The notes below the pieces were generated by a model that was not told the DNA's origin, did not search any database, and saw only the letters and a program-made list of their open reading frames with translations. 64,000 bases of DNA from Phorcus lineatus (lineage: Eukaryota; Mollusca; Gastropoda; Trochida; Trochidae). The DNA lies in the NCBI GenBank assembly GCA_921293015.1, contig OV121087.1:41092630-41156629 (forward strand). The letters are read 5' to 3'. The translations under genes and the position numbers were made by a program. This document shows positions 1-64,000 of the stretch, piece by piece. Position 1 is the stretch's first letter; each line of letters starts with the position of its first letter.

Positions 1-1705
1 ATGCTCGGACTGCGGACCAAGATGATTTTATCATCGAAACTCATAATGATAAACGCTTTATTGAATTGGGTGACCTCTATAATGTGGATGAGTTCACTGA
101 GCCTAGAAATTCTCAAGACTGTAAAACAAATAAGTTTGGTTTAGCTTTGTTGAAACTGTGTAAAGAATTTGGCATGCATATTGTAAACGGTAGAAGACCG
201 GGTGATCCACTCGGATGTTTTACTTATATAGGGGTGAGCGGTACCAGTTTGGTTGACTATTTTATAGGTGCTTCAAGCTTTGTAAATCATGTTCATGATT
301 TGCTTGTTTATAATAGGACAGAATCTGATCATTTGCCAATCTTTCATTTTTGCCATTTTTCAATCTAGATGCCACTAAAAACATTGTGCAGTTAGCAACT
401 TCAAGCACACATACTACAAAAATGTACATATGGAATGATGAAGGTAAATATACTTTTATCGAAATTTTTGATTCAAATGAAGCTCAAGCAATTCTGAGTA
501 GTTTTCTTGACCGTGTCAACACAAATGTAAATGAGGCAGCATCTCTTCTTTGTAATCTAATTAAATCAGCTGGCTCTCACTTTGAAAAGAAACCAAACTC
601 TACTTACTTAAATTCTGGTGAAAAAATACAACCGAAATGGTTTGATGAAGAATGTGTAGTTCTTAAGAAGTTGAACTATGCAAAATTATTTGTCTTAAGG
701 AACACTAATTCTAAAAGAAGATTAGAAGCTTATCTTGAAGCTAAAAGAAACTTCAGCAAAAACATGCAGAAATAAACGAACAAAATTTGACAAAGAAACA
801 GCAGAAAAAGCAAATCTTACAACTGGTGATTGTAAATTATTTTGGAGCGCCGTAAAATCTCTCTTGAAGGTTAAAAATCAAATGAATGACATTTCAATGG
901 CAGCTTGGCACACTTACTTCTCAGATTTATTAAATCCTGCCGAGAGACAAACCAATAATTTTGATGAAACTGTGGATAACTTTATTAAAAATCACGATTG
1001 CATTAATTGTGAAGAATGTAATTATTCACACTTGCTATCTGAGGTTATGAAAGAGGATGAGATATCCAAAACTATAGCATCATTAAAACTAAACAAATCC
1101 ACCGGTATTGACGGATTGCCAGCAGAATTTCCTAAACATGCTCCCCAGCACTTACTTCAGTACTTACATTTATTATTCAACTCAATTCTCGACCATGGTA
1201 TATTCCCAGATTCCTGGAATGTCGGGATGATACTTCCTCTATATAAGAAGGGTGACCCCTCTGACCCAAATAACTACAGGGGCATATCAATATTAAATTC
1301 ATTGGGAAAGGTATTCACTTGTATCTTAAAACAAAGACTTCGAGTTTGGTTAGAACTAAATGATTTATTGTCAGAAGCACAAGCTGGATTCAGACACGAT
1401 TATTCTACCACTGATAACATTTTCGTCCTTCAGTCTCTAGCTCAGAAATATTTGAGAAAACCAAAACACCGTTTTTATGCCGCCTTTATAGATTTTAAAA
1501 AAGCATTTGATTCAGTTGTAAGGAATAAGTTACTCTATATTCTATTGCAGAATGGCATTCATGGTAAAATATATAACGTTATTGTAAACATGTATAGAAA
1601 TGTTTGTGCTTGTGTTAAAAAAGGACAAAATATCACTGACATATTTACAACATCTAGCGGAGTACAACAAGGTTGCATGTTGAGTCCCTTGCTGTTCATA
1701 TTTTA
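1..1705 (+). mobile_element. LINE A, 5' part: broken APE endonuclease and reverse transcriptase
   Basis: Non-LTR retrotransposon fragment running in from the left edge. An open frame from base 3 reads as the C-terminal half of an AP-like endonuclease (begins ARTAD, ends near 340 with the SDHLPI motif, the catalytic SDH). The frame breaks near 360 and again near 770. From about 735 a second frame holds the reverse transcriptase: KSTGIDGLP, ILPLYKKGDPSDPNNYRGIS, AQAGFR, AFIDFKKAFDSV and GVQQGCMLSPLLF, i.e. the fingers and first palm motifs, including the first catalytic Asp in FIDFKKAFD. The element is then cut at LLFIF by another transposon and resumes at 3588. It is inactive because of frameshifts. 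The clade is Jockey/CR1-like in general architecture but is not resolved. Confidence 0.9.
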
Positions 1706-1859
1706 AGCTCATCAGGTCTGAAAGACCCGATGGGCTTATGGCATGGCATGGCATCCGGCGTCCGTCCATCCGTCCATCCGTCCGTCCATCCGTCCATCCG
1801 TCCGTCCATCCGTCCATCCGTCCGTCCAATCCGTAAACTTTTCACTTTTTCGACTTCTT

Positions 1860-2560
1860 CTCCAGAACCAATGACTCTAGAGAGCTGAAATTTTATGTGC
1901 ATACTCCTTGGCAAATGGGGATTCTAAATTGTAGATTTCGTGACCCCATGACCCCAAATGGGGTCACAAGGGTCAAAACCTTAAAAATCTATTTTGATCT
2001 TCTTCTCCAGTTCCAAAAGGTCCAGAGAGCTGAAAAGGTGTGTGTAGACTCCTTGGCCAACGGGGATTCTAAATTGTAGGTTTGGTGACCCCATGACCCC
2101 AAATGGGGTCACAGGGGTAAAAACATGAAAAACCTATTTTCATCTTCTTCTCCAGTTCCAAAAGGTCTAGAGAGCTGAAAAGGTGTGTGTAGACTCCTTG
2201 GCCAACGGGGATTCTAAATTGTAGGTTTGGTGACCCCATGACCCCAAATGGGGTCAATGGGGTCAAAACCTAAAAAACCTAATTTCATCTTTTTCCCTAG
2301 TTCCAAAAGGTCTAAAGAGCTGAAAAATTGTGTGAAGACTCCTTGGACACTGGGGATTCTAAATTGTAGGTTTGGTGACCACTTGATCCCATATGGGGTC
2401 ACAGGGGTCAAAACCTTAAAATCCTACTTTCATCTTCTTCTCCAGTTCCAAAAGGTCTTGATAGCTTAATAGTTGTGTGTAGACTCCTTGGACAATGGGG
2501 ATTCTGAATTGTAGGTTCGGTGACCCCTTGACCCCAAATGGGCAATGGGCCTTTTTTAGC
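1860..2560 (+). repeat. 145-bp minisatellite core of copy 1 (5 units)
   Basis: Units recur every 145-146 bp, recognisable by AGACTCCTTGG followed by a variable tract and TTCTAAATTGTAGGTTTGGTG. The variable tract reads gcaaatgggg, gccaacgggg, gccaacgggg, gacactgggg, gacaatgggg in order. Each unit holds the near-palindrome TGACCCCAAATGGGGTCA. Since 145 is not a multiple of 3, the 65-codon open frames in successive units lie in different frames and are not genes. Confidence 0.9.
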
Positions 2561-3094
2561 AAAATATCGTGAAAGGAATCCCTGACGTAACTTGGGATAG
2601 CCCTTGCCGAATCGACCAATTAGATGTCCGAAAACCAAGTCCATTCACCTGAAGCAGGGATTCCCGGACCTGTCACTGAACGAAACAGTTTGGCGTCATT
2701 GCAACTCGATCTGCGCCAGAATTCCTCTCAATTTCATCAGATAAATGTCCATAATGCAAAAATATCAATTCAGATTTTTGATAAAAAAACTTTTCTTCAG
2801 TGATATTTGATAAGATTCCTAAACAATTTTGTTCTTGTAAATTTAACCTGATTGTCAAATGTTAGACAGTTGGGGAAAAGTCAATAACAAAGACACATCA
2901 TCAGTCCCCTCTCTCAGCATGGATGGACACGTCCATTTTCATGTAGGGATCATAGAGTGACAAAATTTACAAACTGAATCATAGGGATTTGTTTTAAGAT
3001 AGATGCATTTATGGAAATCAATCGACTTTTTGTTAGCCCTTCAAACACTGTCTAAAGTCTTGTCACCCCGCACAATAATAGACCATCCCTCAAG

Positions 3095-3165
3095 CTTGGT
3101 GTGAGTGAGTTTGGGTTTAACGTGTCGGCAATCTTTCAGCTATTTCACTAGGTCGACCAAGACTT
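3095..3165 (+). repeat. GTGAGTGAGT-type SINE relic
   Basis: GTGAGTGAGTTTGGGTTTAA followed by a TCAGCTATTT segment resembles the start of a SINE-like family common in molluscan genomes (GTGAGTGAGTGAGTTTAG...ATTCCAGCTAT). It lies inside the extended right arm of element copy 1. A second relic is at 49627-49675. The family assignment is from memory of the consensus. Confidence 0.4.
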
Positions 3166-3587
3166 TGATTGACGTTTCAGTTGCCTAACTCAAGTAAACA
3201 CGTTTGTCACTTGATTTGATTTACTTATATCAGAATTTTCTTATCCAAGAGAGCATAATTTGAAAAAAAATATTATAGTTTTGCTGTAATTGAATTATTA
3301 ATGAACAAAACCTGCTAAGTGCCCTTTAGTCCGTAATTTATGTGGCTATTTACTTTTGTTTATTTTTGCTCTCGGGGTTATTAGATATAAATGCATTTAT
3401 GGTTACACAAAATTGGCCCGACACAAGGACGGAATAAATAATTTTACAGCCCGTCCTCCACCCAAGTTACCCGTCTCGGACGTTGGGACAGGCTATCTTT
3501 CCTACACTGCCCATGACCCAATGGTCTAAACCCAAACACCTATTTCTATCAAAAGTCTGATGAGCTACATAGCCCATGGCTCTATTT

Positions 3588-4950
3588 TTCATAAATCAAC
3601 TGGCTATTGAACTGGAAACTGACTCATCAAGAGGGATGTTTGTTGATGAATATATTGAAGCTATAAAACTGTTATAGTTTCAAACTCCGTAAATGATTTG
3701 CAAAGAAAGAATTATTTTGTAAGAAGTGGGGACTTGTGGTAAATCTAGACAAATCTAATATCATTGTTTTCCGTAACGGCGGAGTACTAAAAGGTGTTGA
3801 GAAATGCTTTTACAGAGGGAAACGAATGATGACAGTAACATATTACAAATACTTAGGAATTGTTTTTCCTCAAGGTTGTGTTGTTCGAAAGCATGTGAAA
3901 CTTTTGCTGCTCAAGCATCGAAAGCTTGTTTCCGATATATCAACTTATGAAATTTTACCCACATCTTACCCTTAAAGTCTTCATTTTAATATCTAATAGT
4001 AAAATAGTACCTATTGCATGTTATGGCAGTGAAATATGGGGGTTCACCTTCCGAGAAAGTATTGAGAAGGTACAAAGTAACTACTTTAAGCGCTATCTGC
4101 GACTCAATAAGAAAACATCTTCTAACGCAGTAATGGGAGAAATGGGGCGTTATCATCTATCCGTAACGTACTTTTGCCGATGTATACGATATTGGTGTCG
4201 TTTAATTCAAATTGATTCCAAAAGATATCCCCATGCCTGCTATAAGATGCAAAAAATACAGGATGAAAATGGTAGTATCAATTGGGTTACTCATGTAAGA
4301 AATCTTCTTTTCCAAACTGGTTATGCGTTTGCTTGGATTTTCCAAGACTGTGGAAATGTACACACTTTTATGTCAAAGTTTAAACAAATTTGTATTGATT
4401 TAGATATACAAGCTTGGTATCAGAAAGTAAATGATTCAACTTTTTTAAAACCATATGCATCGTTTAAGACTGTATTCGAACAAGAGTTATATTTGAGTAT
4501 AGCACTCGATTCTGACCTAATTCAGGCTCTTGCTAGATTTAGATCACAATCTTAAAATACAATTGAAGCGTTATGATGCTAATTAATGTACAATCATCTT
4601 GTTTGAATTGTGATAAGTGAAATTTATATGCTTTGGGTGATAAATTTCATTTTCTCCTTGTATGTCCTTACTTTAAAGATAGTAGAAAACAACTTGTACC
4701 TGATTACTATTCTCAATATCCAACGCAGCAGAAATTTATACAATTGTTTTCATGTAAAACAAAAAGTATTTTAAGATCACTTGCTTTATACTTAAAAAGA
4801 AACATGTATAGATAATTGCTTCGCATACCTGTTTAATGTCTATTTTGTAAATGCAAAATGTCACTACATGGAAATGTACATTGTACACAAAGTTTGTACT
4901 CTGGGCCATGCGGCCTTCAATACAGGAAATAAAGCTCTCTCTCTCTCTAC
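3588..4950 (+). mobile_element. LINE A, 3' part: RT C-terminus and tail
   Basis: Continues LINE A after the insertion: FINQLAIELETDSSRGMF from 3588, then the thumb/C-terminal region in frames 3736-3975, 3926-4555 and 4633-4815. The last carries the GDKFHFLLVCPYF motif typical of the C-terminus of this LINE group. The catalytic (F/Y)ADD block expected around 3670-3674 is missing: KLL runs directly into IVSNSVNDLQRK with a frame break. The 3' end has AATAAA at about 4929 followed by a short CT repeat, taken as the LINE tail. Confidence 0.85.
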
Positions 4951-4984
4951 TAATCTCAACTCCTTCCGATCGAATAATTCTGCT

Positions 4985-5116
4985 CTGGTGACCTCCCCCA
5001 ACCCCAGGCCTTGCCTTTTTAAAGGCTTTTCTTATTGGTACAGATGGCACGTTAATGCTTTATCCCCAAACTGTCATGACGTTGATCTGAGAGACGTCCT
5101 TCCAAGACAATACAAA
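4985..5116 (+). promoter_or_regulatory. Possible promoter/5' UTR upstream of the candidate reductase exon 1
   Basis: GC-richer stretch directly after the LINE tail. It holds an inverted CCAAT box (TTATTGGTAC, about 5032-5041), C-rich blocks and, at its end, AAGATGGCGGC, which matches the YY1 motif often overlapping start codons. There is no TATA box. The interpretation depends on the candidate exon at 5117-5128. Confidence 0.3.
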
Positions 5117-5128
5117 GATGGCGGCCGT
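5117..5128 (+). CDS. CBR1: Candidate first coding exon of the CBR1-like gene
   Basis: ATGGCGGCCGTT followed by the donor GTAAAT would encode MAAV and join in phase 0 to the exon at 19902 (VTGSNKGIG), giving MAAVVTGSNKGIG. That matches how SDR carbonyl reductases begin. The paralogue at 40004 has the same design: a tiny phase-0 first exon ending just before VTG. The implied 14.8-kb intron is full of transposons. No better ATG-plus-donor was found by eye between here and 19.9 kb, but a 12-nt exon is weak evidence. Confidence 0.35.
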
Positions 5129-7515
5129 TGTAAATGTAAATTCACAAAGAATTTGGGTCAACGATTGGGTTGTAGTTTTTTACAAAATAAAAAGTCCAAA
5201 ATGCTAAACCGACAAATAAAACAATAATATCATTAACATTACTTACATGAATGTCCTCAATGTCACAAATTGATGAGAATCCGTAGGAATTGAGGGTGGA
5301 ATTCCCTCTCTCCGTGTAGGCCACCGCCCAAGGACATTACCCGTTTATCTATTTTTAAATCCAACGCATTAAACAAAAGTCTTTGTTGAGGAGTATAGAG
5401 CTGTGTGTTACCGCATAGTTATTCATACATATATAATTCCTGAGGCGAGATGAATTCGTGGATAAGAATCAATGGATCTTTACATCTATTTGTCTGATGT
5501 AGAAAACGTTGACATAATCCTTTTGCTGGATATTTTCTGGTAATGTCATTTTAGCAGCATCAAATATTGTGTATATTTTATTGTAGTTTTTAAGTTAAAT
5601 GTGACTGAATACAATATTCAGTCAAGCAAATCTTTTAACCTAGTTCTTCACACTTAGCTTACCTAACAATCTCACTTCAGCTTTTGCATGATCATATTGC
5701 ATTTACTTAAAGGCCGGGATCCAAACCTCCAAAAAACCCATGGGTTTCTTATCTTTGTCATCTTTACTCTGATTGGTTGATTCCATAAACAGAAGATATA
5801 ATCAGTGTTTGAGTAACAGGGCAGAAACGGTTTTTTTTGGTGCCTGGGAGAGCTCAGCAGGGACAAATGTAACAAAACTTTACTACAACTTGTGGCTGGT
5901 AGTAGACTATTCAGATTCAGTGCATAATAATCAGGAAAGAAAATATAAGTTATCAAACATGAAGTTTGATTTTGTATGATAAGCTGATGTCATCATCAGT
6001 ATATCAAGTTTTATATATTTAATGAGATAACTAACACTAATTTAATGAGATCTTTAATTAAAGAATTAACTATAGGCCTAACAAGGAACTGTACTTAGGT
6101 TATTTTGTTAAAAAAATTCAAAACAATCATAGTCTTTTAACAATGTTTGGATGTATTTGAAGTGAATATTTCACTATTGTTGACAAAAGTTATACAAAAT
6201 TATCTTCATTCATTTCCTGTCACAATAATCTTTTCATAACCTTACTCATTAGTCTCTATAGCTTATTCCCACAACCATAGCTAAACATTTGGGAGACATA
6301 TGGGATGGGGGAGGTTTTTATTTCCCAGTCAGTCTGGGAAGGCAGTGAAATCTGACACTGTGAATGAAACTTTTCCTCCACTAGCAGACTTGTTTGGTAT
6401 GGTAATGATAAGAATCTAGTCACGTGACAGTTACTGAGTTAATTCAAATTTGGAAACAATAATGAAGTTAATGCAGTCAAAGTACTATTTAAGTTTTTGA
6501 ATCAAACATGTTAAGGAATTCCCCTTCTTTGAAGTGTCAAGGATATATTGTGTAAATATGATAACTTTCCGTTAAGACGATTTTGATTTATTCCACTTTG
6601 AACATAGGTATCCAAAATTTTTCCCTTCAAGGTGTAGTTTTTTCAGGTCAACTTTGCCACGACAACACCGTATTTAGTGGCGGATGCCGGCCTTTAATCA
6701 CCAGTGCACTATCAAACAATAGCCTGCCCCAAGCGCGACCCTTCTCTTTTCTCTTGTTTCTTGCTTTTCAGCTTCTGTCTTGTAGATTTAGTGTTTAGGT
6801 ATAGTTTTAGAATTTACTCCTTAGATTTCTGTCAGGAGGTGCAGAGACTTTGTCTGTTGCATTTGTGTTTTCACTTATCGGATCTTTTGTGTTATTCATT
6901 TGGAACTATTGGATTTGACTCTTATTAGCAAGGTTAGTTTTGGTTTATACTGTATATTACATAAATGTGTATTTCTATAATTGTAGGAATATTATGTTCA
7001 GTTGTTTGGCATTTCATATCATGTATGTTTGGCTTGTATTGGTTTTTATGGTTATGTTCTTCAGAACACATAGTACAACGTGTTCAATGGTATTTTAGTA
7101 TTTGTGATTATGGACACATAGTACAATGTGTCTTGTTGTATTATATAAAGTTTATTAACACATGCACACATTGCATGTGTTATATAATCATAATTATAGC
7201 TAACTTAAACATTAACTTAAACAATGTAAAACTAAACTCTCTCTAAAGTTAGGTTAAACATGTGTGTTGTAGTGGAAGGTAAGAATGTGAAACTTAAAAG
7301 TCATGTGTGGTTGGTTGAATGTATGTGTATTTTAAAAGCAATGTGTGTTTGGTTGAATGTATGTGTATTTCAAATGCAATGTGTTTTATGATGTATGATT
7401 TTATAGATGAATGAATGAAACAGGGTTTTAATGATGTAGTTTTTATAAGTCTTTTAATAATCTGCATTATATATTTTCGCCAGTGTTGTAAATACGTATT
7501 TTTTAATGCAGATGT

Positions 7516-7559
<44 letters not shown>

Positions 7560-10177
7560 CTGATGTAACGTGAAGTCTGGTTTTTGAAACCCAAGTCCAC
7601 ACACTTGGTGGGTTTTTCGTTAATATCTTTAATATCATCACTCATATTATCTTTTATTGTATATATATTATCTATGCATGTGGAATAGATTTCATGTGTA
7701 ATAATTTAACGCCATGCTAGCTATTAATATGAAGATTACGACACGTGTATTATATATGTGTGCAATTGTTCATTTCTCAAAGGTAATCATGCTTAAATAT
7801 AAGTACATATCTATTATATATTATACATTATGCATGTATTGGCGCACAGCCGATTGTGATATGTAATTCTAAAATATTGTCATTATTGTTTCAGGGTTTA
7901 TTCATTACACTCATAGTTTTTTAATAAACTATTTGCTGGCCATACTCGAACAACAACCATCGTCTGTATTTTGTTACACGTTACGCACTCGACTCGGTTT
8001 CATTATGACAGCTCGTTATATTAGATGTTATTTTGTTAATAATATGATATTATTTATATAAATATATTTAACCTTGAAATAAAGAATCAGTATTTTATAG
8101 TTAAGGAACTTGATATGTTTGCCTGTACTTGGAATTTCGTCATGAAAAACACCAATCACGAGAAAAAAGCAATTCACTTGAAACTCACTGACTTGGGAGA
8201 ATAATAAAGATATATTTTGCTAAATGCTGTTGTTCTTTGTAGCTTAAGAGCAGGAGAGTTGGGTCAAAGATATCGTTAAAGTGACAAAGAGTGTTTCATG
8301 AATTTTGAATGTGGCTTAAATTGAGCCAAAATTTCATTTGACCTGATTAAATTTAAAACTGCCAATCCAATGTTGCATCGTTATCTCTTAAGTGTTAAAA
8401 TTAAGGCATTTTTTGTTTTCGACTGTAAATTAAAAACGTCATATAGATATAAGGAAGTCGAAATTTACATGTATTTTAGTAACATGATCCAGTAAGCAAA
8501 ACCAACCTTTATTTCTCGTTGGGTCTGCTGTAAATATGTTTCCAAAATAACGTATGAGACATTTGCGCACGCCGGTTATCGATTATAAATCTTGACTTTT
8601 CCCTGTTTATGTATTTACTATGCTAACTGATAAGCATTGACATGTTAACTTTTAGGAACGACCAATTCTTCTCGATAAATTAACACCCTTTATGGCCACA
8701 ACAACATAATCTTTGACCCTTTAAAATAACACTAAAATGTGTGATAGAAAATTAATGTAAACAGATTTTACGTTATGGGATATTGAAACAAACATTTATA
8801 TGCCCTACACTTTAGGCATATATAGTTATCCAAATGTTCCACATGCCAAAATTGTAAAACAGTGTGTAAGGTGGCCTAATCCGATTAAATGATGTATAAA
8901 GTATATACATATACATTCAGAAAATGATAAGATGTCTATATTTAGGAGAAACGCAGTTGATCATCATCGTCTTGGGCGTTGGTAGTTTCATCTTCAGTCA
9001 GGCTTATAGATGAATAGTATTCAGTTCAACTGAGGTTTGAGAGCATAACGACCTAGGTCCGTGTTTGCAAGTTTTCAGAGGAGACGAAAAATTAGGCCAG
9101 TGTTGTGTGTTTTTGCATGACTAAAATTTTATATCGGTATATGTTATTGTTCTGTGACAAAATAATGTCTCAACTTGAAATTTCGCAAATATGTAGATCT
9201 TAAAGAGCTGTTTGTCGCTGTGTGATTACGTCAAACGCGAAAGTCAGATAAGAAACGTTTTGCCCATAACGAATGTCTTAATCGTCACAATGTATACTGA
9301 CAAACCCAGTTGATATTTGCAACATATTCATGCAGCCACTGTATTGTGTGCAATGAGACGGTTACTGATGGGTCAGCAACTAAACGCTTTCTGTCAAAAA
9401 GAACGACAATTTTATTCCAAAACTATGTTACACAGTAGATTTCGCTTGTGGGAGAGCAAGCGATGTATCCAAAGAGATATCGTTTTGACAGTAGATTTTA
9501 AACAATGCCCCGTTACCGTCCATTACATATGGCATCACAAATGTTTTACATCATCAAGTTATGACATTATGTACAATGATATGGCGTGGTAACAGACGAC
9601 GTCACAATGATATGTCATTAGGCCTATATCGTATCATATCACTCATCTCATGTTCGAATGTGACCAATTTTTTTTGGCATCAAAGTCATACAAGGTAGAT
9701 GTTATCAATGGTACATACTAATTACGCTGTGAATATAATACGTACCACTCTACATAACTCTTCTACATGTATATCATCATCGTTTCAATCGTTCTCTACC
9801 GACAAGGTATATCAAATTAAATCCAACACTAAAAATCCTGTCTTAACCTGCCTTCATACCATTCGGCAACAAGAACTATATGACAAATTTCAGCCGACAG
9901 TAACTGTTAACGTATGAAAAGCTTGCTTGTTGGGACCGAGGCATTTGTCCTATATCAGTTAATATCATACAATCATACACTTGTGATGCGGTCAACACCT
10001 GTAACATCTTTATGATATTCATATTTGGTTCGTTTGTTAATGACGGCGGGCCAGTGAAATCTTCATCTCGTCACGGCGGAAACGATAAGATTTCCAACTC
10101 TTCCCTCTCCTAGAGTCTATGTCGATACGTTTTCACCTGCCGAGGGGAGATTGACCATTGACGTCATTATAAAAAAT
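5129..10177. other. No recognisable gene; AT-rich, possible intron
   Basis: Apart from the GAT microsatellite I see only short unrelated open frames without domain signatures, splice logic or homology to known families. Confidence 0.5.
7511..7565. repeat. GAT trinucleotide microsatellite
   Basis: About 17 near-perfect GAT/TGA triplets. They produce the serine- and isoleucine-rich open frames on the other strand, which are not genes. Confidence 0.95.
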
Positions 10178-11925
10178 AGAGCCATGGGCTCTGTAGCTCA
10201 TCAGACTTTTGATAGAAATAGGTGTTTGGGTTTAGACCATGGGGTCATGGGCAGTGTAGGAAAGATAGCCTGTCCCAACGTCCGAGACGGGTAACTTTGG
10301 TTGAGGACGGGCTGTAAAATTATTTAGTCCGTCCTTGTGTCGGGCCAATTTTGTCTAGGAAAGAAAACAACAATGTATTTCTTAAAAGTTATTCACAATC
10401 AAATAAAAAAGGCCCATTGCCCATTTGGGGTCAAGGGGTCACCGAACCTACAATTCAGAATCCCCATTGTCCAAGGAGTCTACACACAACTATTAAGCTA
10501 TCAAGACCTTTTGGAACTGGAGAAGATGAAAGTAAGATTTTAAGGTTTTGACCCCTGTGACCCCATTTGGGGTCAAGTGGTCACCAAACCTACAATTTAG
10601 AATCCCCAGTGTCCAAGGAGTCTTCACACAATTTTTCAGCTCTCTAGACCTTTTGGAACTAGGGAAAAAGATGAAATTAGATTTTTTAGGTTTTGACCCC
10701 TGTGACCCCATTTGGGGTCATGGAGTCACCAAACCTACAATTTAGAATCCCCGTTGGCCAAGGAGTCTACACACACCTTTTCAGCTATCTGGACCTTTTG
10801 GAACTAGGGAAAAAGATGAAATTAGGTTTTGACCCCTGTGACCCCATTTGGGGTCATGGGGTCACCAAACCTACAATTTAGAATCCCCGTTGGCCAAGGA
10901 GTCTACACACACCTTTTCAGCTCTCTAGACCTTTTGGAACTGGACAAGAAGATGAAAATAGGTTTTTCAGGTTTTGACCCTTGTGACCCCATTTGGGGTC
11001 ATGGGGTCACCAAACCTACAATTTAGAATCTCCAGTGCCAAAGGAGTCTACACACAACTTTTCAGCTCTCTGGACCTTTTGGAACTGGAGAAGAAAATGA
11101 AAATAGGTTTTTCAGGTTTTGACCCCTGTGACCCCATTTGGGGTCATGGGGTCCACAAACCTACAATTTAGAATCCCCGTTGGCCAAGGAGTCTACACAC
11201 ACCTTTTCAGCTCTCTAGACCTTTTGGAACTAGGGAAAAAGATGAAATTAGGTTTTTTTAGGTTTTGACCCCTGTGACCCCATTTGGGGTCATGGGATCA
11301 CCAAACCTACAATTTAGAATCCCCGTTGGCCAAGGAGTCTACACACACCTTTTCAGCTCTCTAGACCTTTTGGAACTGGACAAGAAGATGAAAATAGGTT
11401 TTTCAGGTTTTGACCCCTGTGACCCCATTTGGGGTCATGGGGTCACCAAACCTACAATTTAGAATCTCCAGTGCCCAAGGAGTCTACACACAAGTATTCA
11501 GCTCTCTGGACCTTTTGGAACTGGAGAAGAAGATGAAAATAGGTTTTTCATGTTTTGACCCCTCTGACCTCATTTGGGGTCATGGGGTCACAAAATCTAC
11601 AATTTAGAATCCCCATTGGCCAAGAATTCTACACAGAACTTTTCAGCTCTCTGGACCTTTTGGAACTAGAGAAGAAGATGAAAATAGGTTTTTCAGGTTT
11701 TGACCCCTGTGACCCCATTTGGGGTCATGGGGTCACCAAACCTACAATTTAGAATCCCCATTTGCCAAGGAGTATGCACATAAAATTTCAGCTCTCTAGA
11801 GTCATTGGTTCTGGAGAAGAAGTCGAAAAAGTGAAAAGTTTACGGATGGACGGATGGACGGGCGGACGGACGCCGGACGCCATGCCATGCCATAAGCCCA
11901 TCGGGTCTTTCAGACCTGATGAGCT
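10178..11925 (-). mobile_element. Minisatellite-core element, copy 2 (inverted)
   Basis: Reverse-oriented copy: the hairpin end AGAGCCATGGGCTCT at 10178, the subterminal AGCTCATCAG just inside, ten 145-bp units at about 10420-11820, the tetranucleotide tract at about 11845-11872, and the start motif rc(AGCTCATCAGGTCTGAAAG) ending at 11925. It is flanked by A runs (T-tract on the element strand). Unit order on the element strand, from its start: gcaaatgggg edge unit, a gccaatgggg variant, then cactggag and gccaacgggg units mixed, then gacactgggg and gacaatgggg. Confidence 0.85.
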
Positions 11926-11989
11926 AAAAATGGCATGATGCCATGATACAACTGTTTGACGCCTTCAGGTTTATTTTCAGTAACTCAGG

Positions 11990-13110
11990 TCAGATTCAGA
12001 TTCTTTATTACTTTTATCTTTACAGATAATCAGTACATAATAAAGACGGGAATTGGTACAGGTGGATACTGACTAAACAATGAGTATAATAAATTATTTT
12101 GGGGAGAATGTACAGTAATTCATTATTCACTAACAATCAGTTCATTCCTAGCTTTATACAAATATTTCCCTAGGTTACAGAGTTCTTTTACATTTCTAAC
12201 ACTTAATAATTGGATAAGCTTAAATACAGATGGACGTCGATAATAATAAGGTTTAATATAAGCGTGCCTATAATCAATGTAACATGGGCATACTAATATG
12301 AAATGAAATTCATCTTCGACATTATCTTTACAGAATATACATTTTCGTTCATTATAATTGGTGCTATTGTATCTGCCAGTTTCAATAGCGAGGTTATGTG
12401 AGCTAAGTCGAAATTTCGCTAGATATTTTCTAGACAAGTAGGGAACCGATTTACAAAGATAATATTGCAATGTACAGGTATCAATGATATTTCTATAAAT
12501 GACACATTTTGGAGAAGAAGCTAAATTACTAAAGATATTTTGTGATGCCTGATCTAATAATCGTTGTTTTACAACAAGTAATTCTGTAGGAGACAGTTGT
12601 TGCCTCAGCCAAATTTAATTAAAACCAATGCTAATCAATATTGCCTTCACCTGATACGCCCAATTATTCAAGCCACGAGCTTCCACTTCCTCATATAAAC
12701 ATTCATAACAACCTCGAAGAACAGAATTGTTTGTGTTTAATAACTTGCACCAATATTTTATCATATTAAACTGTCTCAGATACATAAGGGGGAATCGTCC
12801 TAATTCTGCATAAACCATAGCATTACAAGTACATTTCTTAACTCCCAATAATATTTTACAGAAATCTAAATGTAACTTCTCAATATTTACTCCTTTGTGG
12901 GAACCCCAGACCTCTGACGCATAACCTAATATACTGCAGACATAACAATCAAAAACTGACAACAAAGATTCAGGGTTTAGAGAGAGTGAACGTATATTAT
13001 TATAGAGTGAAAACAATGCCTTCCTGCCTTGGTCTGCAAGCTGCAATTGAGCCTTTGTAAACTTATTATTATAGTTAAAGACCACTCCCAAGTATGCGAA
13101 ACTATCAACA
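11990..13110 (-). mobile_element. LINE B, 5'-truncated 3' part
   Basis: Minus-strand LINE related to LINE A. The frame 12615-13091 begins YLGVVFNYNNKF-like and contains ILGYASEVWGSHKG and YAELGRFPL; the frame 12123-12470 has the cysteine pair KCIFCKDN followed by EDEFHFILVCPCY. A frameshift lies between 12470 and 12615. The 3' end is AATAAAGAATCTGAATCTGA. The whole endonuclease and the catalytic RT core are absent. It is a dead 5'-truncated copy. Confidence 0.8.
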
Positions 13111-13292
13111 ACCTCAATTACACAATTATTATAGCACCAACTTTCAGAAAACCTACGCTTACCACATTAATTAAGGTCGGACCTGGAGTGAAATCATGCT
13201 TTTCTTTCGTCGGACACGTTACCGCCTTTAAACCAATCGGATTGCCGAAAAAATAAGCTCGCAAAATAAAGTACGTGGTCGATATCTGCCGA

Positions 13293-13359
13293 TATCGCGG
13301 GGTGTTAATTTCGCGCAAACATAAAAAAATGACTGATTCGCGGGGTTTAATTTTCGCGC
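13293..13359. repeat. Two direct copies of a CGCGGGG-TTAATT-CGCGC motif
   Basis: TCGCGGGGTGTTAATTTCGC (from 13295) and TCGCGGGGTTTAATTTTCGC (from 13338) are direct repeats 43 bp apart in otherwise AT-rich DNA. They are probably the end of a dispersed non-coding repeat. Confidence 0.5.
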
Positions 13360-13649
13360 ATATAGACTAAGCAATAGCAAACATTTGGTGAGCAAAACTA
13401 CATGCACCGTGCAGCAAAGATTACAGTGAAACTAGTAGTAATTAACTTATAAAAACAAAAATATTTATTCAAAAAGTCAATGATCAAAATTTTATTTATT
13501 ACACAGTGAGTCACCAAAGGAGCTACAAAATTCTTATAATCATTTTTTATGAATATTGCTTAAAATGGAACTTACAGTTAATTCATAGTAATTTTGGAGG
13601 GGAAATCGAAAACATTAAACTCAAAGTTCGTTTTCTAACTTGGAGGTAC

Positions 13650-14745
13650 AACAATTGAAATAGTAAATGCATACACATCTCGGATTATGGTTACATAGTA
13701 ACGGTAGGTTTCTGACAGGAATTAAAGCATTAGTAGAAAATGCAACTAAAGCCATGTTTGTACTGTTGAAAAAGGCACGTAACTTAAAACTCCAAATTGA
13801 CTGTACTCTTAAATCTGTTGATACTATGATACGCCCAATCCTCCTTCATGGATGTGTAGTGTGGGGATTTAAAAACTTGAAACTTGTTGAAAAAGTACAC
13901 CTTATAGATTCATTAAACTCGCTGTTGGTCTTCGAAGCTGTACCCAAAACTGGATGATATCTGGTGAGTTTGGTCGAGAGCCACTGTTTATTGATTTATA
14001 TAAACGAGTTATCTCATTCTGGCACAAATTAGCAATAAATATTCAACACTGTAAACTATAGGCACTGCTGTATAAACTGATTTCTGATGACAATTACGAT
14101 GAATGACATTCGTAACTAAAATTCTTAATAACTGCGGCTTATCCGAAGTGTTTTCTAAACCCCAGAATTGTCTAACGCCATGGCTTTCTCAAAAGGTCTA
14201 AACTATTTTAAGAGATCAGTTCTAACAACATTGGCGTAGCATCATAGAGAGCAGCTCAAAAGGTCTATTCTACAAATGCTTCAAAGATAATCTATGCTTT
14301 GAACATAACTTATATTTACCTATAGACATATATTTTCCCATATTAAAATTAAAAACCTGTAACCATAATCTACCAATTGAAACTGGTCGATGGCATTTAA
14401 TTTAATCCCAAAAGAGGAACGTTTCTGTGAACTGTGTAACACTAGTGCTGTTGGAGATGAGTTTCATATTATCTCTTTGAATGTGACACTCTTCTCCAAC
14501 ATCGAACTGTTTATCTAACGACACCAATACGTAACCTACATAAGCATGATTCTGTAAAGAACTTGATGTTTACTTAAAATACTAAGCACTTTTCGAAGTC
14601 CTTTTTAATCATTCAAAGTAATAATCAGTGAAAATGTCCAGTCACTGGCCCCTTCCCTGTTTATATTTTATTGATACATGTTATTCAGATTATCATGTGC
14701 CACCATTTGTTGGTTGAGAAATAAACTGTTCTGTCTGTCTGCCAA
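13650..14745 (+). mobile_element. LINE C, decayed 3' fragment
   Basis: Plus-strand relic of the same LINE group. The frame at 13667-13957 includes TMIRPILLHGCVVWGF, matching CYGSEIWGF of LINE A. Near 14415-14470 a broken frame reads ERFCELCNTSAVGDEFHI, matching the C-terminal cysteine/DEFHF motif. AATAAACTGTTCTGTCTGTC at about 14722-14741 looks like the tail. Many frameshifts and stops; older than LINE A. Confidence 0.7.
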
Positions 14746-17529
14746 CAGAGAGTTGTTTGTCTGCACCATTTCACTTGAGATCACTGCATGATAAACATTT
14801 AGAGAGAAGGCCATGTGTTATTGGCAGTGATTGACCGCTAATTTGATAAATGAATGATAATAATTTCAATTGTATGAACAAGCGATAAGTAAAGTGACAT
14901 TATTATAGTTCATGTGAGCATTTTGAACATAAGAATTTACATAAATGGTCTCATTAGATATCAATATTTTCAGACAAAGGGTTCATACGTGTGTCAGTTT
15001 ATTACTAATAATGTTTATATGTACGGAAAATACAAGCAATAAAAATTTATAGCCATTGTGCCGATGTTATTTCTCATATTTTCATGAATCATTGTTTTAA
15101 TTATATCATGCGCCTTATATATAAGATAAACACAAATGTTCATCTTAACAGCTTGAGATAAAATTCTAAAGGGAGGTAACTCTAACGTTCACACGTTTAC
15201 AACTGAAGATTACACGGAAAGGGATAGGTTCGAGTGAAGTTAGCTATTTTGGGCACTCGGTTCGCAATTAACAACAATGTCATCCAACATCACGAAAGTA
15301 GCAGTCGTGAGTATGGTTCAGTAATCTACACATGTTATGATATTGATAATTTTTTAATTCTCCAAGTGGCTATGTATATGATGTTTGTGATTACGATAAG
15401 TAATCAACAATTTCAACTAAATCAACACGACAATGACTTGCAGTATGCTATCATGGTGACAATTCATTTATTCACAATTGCAAAATGTGAAATTGATATG
15501 TATTGATATATTGTATGATTGATATATTACGTATTAGTTTATTTATGTACTAATTAATAATCTAACAGTAAAGGGAAATTCGATTTTCAATGCCGTCCAC
15601 TTGATCAGGACTAGCTGTAGAACTCCTCAAGTACAATTGATTTTTTAATAAAAGGCGACGTTAGGGTATCAAATAAAATATTTTGGCGAAGCAAATGTAT
15701 CTAGGTCAGGACAAATAAATGCCCGCGTCGTATGTTTGTTAGTGCGTATGCACTTTACAGGTGCAGCACAGCGGCCTCTGCCTCCACGCTTCACTGACCT
15801 CAAACCTTTAGACAATTAACTTTCTTCACAGCGTCAGGCTGATTTTGCCTACAGTTCAAGATGCAGTATAAATACCATTAACTGAAATATTGACAATTTA
15901 AGCTATATTGTATATGTTTGTTTTGGAATGTTTATTGTAATGTCATTTTAAAGATTTTGTTCAAAACTTGGCAGTTTTAAAGCCTCTGTTTATTAATTTG
16001 ATATTTCAAGTGCAGGAACATTTTAATGATGTTGATAAGCATGGCAGGTGAATGAGGTGATACTGATATTATTCTCCGATTAAAATAGAAATATTCTGTC
16101 ATGTTCAACATTGTTGATATACTCTTTATGAATGTTTAAGAGTAAAAATTACATTGTTATACATATGCAAATCTTTGTCTGATATCCAGGTATCTTTTCA
16201 TATGAATATACAGATGTATAAACCACAAATTCAAATGTTGAATCCCCGAATGTGTGAAAATAACAATTCTTAAACCTAGTTGTTGTTTTTTTTAGATATT
16301 TAACCTCCTGACCATTTCAGCATATGGAAAAGGATTGCAACACCAACATTTTAATTTAATGTTGAGATATTCCAGTGATGCAGAAATTATTTAAAGTAAA
16401 GATTTTTTTAAAGTTAAACCTTGTCTTAAGATATAAAAACCCCGGCCCATTAGGCTCTTCAGTATTTACCAAGTTAATCACATGAAAAACAGTGATCGAT
16501 AGAACCCTTTTAAAACACCAAAATTTTATAGTCTTAAATGTTTTAGTGACACAGCAATTAGCAATTAGAAAAGGGGGGAGTCAACATTTAGTTGCTTAGA
16601 TTGATGACTGAAGACACAAAAAAATGAAAGAAAGTCAGTATTTGTGCAACTATTAGAACAGAAGGTTGCTATAAATCATCCCCTTTTGTACAGAACAAGG
16701 GGTCGAGCTGTCCATGAGGCTATTGTTTCAGTTTTATTTTGGTAATACATTTGATCGAAGAGCTTTTGATATAACTGGACACTCCACCCCCATGTGTTCG
16801 AATGAATTGTTCTACTTATAAAGAAATAAAGAAAACCTTGGTGTTGCAAAAGTTTTCCAGGTGTATACATTTGTAGTTATTGTGAGTCAATTTTATTGTC
16901 AAAATTTGTTGTTAATGTTTTTTGTCAATTTCCACCTTCAGAGCTACAATGGAAATGTCTAGTATTGTATTTGATAAACTGGTAAACAATAAGCTAACAA
17001 ACTATTTTCCTCTGTTAACTAAAACACAAAATACTTCAGCTGTATCAGTGATGTTACAGTTGGCTTTAGTCAAAACTCTGCAAACTTTTTGATCTGGGAT
17101 TGGGAGAGGGGGGAGAGGGTTGAGGGTTGAAGGGGGGGTGAGGCTATAGAGATATTTCACATACAGGGTTTTGAACCAAGCCCCAAACCTGCCACTGATA
17201 GCAATTGTTGACAATGTCATCCATTTTCACTATCATGATTATGTTCTTTTTGTTATTATTTGAGTATAGAAGTATGCGATATTACTTCACGGACAAGTAT
17301 TTATTTCTCTGTTTGAGAACTTTTTATAAAAATTGTTATTTCTTTTTTTCAAATTCCATTTCATATCATACATTTTACATGAAAAGGCAATGTACATATC
17401 ATTGAGCTTTTATTAGCTCTTACTGAATCAGGAGTACAAAAAACTTCATGTTCATCACAGAAAATGTTTTGATAATGTTGATACTTATATTTGTATAAGG
17501 TTGGATAAGACAAGAATGCAGGCTGTGAG
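14746..17529. other. No recognisable gene or element
   Basis: AT-rich. The short open frames at 15234, 16676, 17002 and 17205 have no family signature. A GGTGCAGCACAGCGGCCTCT block near 15760 is GC-richer than its surroundings but gives no convincing exon. Confidence 0.5.
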
Positions 17530-19858
17530 ATATTAGTAATTTATGAGTGCTTCAATTAAGTATAGCAGGTAGTTGATTCCACTTCTCATCTAAAGATTCT
17601 ATCCTATTATTTTTTCTAGCTATAAATTTTTCAATGTTGTATGTCATCCTAAGACATTTAACAAATCCCTCAAAAGAAAGAACATGTTGTTTAATACTTA
17701 AAACATTAATGAATCCTTTGGCCAAAAGTATGACTTGGTTAAATACTTTTTTGTGTGAACAGAGTCCAAACATAATAGTAAATTTTGTAAGTGTGATGTT
17801 AGATTTAAGATGAGTATTTAGAAAAAGTTCCAAAGTACTCCAAAATTTCTTCACGAATTCACAGTCGAAATAAACATGCGATTATCTTCTAAGGAATTTT
17901 TCCAAAATATGCACAAATCATTATCAACTAGCTTCATCTTCATTAATTCTTTCTTTGTATATATCTTTCTGTAAATAAATTTGTATTGAAAATCTAACAG
18001 TTTACAATCACTTGTACATTTCCTATAAAATCTAAACACATCTTTCCAGCATATATCATGTTGAAAGACAGTATGCCAATAATCAAGTACCTTTGGGACA
18101 GTGTTGTCCCCAATTAATTTGTCATAGAATATCCTTGAACCTTTACTATTAGAAATCATATGATCATAAACATTGTTAGTGGCTTCATGATTCAAGCAAG
18201 TTATTTCTGTTGCCCAGTTGCTGTCTCCAGTTCTTTGGAATGTTATTTAACAAATGTTGATAATCTAAAAATGTTCCTCTAATATGGTATCTCTGCTTTA
18301 GAATTTCAAAGCTGAGAAAACCATTTTCCTCATAAATATCTCTGGTGTAATGTATACCATGATCATACCAGTTTCTTATCATAAATGAAGACTTAAAGAA
18401 ATGATTTAGCCACAATGGTTGGGACAAGATTTGGCTTATGTCATCATTGTCAAAAAGGTGTTTTATAAAGAATATTCTCAAAGCTGATAATACATCTTTC
18501 CAATAAGGATTAACATTGTCCGATAAGCAATCAACAGCATTGGAGCAAAGAGAGTCTAAGTTGCCCAAGGGAAAGATGTTAATAAAGCTGGAGTTTTTCT
18601 TCAAGTGGCATTTCAATGATGATAATTTTAAAGCATTGATAAAAGACTCAATGTCAATCATCCTAAGGCCTCCATCCTCATAATTCCTACTGATATTTGA
18701 CCTTTTAATTTTATCATTTTTGTTATTCCAAAGGAATTTATATACTATTTTTCTAAGTTCATCAATAAATGATTTAGGGGGGTTAGGAATTGCAGAAAAA
18801 ATATGTACTAGAGTAGAAACTGCTAAAGATTATATAACCGTGATTTTCCCAATAAGAGTCAAATTTCTCCTTCGCCAACAAGATAGCAATCTATTTATAT
18901 GTTCTAAACGTTTTCTTGTATTAATTACCCACAAGTCTTTAAGAGAAGCATTGAGAGTTATTCCTAATTTTTCAAAATCCCCACTGTGCCAATCTAAATA
19001 TAAATGGTTAATTAAAGTAATATTACTACCTTCCATGGAACCAATTCTTATAGCTTTAGTTTTGTTTATATTCATTTTCAGCCCTGACATTTAATAAAAC
19101 ATGTTGAGAGTTTCAGTTGCAGCATTGAGGCTTTTTTCAGATCCATTTAAGTAAAGCTGTGCATCATCAGCATATTGGCCAAGTTTTTGTTCTGTGTCAT
19201 TAAAGGGACCATTCGATCGGGGTATTTTTTGTGGAAACGAAATTCAGGAGGAGTTTCCTGTGAACATATATATATATGATTTTTACATGATTCTTTTCAC
19301 ACTTAATTTCAAATATGTACATGAATTTAACGTTTCAGTTGTTCAAGCTTTAACAATTTGACAAAGAATAAAGTGTATCGATCAAAAAAGAAAAACTTTG
19401 TGAAATGAAACCAATCGTCGGAGCTACGAATGTGGAATGCATTACTACGACAAAACATTGTCGTAACTGACAACTTTTATTATGAATTATTTGTAAACAT
19501 GCACCTCTGCCAGCATTCTATTAGTAATTTCTTATTTTTTTCAATGAATTAGCATAATAAAGCACATTTGATTTCTCGCAATGCTAACATTTCAAGATGG
19601 CGGATGAAAGCCGCTCGAATGGTCTCTTTAAGGGTTATTCCCTTTATATCAGAATTTGATCTTATCATAATGCCTAATATTTCAACTGCAATGATAAATA
19701 GATATGGTGAGATTGGATCACCCTGTCTACATCCCCTTTCTTGGTGGAAAAAAGATGAGATATGGCCATTTTGTATTACCGCTGCTGTATTGTTACTAGT
19801 TAGGATGTTTGATAACTTAAGTCTCTCACTGCTTAGATTCTTTCAAGAATAAAAATTT
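17530..19858 (-). mobile_element. LINE D, Tx1/L1-like, 5'-truncated and split by a MITE
   Basis: Minus-strand LINE of a different clade. Reading from 19858 down: VIQNGHISSFFHQERGCRQG, then GDPISPYLF (RT motif), the MITE, GQYADDAQLYLNGSEKS (intact YADD catalytic motif at about 19165-19180), MSGLKMNINKTKAIRIG, LIYKFLWNNKNDKIKRS, GGLRMIDIESFINAL and ENGFLSFEILKQRY. These are Tx1/L1-type RT and C-terminal motifs. A stop precedes MSGLK (at about 19092), and the frames 18185-18661, 17851-18195 and 17552-17854 are mutually shifted. The endonuclease is missing. The truncated 5' end is about 40 bp upstream of a reductase exon. Confidence 0.85.
19204..19627. mobile_element. piggyBac-type MITE nested in LINE D
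   Basis: 424-bp element flanked on both sides by TTAA (19200-19203 and 19628-19631). Terminal inverted repeats are AGGGACCATTCGATCGG and, on the other strand, AGAGACCATTCGAGCGG (15 of 17 match). Removing the element and one TTAA makes the LINE protein read KGITL-NDTEQKLGQYADD without a break, which shows the insertion site exactly. TTAA duplication is the hallmark of piggyBac elements (established). There is no coding capacity. Confidence 0.85.
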
Positions 19859-19901
19859 CACAGCCTCATTTTCAATCATTGTTTCTTTTTCTGTCTTTCA
19901 G

Positions 19902-22900
19902 GTGACTGGTTCTAACAAGGGCATTGGTTTTGCCATTGTGCGTGCTCTGTGTAAGAAATATGATGGAGATGTTATTTTAACATGTAAGTTATACTAATAT
20001 AACAAAAGTGTGCAATCACAGGTGCTTCCAGAAATTTTACTGTGGGATGGGAACCCCCTCATAAATGTAATATACTATATGGTGTTTGGGGCTTCACAGA
20101 ATTTATCTATTAATCAATGCAAAATGACAACAGTGAGAGGGGGATTGTGAGGGGGGGGATGGAGCAGAGGTTGGTAGTATCTCTCAAACTGAACCCTTAT
20201 AATTCAATTCATTTTGTTTGGCATATGTGACTCCAAACCAGAACTTTGACATATATCATGTTTATATAAATAGGTAACAATAAGTCTTTAAAGGATTTTT
20301 GGAAGTCGTTTTTTTAATCAAGGCATTTTAGACATAATAGCCTGTTGTTAAAGGCACATGGTATCCCATCCTTCTGTGAAAAGTCTCTAATTTCTTTTTA
20401 TCAGTAAAGAATTCTAAACTCTTGATTTGTAGTACATATATTTAGGTTGAAGATTTGGATTGTTTCAAGAATATCTGGCCGGATTTGTAAACAATTAAAA
20501 ATCAAAGATATTGTTTTCTTCTCTAAACCAGCACGGGATGAAGGTCGTGGCAAGGCTGCAGTTGAAGAACTCAACAAGGAAGGTTTGAAACCCAAATTTC
20601 ATCAACTTGATATTGATGATAAAAACAGCATCACAAAGCTCAAGACATTCCTGGAAACTACCTATGGAGGTCTGGATGTCCTGGTCAACAATGCTGGCAT
20701 AGCTTACAAGGTATCAGCAGTTTTTTGACCATCTACAACAATGGGCTTATCTCATGGCATGGCGCCAAGTGTCCATCTGTAATAAGAGCCCCAATTATAG
20801 TGGCCACACCCTATAAAACTTTTTCGTCCCTTTTTAGCTCATCAGGTCAGAAAGACCCGATGGGCTTATTGCATGGCAAGGCGTCCGTCCGTCCGTCCGT
20901 CCATCCGTAAACTTTTCACTTTTTCGACTTCTTCTCCAGAACCAATGACTCTGAGAGCTGAAATTTTATGTGCATACTCCTTGGCAAATGGGGATTCTAA
21001 ATTGTAGATTTCGTGACCCCATGACCCCAAATGGGGTCACAAGGGTCAAAACCTATAAAACCTAATTTCATCTTTTTCCCTAGTTCCAAAAGGTCTAGAG
21101 AGCTGAAAAGGTGTGTGTAGACTCCTTGGCCAACGGGGATTCTAAATTGTAGTTTTGGTGACCCCATGACCCCAAATGGGGTCACAGGGGTCAAAACCTA
21201 TAAAACCTAATTTCATCTTGTTCCCTAGTTCCAAAAGTTCTAGAGAGCTGAAAACTTGTGTGAAGACTCCTTGGACACTGGGGATTCTAAATTGTAGGTT
21301 TGGTGACCACTTGACCCCAAATGGGGTCACAGGGGTCAAAACCTTAAAATCCTACTTTCATCTTCTTCTCCAGTTCCAAAAGGTCTTGATAGCTTATTAT
21401 TTGTGTGTAGACTCCTTGGACAATGGGGATTCTGAATTGTAGGTTCGGTGACCCCTTGACCCCAAATGGGCAATGGGCCTTTTTTATTTGATTGTGAATA
21501 ACTCAGACGTTGGGTCAGACGTTGGGACAGGCTATCTTTCCTACACTGCCCATGACCCCATGGTCTAAACCCAAACACCTATTTCTATCAAAAGTCTGAT
21601 GAGCTACAGAGCCCATGGCTCTATTTTTTAATAGAAAATGCTACAAAAGCTTAAATTTTGTGAACAGACTCCTTAACTAATTGGAATCATAATTATGAAT
21701 TTGGTGACTCTGTTACCCTTAATAAGAGAGGTTTATAATAAATACAATTGGTGATCTTGTGGCACCTCATATGGTGACCAAGTGACCATTTATAACTAAA
21801 TAAATTATGGACAGCTTGATGAGCTACAGAGCCAATGGCTCTATATTATTTCAATTGTTTTCCCATTTCGTCCAATATCTTTTGGATTGTCTATTTCAAA
21901 TTATTCTTTTCAACTCAATGTTATTTTTAGCCCAAAATTTTTCAAAACACTATAAACAATGGCAAAATTTGAAAATATGTGAAGACCCTTGCTATATCTT
22001 AAATCACACAATCAAGGCGAACCACCTTACCTCTTCTCAAACCTGAAATTAACCACCAATTGGCTGGAGGGCAGGCAGTGTTTCCAGAGGTGCTCCCATT
22101 TCTCATTGATATCTATGTGTTTCTCAGGCTGCCAGCCCAGCTCCCTTCGAAGAGCAAGCTGAAGTTAGCTGTAAGACGAACTTCTGGTCTACTCTGGAGG
22201 TGTGTCGCCAGCTCTTCCCTCTTCTGCGTCCTCACGCCAGGTAAACATTTATTTATGAATAATGTTTATTCTACTAAGTCTCATTGTATTCTGCTTGTAC
22301 TTCACTCAAGTAATCAAATTGATATTTCATGTTTTGATAGTTTAGTAAGTGGGTGATGACGAGTGTCAAGATGTTTTATGAGTGCTTTAATATCTTAAAG
22401 AAGCAGAAGCATGTTTTTATCAAATTTATATCTTCAAATTTTCTCCAATAGATTTATGCCAAATGTATGACCAACAGGGGATCAAACATCTTAGAAAACA
22501 TCAAGTAACAAGTAAACACTGCAGATGGCCATTTTAGCGTTAACTCCTAGTGATCGTTTGAGATAGGGAAATAGATTTGCCTATCTAAACCAAATATGAT
22601 TGTTTTAGAAATGCCACATTTGATTTAAAAGATTGTCTTGCACATTGCAACAATTATTTTCCTTGGTGTCTTAATTCACCTAAAAAAAGAGCTATGATTC
22701 TTTAAATGTTCCTATTGTTGCTAGGCATTTCACATTTTTGCTGTATTAATAAAATGAAAATACTTTGGTACAAGAGATATCATGATGTATTATTTTGTGT
22801 ATTGTGTATTATTAAACTTTCTCTTGTTTGTTTCCCCCAGGGTAGTCCATGTGTCGAGCTTTACATCTCAGTTTGCTATAAGCAAGTGTTCCGAGGCTGT

Positions 22901-25900
22901 TAAAAATGGCTTCAAGGATAAGAGTCTCACTATGGAGGGGCTTGAAAAAAAGATACAAGAATTTGTGGAGTAAGAAGTTTATTTGTATATATATTTACAG
23001 CTTGTCACTTTTAGAAACTTCAGTGAAACATAGCATAGAGTGTGGCAATATTAGTATGGTCATAATCTTCTATTTTCTAATATAGTGCATTACCAATGGG
23101 TTATACAGTTATTATAACCCAATTAGTAATACACTATAGGCTAGCTTCAACCAGTTAACCAATAACAGTCTATGAGGAGCCCTTAGATATTGGGAACATT
23201 TTTTGTTTTGACTTGATAATCCTGTGACCCTTCATTAAAGCCAGGCCATAAAACATATTTTGCTTCTTTCAATCATATTGAGCTGTAATCAAGCTTTCTT
23301 CTTTTCTTGTCTTTGCACACCTTCATCGGTGAAAGGTTATATTCATTCTCCAGCCAATCAGTTGGGAGGTTATAAAGCCATCGGCACAAATGATCTTAGC
23401 AATTCAGTTATAAGATGTAGAAAAATTGACCAAATGACCAGTTGTATGATGTTATTGCTCTATTTTAGGGGGATGTTTTTTCTTTTTCCTTATTCATAAA
23501 AATACCTTGAGAGTAAATGATACGCATATGGCTGTTGTTGACGAGTAATTTATGGATGGGGATGCTGTTTGTGCCTTTTTTTAAGAGTCAATTTTGGGTT
23601 GGAATGCTAATTATGGTAAATATGATATTGAGTGATTGTACCATCATTAATTTTTAGCTCATCAGGTCTGAAAGACCCGATGGGCTTATGGCATGGCAAG
23701 GCGTCCGGCGTCCGTCCATCCGTCCGTCCGTCCGTCCATCCGTCCATCCGTAAACTTTTCACTTTTTCGACTTCTTCTCCAGAACCAATGACTCTAGAGA
23801 GCTGAAATTTTATGTGCATACTCCTTGGCAAATGGGGATTCTAAATTGTAGATTTCGTGACCCCATGACCCCAAATGAGGTCACAGGGGTCAAAACATGA
23901 AAAACCTATTTTCATCTTCTTCTCCAGTTCCAAAAGGTCAAGAGAGCTGAATATTTGTGTGTAGACTCCTTGGGCACTGGAGATTCTAAATTGTAGGTTT
24001 GGTGACCCAATGACCCCAAATGGGGTCACAGGGGTCAAAAGCTGAAAAACCTAATTTCATCTTCTTCTCCAGTTCCTAAAGGTCTAGAGCGCTGAAAAGG
24101 TGTGTGTAGACTCCTTGGCCAACGGGGATTCTAAATTGTAGGTTTGGTGACCCCATGACCCCAAATGGGGTCACAGGGGTCAAACCCTTAAAAACCTAAT
24201 TTCATCTTTTTCCCTAGTTCCAAAAGGTCAAGAGAGCTGAATAGTTGTGTGTAGACTCCTTGGGCACTGGAGATTCTAAATTGTAGGTTTGGTGACCCAA
24301 TGACCCCAAATGGGGTCACAGGGGTCAAAAGCTGAAAAACCTAATTTCATCTTCTTCTCCAGTTCCTAAAGGTCTAGAGCGCTGAAAAGGTGTGTGTAGA
24401 CTCCTTGGCCAACGGGGATTCTAAATTGTAGGTTTGGTGACCCCATGACCCCAAATGGGGTCACAGGGGTCAAAACCTAAAAAACCTAATTTCATCTTTT
24501 TCCCTAGTTCCAAAAGGTCCAGAGAGCTGAATAGTTGTGTGTAGACTCCTTGGGCACTGGGGATTCTAAATTGTAGGTTTGGTGACCCCATGACCCCAAA
24601 TGGGGTCACAGGGGTCAAAACCTAAAAAACCTAATTTAATCTTTTTCCCTAGTTCCAAAAGGTCTAGAGAGCTGAATAGTTGTGTGTAGACTCCTTGGCC
24701 AACGGGGATTCTAAATTGTAGGTTTGGTGACCCCATGACCCCAAATGGGGTCACAGGGGTCAAAACCTGAAAAACCTAATTTAATCTTTTTCCCTAGTTC
24801 CAAAAGGTCTAGAGAGCTGAATAGTTGTGTGTAGACTCCTTGGGCACTGGAGATTCTAAATTGTAGGTTTGGTGACCCCATGACCCCAAATGGGGTCACA
24901 AGGGTCAAAACCTGAAAAACCTAATTTCATCTTCTTCTCCAGTTCCAAAAGGTCTAGAGAGATGAAAAGATGTGTGTAGACTCCTTGGCCAACGGGGATT
25001 CTAAATTGTAGGTTTGGTGACCCCATGACCCCAAATGGGGTCACAGGGGTCAAAACCTAAAAAACCTAATTTAATCTTTTTCCCTAGTTCCAAAAGGTCC
25101 AGAGAGCTGAATAGTTGTGTGTAGACTCCTTGGGCACTGGGGATTCTGAATTGTAGGTTTGGTGACCCCATGACCCCAAATGGGGTCACAGGGGTCAAAA
25201 CCTGAAAAACCTATTTTCATCTTCTTCTCCAGTTCCAAAAGGTCTAGAGAGCTGAAAAGGTGTGTGTAGTCTCCTTGGCCAACGGGGATTCTAAATTGTA
25301 GGTTTGGTGACCCCATGACCCCAAATGGGGTCACAGGGGTCAAAACCTTAAAAACCTAATTTCATCTTTTTCCCTAGTTCCAAAAGGTCCAGAGAGCTGA
25401 ATAGTTGTGTGTAGACTCCTTTGGCACTGGAGATTCTAAATTGTAGGTTTGGTGACCCCATGACCCCAAATGGGGTCACAGGGGTCAAAACCTAAAAAAC
25501 CTAATTTCATCTTCTTCTCCAGTTCCAAAAGGTCTAGAGAGCTGAAAAGGTGTGTGTAGACTCCTTGGCCAACGGGGATTCTAAATTGTAGGTTTGGTGA
25601 CCCCATGACCCCAAATGGGGTCACAGGGGTCAAAACCTAAAAAACCTAATTTAATCTTTTTCCCTAGTTCCAAAAGGTCCAGAGAGCTGAATAGTTGTGT
25701 GTAGACTCCTTGGGCACTGGCGATTCTAAATTGTAGGTTTGGTGACCCCATGACCCCAAATGGGGTCACAGGGGTCAAAACCTGAAAAACCTATTTTCAT
25801 CTTCTTCTCCAGTTCCAAAAGGTCTAGAGAGCTGAAAAGGTGTGTGTAGACTCCTTGGCCAACGGGGATTCTAAATTGTAGGTTTGGTGACCCCATGACC

Positions 25901-28155
25901 CCAAATGGGGTCACAGGGGTCAAAACCTAAAAAACCTAATTTAATCTTTTTCCCTAGTTCCAAAAGGTCCAGAGAGCTGAATAGTTGTGTGTAGACTCCT
26001 TGGGCACTGGGGATTCTAAATTGTAGGTTTGGTGACCCCATGACCCCAAATGGGGTCACAGGGGTCAAAACCTAAAAAACCTAATTTAATCTTTTTCCCT
26101 AGTTCCAAAAGGTCTAGAGAGCTGAATAGTTGTGTGTAGACTCCTTGGCCAACGGGGATTCTAAATTGTAGGTTTGGTGACCCCATGACCCCAAATGGGG
26201 TCACAGGGGTCAAAACCTGAAAAACCTAATTTAATCTTTTTCCCTAGTTCCAAAAGGTCTAGAGAGCTGAATAGTTGTGTGTAGACTCCTTGGGCACTGG
26301 AGATTCTAAATTGTAGGTTTGGTGACCCCATGACCCCAAATGGGGTCACAGGGGTCAAAACCTAAAAAACCTAATTTAATCTTTTTCCCTAGTTCCAAAA
26401 GGTCCAGAGAGCTGAATAGTTGTGTGTAGACTCCTTGGGCACTGGGGATTCTAAATTGTAGGTTTGGTGACCCCATGACCCCAAATGGGGTCACAGGGGT
26501 CAAAACCTAAAAAACCTAATTTAATCTTTTTCCCTAGTTCCAAAAGGTCTAGAGAGCTGAATAGTTGTGTGTAGACTCCTTGGCCAACGGGGATTCTAAA
26601 TTGTAGGTTTGGTGACCCCATGACCCCAAATGGGGTCACAGGGGTCAAAACCTAAAAAACCTAATTTAATCTTTTTCCCTAGTTCCAAAAGGTCTAGAGA
26701 GCTGAAAAATTGTGTGAAGACTCCTTGGACACTGGGGATTCTAAATTGTAGGTTTGGTGACCACTTGACCCCAAATGGGGTCACAGGGGTCAAAACCTTA
26801 AAATCCTACTTTCATCTTCTTCTCCAGTTCCAAAAGGTCTTGATAGCTTAATAGTTGTGTGTAGACTCCTTGGACAATGGGGATTCTGAATTGTAGGTTC
26901 GGTGACCCCTTGACCCCAAATGGGCAATGGGCCTTTTTTATTTGATTGTGAATAACTCGGACGTTGGGACAGGCTATCTTTCCTACACTGCCCATGACCC
27001 TATGGTCTAAACCACAACACCTATTTCTATCAAAAGTCTGATGAGCTACAGAGCCCATGGCTCTATTTTTATGTTTGCAGCGCCGCTAAGGCAGGAAAAG
27101 TTGAAGAAAAAGGTTACCCAAAACAAGCGTACGCAATGTCTAAAGTTGGAGTGACTGTCATGGCTTTCATTCAAGACAGGGAAATCAGCAAGGAAGGAAA
27201 AGAAGATATTGTGATCAATGCAGTGAGTGATTTTCTTTCGTCTGTTTAGGCGTAACTCAATGCAGGCTTTCTTCTCTTTTTTGACTTAAGTGAATTATTT
27301 TCTAAATGGGCTGTTAGTACAAAAACATGTCATCCATTCAAAGTGAGTTCTAAATCAGCATAGGTTATAACTGTGCTCACACGAAACAAGAAGCTATTCA
27401 CTTCATCATTTGTAGCTGTAATGTATTTGAATTTGTAAATGGCTTTCTTTGAGTTCGGACAATGCTTATGTCTGAAATATTGCCCAATAACTCACTTACT
27501 AAAGTTTTGATGGCTAAATTGATTGTAAAAATAATGTTTTTTTAAAGCACTGTATCCATAAACTAGTTATTGTACAAAACATGTAAATAGTAATAATGAT
27601 ATTATATATTGGTATGAAATGGTATGAACATCAATATGTCTATGATATAATTTACCTTGTTTCTTCCAGTGCTGCCCAGGGTATGTGGATACAGACATGA
27701 GCAGCCACAAGGGGACCAAGACAATCGATGAAGGTATTTATTGTTGTTACATCGATGTACAAAATCTCATTTCAATCAGATCTAATGTAGGACTGATATC
27801 TCACAATGTTATGATCTAAATACTGTTTTGTAGTATTCATGTTTTGGTACATTTAGCACCATCCAATACGAAATCTTCGGCTTAATTTGATAAGTTTTCT
27901 AAGTATCATTGGTATACTTGGATGTAAAATCTTTGATACCTTTCTGACCATGCAGTGAGGTCAGTATCACATGCTTTTTAAATCTCTTAAAGCTTGTATG
28001 GAAGAAAGCTCCATAGGGTCGACGTCAATTTACATTTCATTTAATTCTTCATTACAGGTGCGGACACCCCTGTCTACCTAGCTCTGCTGCCCCCCAACAC
28101 CACCTCCCCAAAAGGGGACTTTGTGTCTGACAGGACCATCCAGCAGTGGGGGTAG
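19902..28155 (+). CDS. CBR1: Carbonyl reductase [NADPH] 1-like, seven exons
   Basis: Classical SDR that reduces carbonyls (quinones, ketones, aldehydes) with NADPH in the cytosol; no signal peptide or membrane segment. Exons: 19902-19983, 20532-20710, 22128-22240, 22841-22969, 27081-27222, 27670-27733, 28058-28155, all with GT/AG borders and matching phases; a first exon of a few codons lies upstream (candidate 5117-5128). About 272 residues in all, against 277 for human CBR1. Visible motifs: TGSNKGIG cofactor loop, TSRDEGRGK (the Arg-Asp that selects NADPH), NNAG, VHVSS (catalytic Ser), YAMSK (catalytic Tyr and Lys, exon 27081), CCPGYVDTDM, and the CBR-type end FVSDRTIQQWG. Introns after exons 20532 and 22841 hold minisatellite-core elements. 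It looks functional. The close paralogue lies 12 kb downstream. Confidence 0.93.
20836..21622 (+). mobile_element. Minisatellite-core element, copy 3 (shortest)
   Basis: 787 bp: start AGCTCATCAGGTCAGAAAG, a short GTCC tract (about 20884-20908), four 145-bp units (20930-21480; variable tracts gcaaatgggg, gccaacgggg, gacactgggg, gacaatgggg), and the end hairpin AGAGCCCATGGCTCT. Flanked by TTTTT on the left and ATTTTTT on the right. Lies in an intron of the CBR1-like gene, same strand. Confidence 0.87.
21635..21842 (+). mobile_element. Ancient fragment of the same element family
   Basis: A diverged single unit (AGACTCCTTAACTAATTGGA, then GAATTTGGTGACTCTGTTACC) followed by a well-kept end GATGAGCTACAGAGCCAATG-GCTCT. 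The unit is much more diverged than those of copy 3 next door, while the terminal hairpin is nearly intact, so this is an older insertion of the family. Confidence 0.7.
22525..22690 (+). repeat. Relic of the GGGGCAGTAGCAC MITE family
   Basis: GATGGCCATTTT, GAGATAGGGAAATAG and AGATTGTCTTGCACATTGCA in this order parallel the better copies at 28466-28814 and 50124-50460. Ends not recognisable. Confidence 0.5.
23656..27064 (+). mobile_element. Minisatellite-core element, copy 4 (expanded)
   Basis: 3409 bp in the fourth visible intron of the CBR1-like gene, same strand. Start AGCTCATCAGGTCTGAAAG, GTCC/ATCC tract at about 23700-23750, 22 units of about 145 bp, right arm, subterminal CTGATGAGCT at about 27038 and the end hairpin AGAGCCCATGGCTCT. 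Flanked by ATTTTT on both sides (23650-23655 and 27065-27070). The next exon starts at 27081, so only 16 bp separate the element from the splice junction. Confidence 0.88.
23770..26930 (+). repeat. 145-bp array with a 290-bp dimeric higher-order pattern
   Basis: Two unit types, told apart by the tract after CTCCTTGG: type A gccaacgggg and type B gcactggrg. They alternate B-A-B-A from 23966 to 26286, giving a 290-bp dimer, with one B-B slip at 26286/26431. The first unit (gcaaatgggg) and the last two (gacactgggg, gacaatgggg) are the same edge types as in the other copies. The many 65-codon frames on the minus strand are by-products of the repeat. Confidence 0.9.
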
Positions 28156-28465
28156 ATCAGGACTGCAGCCAACATCATGTACTTGTGTGTGAAAATGTGT
28201 TAGTCTTTTTAAGTCATTATACTTTTAATTATTGGTACCTTCTTTCTATCATGTTTGCATTGTGATAAAACAACTTTAAACATTCTCTTCTCACAGACAT
28301 TACCTGAAATCATTTTTCAAGTCACCTGTCACAAGTGGACCATTTTCTGGGCTGTAAGAATGTAACTTGATTTGATACATTCAAATGATGCCCTGCAATC
28401 AACATGGTTGATTCAAACTAGGCATTTGAACTTTTCCCAAAACATTGATTAGAGTGGAATTTATA

Positions 28466-28814
28466 GGGGCAGTAGCACATTTTTTAAAAGATTAAGTACT
28501 TTAAATTTTTCCAAATAAAACTATGTATAACAATATAACATAATACTATCTTCACAGCGGTAAAACATATTTTATTTTCAACTAAATCATCTGTTATTTT
28601 AGAAGAAATAATCAAGTCTAAAAAAAAAATACTGGCAGCCATTTTTGTGTGAACACAATTTAACCATTTGAGGTAGGGAACTGGATTTGTATAGCTTAAT
28701 AAATCATGATACTTCATGCATCTTTGATTAAAACACATTGTCTTGTAATTTGAAACAATTATTTTTTTTTTCTTGATATCTCTTTAATTGTCTTTAGAAT
28801 GATCTACTGGCCCC
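28466..28814 (+). mobile_element. Short TIR element (MITE), best copy
   Basis: Starts GGGGCAGTAGCACA and ends with the complement of GGGGCCAGTAGATCA. The interior shares GGCAGCCATTTTTGTGTGAA, CATTTGAGGTAGGGAA and CATTGTCTTG with the segments at 22525, 50124 and 51480. Non-coding. Lies in or just past the 3' UTR of the CBR1-like gene; no clear target duplication was found. Confidence 0.6.
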
Positions 28815-29039
28815 TTAAGCTTTTGCTTATGTCTTAAAAGGAGGAGTCAAAGATGTAGAACAATATTTGATAAAATAAATTGAATTAAGGAAGGTATCTG
28901 TTTTGCAAATTATCCCCACTTAGGGTTTTCAAATGATCCAAAAAAGGCCCACTTGTAACAGGTAGAATGTGGGTAAATATCACTTGAGCAGCTTTTGTGG
29001 ATTGAGAGTGCCTTTAAAAAATCTTAGCATGTCTCAAAG

Positions 29040-29985
29040 AATGTATTTGTTAAGGTATTTTCATTTTAAACTTTTAAAACATCATGTTGAAGAGAGTTTC
29101 TTATGGAATTTATGGAAAGTGTTAAATTTATTTACGATAAGGTCATTTTTCAGAATGAAATATTGAAAAGACATCACGATTTTACAACCATATACTTTAA
29201 AATTACTAATGATAACTCAACTAATAATTATTTGTATATTTGAGAATGGCTCTAGAATGCTCATTATTATTTTCTGAAACATATGCTACAAGCCACCTTG
29301 AGAAGCTTGCATTATGTAGTCGTTATTAATCGTTAGATACATAATCTTTTAACAAATTAAAACTGTATGTTATGTCTCTTTTAATTTGTAAACAGTATAG
29401 AAATCAAGCAGTTAAAATCAACAATTCATATTGACGAACAAAGAATTTTCATCCCTAACATATTGTGTAGAGGGAAAGTCTGTACAAGGCTGCATTATAA
29501 TACAAAGTTAAACTTTTATAACATCCCATAAATGTTATCACGTTGAAGAGAGTATTTTATGGAATTTATGGAAAGTGTTAAATTTATTTATTATAAAGTT
29601 GTTTTACACGATGAAATATTGAAAAGACAAGACGTCATGATTTTACAACCATATACTTTATGTTTACTAATGATAATACAACTAATAATTATTTGTATCT
29701 TTGAGAATGGCTCTAGAATTCTCATTATTATTATCTGAAACATATATTACAAGCCACCTTTAAAAGCTTGCATTATGTATCATTATTAATCATGAGATAC
29801 ATAATCTTTTAACATATTTTAAATTTTTGTTGTGTCTCCTTAAATTTGTAAACAGTATAGGAATCAAGCAGTTAGAACAACAATTCATATTGACGAACAT
29901 AGATTTTTCATCCCTAACATATTGTGTAGAGGGAAAGTCTGAACAAGGCTGCATTATAATACAAAGTTAAGTCCATCAAGAATCT
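29040..29985 (+). repeat. Two-copy tandem duplication, period about 455 bp
   Basis: Long matching blocks such as GTTGAAGAGAGT...GGAATTTATGGAAAGTGTT and CCCTAACATATTGTGTAGAG recur about 455-460 bp apart. Copies are about 90% alike by eye. No coding content. Confidence 0.8.
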
Positions 29986-32327
29986 TATTCCAACATCATA
30001 TCTGTGATCAAACTAGCCATTTCATAATAATCAGCTGACAGTTTTACATGATAATTTATTGTTTTGACTGATACAGTATTTAACTGTCAGTTGGGGACTC
30101 ATTTGTGAATTTACAAAGAGTCATTTCTCTTACAATTTGATGACTATTTTTTATTTTTCTATGACTCTTTATATGATGCATAAAATATGTTATATTTTCA
30201 TGAACTCTAATTCATAAATAAATGGCTTGAAATATTTCCCCTGAGTTTTTTTCCTGTCTATATTTACCTTACGTTACATTAAACCTATCTGAAGCCATGG
30301 GTTCAATCTCATCAAAATAAGGTCAAATATTGCTTCTCTCGAATATGCAGGTTACAGGCAATAGTTAGTGGAGCATTTTAGATATAATTTTAATGAGATT
30401 GAAATTTGTTCAATAAATAATTTATCATTTTGCTTCAACCAAGCAAAGTGCATGTACATATGTAGTAAACAGAAATAATTTACTGTTGTCAATGAATGAA
30501 GGAGGGTTAAGGATACTTCTATATCGACAATATTATTCATTGTTCTTGAAAATTCATTGGTTTGCATCTAACTTTGGTAAACTGTTCTTTCTTTGAAACT
30601 AAATAGGTTCATTTCCATATACATGTATCCACTTACATCATCTCTGATATTTTTCACAGAATAACTCAATAATCCCAGGCCTATTCTTTATGAAGCTGAG
30701 TGCTGTTTAAATAAACTAGATGAAATTGGGACATTTTAAACAATGTAATGAGAAGAATGAGTAAGATTTTTTACTAAGAATTGAGCAGTCACTGTATAAT
30801 ATTTATTTGTGAAATATTTGAAATTTAAATTATATTTATATCCTTTCTAAAATGAAAATGAACAAGAAGACAGAATCTGCTAATCTCCGCAAGTTTGAAG
30901 CTTTTTAAAAACAAAAATCGAAAGACGCTGAAAATCTCTAAAGTCACAGGCTGATTGTCCAACACTTCATCGAACTGGTTAGAAAAATGTATTCTTACCC
31001 AAAGGGGAACAAAAATTCCGGCCGGGTATTAAAGTTTTCATAATGGTCATGGGAAAAACGGTTTTTCAAAAATTAACTCGAGATCTGATTGGCTGACAGT
31101 ACTATTTCTATTCATTCGTTCTGTGAGTCTAGCGCACACGTGTCAAAGAGACTGCAAAACAAACATTTTTTTAACTTCGTATGGCTCTTTTTACTATTTT
31201 GTTCCTTTAGGCTTGTCTTGCTTAATATATGTACCACAAACGTACGAGCGTAATGAATTGTTGAGACTACATTTAACTGCGCCATGACATAATCATTGTT
31301 CGTCGCGCATGAATATAATGACCGAGTTCACTTGCAACTCGCCTTCACGAAGTTTTTTTCGAACTGTACCGTTACTATTTTAGTATAATACTCCCCTCGG
31401 GACAGATAAACCGTAATTCGTAATTCGCATCTTGTTTATTATTCAAATAAAGTTTTGCCCCGAAAACGAAATTCCCCAGTACAATTTCGTGTGGAACACC
31501 AACGTTCAAATCTCAAGGACTTCAAAACCCCTAAAGCACATCCACACATGCTAATCGTTCTACATACCAAGTTTCATTGAACCATCTACTTTACAGGTTT
31601 TGAGTTGTGTTCCGGTAACAGTATTGGTACGGAATGGCGGAGCCAATTCTACGTTGCCCACAATACATGGCTTGTGCGGGGTATAAAAAAACAAATGGGG
31701 GAGGCAAATGTATTTAGAGGAAAATATGATTTTATAAACAAAATGTGATAATAAAATTACTTATATGTAGAAAACATGTTTCAGGGAAAAGCTCTTTTTC
31801 TAATTGCAAGACATGTTTGTTTAAAGTAGATAAACTTTTTGAAAGTTTAAAGATAACACATTTTTACCAAACGAGGTATGTCATAGGTTTGATAGAAAAA
31901 TGGTACAGTATCACTCGTTTATCTTTCTTAAGAATCAACGCTTTCAAATGTCATAGAAGGTATAAAACGAAAACATGTGACAATCACGTTTCCAATTTAT
32001 TTAGATTCCAATGCAAATCAAGCATATGACCAAAAAAAAAAAGTCATAACTAGCATAAAAAATTATGCATTTATCTCATGTCCACAGCGGTTAGGGTTAG
32101 TCGAACAAAGAGACTGAAGTTCATTACATTTCAATTTAACTTGACAAATAACCATATGAAAAGGTCACTTCTTTTCAGTATATGACAAATCATAATTTTT
32201 CTTATTAATCAGTAACAAAAAGACATATCTCTCGGTAGTTACTTATGTTTGTTTCTTCTTCTCATGAATCTTACATAAATATTTGTTTCTCGTGTGGCGT
32301 GGAAACTTGAAAATCGTAAGCTTTTGA
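29986..32327. other. No recognisable gene
   Basis: AT-rich spacer between the CBR1-like gene and the minus-strand inhibitor gene. Open frames at 30352 and 31745 lack family features. Confidence 0.5.
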
Positions 32328-32409
32328 TGACGTCACATATTGCATGTCACTGATATCCGCCGATAAGGTCACGTGACGTCAACTCTGATGACGTCATAAA
32401 TTACGTCAA
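32328..32409. promoter_or_regulatory. Cluster of CRE/ATF-type TGACGTCA palindromes
   Basis: Three perfect TGACGTCA sites at 32328-32335, 32374-32381 and 32389-32396, plus TTACGTCAA at 32401-32409 overlapping the inhibitor stop codon. An ACGTG E-box-like core overlaps the second site. They lie in the 3' flank of the minus-strand inhibitor gene. The function is inference. Confidence 0.45.
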
Positions 32410-34137
32410 CCAGTCATAGGAGCGTGTAAAACTATGCCTTCAGGGCTCGTGAATATCCTCACACGGTCCTCGCGATAGTCCATAGTCACCGGAGATCCAT
32501 CCAGTAAAACATCAACCTAATAATTAAAATTAATTAAAAGTTTACTAAAAACCAGAAGCAATAGAAGCCAGAATCACATAAGCAAATGGTGAGGCTAAAA
32601 TGGAGACTTGTAGTGATGTGATGACATGGTCTGATTATAAAAACAATGAGTTGATATGTCACATATAATTTGCTTTCTTATTCAATTTCAATATAGTCTT
32701 GCAATTTTATAATCACTCCCTTACCAAATGATAAAGTTTGGTTATCATGGTAAGTGTGTTTAATGTACAATACTTCTTTACCTGTAGGTTATGATTTTCT
32801 TTAAGGATTTCCTGTTTCGCCTTCTCTCCTGTCTGCAAAAGTAAAAACACCTCAACATCTTCACATCGTAAACATCTTATATATCATTGATGATTTTTTA
32901 ATAAACTATTAAACTTTATTCTTTCCCTGACACGTATTACAATATACGTGTATGTAGATAGAGACATATGTAACGTATGCCCCTACTTGATCATATGAAC
33001 ATTAATTAGTTTGATAACGAATAACTTACTGACTATATAGTTAATATCGATAAAGCATTCAAAATATGAATACAACAAATAAGCAAACGTCATAGGGTTT
33101 AAGTTGAACTCCGTGGGAATAAATAATCAAATTTAAAATTTTATCTGTAATAAGGCCTTCCTTCACATTTGACATTAGTAACTTGCCACACTGCATGTTT
33201 TAGTATGCATTAGATTACATAAATAAATATTAATAATTGTATAAGGAAAAATATGAGATAAAAATTCAATTCCCCCTTCAAAATAATTATTTTTTGTTAT
33301 TAAATACAGAATGAACATTTTTATATTTAAGCTCCCAATGCTGTGGTGTAGTACCATTATGATGTCATCATCTTTATGAAGTCTCGATATTACATTGTAA
33401 TCAGGTTCAATCTTGCGTCATATAATTTTGTGTGATTACATTATGTTAAAGTTTTGTAATGATATGAACATGATGATGACAGAGCACTTAAAAAACCTGA
33501 AAAGGTCTATGCTCTTCTCCTGAATAAGGTTCCCAGCATCACAAAATATAGTACACCTGATATAGTTCACAAAATATAGTGTACAAAATATAGTTCACAA
33601 CATATAGTTCTACAGTCTCATTGAAATGAAATCTACATGCTCCACTTCATTACGCGTGTAATCTGCGTAACGTAGTGCAGCAATGTTAGATTTTATTTTT
33701 ATGAGATTGATAGTTCTACTAAGTGGACTAGACTAAATACCTCTCTGGCCATATAGGCTTTATCAGACATGATGTAAACGATGACAATAACATCCTTTAT
33801 GAAATACACTTGGTTTGAGGACAAAATATTGATAATCAACATATCGTTTTTTTGTTGTAATGACTCATTCATACAACTACCTAAAACAGAATCTGACATA
33901 TTATTATCAATTAACTACACGGAAGCCGGTTGAGAGACATACAGAAATCGATGAAGTGATATTTATTCCACTGAAATATCTAGCTTCACATCACAAGCGA
34001 TTGTGTAGTTGAAACGGTTAACAAACGCCTTTATAGGTTTATCATTAAGAAAGACAGGATGGTTATGAACAGGGGGAAACCGTTACCTTTCCTACCAGTT
34101 CAGGCCAAGACGTTTTCGACGTATTTTGGGACTCCAT
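32406..34137 (-). CDS. Potato inhibitor I family serine protease inhibitor (I13), three exons
   Basis: Complete 70-residue gene. Exons on the minus strand: 34087-34137 (MESQNTSKTSWPELVGK, 51 nt), 32782-32832 (TGEKAKQEILKENHNLQ, 51 nt), 32406-32516 (starts VDVLLDGSPVTMDYRED, 111 nt with stop). All introns are phase 0 with GT/AG ends. Family signatures: the SWPELVGK start with the conserved Trp, a GEKAKQEIL helix, and the reactive loop GSPVTMDYREDRVRIF ending HAPMTG. By comparison with eglin c and barley CI-2 the P1 residue is Met46 and P1' is Asp47, with Arg52 and Arg54 bracing the loop. Met at P1 suggests chymotrypsin-, elastase- or subtilisin-like targets. There are no cysteines and no signal peptide, so a cytosolic product or unconventional release is implied unless another first exon exists. 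Confidence 0.9.
32833..34086 (-). other. First intron of the inhibitor gene
   Basis: 1.25-kb intron; the other intron (32517-32781) is 265 bp. Apart from the short ATATAGT repeat no element is recognised. Open frames at 33175 and 33699 are not supported. Confidence 0.7.
33540..33612. repeat. Short ACAAAATATAGT tandem repeat
   Basis: Four to five imperfect copies of a 15-20-bp unit (ACAAAATATAGTTCAC) inside the inhibitor intron. Confidence 0.7.
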
Positions 34138-34193
34138 TGTAGACGAATGTTGTTGTGAATCTGGTCATGTGAGACTTGCATTTCAAATGCGCG

Positions 34194-34199
34194 TTATAA
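34194..34199 (-). promoter_or_regulatory. Possible TATA box of the inhibitor gene
   Basis: TTATAA on the minus strand (CATTATAACGCG), about 57 bp upstream of the ATG at 34137. It would place transcription start about 25-30 bp before the ATG. Position and sequence fit; untested. Confidence 0.35.
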
Positions 34200-34613
34200 T
34201 GAGACAGCCTAGTTGACTGACCAAGCGTTGTAGTGTGTGTTGAGCTATTTGAGACGAAGGTTTCTTTGCAAAGAAAGTGTTATATTGAGGATACAAATTA
34301 ACAGTTGATTTTCAGGTTCTGCTCAATACCTGCTTGATGCGTTGAGCACTCTGTCAATGCGATTAGGTCATCTTACTGATTTGACCCAGTCATGGGTTAA
34401 AAAAACCCCGGATATTACACGAGTGTCAATATCATACCACATATTCGACAGGAGTGCTTATCTTATTTATAACGATTAACATTTCAGAGTGAGGGATAAA
34501 GCCTACTCATAGGTGCCAAGATTTTTTGTTATGAGAAATCGCATTTTTCTCATTAGTCTTTATGGCTATGTAATAATCAGAATTCTATAATACAGTCCAG
34601 ATCATCAGCAAGT

Positions 34614-34740
34614 TTCATTCAGCAAGTCTAGATTTGACTACATAATCATAGATACACATTAAAAAATGGCTGACGAAAGAATATAACATGAATGAAGGAA
34701 CAGTAGTTATTAAAGTAGTTCATAAACTAAATTTTAGATT
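34614..34740 (+). repeat. Dispersed repeat shared with 58312-58430
   Basis: CATTCAGCAAGTCTA, ATTTGAC, ATGAATGAAGGAA and ACTAAATTTTAG occur in the same order at both places. Non-coding; type unknown. Confidence 0.5.
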
Positions 34741-35335
34741 ATAAATGTCTGACATATGCTATCAGTTCATCAAAACGAGACTTTCATGATATGATGTTCA
34801 TATCAGTTCATAGAATTTTCTTTATGAACCAGAATGCTCATAGGATTTTTTAGAAAATATACACATAGAACAAAATATTGCAGAACCATTTTCTTCTTCA
34901 TGCTTTCTCATTATTTTCTTCAACACTTTAGGCGCTGAAATTTTAATTGATCTCTTAAACACTAGAAACCAAAAATCTTCCTTTTTATGGTATGAATAAG
35001 TTTCTTAAATAATTAACTAAAAAATTTGTAAATGGGCGTTTGATCTCGCATCCTTTATAATTCAGATTAAAAGTTACGAAAATTTAATAGTGTAGAATTA
35101 TCGGTGTAAATGGTGTTACTCAATAGAAAAAGGTTAGGTCCTGGGAAGCAGAACAGTACAAACACAGAGTCTGCCTTAGGGGGATTAACTGTAAGGATTA
35201 GTGGTCGCTAACAATAGGCGGTCTATGTGATTACAGGCACATGGGTGATATGAAAATGTGAAGTGGTAAAAAGACGAACATGTATTCGACAGAGACAATT
35301 TATTGATGAAGAAATACATTGCATTGATACTAGTT

Positions 35336-35463
35336 AGACATGGACATTTGACATAGCACTTATGATAAACAAATTAAATAATACAGACTAGATACACATT
35401 GGCATCTGACATAGCACTTAATATAAGTAAATTTAATAAAACAGACTAGTTACACATGGACAT
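35336..35463 (+). repeat. Subterminal direct repeat in the MULE
   Basis: Two units of about 64 bp (each with ACATAGCACTTA and ACAGACTAG followed by TACACAT) between the MULE TIR and the transposase stop. Such subterminal repeats often bind transposase; here that is inference. Confidence 0.6.
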
Positions 35464-35483
35464 TCATTTGAGGATCTTGTTAC

Positions 35484-37227
35484 TTAAGCTAATTTGATTG
35501 CATGGGAATTTATTTCGTTTAGCTTCTGTTCCTCCAGCAAGAATTTTACCATCTCAAAGACGTTGGGGTGGGCTTTCCCAACAATCTTCTTCAGTCTCCC
35601 ATGCCACCCCTCCAAGTTGTTGTTGGTCCTCGGTCCGTCTGTGTCATGGTGGTTCCATGAAGAAATGTCTCCTTCCACGCAGTTGATCGTCATGTAGTCT
35701 GCGACCTGCCAGCATCTCGGGTCGTTTGGCATGTCGGCAATGACATCCACCCAGACATCTTCAACCTGAAACAGTCAAGATAAGATAAGAATATATATGA
35801 ATATAATAGGAAATATTATATGGAAGGTGTTTAAGTTATAGTTTTATAGTATTTGATTGTGAAATACACTTATTATTATTATTTTTTTTTTAAAATAAAA
35901 AAAATACAATTATGAAGTATACTTACATTTTCCACAGGAACCAAAGGAAGACCAGCACAGCGTCGTATAAAACGTCCAATGTCCTGGTTCAGTCTGTACT
36001 CCACTTGCAGACCGACATTCTGCGTCTTTCGCCATATGCACTGGGCAAAATGGAAAAAGCATCCTTTCCAAGTAGATCCTGGGAAAACCGACAAGGCAGC
36101 AGTCTTGGTTGCGACCTCGAAGTCCATCTAAAAGGGAAACAAAAAGGCATAAATTAATAATCCAAATAATCCAAATAATCTTTAAATATATAATTTGGGA
36201 CAGTTACGTTAAATGATTTACTCATTAATAAATTCACTGAAATATATTAAAATATTATATTAATATATATAAGAAAGACATTTATGTACCTGTATTATAC
36301 TGGGTGCCAACTGCAGACCATAGGTAGCTGATAGTTGTTTCAGAAGGCGGAAGGCTCTCGTGTACGTCGCTGTGGTCTTATTGGGCAAAAGGAAGAAGAC
36401 CATGGGGAACATCTGGTCAGCAACCTTTGCATGGATCGTATAGAGTTGCAGGAACAAGTTTGGTGACACGTAAAATGTACCATCTCCATATACGACATCA
36501 GTGGCACACAGGTGTTCAAGGTTGTTTCTTGTTGTAAATCCAAGAATCTTTTCGTCATCGCCATCATCGATGGAGAGAAATCTCTCCCCTGCATCTGTCC
36601 TCTGGTACTCCTCTGGTATCTGGATTTCAGCTCTATGTGTCGGCATGGCTGGGAAGACAGATCGTCTCGTGGCGTAGAGTTGACTTTTCACCCCATGGTA
36701 TGTTGGCATGTTCTGGATCAATGTCCGGTTGTCATCTGTCCAGGCTCCATCTCGAAGTGACAACAATTCCTCGTTGAATAGGCTTGGCATCGGCTGCAAT
36801 GTTGACCTTGCTTTCAACTTTAGGCGACCTAAAGTCTGTCGAATCTGTAAATTAAATAAAAAAGATATAATGTCATCCCATACTTACAGTGCATGGTTTA
36901 AGTTACTTTACATGAATGCTAATGGATTTTTATAACTTTATAACTTTATTTTTTTCATGGATTGTTATAAATCGAGTGAAATACAATACATACCTTAATG
37001 TCATTATGCACAGGTTCGTGGTTGTGTGCTGTGGGTGGCTTAGACACAACGTCGTTAATAGTTGATGTTGTGGCATTGCAGTCTTTGGAGAGACATCTCC
37101 AGAAGATCCATTCATCAGCTTTCCTCTTATTTAGTCTATACATATATCCATCAACACACAGGTATCTACCACCACGGGAAGTGGGAATAAACTTAACATT
37201 AACTTGTGGTAACTGAGCAAGAGCCAT
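35484..37227 (-). CDS. FLYWCH zinc finger-MULE transposase, four exons
   Basis: 423 residues from exons 36994-37227, 36290-36844, 35927-36127 and 35484-35765; all three introns are phase 0 with GT/AG ends, and there is no internal stop. Residues about 10-70 form a FLYWCH zinc finger (GGRYLCVDGYMYRLNKRK, then WRC...C and HNH). Residues about 180-300 carry the MULE transposase core: VYGDGTFYVSP (first catalytic Asp), PMVFFLLPNKT, MDFEVA (second Asp), FPGSTWKGCFFHFAQ. The last exon has RTNNNLEGWHGRLKK, typical of the C-terminal part of these proteins. It would cut and paste the surrounding element; FLYWCH fingers bind DNA. Domesticated host copies exist in animals, but the TIRs and target duplication here argue for a mobile element. 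Confidence 0.88.
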
Positions 37228-37628
37228 TGTGGAACTGATGTCATTGTTGGCGTTTGGAAATATTTATACATTATTGATGTTTATATAAGACTAAGTAGAA
37301 CTTTGTGAGTAAACTAATCAATTATGTAATAAAATAGTGAACATCACTCAGTGAGTAAATTAATCATCACTCATCAGGTCATCACTAACGGATTTTTTTG
37401 AGTGAAAGCTCAGTCAGATATTAGGTGTTTGTATAAGACAAGTCAAGTAACTGAGTGAGTGAGTAAATTTGTTTGAAACATTATAGTTTATTTCATACCC
37501 TTAATGCATTTTGCAGTTCAGTTTTTCACATTACCCAGTGTTTTAATCCTTTGAAATCACAGATTATAACATCAAAGGGATTATACTAATGCTATTCATT
37601 CTGCTTCCCAGGACGCTACCTAGAAAAA

Positions 37629-40003
37629 TAGCTGTTGTCTCTGAAAGACGAATCTTAGTGCTGATCAGTTCACCATAGTGACAATACACAGGTTAAAGTC
37701 CTTATTTATGATCGAAAACCAGACAATGGCGCGCGCCAATGACTGCCAAACGTCATTTACGACAGATATCAAAACAAAAAGTGGTTGATAGGGTTAAATA
37801 AGACATATAACATATAAACATGTCAATGGGAAGCAGAATTGCATTAAATCAAGTAAATATCGTAATTTTGACGGTTTAGAGTTAAAAATGAAACTTTAGA
37901 AAGGCGATTTCAGTTAACCTCAGGACAATTGGTATTTTCACTCTATTTATGCCACATACAAAATTAATGAAATATACTCTGTGTCACTTTAACATAATGG
38001 TCCTTTCGAATTTCTGTAGTAAGAAATAAATAGGCATGCGCGTTTTTAACGCTGTTTCCTACACGTGTAGGATGTTATTTTACAGAGGATTTTTTGACAT
38101 AGACATGATTAAAATCATGACATCATGATTCTCTGGCACCATATTGACGTCACAAAATTTTTGAAGGAAAAGATGCAATGACACGATCTAAATGAAATTT
38201 GATCGACTCTTCTACACATTTTTATATTTAGATTGTGACGTTACAGCGATGTGTCTGGATATGATTATTTTCAATCGAAAAATATCAAATTATTTGGATA
38301 ATGGATAGAATCTTAACCTCTTGCCTTTTACTAAAAATATATCGTCTTGTTTAATGTGTTTATATCTTGGTGCACTGTGGGCAGCTCTCTATTCTATACC
38401 TTGCTTTTGATAGGTATTTTAGTTGCGCTTCACTTTACACTTTATGTGAGTTGTGTGTGCGTACCATATTACCATTTGTTTCGCTCTTTTTCGACATCAA
38501 CAGCAACTGAAACTGAAAATAGAATTATACAATTTGTATATTACGGTTAATTGAATAACTATCATTGAGTTGATTTATTCTAAATATTTTGTTTAACACT
38601 AATATGGCACACTTACCGTAATAATTAAAACCCTAGAAAGTAAATGTATAGATATAACATCAGTACAATTATTTAAAACACTTTCAGTATTCCTTTTCTG
38701 TTTTAATCACTAAACGGGCAAATGGATAGGTACAGGGATCATGATAGCCTTTTGACCTTTTTGACATTTTTAAGAGCATTGAAAAATATGACGCTTAATT
38801 TAAATTATCAGCGGTCATCCAAGGTTTAATGTTACAATACTCTTTACAAAGAGTGGATTAACAAGAATAAAAATACAGAACACAAAGATTATAAGAAATT
38901 CGAAAACGCCACGGTAAGATATTTGAAGAGTTCGACATCGAAAACAGTTTCGTATTCACACATCTAGAGCCTATACCCTAAGTTCTCAAGTCATTATTTG
39001 TACAATAATCAAGTATATCTCAATCAAATGTAAAACAATACTTTAGTAGAATAAAAACACGTGTAAAAGAGTTGACTTGTTATAGGCACATATATAGGGA
39101 AATATATGGATATCATTTTGTCGAGAAGTCCTTTGCATGAATAATGCTGAAAAGTTCTAAGTTGAGCAGAATATGAATGTAAGAGGTCGCGATCCTGATC
39201 GAAAACAATGACATGATATTGTTTGAAAGGCTTATAAATAGCGCTGTGCAATCTTATCGCTGTGCAATTTATTGCGCTTCAGATTTGCAATAAAATAATT
39301 GCAATATCATTTTCTAATCGCAATTTAAGCAACATTTTAAGTTAAGTTTATTAAGAATGCTTGTTAACGTTCTAATTTGCTTAACGTGTGAGGTGTGCAA
39401 GAATAAGTGTTTGGCTGTATAAAAGTAGACAGTTTTTAAAGATTTGAAGGTATTTTATCAAATTATAATGTTTGAACTGAATAAAGTGCCTGTGGTATAG
39501 AAATAGAATGTTGACTTCATTCAATATATTGCAATATTTCATTGCATATCGCAATATAAAACAATACAAAATTCCCACTTTTAATCTCACCGGGACTTGT
39601 ATCGCTAAGAAATACCTTTTTATCTAGGAGTAGGCTAGGGACTATAGGCATATACATCTTTCTAGCTTTTTTTAAAATCTAAGTGATACACGACCCTATA
39701 ACTAAACTAGCATTCTTGTAAATTTATATCAATGGTTTGTGTGATTTAGCATTACGTGGTTAATATTTTAGATTTTTGAATAAATATATCATAGTTAGTA
39801 GTGTATTGGTACATGTAAAAGCGAATGAAATACCCTGGGAAGAACGGAGTGTCTCTTTAACGAGACCTTCACCCTTCAAACGGTTATCGCATATGACTGT
39901 GCATACAAGGTAACTGAGCACGTGCCAAAAGTTTGCACAGGAAAGACAGTACAGGCTTAATAAGCCAAATACTTGCAACATTCAGACGTAATATAAACGC
40001 ACC
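37629..40003. other. No recognisable gene
   Basis: AT-rich DNA between the MULE and the second SDR gene. GGGAAGCAGAA at about 37829, inside TCAATGGGAAGCAGAATTGC, repeats part of the MULE end sequence in direct orientation; it may be a remnant or chance. Confidence 0.5.
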
Positions 40004-43000
40004 ATGTCTACGCAACGAAGACTCGCAATTGTAAGTTGGTATTTTTACTATTTCACTATGTATGCATCAGTTAAAATCCTAAATCCACTTAGTCAACATG
40101 AACAATGTATGAGATATACTTGGATGAATATTTGCCACCGAACGTGTGTGTTCAAGATCTCAAGGTCTCGCCAGCGATCGCACTCGCTGTCTATTTTCTC
40201 TGTGTGCTCTATGAATAGCGATTTTGAACATTGAGATGCTGCGTTGGTGTTTTATCGACCTTGAACTTGGCCTATATTTCGTACACGGTGTCAGGTTTCT
40301 CGACTTCGGAAATATAGAGGTATTTTCTGTATCTGTCATCAAGGCGACTACAATCATGCTCCCATTTCAAACAGACCTCTCTAATTGACGGATAAGAGCG
40401 AAATGGATATTTTACATCTCTTCATCCACATTCAACAAGGAGTTACTTATTAGGGGGCGTGTAAAGATCTGCATCATAAAGAGTTTGCAACTTTTAGATA
40501 GACTTTCAAAGAAATAAGTTTTTTCATTTTTTCTTGTCAGTTTGTTTAATTATTATTTTCCCGGAGAGCTTATATAGAGGAAAATAATTAATTCTCAATG
40601 TATTATTATATGTTGATATGGAAATTTTAATTGGAGATTAATTACCTGGATTAATTTTTTTTTCTAAGAGCTCATTTAAAGCAGAAAATATATAGGTTAT
40701 CAGCTTGAAATTATGAATTCGATTCTATATATATTTACAAAGTCCAATTTCATTTTGAGTATTCAGTAAAAGAGTTTATGCTCTTCAACTTTTACTAATA
40801 AACAATCAATTCTTAAGCCAATTAACATTGTGTTTTTAACATTTTATACACGATAAGGAAACAATTCAATTATCAACAGAAGTGAAAATTGATAATGTTA
40901 AATGTTACCTATTTTCAATAATGCCCTCACTTTTCATTTAAACCTTGATTCATACAATCAACTTGTTATGTTTACTAGGTTACGGGATGCAGCAACGCCA
41001 TAATGTTTTGTGTAGCGCGAGAGTTGTGCAAGCACTTTGACGGAGATGTAATCGTGACTGGTTAGTAAAATACAGTACTTGCCAAAAGTAATTGTCATGT
41101 TTTGCGAGACGTACGCGATGTTCTCTTAAGATCTCATCATATTATTTAGCATTTTAAAATTCAGTTTTGACACCGGAAAATAAGATGTGAACGGTCTTGA
41201 CCAATGGCTATTCAGATTTGCTGTCAGAGTCGATATATTCTTCATCTTTTAAAATTTTCTGTATTCCTTAATCATAAGCGAAGATCTTGCATGTACGCTT
41301 CTCTTCGGCTTTCACTTTCCCTAATGCTTGGATAATCTTATTACAGTAATTATGAAAAGGTACCTCATTTACTCTTTAATTAAATGTAAACCTTCATTTT
41401 CATTACCTTTAAGTGCAAATGTAAAGTCATAATTAATAAAAGTCGTAAATACAGTTAGGCGTAGGAACATATTTTTTTATATACACGGAGATTGAATTCT
41501 TTGATGCGATTATGTGTTTAACTTTTATTTCAGCTCGGAATTCAAATTCCTGCTTATGCGTAAGACAGCTGAAAGAGGAAGGTTTCCGGCCGATGTTTCT
41601 CAAACTTGACACTTCTGATAAAGATGACATTGATAGATTTAATCGTTACATCAAAACCAATTACAGCGGTATCGATGTACTCTTTCATAACGCTGCAATC
41701 GTGGGAGTTGCGGTATGTGTATCCTTCTCGTCAAATTGACATATGATATCTTTCATAAAATGTAATTTGGCTTTGATACGTGTCAAAATATCATATATAC
41801 TGATAAGTTCAAATCGTATAAATCAACTTGCAAAGTTGCTTGTTAATGCGGCACCAGAATATGCTTGCTTTACAAATGATATGTCCTATTGTTCGTTGTA
41901 GTTAACCAAGAATGACGTTTGTATGTAAGATTCCTTTTCTAAGGCCCGAGTAATCTCAAGTCGACATCTCGATACCCGAAAACTGAACTTATGATTAAAT
42001 TGAACCTTTATATGAAACTTTGCATGTCCTTTTTACATCGCGTCAGTTTAAATTTTCCCTCCCCTATCGCAGTGAGTCACGGGCAAGTTCTGTATGATAT
42101 CGACGATTCAAAGTCGCGTGGCTTTTGGACAGTTGTGTCAATTGTTGTGAAAAAAATGAAGTTTTTTGTGCAACAGAAATGAAAGACTCAGTCAATAATT
42201 ATTTGATAATTTTTGGTTTTGTTTTGTCCCAGAACAAAATCTCAAATTTTTCACTGGGAGTAAAAAGATGTCTCAATACTAACTTCTTTGGAACGCTAAC
42301 ATTGGTCAATAGCTGGTGGCGTCTCTTAAAACATCACTCCAGGTAAGTCTGTTGATAAAAATTGATATTTATTGAATGAATTTATACTTACTGAAATGAT
42401 TTAGCCTAATGATAATCACATTTAAGCACGAATTTCTTATTGGCAAGTGTACATTTTAAACATAATATAAATCACACATGTATGTACGATACTCGATACG
42501 ATTTAGGTCATGTAGTTTTAGGTTATTATCCTTTTAATCGTCAAATATGCAATTTTGACAACAAATAGACTTGCCGCTTTAATATCATCGTGCTTTTGGC
42601 TTAAGAGGTCTTTGCATTTTTAATTTTCTTTAATTTTCCCCTTCCTGTAAATATAAGGTGCTGAAAAATACTTTAACTGCAAAAAGATTAAAGCAAAGGT
42701 AAAGATAACTTTAATGTCAATAACATTAATAATGTAATAATAATGACGATTTATGTAGCTATATAGATGTGACTCACTATTTTGAATATCTACTCCTTTC
42801 AATACAGAATCTGTGTGGTAGCCTGCAGTCCAAAATCTACTTTGTTAGAATGTTCTTCAGCCATTCAGCTGAAATTGAAGGACCACAGTGAGAACAAAAC
42901 ACTGGGAGAATTAGGGGCTTTAATGGAGGATTTCTTACGGTAAGTATTGTTTATTGTTATAAGTTAAAACATCAATATCGATTTCAGGGACCTAATCTAG

Positions 43001-46000
43001 AGATTTTCTTGAATAGGTGGACGGGACTAGAAATCGATGAGCAAAGTAACTAGATTGAAGAAAATATTTTCAGTAGATGATTTATGAGTCATTCTAAACA
43101 GGTTGAGAAATGTTATTGTCATATCATAGCATTCCAAGTTTAAAAATTTCAAAATTACCCCTTTTGGCACTTGGCTCAAAATTAACCACTTTTTAACAAT
43201 TTCGGAACTTTACTGAAGGTCCTAACGGACCCAAGTGCGAAATCAACTGTGCTGGAAGCGCTTGTAAAATCTCCAACCTCATCATCATATCATATATTTT
43301 TTGGTGAAGTTTCATTACGAATGAAAATTTCTGAAAGGGGAAAACGAATACAACTTCTTATAGAATATAATGTATTCATTGTAGTCTGATTTGTGAAATA
43401 CGCCTTGTTTTCGGTTAAAAAATATTTAATTTCACTAAGTGAAATAACACGATGTTCTACACAGTGAACAAACATTTTGAAGCACATTTATTTTTATTAT
43501 TTACATCATGTAGCAACTGAAATAGATGATTCTGATGAAACTAGCCGATCTGACTACTCCATTCATGAAACGTATGTCATTTCCTAAATTTCCTCTTTTA
43601 TTTGAAATATATTAAAACGAACATTTGTTATTTCACGTCGAAAGCCATATATCGTGGGTTTAGAACAAAAAGGTACCAAGTGCACTTTTGGCACTTTTTC
43701 ACTTTTTGACAGAAATGGAATCTGTACGATCCATGCCACATCTCAGCAAAGTTTGGAATTAATATCTAAATTAGTTAATGAGATAATGAGAGAATCAAAA
43801 GGTACCAAGTGCATAACTCAGAAAAGTTTGGAGCAAAAAGGTACCAAGTGCTATACGTTGCGTGTAAAAAGGTACCAAGTGCAAAAATTTACCACTCAAC
43901 AGATTGCCAACAAGTGCCGGATTGTCTTATGTAAATTGACTATTAAAGTTTATTTAAATCTAATTTAGCAATCTTTTTAGATAATCTGTGCTTGGTGACA
44001 CTCCTTGTTTCTCTGTGTAATACTTTTCATCCAAATAATGGGGTGAAATGATTCGTCATGAATGGATAATTTGGCCTTTGGCCTAATGAGGCAAATGAAT
44101 CGCCAATTTTTAAAGAATCAATGGTTGATCGGAAAAGGATAATGACTGGATGAAATTAAGAACATATGTATGAAAGTAAATTTAGCTGGACGAAAAGCAT
44201 AATCTGATTATTTCATTAAACTTATTAACAGTTATAACCCTTGAAAGCAACTATATAAGAAGAGAAGAAATGACAACGCGTTGTTTCAACTTCCACTCTT
44301 CCACCAAAATTATTTGATTTTGGGATACCAAACCAAACATTATTCATTGACCCAAAGGAAATTGACTCTAAAGATAAATCATTAAGGGATGTTGACCAAC
44401 GAAAACACTCGTTTGGTTTTCTTACATACAACAAAGTTATGATTTTCTATCATCTATTTGCTATAAAATTTGGTAGTGTTTTTATTTCAAAGTATGAAAG
44501 TTAATTTGTATCATATTGATTAGAAATGTATTGAATATGTGCAGGGTGTAATTATATAATTTGCTTGAATTGTTAGAAACACATCTTTGTTACAGATCAT
44601 CAGACTTAGCGTATGGCAGTCAGCGTTTAATGCCTTTGCTATTTTTATCATAATCAATAACATCACATTCAATGATATCGGAGATTGCATCAAAGTACAC
44701 AGATACAGAAATTGTATATGATATTTCTGATGTTCTGATCGTAACTTTTGATACAACAAACACTCAAACAATGTACTCACAAGCTAATACACCCTTCATC
44801 AAATACAATAGAAGTGATTGATTTTCAAGGAGAGAAAGTTTATGTTATTCTAATGTATATCTTCAAAAAGGAAATATATTAAAAAACTTGCTTTAAAATT
44901 TAAATGAATAATAACCTTATTCTGAATCTTTTATTTGATTTAATTCATTTCCAACAATGTAATAGTATTCGCACAATCACTTGCAATACAGAGTCGGGTT
45001 TGGGATATCTCTCGAAAAAATAAAACAAATGTTACCAATTGAAAGGAGTCTATAGACGAACGTACACAATTTGGTTGAGCTAGGCAAAACCAAAAATTCC
45101 TTCTATGACTACTGATAATAAATTAGGTAATCATGAGATGTTTGACCCTATAATATATTTGGCATTAACTACAATTTATTGGAGAAAATATTAACAAAAT
45201 ACAATTTTAAAAAAAATATGTGCTCCTGTCCCTTTAAGATAACACATATTTACAAAAATATTTAATAAATTTGATCATTATAGATCTTGAAATGTCTATT
45301 TATTCAATTTTTAAATATTGTTGTATCATCGTTAAAAGCCTCACATACACTTACAAAGTGGTTAACAACTAATCTTAGCAAAGTAACTGCAAAAAAACCC
45401 CTTAATATTACAAATGATTGCCTTAACTCAACCAAAATTTTTACAACAAGGTACCAAATGCCACTTGGTACCCATAACCTTGACTGCAAACATGAAAACT
45501 GTTGAGTACAAAAAGGTACCAAGTGTCACTTGGGACTTTTTTAGCTCTGAATCTCTTTCCAAAATGTCCACTCATAAGGTACTAAGTGGCACTTGGTACC
45601 TTTTTGCTCCAAACATATTTGTGTTTTCCATGATTTTCAAAAGTACCAACTGCGATAATTAACCTAATCAGAAACTGGTAAAAGATAAAAGATTGACTTT
45701 ATTCATAACTAAAGTAAAATCACTAGATGTACATGTCAGACCGATAAATAACAGCAAAATAATTGCAATGATCACATGAAACCTTTGAATGCGTTTTTCT
45801 CAAAACTATGAAAAGTGCACTTGGTACCTTCTTGTTCTAAACCCACGATATATCGGTTAAAGGAAATATTGTTCATGCGCCACTCGTGAAAATGATAATG
45901 TACTATGTTAGAATGTGATATACGGTATTCGACGAGAAAGGTCAAATATCATCTGTGTGTATAGGTAAACTGTTGATTAGCGCATGTGAATCGTTTATAC

Positions 46001-48648
46001 GACATGGGAGCGGACATAGCTTCCTATCATGAAGGACGTAGCAAAATATCGAGTATAGTTTTCATCGTGTCTAGCTTTGTTTAGGGAACTAAGGTTGAAC
46101 CAATTAGTTTCTGTAGAACATACACCACATAGCCAGGATAGTGTAAATATCACTTCGACAGTAGTAGCAACGTGATAACAACCGGCAAAATAGGATTCCG
46201 GAAAAACAAGATAAGGCAGCGCAGCTGAGATTTGCTTTCAGGAAGTAAAAGGTCAACTTGATATGCCAGAGACACTCAACCTCTCATATCCTAGAAGATT
46301 TAAAGTTTCGAATTGCAACTTTTTTGCAAGTTGCAAGCTAAGAAAGTATACATTAAATCAGTCTAGTTTTCCCTTTTATGAAAGATAGTGTCGCATGGAC
46401 GTGATAACAGCCAGTAATTTCGTATTTCATATAATACATGTAGTTCCGGCATCAAAAACAATTAGGACATTATACTCATATATTTTAATGAACGCCCCTC
46501 GCTCAGTATGGTTATATAGATAAAAGAAGTTTATTTGTCCGCTTTGAAAATAATGCCATTGGTTTTCTTAAAAGTTAAACAAGATTAAAAGATGATATTC
46601 GATAGCTATGGTAAATCTATGCCATACAACCACGTATTTGTTCATCAAATACACGCTATAATGCGTTACCAACTTACCAGAAAAAAAATTGAAATACGCT
46701 TTTCAATCATTTTCTGATTCGCTCTTTAAATACGTCATTGATCCAAACACTGCAATAATGCAGCCATACAGTCTTGACTGAACAAATATATGAGTCACGG
46801 AATAAATACTTTTGTGCAACTGCAATAATGAAGCCATAAATTCTTGTCCCAAGTTTTATATAACGTTATTATTTTCTGTTTCATAGCATATTTCGACCCA
46901 ATCTTATGATGCTCGTCTAACTACGTATATAAGTAATATGTTTACGTAAATGTTTACATTGTGTACATTTCAGTGAGGGCCAGAGAGGAAGCCACTTCAG
47001 ACTGGGTTGGGCCACGGATGCCTTCGGTATGAGTCAGTTAGCCATTGCTGTATTGGTCAGTATTTTGACCAGGAAGGCAACTGAGGATTATAGAGGGGAC
47101 ATAGCGGTCACTTGTGTAAGGCTTTGATATTACATTATATTTTACATGGGCACATATTACTGTTGCCCACAAACGGTTGTTTGAGCGCCATTTTCTGTTT
47201 ATTTCGTCGTCTGTGGCGTCATGAAATAATTGTTTATGAGTGAAGCGGACCTCATGACAAATGAAGCAAGCATTTTTTCTATATATTTCAATACCAATAA
47301 AATGGAATTGAATCGGTAATAAAGACATTTTCACACTCGGAGGTGCAAATTTGTGTACAACGATTGCTTTTGCCCTGGTACTATATAAAGTCCGACGATA
47401 ACGTTCGTAAAATTCATATGACACACTGTCTCGGTTAATGATCTTAATAAAGAACACATATCGCATAAAAAATAACATGACACAAATAATTCTAAAATGA
47501 ATCCAACCATATGATGTGTTGACACTATTTATCATGCCACGACTGATACATCAGATCTGCGGAACGTTCTTTAAGTCTCTTTTTTATGCACAGGTTTACA
47601 TATGTGAGTAAATTTACTTATGTATGTATATGCATTTGAGGTATGTAAAAGTGTCATGAGAACATAATTACACACATAAGTATTTTTGCACTTGTAGTTT
47701 TTGTCATGTAAATGTAAATTTACACATGCGTATTTGTACACGCTTTGCAAATTGTGTCATGAGAATGGAATTGTGCGATATTCAGCTGCTGATTGCCAAT
47801 TTATGATCAAATTCAAGAGCTTCCCGTACACTTTTACCCTGTCTGGATAATGATGGTTAAAGTTCCTCACAAAGAAATTCAAATGTCGTCTTGCTCATTC
47901 TGAAGTTGCCCATCAAAAGTTACTTTCACAATATAGCACCACCAATTCCTTGTCCTCTCTTTTGACCGTATTTTCTTCTCTTGAACAAGTCCCAGGACAA
48001 GGTGGTACTAAAAAAAATAGGGAAAATCCCCTCTTATCTTAGCATAGCAAAGTCTGGCACTATAGATTGAATCTATTCATAAATTTTAGGTAGTGTTATG
48101 AATATATGTCAGTATGTAATAGACATATACACCTTATTGCTTAACATCATGAGAACAGAAAGTATATTTACTATTACACATGCATGTTTATTTACATATA
48201 GTACATATAAGTAAATTTGTGCATGAGAAAAGGGCCTAAGAGACCGGGCATGATTGGCTCAGTTAGTTATTCCGCTGCACGTTGTTGTTGAATAATTCAT
48301 GGTATATGCCAACTCTTTAACAAAATATGTTGTTGTTTTATAAGTTGATATTTGAAACTTAAGGCATTCTGATTATATTCAAATCACTGTTTCGCTCCCA
48401 AGTTTTATTTTGGATTGTCATTCTCACTCATCTATGATCTGAAGGAATCCTTAACTTCAACTTAACATTTATTAAATTATTGAATCTAGCATTTTGAGTG
48501 ACAACATAAAAGTTATCATGCAATTACAAATGCCATTTTATTCAAACGTTGCTTTTCACCTTTTCAGTGCATTCCGAGTCACAAGACAAAGGATATCTTT
48601 GGCTACAGTGTGCCTCTGTCACCTACAGAAGGGCTGGACGTGGCCTGA
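40004..48648 (+). CDS. SDR carbonyl reductase paralogue lacking all catalytic motifs
   Basis: Exons 40004-40030, 40979-41060, 41534-41712, 42233-42342, 42808-42939, 46974-47115, 48568-48648 give an uninterrupted 250-residue frame with GT/AG borders. Exon lengths 82, 179, 110, 132 and 142 and all phases mirror the CBR1-like gene (82, 179, 113, 129, 142). Yet the motifs are replaced: TGSNKGIG is TGCSNAIM, TSRDEGRG is TARNSNSC, NNAG is HNAA, VSS is VAC, and YAMSK is FGMSQ (Tyr to Phe, Lys to Gln). The last exon fuses through the old donor position and stops at once (TEGLDVA), so the usual C-terminal strand and FVSDRTIQQW end are gone. Predicted cytosolic, no signal peptide. Either a pseudoenzyme with a new role or a young pseudogene; kept frame and splice sites favour the first, loose residue use the second. 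Confidence 0.8.
43650..45850. mobile_element. 2.2-kb TIR element with repeated GGTACCAAGTGC motif
   Basis: Lies in intron 5 of the second SDR gene. Terminal inverted repeats TATCGTGGGTTTAGAACAA / complement, continuing to GGTACCAAGTGCAC (about 40 bp); both sides are bordered by TA (43648-43649 and 45851-45852), which fits a TA target duplication. GGTACCAAGTGC recurs at 43672, 43801, 43840 and 43871 in the left arm, and in both orientations, often as head-to-head pairs, at about 45450, 45515, 45578 and 45815 in the right arm. The interior is AT-rich with no transposase. Non-autonomous; superfamily uncertain. Confidence 0.75.
47590..48235. mobile_element. Possible MITE-like segment
   Basis: TACTTATGTATGTA near 47615 is roughly inverted relative to TACATATAAGTAAATTT near 48205, and GTGTCATGAGAA recurs inside (about 47650 and 47753). 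The ends are imperfect. Confidence 0.3.
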
Positions 48649-49626
48649 AGAATAAAAACTGTACATGTACTCAAGAAGAAAAGACAATTTGGATGAAGCC
48701 AAATATACGACTATATACTTGCTCATGGATGAAACAAATGCACCGACCTTCGTATGTAGATGTGTCATAATAGATTCCTCTAATTATAACTCAAGATAGA
48801 AATGCGAGATAATTTACCGTTGCAATGTACATCTTATTCAAGTTATAATAAAGTCCTATGATATTGTTAACAATATCGAGGTAACTGTTAGCGGTCTGTC
48901 GTTGGCTAAAGGTTATCGCAGCCATGTACTAATGAATACAATTTTATGACTTCAAATTCTTTATTCGTAAGCCACAGGTCGCTAGCATTACCTGTAAATA
49001 ATTCAATTTGGAACCTTGACCCAATGAGTTGTTAAAGCCCCATTTACCAATCGTTATCAATGATCTCATTTTAATAGAAACGTACTTACGGTTGCTAAAA
49101 ATGTCATCTGAAGGCTGATCACTGAAAAAATACAGGAACAAAATGACTGTAATGATCAGAAACCGGACAATGGCTGGCGACCGCAAATTACTCAAAACTT
49201 AATTTGGGAAAGTTATCGACAGTCAGAAGGACAGATTGGTACATGTGAAGTTTGATATGTCATTTGAAATATTATGCATGCAAGATAACTTCGACAACAA
49301 TGATGTATATTTCGAGATCTCGTATGCAGATTTTTTCCCTTTGAAATGGTGAGATGAATGTTGTATACAGGTAATATAACTCTCGATGTTATAGTGATTC
49401 CCTGAGGTTAGGAGAAATATTTTTTACCGTTAACATGAACCTTTTCATCCTAATAAGACATACATGTAAGGACAATCAATTTGAAGGGTAGTTAACAATT
49501 TGTAATTTTTCCAGCTGAAATTGGTTTAAATGTCTTTGAGTGTTAAAGCTCAAGAACGTTTACAGAGCCTATACTTTTATTCGTTGTATGGTCCAATGAC
49601 CACTAGTTCTCTATATACTGAGGTAT

Positions 49627-49675
49627 TTAGTGAGTGAGTGAGTTGGGCAATATTTCAGCCATTGGCGGCGTCTGA
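49627..49675 (+). repeat. GTGAGTGAGT-type SINE relic
   Basis: GTGAGTGAGTGAGTTGGGCA followed by ATATTTCAGCCATTGGCGGC matches the head of the same SINE-like family as at 3095. Confidence 0.5.
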
Positions 49676-49691
49676 GGTATTGTAGCATTCA

Positions 49692-49746
49692 CTCCCCACA
49701 GAGGTAGCTATAAAGGAATTTATGACGAAGCTACCTCTGTTGGGAG
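49692..49746. repeat. Palindromic hairpin element, copy 1
   Basis: CTCCCCACAGAGGTAGCT pairs with AGCTACCTCTGTTGGGAG across a 19-nt loop. The same hairpin family occurs at 62824. Confidence 0.75.
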
Positions 49747-50123
49747 AGAATGATATTGAAGTAATATTCCACATACCAACATTAAATGGATAATGATAAA
49801 AAAAATGGATAATGATATAATTTTCTAAGGAACAAGGTTCTCACATGAAACATCGCGTTATGGGACCAACCTAACGTCCAGGTACACCATATATTTGTAA
49901 AGGGTCGAGGTACTCTCATAAAGCGCATCAGATCATGTATACAGAGATCATCCATGTTTTTGCAGGAGTATTCTTTCAGATGGGTGGTTCAACCCTTGTT
50001 TAGACAGTGGCCAATAAAGATGACTTCAGTGAATAAACAAAGTGGGAATGCTGCGGTTCATGATATGATGATGATCCCACTTATACAATACTTACAAAGT
50101 ACTTGTTAGGTTACTTTCCCTTA

Positions 50124-50460
50124 AAGGGACAGTGGCACGTTTTTATAAAAAATTCTATTTCTTAAAATTTTCCCCAATAAACATTAGTTTATGTCGAATT
50201 TATTTGATCCAGAAGGTACAACATCTCATTACTCAACCTAGTCATCCGTTCTCGAAGAAAAAATCATAAAGTAGAAAGCAAAACTAATGGCAGCCATTTT
50301 TGTATGAACACTTTTAAATCATTTGAGGTAGGGAAATGGTATCCATTGCTTAACTTAAAATGTTACGTTCGGTTTACAACTGCTTCGTTGAATGAAAACA
50401 CCGTCTTGCAATTGATGGTATTTATTTTCACTTCCGTAAGATCACTTTATTTATTTTTCT
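50124..50460 (+). mobile_element. Copy of the GGGGCAGTAGCAC MITE
   Basis: Starts AAGGGACAGTGGCACG and shares GGCAGCCATTTTTGTATGAA, CATTTGAGGTAGGGAAATGG and GTCTTGCAATT with the 28466 copy. The right end is truncated or diverged. Confidence 0.55.
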
Positions 50461-51479
50461 AAAAAAGTCTTATTGCAATTATTACAATCTTAGCAAAAAA
50501 ATGGGAAAATAAGTCATGGCATTATACAATTAAAAGAGCACTCCCGCCTTGTCTTGGACTTGTACCATAAATAGAAAGGGGCGTACTGTACTATTATCAA
50601 GATCGCGCTAAATACTGTTTGAGTTAAAACATTTAAAATATGTTTCAAGTTGCGTCACAGTCAGTGAGAAGTGAGGAATTCATCACTGTCTACCTAGAAA
50701 ATGCATTTGCACGTGCGTTGTCACAGCAACTGAGCGATTGACAATCAAAGCCACTCGTAGTAACACTCGATAGAGACGTGACTTAAGGACAATAACGGAA
50801 ATTCATCCGTAGACTTAGTTATCTCCGATTGCGACTTTTAATACACTATTGATCTCTGTCTTTCTCGTTCAAGTTTTAATTTTTGCTTCCTAGGTTGATA
50901 AACAATACCGTCGGAGAGGATTAGATTTCGTAAAACAAGAGAGTCTGGAAACGTCATATAACATACGATTACGTCATGGTTTGAGGGTTCGATTTTGGCT
51001 AGAGCAAATTAAATGAGGGTTGTATACTTCAAAATTATCAGTAAGTAATTTCTAACTGATTTACAATTCTGTTCTTGATATCAGGATATTGTACCTATTT
51101 CCACCTCACGATATAATTGGATATACAACATTCCAAAAGTACTTGTATAGGAATCCGAAGATGTACCTTTAAGACAAACCTCGGATTTTTAATCTTTTGC
51201 CGAAATCTTGAGTAACGTTTCATATTTCTAACAAAAGCAAATGGTATAATCATTATCAATGTTATCATGGTTCACAATACTTTCTAAATACTATAAAAAT
51301 ATTGTTAAGAAGCCCTAATGCGATCAACAACCCTCCCCGGTTTCATGATTCATGCATCCTGGTTTGTTTAGAAATTGGTCTGAAGATACCGATGAGGTTA
51401 ACTCTCACAAAAAGAATAGTTATGCCAAATGTCGTATATATTCAGAGGGTCAACACATCTCATAACTTGATTACCTGAC

Positions 51480-51565
51480 GTACGTTCGTTTTAAAACTGC
51501 TTCTCTTGAGAAAAAATCATTGTCTTGCAATTGGAAACATTTACTTTCATTTTTGTGAGATTAAT
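51480..51565 (+). repeat. Fragment of the same MITE family
   Basis: CTTCTCTTGAGAAAAAATCA followed by TTGTCTTGCAATTGGAAACA corresponds to the right half of the 50124 copy. Confidence 0.5.
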
Positions 51566-53125
51566 TTATTCATCTCAAACACCACTATACTACCCCTTGT
51601 GTTATGTAAGTATAACATTGTTTTTCTCTTTTGGTGGTAGAACAATTATGAGATTATGAGAAGGCTACTTAGAAATATAAATGCTTGATTTTAGGATGTG
51701 ACAACAATATGGAATGCTTTTATGACCCCCTTTGTGAGTTTGGGAACTGATTCCAGTGAATATGTCTTTGAGCAGATCTAGATTTACAGGTCAATTTCAC
51801 TAATGGTCTTATCGGAACTGACATTTGACTGAGTGAGTGACTGACAGTCCGATATGTTGATTACACTGCTTTTATCTCCAGCTGTTCGCAGCTTGACTTA
51901 AACACATTCCTAGTGAGTGATTGAAAGATACCATAAATCACCCTCATGCAAATATTTACAAACAATTTAATAAAGGAAGTTGCACAAACAGAGACGTTTT
52001 TCTTGCTTTTGTCAAATGGTTAGAATTGATTTTAAAATGTTCGTTTTTGTAAATATTTATTCGATAAATTTCGCAGCACTGAAGGATTGTTTGTATCTTA
52101 GACATTCCATAAATACCATATTTGGATGGATGCAGCCTGTTTTTGATATTGTCGATAGATTGTTTTCATTAGAAATAAGAAAAGCGTTAAAGGCACTTAG
52201 AAACCCGTTTGCCCGGTAATGATTTTGTTATCGAAAACAGATGCCTTTTATTATGGGTATTATTATGGGTAGTTATTATCGTTCATTATTAAACAGTTAT
52301 AGGATTGAAGAAAAAGTTACACTTAAACTAAATATTAGAATTGATAATAGATTAAAACATGTTTTAATTGAAATGTTTATAAAATGAACTTAACGAAATA
52401 TATATCCGCTTCAAGTGTCTGCTATGAATCCGTATATGGATAAGTAACACGATTGCAACTTCCAATGGTATAGGCAAATATGAGGAGTTTTTTCACATTT
52501 AAACGTGTTTCGGTTTTTCAAATTACGACATGTAACGAATGTCATTACGAACTTTATGTGAGATTAATTAAAGCTAAGCCAAGTAATTGTTGAGTTACAA
52601 GTTACAATGTAACGAATTGAAAAGTTTATTTTTACGAATCAAAGATCGTAGTCCAATTCATATCTAGATACATCAGAGTGAAAAAACCTTTGAGAGGCAG
52701 TTTATATCCAAGTGAAAGTCCATGAAAAGAATATCAGATTATCGTTATCATTAATGGAATAACAAGGCATGACGTTCTTCATCCAGTTCCCGGAAACGAT
52801 AATGTATCCCACGTGGACATCAACCATGTGAAATTAAGTTTTTAAAATTAAAAAATCTACATGTGAAAAATATAAAAGGAAAAAATAAAACGCCCATTTT
52901 GCACCAAATTGTTTGTTTTGCAATTGGAATGAACATGATCTGATTAACGCCCCAGATAATTCCTCCGATTTCCGAGCTAGGGCCGTTTGTTCGTTCTTCC
53001 AAGTGTCTACTTGGAATTGACCAATGAGCATCGTTGGTTCAGGAAGCGCATCAGATACGCCTGCATAGCAGGTCCGTCAATACATAACTCAATGGAAGTC
53101 TGAGGATACGCACAGGTCTGTCATC

Positions 53126-56100
53126 ATGAGGCTACTGTGGAGTTTAGGCATCCTTCTGGTGCAGTTTGGATACATACAGGCATTCTTTCCAAACTCAATA
53201 TCTGATATCGATATTGGTGATGGAACATTGACTCACTATGAGATTACCGAACTAGGGATACTTAAAGCTGTGGCAGCATTCTTCGAGGCGAACCCGAGAC
53301 CAAATAGTACCATAACAAAAGGAGAGCTCACAGGAATGCCTGATATCTCACCTTATAAACTTTTTCAACGATACTATGGAGGTAATTAAAAATGCTGAAT
53401 TTTTTCAAAATCTTGATCGAATATTAATATTTACACAAACGATATTCTATGTCGAGTACACAAATTTATTTTAGCATATGTGTTGTGTTTGCATTTAATG
53501 TTTTTACATGCTTGTTTTAGAAAAATGTAGATTGCACTATCGGTGGATCTTTAGAAAAAGATATGCAATGTTTACACTCTGTAATAATCTGTTTTGTCTC
53601 ACGTGTACAGACCTATAAATATAATACTTGTTTCCTTATCATAATCATGCATAAAATCGTAAAAGAGATAGTGTTATAATGAATGACGCAGCTCCTCAAA
53701 CATGCTTCAAACACTTCTGAGGATGTGGGGGTTTATGTATAGTTACAATCCACTCTGCAGATTTAAAGCAGCGTAGTTAAACAGGCATGGTTAACATGTG
53801 GCAATATCGTAATTTTCTTTCGCGTAACAACATGTGTCTGTGTTATCCATTTGTGGATTGGCAGGTATATACGTAAATATCCGATTATTTGGGGATCGCA
53901 TGAAACATCGTCACTTGTACTTATGTGCTGGATATCTTAGTTGCAAGTCATATGAAAACTAATGCGTGTATTTCGTTCCTGAAACAGAACGTCATGCTGA
54001 CTTCTAATTTTTGAAATTTTGTAAACAAGCGTTATTGATATAAGGCTTCGAGGAAAATAAACGTTATTCCTTCTCAGTGCCTTTATATTCTCTAGATTAA
54101 ATTAGGAGCTTTTTCCTTACATCCTGATTCATTTGAACTTCGTATTTATTTTGTATCATACCGAATGTTTTCCTTCAGTGGACTCCAGGCTTTTTATACA
54201 AGACCGTCTTGATCCCATGTGTTTTTCTACCATTTGACGGTGTATGTTTCTTGACACTAAGTGGTTCTATAAAGGTCCTCTTAACAATATATTTAACAGT
54301 TTTAACGTGATTTAGGTAGATTTCTTGCTAAACAGAAGCGAAAGATTTATCAGCTTTAATGAATATTTTGATTCGTATAACTAGGTCACGCGTACAACTG
54401 TGGCGAACATTTCAAAGTGCTTTCGTGTTCACCCAATGCATTTCCCGTCATATTATTTGAAATGTGAAATAACAGGAACAACTGGTTAATTACAAGAACG
54501 TATATACATTTGAAACCACTTAGGCTACTACATATAGCATTTTATCTTAGACCTATAAGCATAATATTTAGGCTCTCATAAGCAAAATCATATGTAAATC
54601 AAGCACGTATTTAAAGTATCATTACAAATAAGACAATGTTACATGTGTTACGTCAGGTATTTCCGCACAATATGTCACATGTAATCTCTTCATACGATAT
54701 CAAATTAATGAAATATAATATTAAATTTCAATTCAGTCAAAATCAAATTCATTCAGTTTTATTGAAACATCATGACACATGCATGCTATATTCGCACAAT
54801 ATCAAACAATACCACACATCTCTCGTCACACGATATTAAACAAACAGTTAGAAATACGTGGGCTCTCTTTTCATGTAATATCCAACATACAATAGGACAC
54901 ATAGAATCTCTCTTTTAGTATGATATGAACAAGAAAATATGACACATGTAACGTCACTTTTTATACAGTATCAAACGAACATATGACATTATGATACTAA
55001 ACAAACAAGTTGACAATCTATTTTCATATGATATCAAACAAACATTATGACACATTTGATCTCTTGTGCAATACAACAAACACTATGACACATGTAATCT
55101 TTTAATGTAGGATTTCAAACATACATGCACTAAGACACATGTAATCTCTTTTCAAAGGATTCCAAAAAAGCGACATGTCACATGTAATCTCTCTTTTCAT
55201 ATGATATCAAACATTTGATATGTCGCATGTAATCTCTTTTCATAGGATTACAAATAAACGTTATAGCACATGTGAGATCTCATTCATGTATAATTTGAAA
55301 CAGACCATATGCATAATCATATGGCACATGTAGCGTTTCTTTTCATATGATATACAACAAGTGACATGTCACATGTATTCTATCTAACAATATCAACCAA
55401 ACATGATATGGCAAGTACCAAAGTGATCATATACTCAAATCTCACTTTTACTATCTTAACCAGTAATAAAAGCATCCGCTTTCAAAAAGGCACTGTACTT
55501 GTATAATCCCGAGACACATTCTTTACAAGTAATAACGAACACATGGCTAATGCTATTGCAACACATCAGCCACTGTTTTGTGACATGAGTCAACACCTGA
55601 CACACACAAGGAACATTATCACAATGTTAGATATATTAGGGACATTTGTCTGATATAAGCTTGCAGGGTTTGCTTGTTGTTACGAGTCGGATGTACTGCG
55701 AAATTGTGATGTTGAGGCTTATAGATTTTATTTCAGTTTTCTTTCTAAAACTTGAGATAAAATTGTTTATGATATTGCTATTTCTTTTTATAAAACCGGA
55801 AATTCACTTATCAAGGACATCGTTTGAATATTTATTCAATGTAAATGTCAAAGACTTTTATCTGGTTCGAGACAAAACGCGATTGTAATGGCTTGTCAAC
55901 AGGGAAAATGTCAGAGATGTTTACGCCATCATGCCTTCTTTGTAAACGTTTTCAGTAATTAAACTGTGCTGTGAGCCTGATACTTTTGGAATGTTGTGAA
56001 TTTTAATTAGAAAGAATTAGATCTCTCTTACACTTATGGTTGCTAGGTTACAAACACAAAACAAGTCCTATTCAATGATTGACTTGTACAATTTAGGGAA

Positions 56101-59100
56101 CGTGTACACAGTCTATATGTGGTGATTTTTACGGGATTACGAAAACAGAAGGTATGAATCAGCGAAGTGCAAACGATTACTTTTCTTTGAAAAGGGGACA
56201 TACGTAACTGATTAAATATTGGTGAAAGGTTCAATATATTGAAAAATATGACAGTTCCATGTAATATGAAATTTTACATTTTCATGGAATTTTTGAATTA
56301 TTCGTACATCTTAAATTTCTCCTCTCTTTACTTCTGTAGGGTTTCTATTCCCAAAGTAAGAGAGGAAACCTAAGATCACTATAACGCGTGTGGTCTTAGC
56401 TCTTTAGTTTTCTTTTAATTGGGTGTGAGAATGGGTGTGGGTTTGGTTATTTTTTTATATAGCAGATTAGATTACTTAAAAAAACGACACGTTTTAAACG
56501 TTGAAATTTCAACAAGGATTATAAAGGTTTTGCAGTTTTTCTTTTATTCTAGAATTCAAATTTTCCAAAGGTTAGAAGTGAGAGTTATCAAGAACTGCAC
56601 CTTTGTTGTCTCCATGCCGCTCCTGCCAATCTGACAACCGTAATTTTGGAAACTTCTGTAAAGCAAAATTTTCGGGTTTTTAGATTAAATGACGTGCGTG
56701 ACACATATCTCGATTTTCATATTGATACCTTGGATTATCACACAGTTTACATTTGGTGAAGACTGCAAGCCGATTGAGATGCTTTTATTTCAAGTACACG
56801 ATATTGTGTATGATGCAAGGCACAGTGAAACTTCATTATATAAGTATCTGACTCAGGAACAGCTTCCGCAGCAAAACGATTCTTTCACATGTTCTTATTT
56901 TTGGAAACAAAAAGGTTTCGATGAAATGCTTCTCTCACGGAGGAATAGAAAGGGAGGAAGGGGACACCCCTGGAAATAATAAAGAGTCAACAACAAGAGA
57001 GGACACATGTGTTAAATATCAAACACATATGGCGATATGTAGAAGAAAAACAGTTCCAAATGGAATAAGGATGTGATATCCATACTGTCATATGCATTTT
57101 GAAGAACACGGATGTGAAACCACTTAGTGACAGATGAACATGGAGCACAAGATGCTCGTGAATTAAATACAAACATCTATATAAGGAAACAAAGAGGATA
57201 GAAACGGAAGAAAAAAGAATAATTATCAATTAATGTAGGATTTCCTGTTAAATTGTCTTGAGAAAAGCGATTATATTTAAGCTTTTTTTTTGAAATGAAG
57301 AAAGATATCATCAGCTTGAGATAAACATGTTTATGATATTGTAATTTCTTTTTATAAAACCGGAAATCCACTTATCAAGGACATCTTTTGAATATTTATT
57401 CAATGTAAATGTCAAAGACTTTTATATGATTCGAGACAAAACGCGATTGTAATGGCTTGTCAACAGGGAAAATGTCAGAGATGTTTACGCCATCACGCCT
57501 TCTTTGATAACTTGACACTTTTGGAATGTTTTGAATTGTAACTAAAAGAGATTGGATTCTTCTTACACTGTTTTTTTCTAGGCAAGAAAATAAAACAAGT
57601 CCTATACAATAACTGACTTGTAAATTTTAAAGAACTTGTACCGAATATAAATGGGTTTATTTCAAGGTTATCACAATTTCTGAAAGTTCGAAGCAGGCAA
57701 GTGTAAAAGTTATAAAAAATTGATATACCGTATTGAGTAAATATTGGTAAAAGGGCACAGTTTAGTATAATGATAAATATGACACATTTCCATGTAATTT
57801 AAAATTATTGATAGCGATAGGATTGAAACTCGTGAAGTAGAAAATCATATATATTCTACTTCACTCGATGAGATATCCATGGTATTCGACGAAAAATGTC
57901 AAATGATCTATTTATTATGTTTCCCAAAACCCCGTAAATGACCCTAACTATATGAATGGAGAAGTTAAAACGCTTCGCTAGCGCGGCAGTTGCATGACGT
58001 CATTCAATAGTTTCATAACGTCATATGATTGTTGCATCATTTCACTGAGTAGAATACCATTTTTATTTCACTCAGTGAAAATACGGGTTTTATTTTCACC
58101 GATAAATGACATATTTCACCGTTCGAAATATAATAAATATAACATATTTCCATGTAATTTAAAATTATTGATAACGATAGGATTAAAATTAAGGTACCCT
58201 AACATGAGTACTCTGAAAACTTTCATATACTTAGCAGTATGACCAGATCGAGTAACATGTCAGACTAGGTGAAACAGCTTCAGCTAGCTCTGCTTCATCA
58301 CCGTTGATTCATTCATTCAGCAAGTCTATATTTGACGACATTTGAAAAGTAGAACCTGTAGAATTGAATATTACGAATGAAGGAATGGTAAATTAAGTAA
58401 GTATTTCAAAGACTAAATTTTAGTCTAAGTTTCTACATCCTTATAGGATTTTCCAATTACGCGTATAAATTAAATTTCTTCTCCTTTACTAGCTGCTTTG
58501 TTTATATATCCAAAGTAATGGGGGAAAACTAAGCGTACCATTATACGTATGGCCCTAGCTGTAAAGTTAGCTTTTGATTGTGTGAGAGACTGGATGTGTG
58601 TGGTATCTTTTGTAAAAGATTTGATTTCTTAAAAAGGACGCGTTATTTTTGCGTTTAAGAGTTTAACAGGGATTATAAAGATTTAGCAGTCGTTCCTTCA
58701 GTCTAACTTTCTCACTTTCAAAGGTTAGAATCATGATCGGTTATTGAAAACTGGATCTTTGTAGTGTCGAACGTAATTTTGGAAACTTTTATAAATCAAA
58801 CCTTAGGGGATTGAAGAGTTTAATCTTTCAATCATATAACTAGACGGGGTTTAAATGGCATGTGTGACTTCGGTTTCTGGGCACATAATATTTCTTGATT
58901 AATTCTTCTCATTGATACTTGAAAATGTTTATATTTTGCATTTTGTGATGACTGAAGGCAAGGCACAGTGAAACTTCATGATATAAGTATCAGGAACGAT
59001 TCTTTCACAACATGTTCTTTTTTTTGAAACAAAAAAGTTTGGATATAAGGAATTCTCTGACAGAGAAATAGAAAGGGGAAGTGGGGGACACCCCTGGAAA

Positions 59101-62100
59101 TAATAATAGCACAGAAGGAGTAGACACGTGTGTTAGATATTAAGCAAATATGGCGAAGCGTTGAATCAAAACAGTTCCAAATGGACTAAGGATGTGATAT
59201 CCATACTGCAAGAACACTGAGGTGAAACCACTTAGTGATAACTGAACATATATACAGCACCAGATGCTCGTGAATTAAATTTAAAAATCTATAAGGAAAC
59301 AAAAGGGAGGATAAAAACAGAAGAAAAATGAGTAATAACTTAATGGCTTGTTGTCAAGGACCGGAGTGGCTCATGGACTTCTTTACGGCTAATCCTTGTT
59401 CAACACCAATACTCTAGTAGTTAATTCTATTTTGACCTCAACATGACCTCTAGAAAAGAAAGAGCCATATCTCTGAGGTTCCTCTCTTATATTTGATAAA
59501 ATGATCGTTGAGTGAATTATTTGTTGTAAACATTTGTCAATGATCATCCGATTATAATTACTTGCAGTAAGTTCAGCAAAAACGGGCGCGGTTTATCAAT
59601 GATGGGTGATCCTCTTCACATTCCAAAATCTAATGCAAGAATTAGTAAAAAAGTTCATTCAATCAAATTTTCATTTTTTATAAAATTCTTTTCAATTACA
59701 AATTCTGGAATGTGTCATCTCACCTATATATAATGGACATTTCTTATCCTTAGTTATATGCATAAAATGGAATGTGTGCATCAAGCAGTACCTTTAAACG
59801 TTTTGATATAGACAACTCTTCCACATCTACTATCACATTTTGATCAACATTTAATTGTGAATAATATTTTAGAAAAAAAACAGACGTTGCAGAGTTGTAT
59901 GAAGAGAAGTCCACGTTAAACAGAATATCGTTTCTTTAAAACAAATACTTTGGTATTGTTTAAACAAGATAGCTCTGTTTCACTATGAAATTTGCATTGT
60001 ACCAAATCCGTACTATACTAAAAGTAAAGGTTCTTTAACACAAGAAGGGGCGTTTCCTTTCCCATCGTATGACCTTTGACATTGTATGTTAAGACTGTAA
60101 CCTTGGGTAAACACAATCTACTCTTATAAAAACAACGTGATGCTCTTTTCTAAATGTAATTGACCCATCGAATAAGCAGACTAAATAAATGCAAATATTC
60201 AAACATAAACAGTTATGACTGTCAAATTAATCCATTAACGCAGAGCGTTTCTATAAACACATCCATCTTGGGGGTTTAAACAGGATAAGTTATCGTGGAT
60301 TCTACGAGAGAAAACATATGACGTTGACTCAAATTGTTTTCCTATTTCACATCTTGATCGATTTACTAAAGTTAAAACTATCTTTTCAATCCGATTGAAA
60401 AATTCTTCTTTCAAGGTTGAATGAAATAATCTCAAAGTGCCATAAAAGACAAAAATTGTAAATTAACTCAGGAAATCAATTCGAATACATTTATGAAGAC
60501 TAAATGAATCTTATAAATACATATATATCAATACAAAGATATACATGTCTTTTTAACGATGTTAACAATTTGAAGTGTGTATTTGTGGCGTAGGTCTGTT
60601 TAGTTTTTAACCACATGAGATTTAAACGAAAAATAATGAAATCATATAAAATGAAAACTATTGTTATGCAACTCGTTTAAGTTTATCTTAATTGGTTCCG
60701 TTACTTGAAAGTAAGGTTCACGACAGCACAACACTTCAAACACTTGAAGTAAGAGCTGAGTAATTCCAGGGTGACCTCTGTTTCATAACTTTTTACTTCA
60801 GAAATTTACACTTTGGGGTTCGGGGGGTCACTTGTGAAATACAAATTTTATAAATATACAAATATTATGATTTTGTGAAACACGAAAAATTGGATCGGTG
60901 TCATGCATGTACCCGTTCGGGTAGAGACATTTCCATGTGTATTTAGCATCTCTTTAGTGCAAAGGTTTTCATGTTCTTCTCTAGGTGTGGCCTTTAAAGT
61001 GTTGAGTTTAAAGATAAACACTTCATCGGCATAAACAGCGACTGATCTGTACTGTGCACACTATCCTTCTTATAAAAACAAAACGTTATTTTGACATCGT
61101 GTGAGAGGGAATCTTAAGTTCATGTCCTATCTTCTTCATACATAGAAAAACGTGGGAAAATGATTGTTTTAAGCGACCAAAGAAAACGTCTGATGAAACT
61201 TGATCTCGGAATTTTCTTTCTGAAAGTGATAGAAGGAAATAAAAACGAAAATATTTGTAGATTTGGCGTTCCGTGGATATATTCTCTCTAATTAACAAAC
61301 TGTACACTATGACGACATAAATGTACACAAAGCGCATCATTATGTATTAAGTAATGAGTGATGGCGTCTACTAATGGCTATAGGGAATAAAGTTTCCAGT
61401 CTTTAACAAACACCTTTATGGACCAGTTTTTTAACATTCAACTGGCTTCAACCTACCATCAAATAATATAATGAGTATATTGGAGTCTCTCGAAGGTTCA
61501 TGCATGCGACGTGACGTCACACATGGCAACCGTTGGACCTGTACATTGGCACTGTTGCATGTTTATAGCTAATCATATTTACCAATTGTCATACGTCTAT
61601 TGCTGTGTTCCGGTACCCAATTTGTTTTCTAAAATTAATATGTCGAGTATACTTAGAGTGTTATGACTTGTTTTATTTACTTAAGTGTCTACGACGAATT
61701 GCATGTTTGTTTTCAAGACGTACATTTGACAAAAATAAGTATTGAATTGAGCGAAAACGTAATCTTTGTTTGCAATAAATTTCATCTCACAGGAAAGATA
61801 TCTTCATAAACTCCTATTTAATGAACTTCCCATTCAGCTAATTAGACAACTATTTACGTGTTACCTTAATGTTTCATACATTGTTCGTCTTTAACATATG
61901 GTTATATATATACTATTATTTGTTTCTTCAAATTTCTTTATCTTATTAACAATTTCTCAATTATAGCCGATGCAGCGGAATTTGGGTTTATGCAGGCCAT
62001 TGAAGAGATAGCAAGCGCTAACGAGGCTGTCGATGTTGACCATTCGCAACAGGCTGAGTGGCATTTCAACGGCGAAGCTATCCGAAATGGTAAGAGACAA

Positions 62101-63181
62101 AGAGATTTCTTAATGAGAGGTGCTGTAATGGGAGATTCTATGATGAGGGGTTCTAAGATGAGGGGTTCTATGATGAGGGGTTCTAAGATGAGGGGTTCTA
62201 TGATGAGGGGTTCTAAGATGAGGGGTTCTATGATGAGAGGTTCTAAGATGAGGGGTTCTAAGATGAGGGGTTCTATGATGAGGGGTTCTAAGATGAGGGG
62301 TTCTATGATGAGGGGTACTATAATGAGGGGTTCTATGATTATGGGTTTTATGATTAGGGTACTACATGTATGATGGGAGGTTCTGTACAGAGGGGTACTA
62401 TGATGAGGGGTTCTATGATTAGGGGTTCTACGATGAGGGGTTCTATGATGAGGGGTTCTATGATGAGGGGTTCTAAGATGAGGGTTCTATGATGAGGGGT
62501 TCTAAGATGAGGGGTTCTAAGATGAGGGGTTCTATGATGAGGGGTACTATAATGAGGGGTTCTATGATTATGGGTTCTATGATTAGGGTACTACATGTAT
62601 GATGGGAGGTTCTGTACAGAGGGGTACTATGATGAGGAGTACTATGATGAGGTCAATATGATGAGTGTTCTATGATGAGGGGTACTTTGATTAGTGGTTC
62701 TATGATGAGAATTCTATGATGAGACTTCTATGATGAGGGGCACTAACGATCAGAGAGATCATATTTTACGTTTTACTAACACCTGCTTATCAGACGTAGG
62801 CCCAAGAGGCTCATTTCAATCAGCAGAGGTAACTCCGTCATACATTCTTATATGACGTAGTTACCTTTGTGGGGAGAGAAAGTGTTGCCACAAACTTCTC
62901 ACTCATTGTAAAATCTTATTTTCAAATTCACATATCGATCAATGATATTTAGGTGATCATTACATTCTTTTAGAATATTGTTATAATGATGGTTTCAACC
63001 GTTTCAGCTAACACTAAAATGGTCACCCTTCGGAGGCAGATTCTGGACGTATTCAGAGAAGACATACCAAACTACGAGCAGGCTGCAGAACTGATAGGGC
63101 AGTATCTCCATCTCCTGCAGATGTTCTACAGCAACACAAACTGGGTGGAGGCAAATGGGCCGAAACCGTACCTTTCTCTAG
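53126..63181 (+). CDS. VWA7: VWA7-like secreted protein, first three exons (gene continues)
   Basis: Exons 53126-53381, 61967-62089 and 63008-63181, all with GT/AG borders and phase-1 introns; the last donor at 63182 shows the gene runs past the window. Residues 1-19 are a signal peptide (MRLLWSLGILLVQFGYIQA). Then comes the N-terminal module of von Willebrand factor A domain-containing protein 7: FFPNSISDIDIGDGTLTHYE, ITELGILKAVAAFFEANPRP, FGFMQAIEEIASANEAVDVD, QAEWHFNGEAI and LHLLQMFYSNTNWVE (compare LHALQDFYSHSNWVELG in vertebrate VWA7). The VWA domain itself would be encoded downstream. The ATG is chosen because it starts the signal peptide. Intron 1 is 8.6 kb and packed with local duplications; intron 2 begins with a minisatellite. 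Confidence 0.87.
54640..55400 (+). repeat. Degenerate tandem repeat in VWA7-like intron 1
   Basis: About twelve imperfect units of roughly 45-65 bp built on GACACATGTAATCTCTTTTC followed by ATATGATATCAAACAAACA. Units differ in length and spacing, so the array is old or built of small insertions. The open frame at 54636 is a by-product. Confidence 0.75.
55751..57236 (+). repeat. Segmental tandem duplication, copy A
   Basis: Matches 57315-59345 in order. Shared blocks include TATTTATTCAATGTAAATGT, AATGGCTTGTCAACAGGGAA, GACACCCCTGGAAATAATA and TGTGATATCCATACTG. The 96-codon frame at 56689 has a hydrophobic start but is broken in copy B, so it is not supported as a gene. Confidence 0.8.
57315..59345 (+). 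repeat. Segmental tandem duplication, copy B
   Basis: Second copy of the 55751 segment, about 0.5 kb longer because of an insertion around 57834-58330. Around that insertion, AAATTATTGATARCGATAGG occurs twice, 358 bp apart. It also contains TTTCACTGAGT/CACTCAGTGAAA inverted motifs and a GGTATTCGACGA block also found near 45925. Confidence 0.75.
59346..61966. other. Remainder of VWA7-like intron 1; nothing recognised
   Basis: AT-rich; open frames at 60235 (minus) and 61086 (minus) lack any family signature or splice context. Confidence 0.55.
62112..62745 (+). repeat. 15-bp purine-rich minisatellite (TTCTATGATGAGGGG)
   Basis: About forty units, starting 23 bp after the donor of VWA7-like exon 2. 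Variants TTCTAAGATGAGGGG and TACTATAATGAGGGG are interspersed. A longer period of about 229 bp is also present (ACTACATGTATGATGGGAGG at 62361 and 62590). Read through from the exon, the first part encodes in-frame MRGSM/MRGSK pentapeptides up to a stop at 62373. Confidence 0.95.
62824..62869. repeat. Palindromic hairpin element, copy 2
   Basis: CAGAGGTAACTCCGTCATA pairs with TATGACGTAGTTACCTTTG around a short loop, followed by TGGGGAGAG. Same family as the hairpin at 49692 (CAGAGGTAGCT, TATGACG, TGGGAGAG). Confidence 0.75.
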
Positions 63182-63283
63182 GTAAAACAACACAACTGAT
63201 TGGATATGCCTCGTATTAGATTGGCAGTTATTAAGTGTTAGTCATTGTTTCAAAGTTAAGAATTCCTCTTCTAATGATTGATT

Positions 63284-63925
63284 CCCTTAATGTGGAAATT
63301 ATCTATCATTACCGCAAGCTGTACCTCATTGTCCGCGGCGTGCTCATGCTTATTAGGATTCTTTTCGTACAAAGACTTATGATATCTGATGTACAAGTCA
63401 CCTTTGAAATGCTCATTTGGACCAAGAGAAAGAAATGATATCAACGACAACGACATCGACATCGACATCGACATCAAACTAAAAGTTTAAAAGTCATGAC
63501 GCACTAAAGTGAATGTTAGCACGTCATTCATCTAAACTGTTGAAACACAATATTTGAAGTAATCCATTGAATCTGTCGGATATTGCATTTGAAAGAATAA
63601 AACTATCCCTTAGTGTGGAAATTATCTATCATTACCATAAGTTGTACCTCATTGTCCGTGGCAATCATTCGTTGCCTGCTCAATCTTGATATGTATCAGG
63701 ATCGTTTTCGTACAGAGACTCATGATATCTGATACAAGGCAATTTTGGAATGCTTTTTTGAACCAGGATAAAGAAATGAAACGACAACGACATCAACATC
63801 ATACTAAATTGTTTAATTACTAAGTCATGAAGCACGTTAGCACGTCATTCATCTATACTAACGCAACAACATATTTGAATTAACCCATTGAATCTATCGG
63901 ATATTGAACTTGAATGAATGCAACT
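63284..63925 (+). repeat. Two-copy tandem duplication, period about 323 bp
   Basis: CCCTTAATGTGGAAATTATC (63284) and CCCTTAGTGTGGAAATTATC (63607) begin matching units that continue through GTACCTCATTGTCCG, GAAATGATATCAACGACAAC-like and GCACGTCATTCATCTA blocks. The first unit contains a GACATC hexanucleotide run at 63451-63475. Intronic, non-coding. Confidence 0.8.
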
Positions 63926-64000
63926 ATCAAATAAACAATTCTTACGATATACCTTTAAAAACAATTTCGCATCACATTGCTAGTTTGAATTGGAAAATGA

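Follow-up and report, generated by a model that had tools for sequence, protein, structure and literature searches.

An open-frame CBR1-like paralogue of Phorcus lineatus without key catalytic residues or exon 8: a probable pseudoenzyme or recently lost gene

The 64,000-nucleotide stretch of Phorcus lineatus DNA analysed here (the window) contains, besides a CBR1-like neighbour, a gene (the focal gene, 40004-48648) that raises the question of whether an altered short-chain dehydrogenase/reductase (SDR) gene is a pseudoenzyme gene or a decaying copy. Because key catalytic residues and the last exon are lost and its frame is intact, the gene probably encodes a non-enzymatic protein or was lost recently. 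The mitochondrial contig of the same genome carries COX3-ND3-ND2-COX1-COX2-ATP6 on one strand and ND1-ND6-CYTB-ND4L-ND4-ND5 on the other (genes assigned by eye), probably the vetigastropod kind of mollusc gene order.

The protein predicted from the focal gene matched the Pfam domain adh_short (E 4.9e-16; 59.2 bits against a cut-off of 26.6) and the CBR1/CBR3 PDB entries 1n5d, 2hrb and 1wma (E 1.9e-38 to 6.4e-37); the phmmer match to human CBR1 (1wma, E 6.4e-37) covered CBR1 residues 5-248. By these similarities, the focal gene is a divergent paralogue of CBR1, a classical SDR. The spliced sequence comprised 753 nt, i.e. 250 codons and a TGA, with no internal stop and with GT..AG borders at all six introns, and thus the seven exons and 250 open codons of the original prediction were recovered:

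40004-40030, forward strand: exon 1, encoding MSTQRRLAI; phase 0; donor GTAAGT
40979-41060, forward strand: exon 2, from the dinucleotide loop VTGCSNAIM (VTGSNKGIG in the neighbour) through FDGDVIVT
41534-41712, forward strand: exon 3, with ARNSNS, LKLDTSDKDD and HNAA
42233-42342, forward strand: exon 4, with TNFFGTL; tetrad Asn (N113) retained
42808-42939, forward strand: exon 5, VVAC where paralogues have VSS; catalytic Ser replaced by Cys139
43642-45858, no strand assigned: transposon-like element in intron 5, with 57-nt inverted arms that are 88% complementary
46974-47115, forward strand: exon 6, FGMSQ against YGMSK in the closest paralogue; Tyr replaced by Phe194, Lys by Gln198
48568-48648, forward strand: exon 7, terminal, CIPSHKTKDIFGYSVPLSPTEG, then the read-through LDVA and TGA
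48632-48633, forward strand: position of the intron-7 donor, GG here and GT in 5/5 intron-bearing paralogues
48651-48656, forward strand: AATAAA two bases past the stop codon, a possible polyadenylation signal (weak evidence)

The motif AATAAA occurred 81 times on the same strand in the 64 kb. An end of the transposon-like element was dispersed in the genome, with at least 40 scored stretches, two of them its own arms; 82 candidates were found, so the 40 scored are a lower bound.

The neighbouring gene has complete motifs and served for comparison of the exon structure:

15277-28155, forward strand: CBR1-like gene of eight exons, 278 aa (1wma E 2.8e-94, over residues 5-276 of 1wma)
15277-15306, 19902-19983, 20532-20710 and 22128-22240, forward strand: its exons 1-4
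22841-22969, 27081-27222, 27670-27733 and 28058-28155, forward strand: its exons 5-8

It had been proposed that exon lengths and phases match this neighbour. The phases did so at 6/6 introns, an agreement that is partly by construction because the exon search set the phases of exons 2-6 beforehand. The lengths did so for three of the seven exons (82, 179 and 142 nt); three further pairs were 3 nt apart (27/30, 110/113 and 132/129), and exon 7 is terminal in the focal gene, with 81 nt, but has 64 nt in the neighbour and leads on to an exon 8 of 98 nt there. All length differences between focal and paralogue exons 1-6 were multiples of three. Exon 1 of the focal gene resembled the candidate first exons of four paralogues (MSSNITKVAV, MSGSRKIAV, MSAVKKVAV and MAALSNSRVAV).

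We compared residues with six paralogues from the same genome, five intron-bearing and one intronless. The closest relative was the paralogue at C12:46.78 Mb (37.9% identity, grouping support 98%), which, unlike the focal gene, runs to full length, retains the Ser, Tyr and Lys and an unbroken glycine loop, and still carries exon 8. The focal gene formed the longest branch of the tree (1.29 substitutions per site). We rejected an origin as a copy of the window neighbour; the nearest paralogue lies about 5.6 Mb off. Of the seven modelled CBR1-like copies, three with open frames have the catalytic Tyr replaced, the focal gene included: the C12:42.5 Mb and C37 copies, with open frames, have Leu and Asn there, respectively, but retain the Ser, the Lys and the glycine loop that the focal gene lacks. 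The C12:42.5 Mb copy and the window neighbour were 97.8% identical. The FxxxQ signature was absent from all six modelled paralogues, to which this comparison was confined.

In the tetrad as described in PMC2741203 (Ser139/140, Tyr193/194, Lys197/198 and Asn113/114), the focal gene has Cys139, Phe194 and Gln198 in place of Ser, Tyr and Lys, and retains the fourth member, Asn113. The TGxxxGxG loop reads TGCSNAIM, with Ala16 for the second glycine and Met18 for the third. With Ser, Tyr, Lys and two loop glycines changed, the gene could not encode an ordinary carbonyl reductase. The original prediction that every catalytic motif is replaced holds for these residues, and goes too far for the rest. 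Among 17 functional positions invariant across the four motif-complete paralogues (a list of our own choice, in one version only), eight were retained: T11, G12, R38 (the Arg of TAR, and of the Arg-Asp that had been counted as changed), D62 (the adenine Asp), N89 (the second Asn of NNAG), A90, N113 and P227. Two changes counted in that prediction are not special to the focal gene: the final NNAG residue is Ala in the closest paralogue also, and the C41 paralogue carries Gly in place of the second NADPH Arg.

Loss was not concentrated on the active site, as had been supposed. Nine of the 17 functional positions were lost versus 32 of 70 other invariant positions (one-sided Fisher P 0.39), and the replacements there were no more drastic, with a mean BLOSUM62 of 0.11 against 0.13 elsewhere (P 0.96). 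This equal rate fits a recent unitary pseudogene, which we regard as a serious possibility, well short of an even chance. On that reading, a divergent SDR functioned until lately; selection then lapsed and the exon-7 donor and exon 8 disappeared, too short a time ago for stops or frameshifts to have arisen. The functional losses are spread over five exons (2, 3, 5, 6 and 7), and under such a history they would either predate the decay, making the gene a pseudoenzyme by then, or all fall at its very end, which speaks against it.

The C-terminus bears on the same alternative. Exon 8 was present in the five intron-bearing paralogues (read in the window neighbour, C12:42.5, C12:46.8 and C12:49.6, and matched in C41) and aligned to CBR1 residues about 247-276; it would hold the C-terminal strand of the SDR sheet. 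In the focal gene, the 64 nt homologous to paralogue exon 7 end at 48631, and four read-through codons and the stop follow. The shortening of the C-terminus was confirmed and corresponds to the loss of exon 8, an exon loss that had not been recognised. A tblastn search of 48501-64000 recognised no exon-8 relic; its best hit, at E 0.13, was short and gapped and lay on the opposite strand. A KGTYVTD match near 56192 was rejected as exon 8: a stop follows directly, and no exon-8 sequence lies upstream. In the genome search, even true paralogues, four of them, had exon-8 matches no better than E 0.5-0.6; a diverged exon 8 could therefore escape detection.

That leaves some room for a gene-model artefact, in which the terminus is mispredicted and the C-terminus is normal after all, through an exon 8 that lies farther away or has diverged: the terminus is a prediction from DNA alone, and the exon-8 search reached the window end only. 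We consider this very improbable, given that exon 7 aligned without gaps to the intron-bearing paralogues over 21 codons, that the donor position reads GG, and that intron 7 was shorter than 1 kb in the paralogues where it was read; a restored C-terminus would still leave the catalytic residues lost. The missing donor and exon 8 are also what a recent pseudogene would show, though, with exon 8 now beyond recognition, the loss was probably not very recent. Among pseudogene marks, we found no stop, no frameshift and six intact introns, but a lost ancestral exon-7 donor and no recognisable exon 8. Without exon 8 the fold might be destabilised, and this counts against a stable one.

We then considered selection on the focal branch with a self-written GY94-type branch model (F3x4, seven sequences, one starting point). 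The best omega was 0.25; synonymous sites are saturated, and neither omega=1 (P 0.16) nor an omega at the background level of 0.05-0.06 (P 0.17) was rejected. The fitted branch length was 1.49 changes per codon, over which point changes alone would have produced 20.6 stops under neutrality, against none seen (P about 1e-9). The replacements were conservative, with a mean BLOSUM62 of -0.13 to -0.16 versus -0.68 to -0.80 in stop-free neutral simulations, over those 138-172 columns in which a further paralogue shares the residue of the ancestral stand-in. Under each of 12 settings, between 0 and 2 of the 400 simulations were as conservative, and an equally small hydropathy change came up in 0 to 9 of 400. 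A wholly neutral history is rejected, because no stop occurred where about 20 were expected and replacements were conservative. The expectation of something other than random decay was supported in that no stop in 250 codons, exon 1-6 lengths changing by threes, and conservative replacements mark a branch with some constraint.

These tests give one average for the full length of the branch, and the constraint could date from a period when the protein was still an enzyme. A recent pseudogene is compatible with the unrejected omega=1 and with a short neutral tail: the probability of no stop was 0.25 at 0.033 neutral changes per site and 0.06 at 0.067. Paralogue-invariant positions were retained in 54% of cases versus 40% for variable ones (P 0.07; 0.10 to 0.14 under three other definitions), which is weak for a fold-constrained protein. 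GC3, at 0.47, was close to that of the paralogues (0.47-0.55) and away from intron GC (0.32), in favour of constraint; GC1, at 0.45, was below the 0.52-0.55 of paralogues, shifted towards introns. The focal gene thus appears fast-evolving and long under protein-level constraint; both a working and a recently dead gene are compatible with this, and we lean towards a functional one.

Conservative replacements on so long a branch would also suit a neofunctionalised enzyme, performing another reaction through a rebuilt site (Cys139, Phe194, Gln198, Asn113) with substrate still bound, and the retained tetrad Asn, adenine Asp and one Arg are in line with this. We find it unlikely: two dinucleotide-loop glycines are replaced, one by Met, which makes cofactor binding doubtful.

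A pseudoenzyme derived from CBR1 seems to us, by a little, the better-than-even reading. The intact frame, the lost catalytic residues and the non-neutral branch stand behind that part of the original prediction; the active-site focus of the loss does not. If translated, the protein would be unable to reduce carbonyls by the SDR mechanism, and its NADPH binding would be weak or absent. Most of the Rossmann core would be retained; with the core kept and catalysis lost, any role would be in binding, of a ligand or of another SDR subunit. More tentatively, and rather less probably than the pseudoenzyme reading in general, the gene may be expressed as a stable protein that works by binding and has a Rossmann core of six strands, without cofactor binding, catalysis or the last sheet strand, and possibly as one of several Tyr-less CBR1-like proteins of this genome that act with the intact enzymes.

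The focal protein belongs to the same family as CBR1/CBR3 across CBR1 residues 5-248 and shares its exon 1-7 structure with the CBR1-like paralogues of its genome, but differs from CBR1/CBR3 in lacking the catalytic Ser, Tyr and Lys, two loop glycines and residues about 247-276. HSCARG/NMRAL1, NmrA and MAT2B are described as using the SDR fold for regulation by binding (PMC3793261). In the same account, SDR regulators are NAD(P)-sensing and MAT2B retains the catalytic triad; compared by description only, the focal protein differs in having damage in the very loop that binds the cofactor. None of the three was among the 47 PDB sequences listed as matches of the focal protein. A literature search by title found no CBR1-like pseudoenzyme in molluscs, which does not imply that none has been published.

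If the focal gene is a mere young pseudogene, it is ordinary. If the pseudoenzyme reading is true, a family member that has lost its cofactor loop, its catalytic residues and exon 8 would be a test of how far the fold can be reduced in a non-enzymatic SDR.

Splicing the seven predicted exons at window 40004-48648 gave the 250 uninterrupted codons originally proposed, followed by TGA, with six GT..AG introns. Among PDB sequences the product matched human CBR1 (1wma, E 6.4e-37, CBR1 residues 5-248), CBR3 (2hrb, E 1.3e-37) and 1n5d (E 1.9e-38), and it also matched Pfam adh_short (E 4.9e-16). The locus is a genuine CBR1-like gene structure. Its intron 5 holds an element of about 2.2 kb with 57-nt inverted arms (window 43642-45858); the left end was found in at least 40 scored genome stretches, including its own two arms, and 29 out of 40 were at ≥95% identity, which suggests recent activity. 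The window also contains a reverse transcriptase fragment (735-1706; RVT_1, E 8.4e-20), a weak MULE transposase match under Pfam's cut-off (36260-36817, E 4.8e-4) and an open frame that encodes MRGSK/MRGSM in tandem (61990-62373). The mitochondrial contig C74 (19115 bases) carries a hexamer repeat of about 2.9 kb that reads Tyr-Met (C74:6298-9201).

The 958 Mb genome, in which the window spans C12:41092630-41156629, was searched with this protein and one paralogue, followed by exon modelling. Homology and consensus splice sites, not transcripts, underlie the models, whose phases were taken from the seven-exon gene. Among the loci scored we recovered at least six further CBR1-like genes.

Further CBR1-like genes (C12, contig of the window; C37 and C41, other contigs)
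Window 15277-28155, + strand: neighbouring gene, 278 aa, E 2.8e-94 against 1wma
C12:42.51 Mb: copy 97.8% identical to the window neighbour, model covering exons 2-8
C12:46.78 Mb: intron-bearing paralogue
C12:49.57 Mb: intron-bearing paralogue
C41:18.90 Mb: intron-bearing paralogue
C37:20947063-20947887 (about 20.95 Mb), - strand: intronless gene, open frame

The protein tree paired the seven-exon gene with C12:46.78, to which it is 37.9% identical, at 98% support; the branch of the seven-exon gene was the longest, at 1.29 substitutions per site. The gene was therefore not copied from its window neighbour. The C12:42.51 copy has Leu for the catalytic Tyr (stretch L029, C12:42508400-42508541, against window 27081-27222), three differing codons within four relative to the neighbour (CAA/CAT, TAC/TTG, GCA/GGA), NNVG for NNAG and an open frame across exons 2-8. 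Near-identical translated matches to window 28978-29085 and 32303-32410 in its flanks (L029 and L036) suggest that the neighbouring gene was duplicated as part of a larger segment. The intronless gene (L032), possibly a retrocopy, reads NVISK where YxxxK is expected.

Exon 7 comprises 64 nt followed by GT in all five intron-bearing paralogues; exon 8 was read in sequence in four of them and was a match at the expected place in C41. In the seven-exon gene the homologous 64 nt stop at 48631 and the next bases are GG, so reading goes on through LDVA to a stop codon at 48646-48648. No exon 8 was recognised in window 48501-64000; the shortened C-terminus originally described holds. Genome-wide, exon-8 matches fell only at the five other intron-bearing genes and the intronless gene, in a search that could overlook a diverged exon because four true matches scored E 0.5-0.6. 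By alignment of paralogue exon 8, the absent part corresponds to about CBR1 residues 247-276, which presumably form the final helix and the final strand of the fold.

The functional positions comprised established SDR motifs and the Ser, Tyr, Lys and Asn tetrad. Tetrad roles follow PMC2741203. Compared with the paralogues, the catalytic Ser is Cys139 (the preceding Ser is Ala138), the Tyr is Phe194 and the Lys is Gln198; cofactor-loop Gly residues became Ala16 and Met18, the first Asn of NNAG is His88, the Gly of the PG motif is Ser228 and the next Thr is Lys232. The idea that every catalytic motif was replaced stands for these residues, including Ser, Tyr, Lys and two loop Gly, but not for Thr11, Gly12, Arg38, Asp62, Asn89, Ala90, Asn113 and Pro227, which are retained. 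The second NADPH Arg (Ser42) and the last NNAG residue (Ala91) vary among motif-complete paralogues too.

Loss was not concentrated on the active site, contrary to the original reading. Over columns invariant in four motif-complete paralogues (the neighbour, C12:46, C12:49 and C41), 9 out of 17 functional and 32 out of 70 other positions were lost (one-sided P 0.39); including the intronless gene changed the counts to 7/14 and 18/40 (P 0.49). Replacements were equally conservative at both. This equal loss suggests that catalysis no longer protects the functional residues.

A codon model of seven sequences gave a free omega of 0.25 on the gene's branch (lnL -5357.80), and neither omega 1 (lnL -5358.78, P 0.16) nor the background omega (lnL -5358.76, P 0.17) was rejected; third codon positions, 35.5% identical to those of the closest paralogue, are close to saturated. 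Two further tests were independent of synonymous sites. At 1.49 changes per codon, neutrality predicts 20.6 stops in 250 codons and none was observed (P about 1e-9); at 0.2 changes per codon, a stop-free frame has P 0.06. Replacements were also more conservative than in stop-free neutral simulations (three ancestral stand-ins, 12 settings, 400 runs each), of which 0-2/400 by BLOSUM62 and 0-9/400 by hydropathy were as conservative. Retention was 54% at invariant and 40-43% at variable columns, a weak difference (P 0.07, 0.12, 0.10 and 0.14 by definition). GC3 resembled genes, unlike introns, and GC1 was below that of the paralogues. On these sequence comparisons a wholly neutral history is rejected, because stops are absent and replacements conservative. 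The tests average over the whole branch and are compatible with a recent end of selection. Recent pseudogenisation is the main rival, a possible but less likely reading.

We take the gene to be a pseudoenzyme retained for its fold through most of its history, and lean slightly towards a binding role in the present day. Regulatory functions have been described for other SDR proteins, which PMC3793261 presents as NAD(P)-sensing. With its cofactor loop damaged, the product of this gene would more plausibly bind a ligand or a partner than sense redox state.
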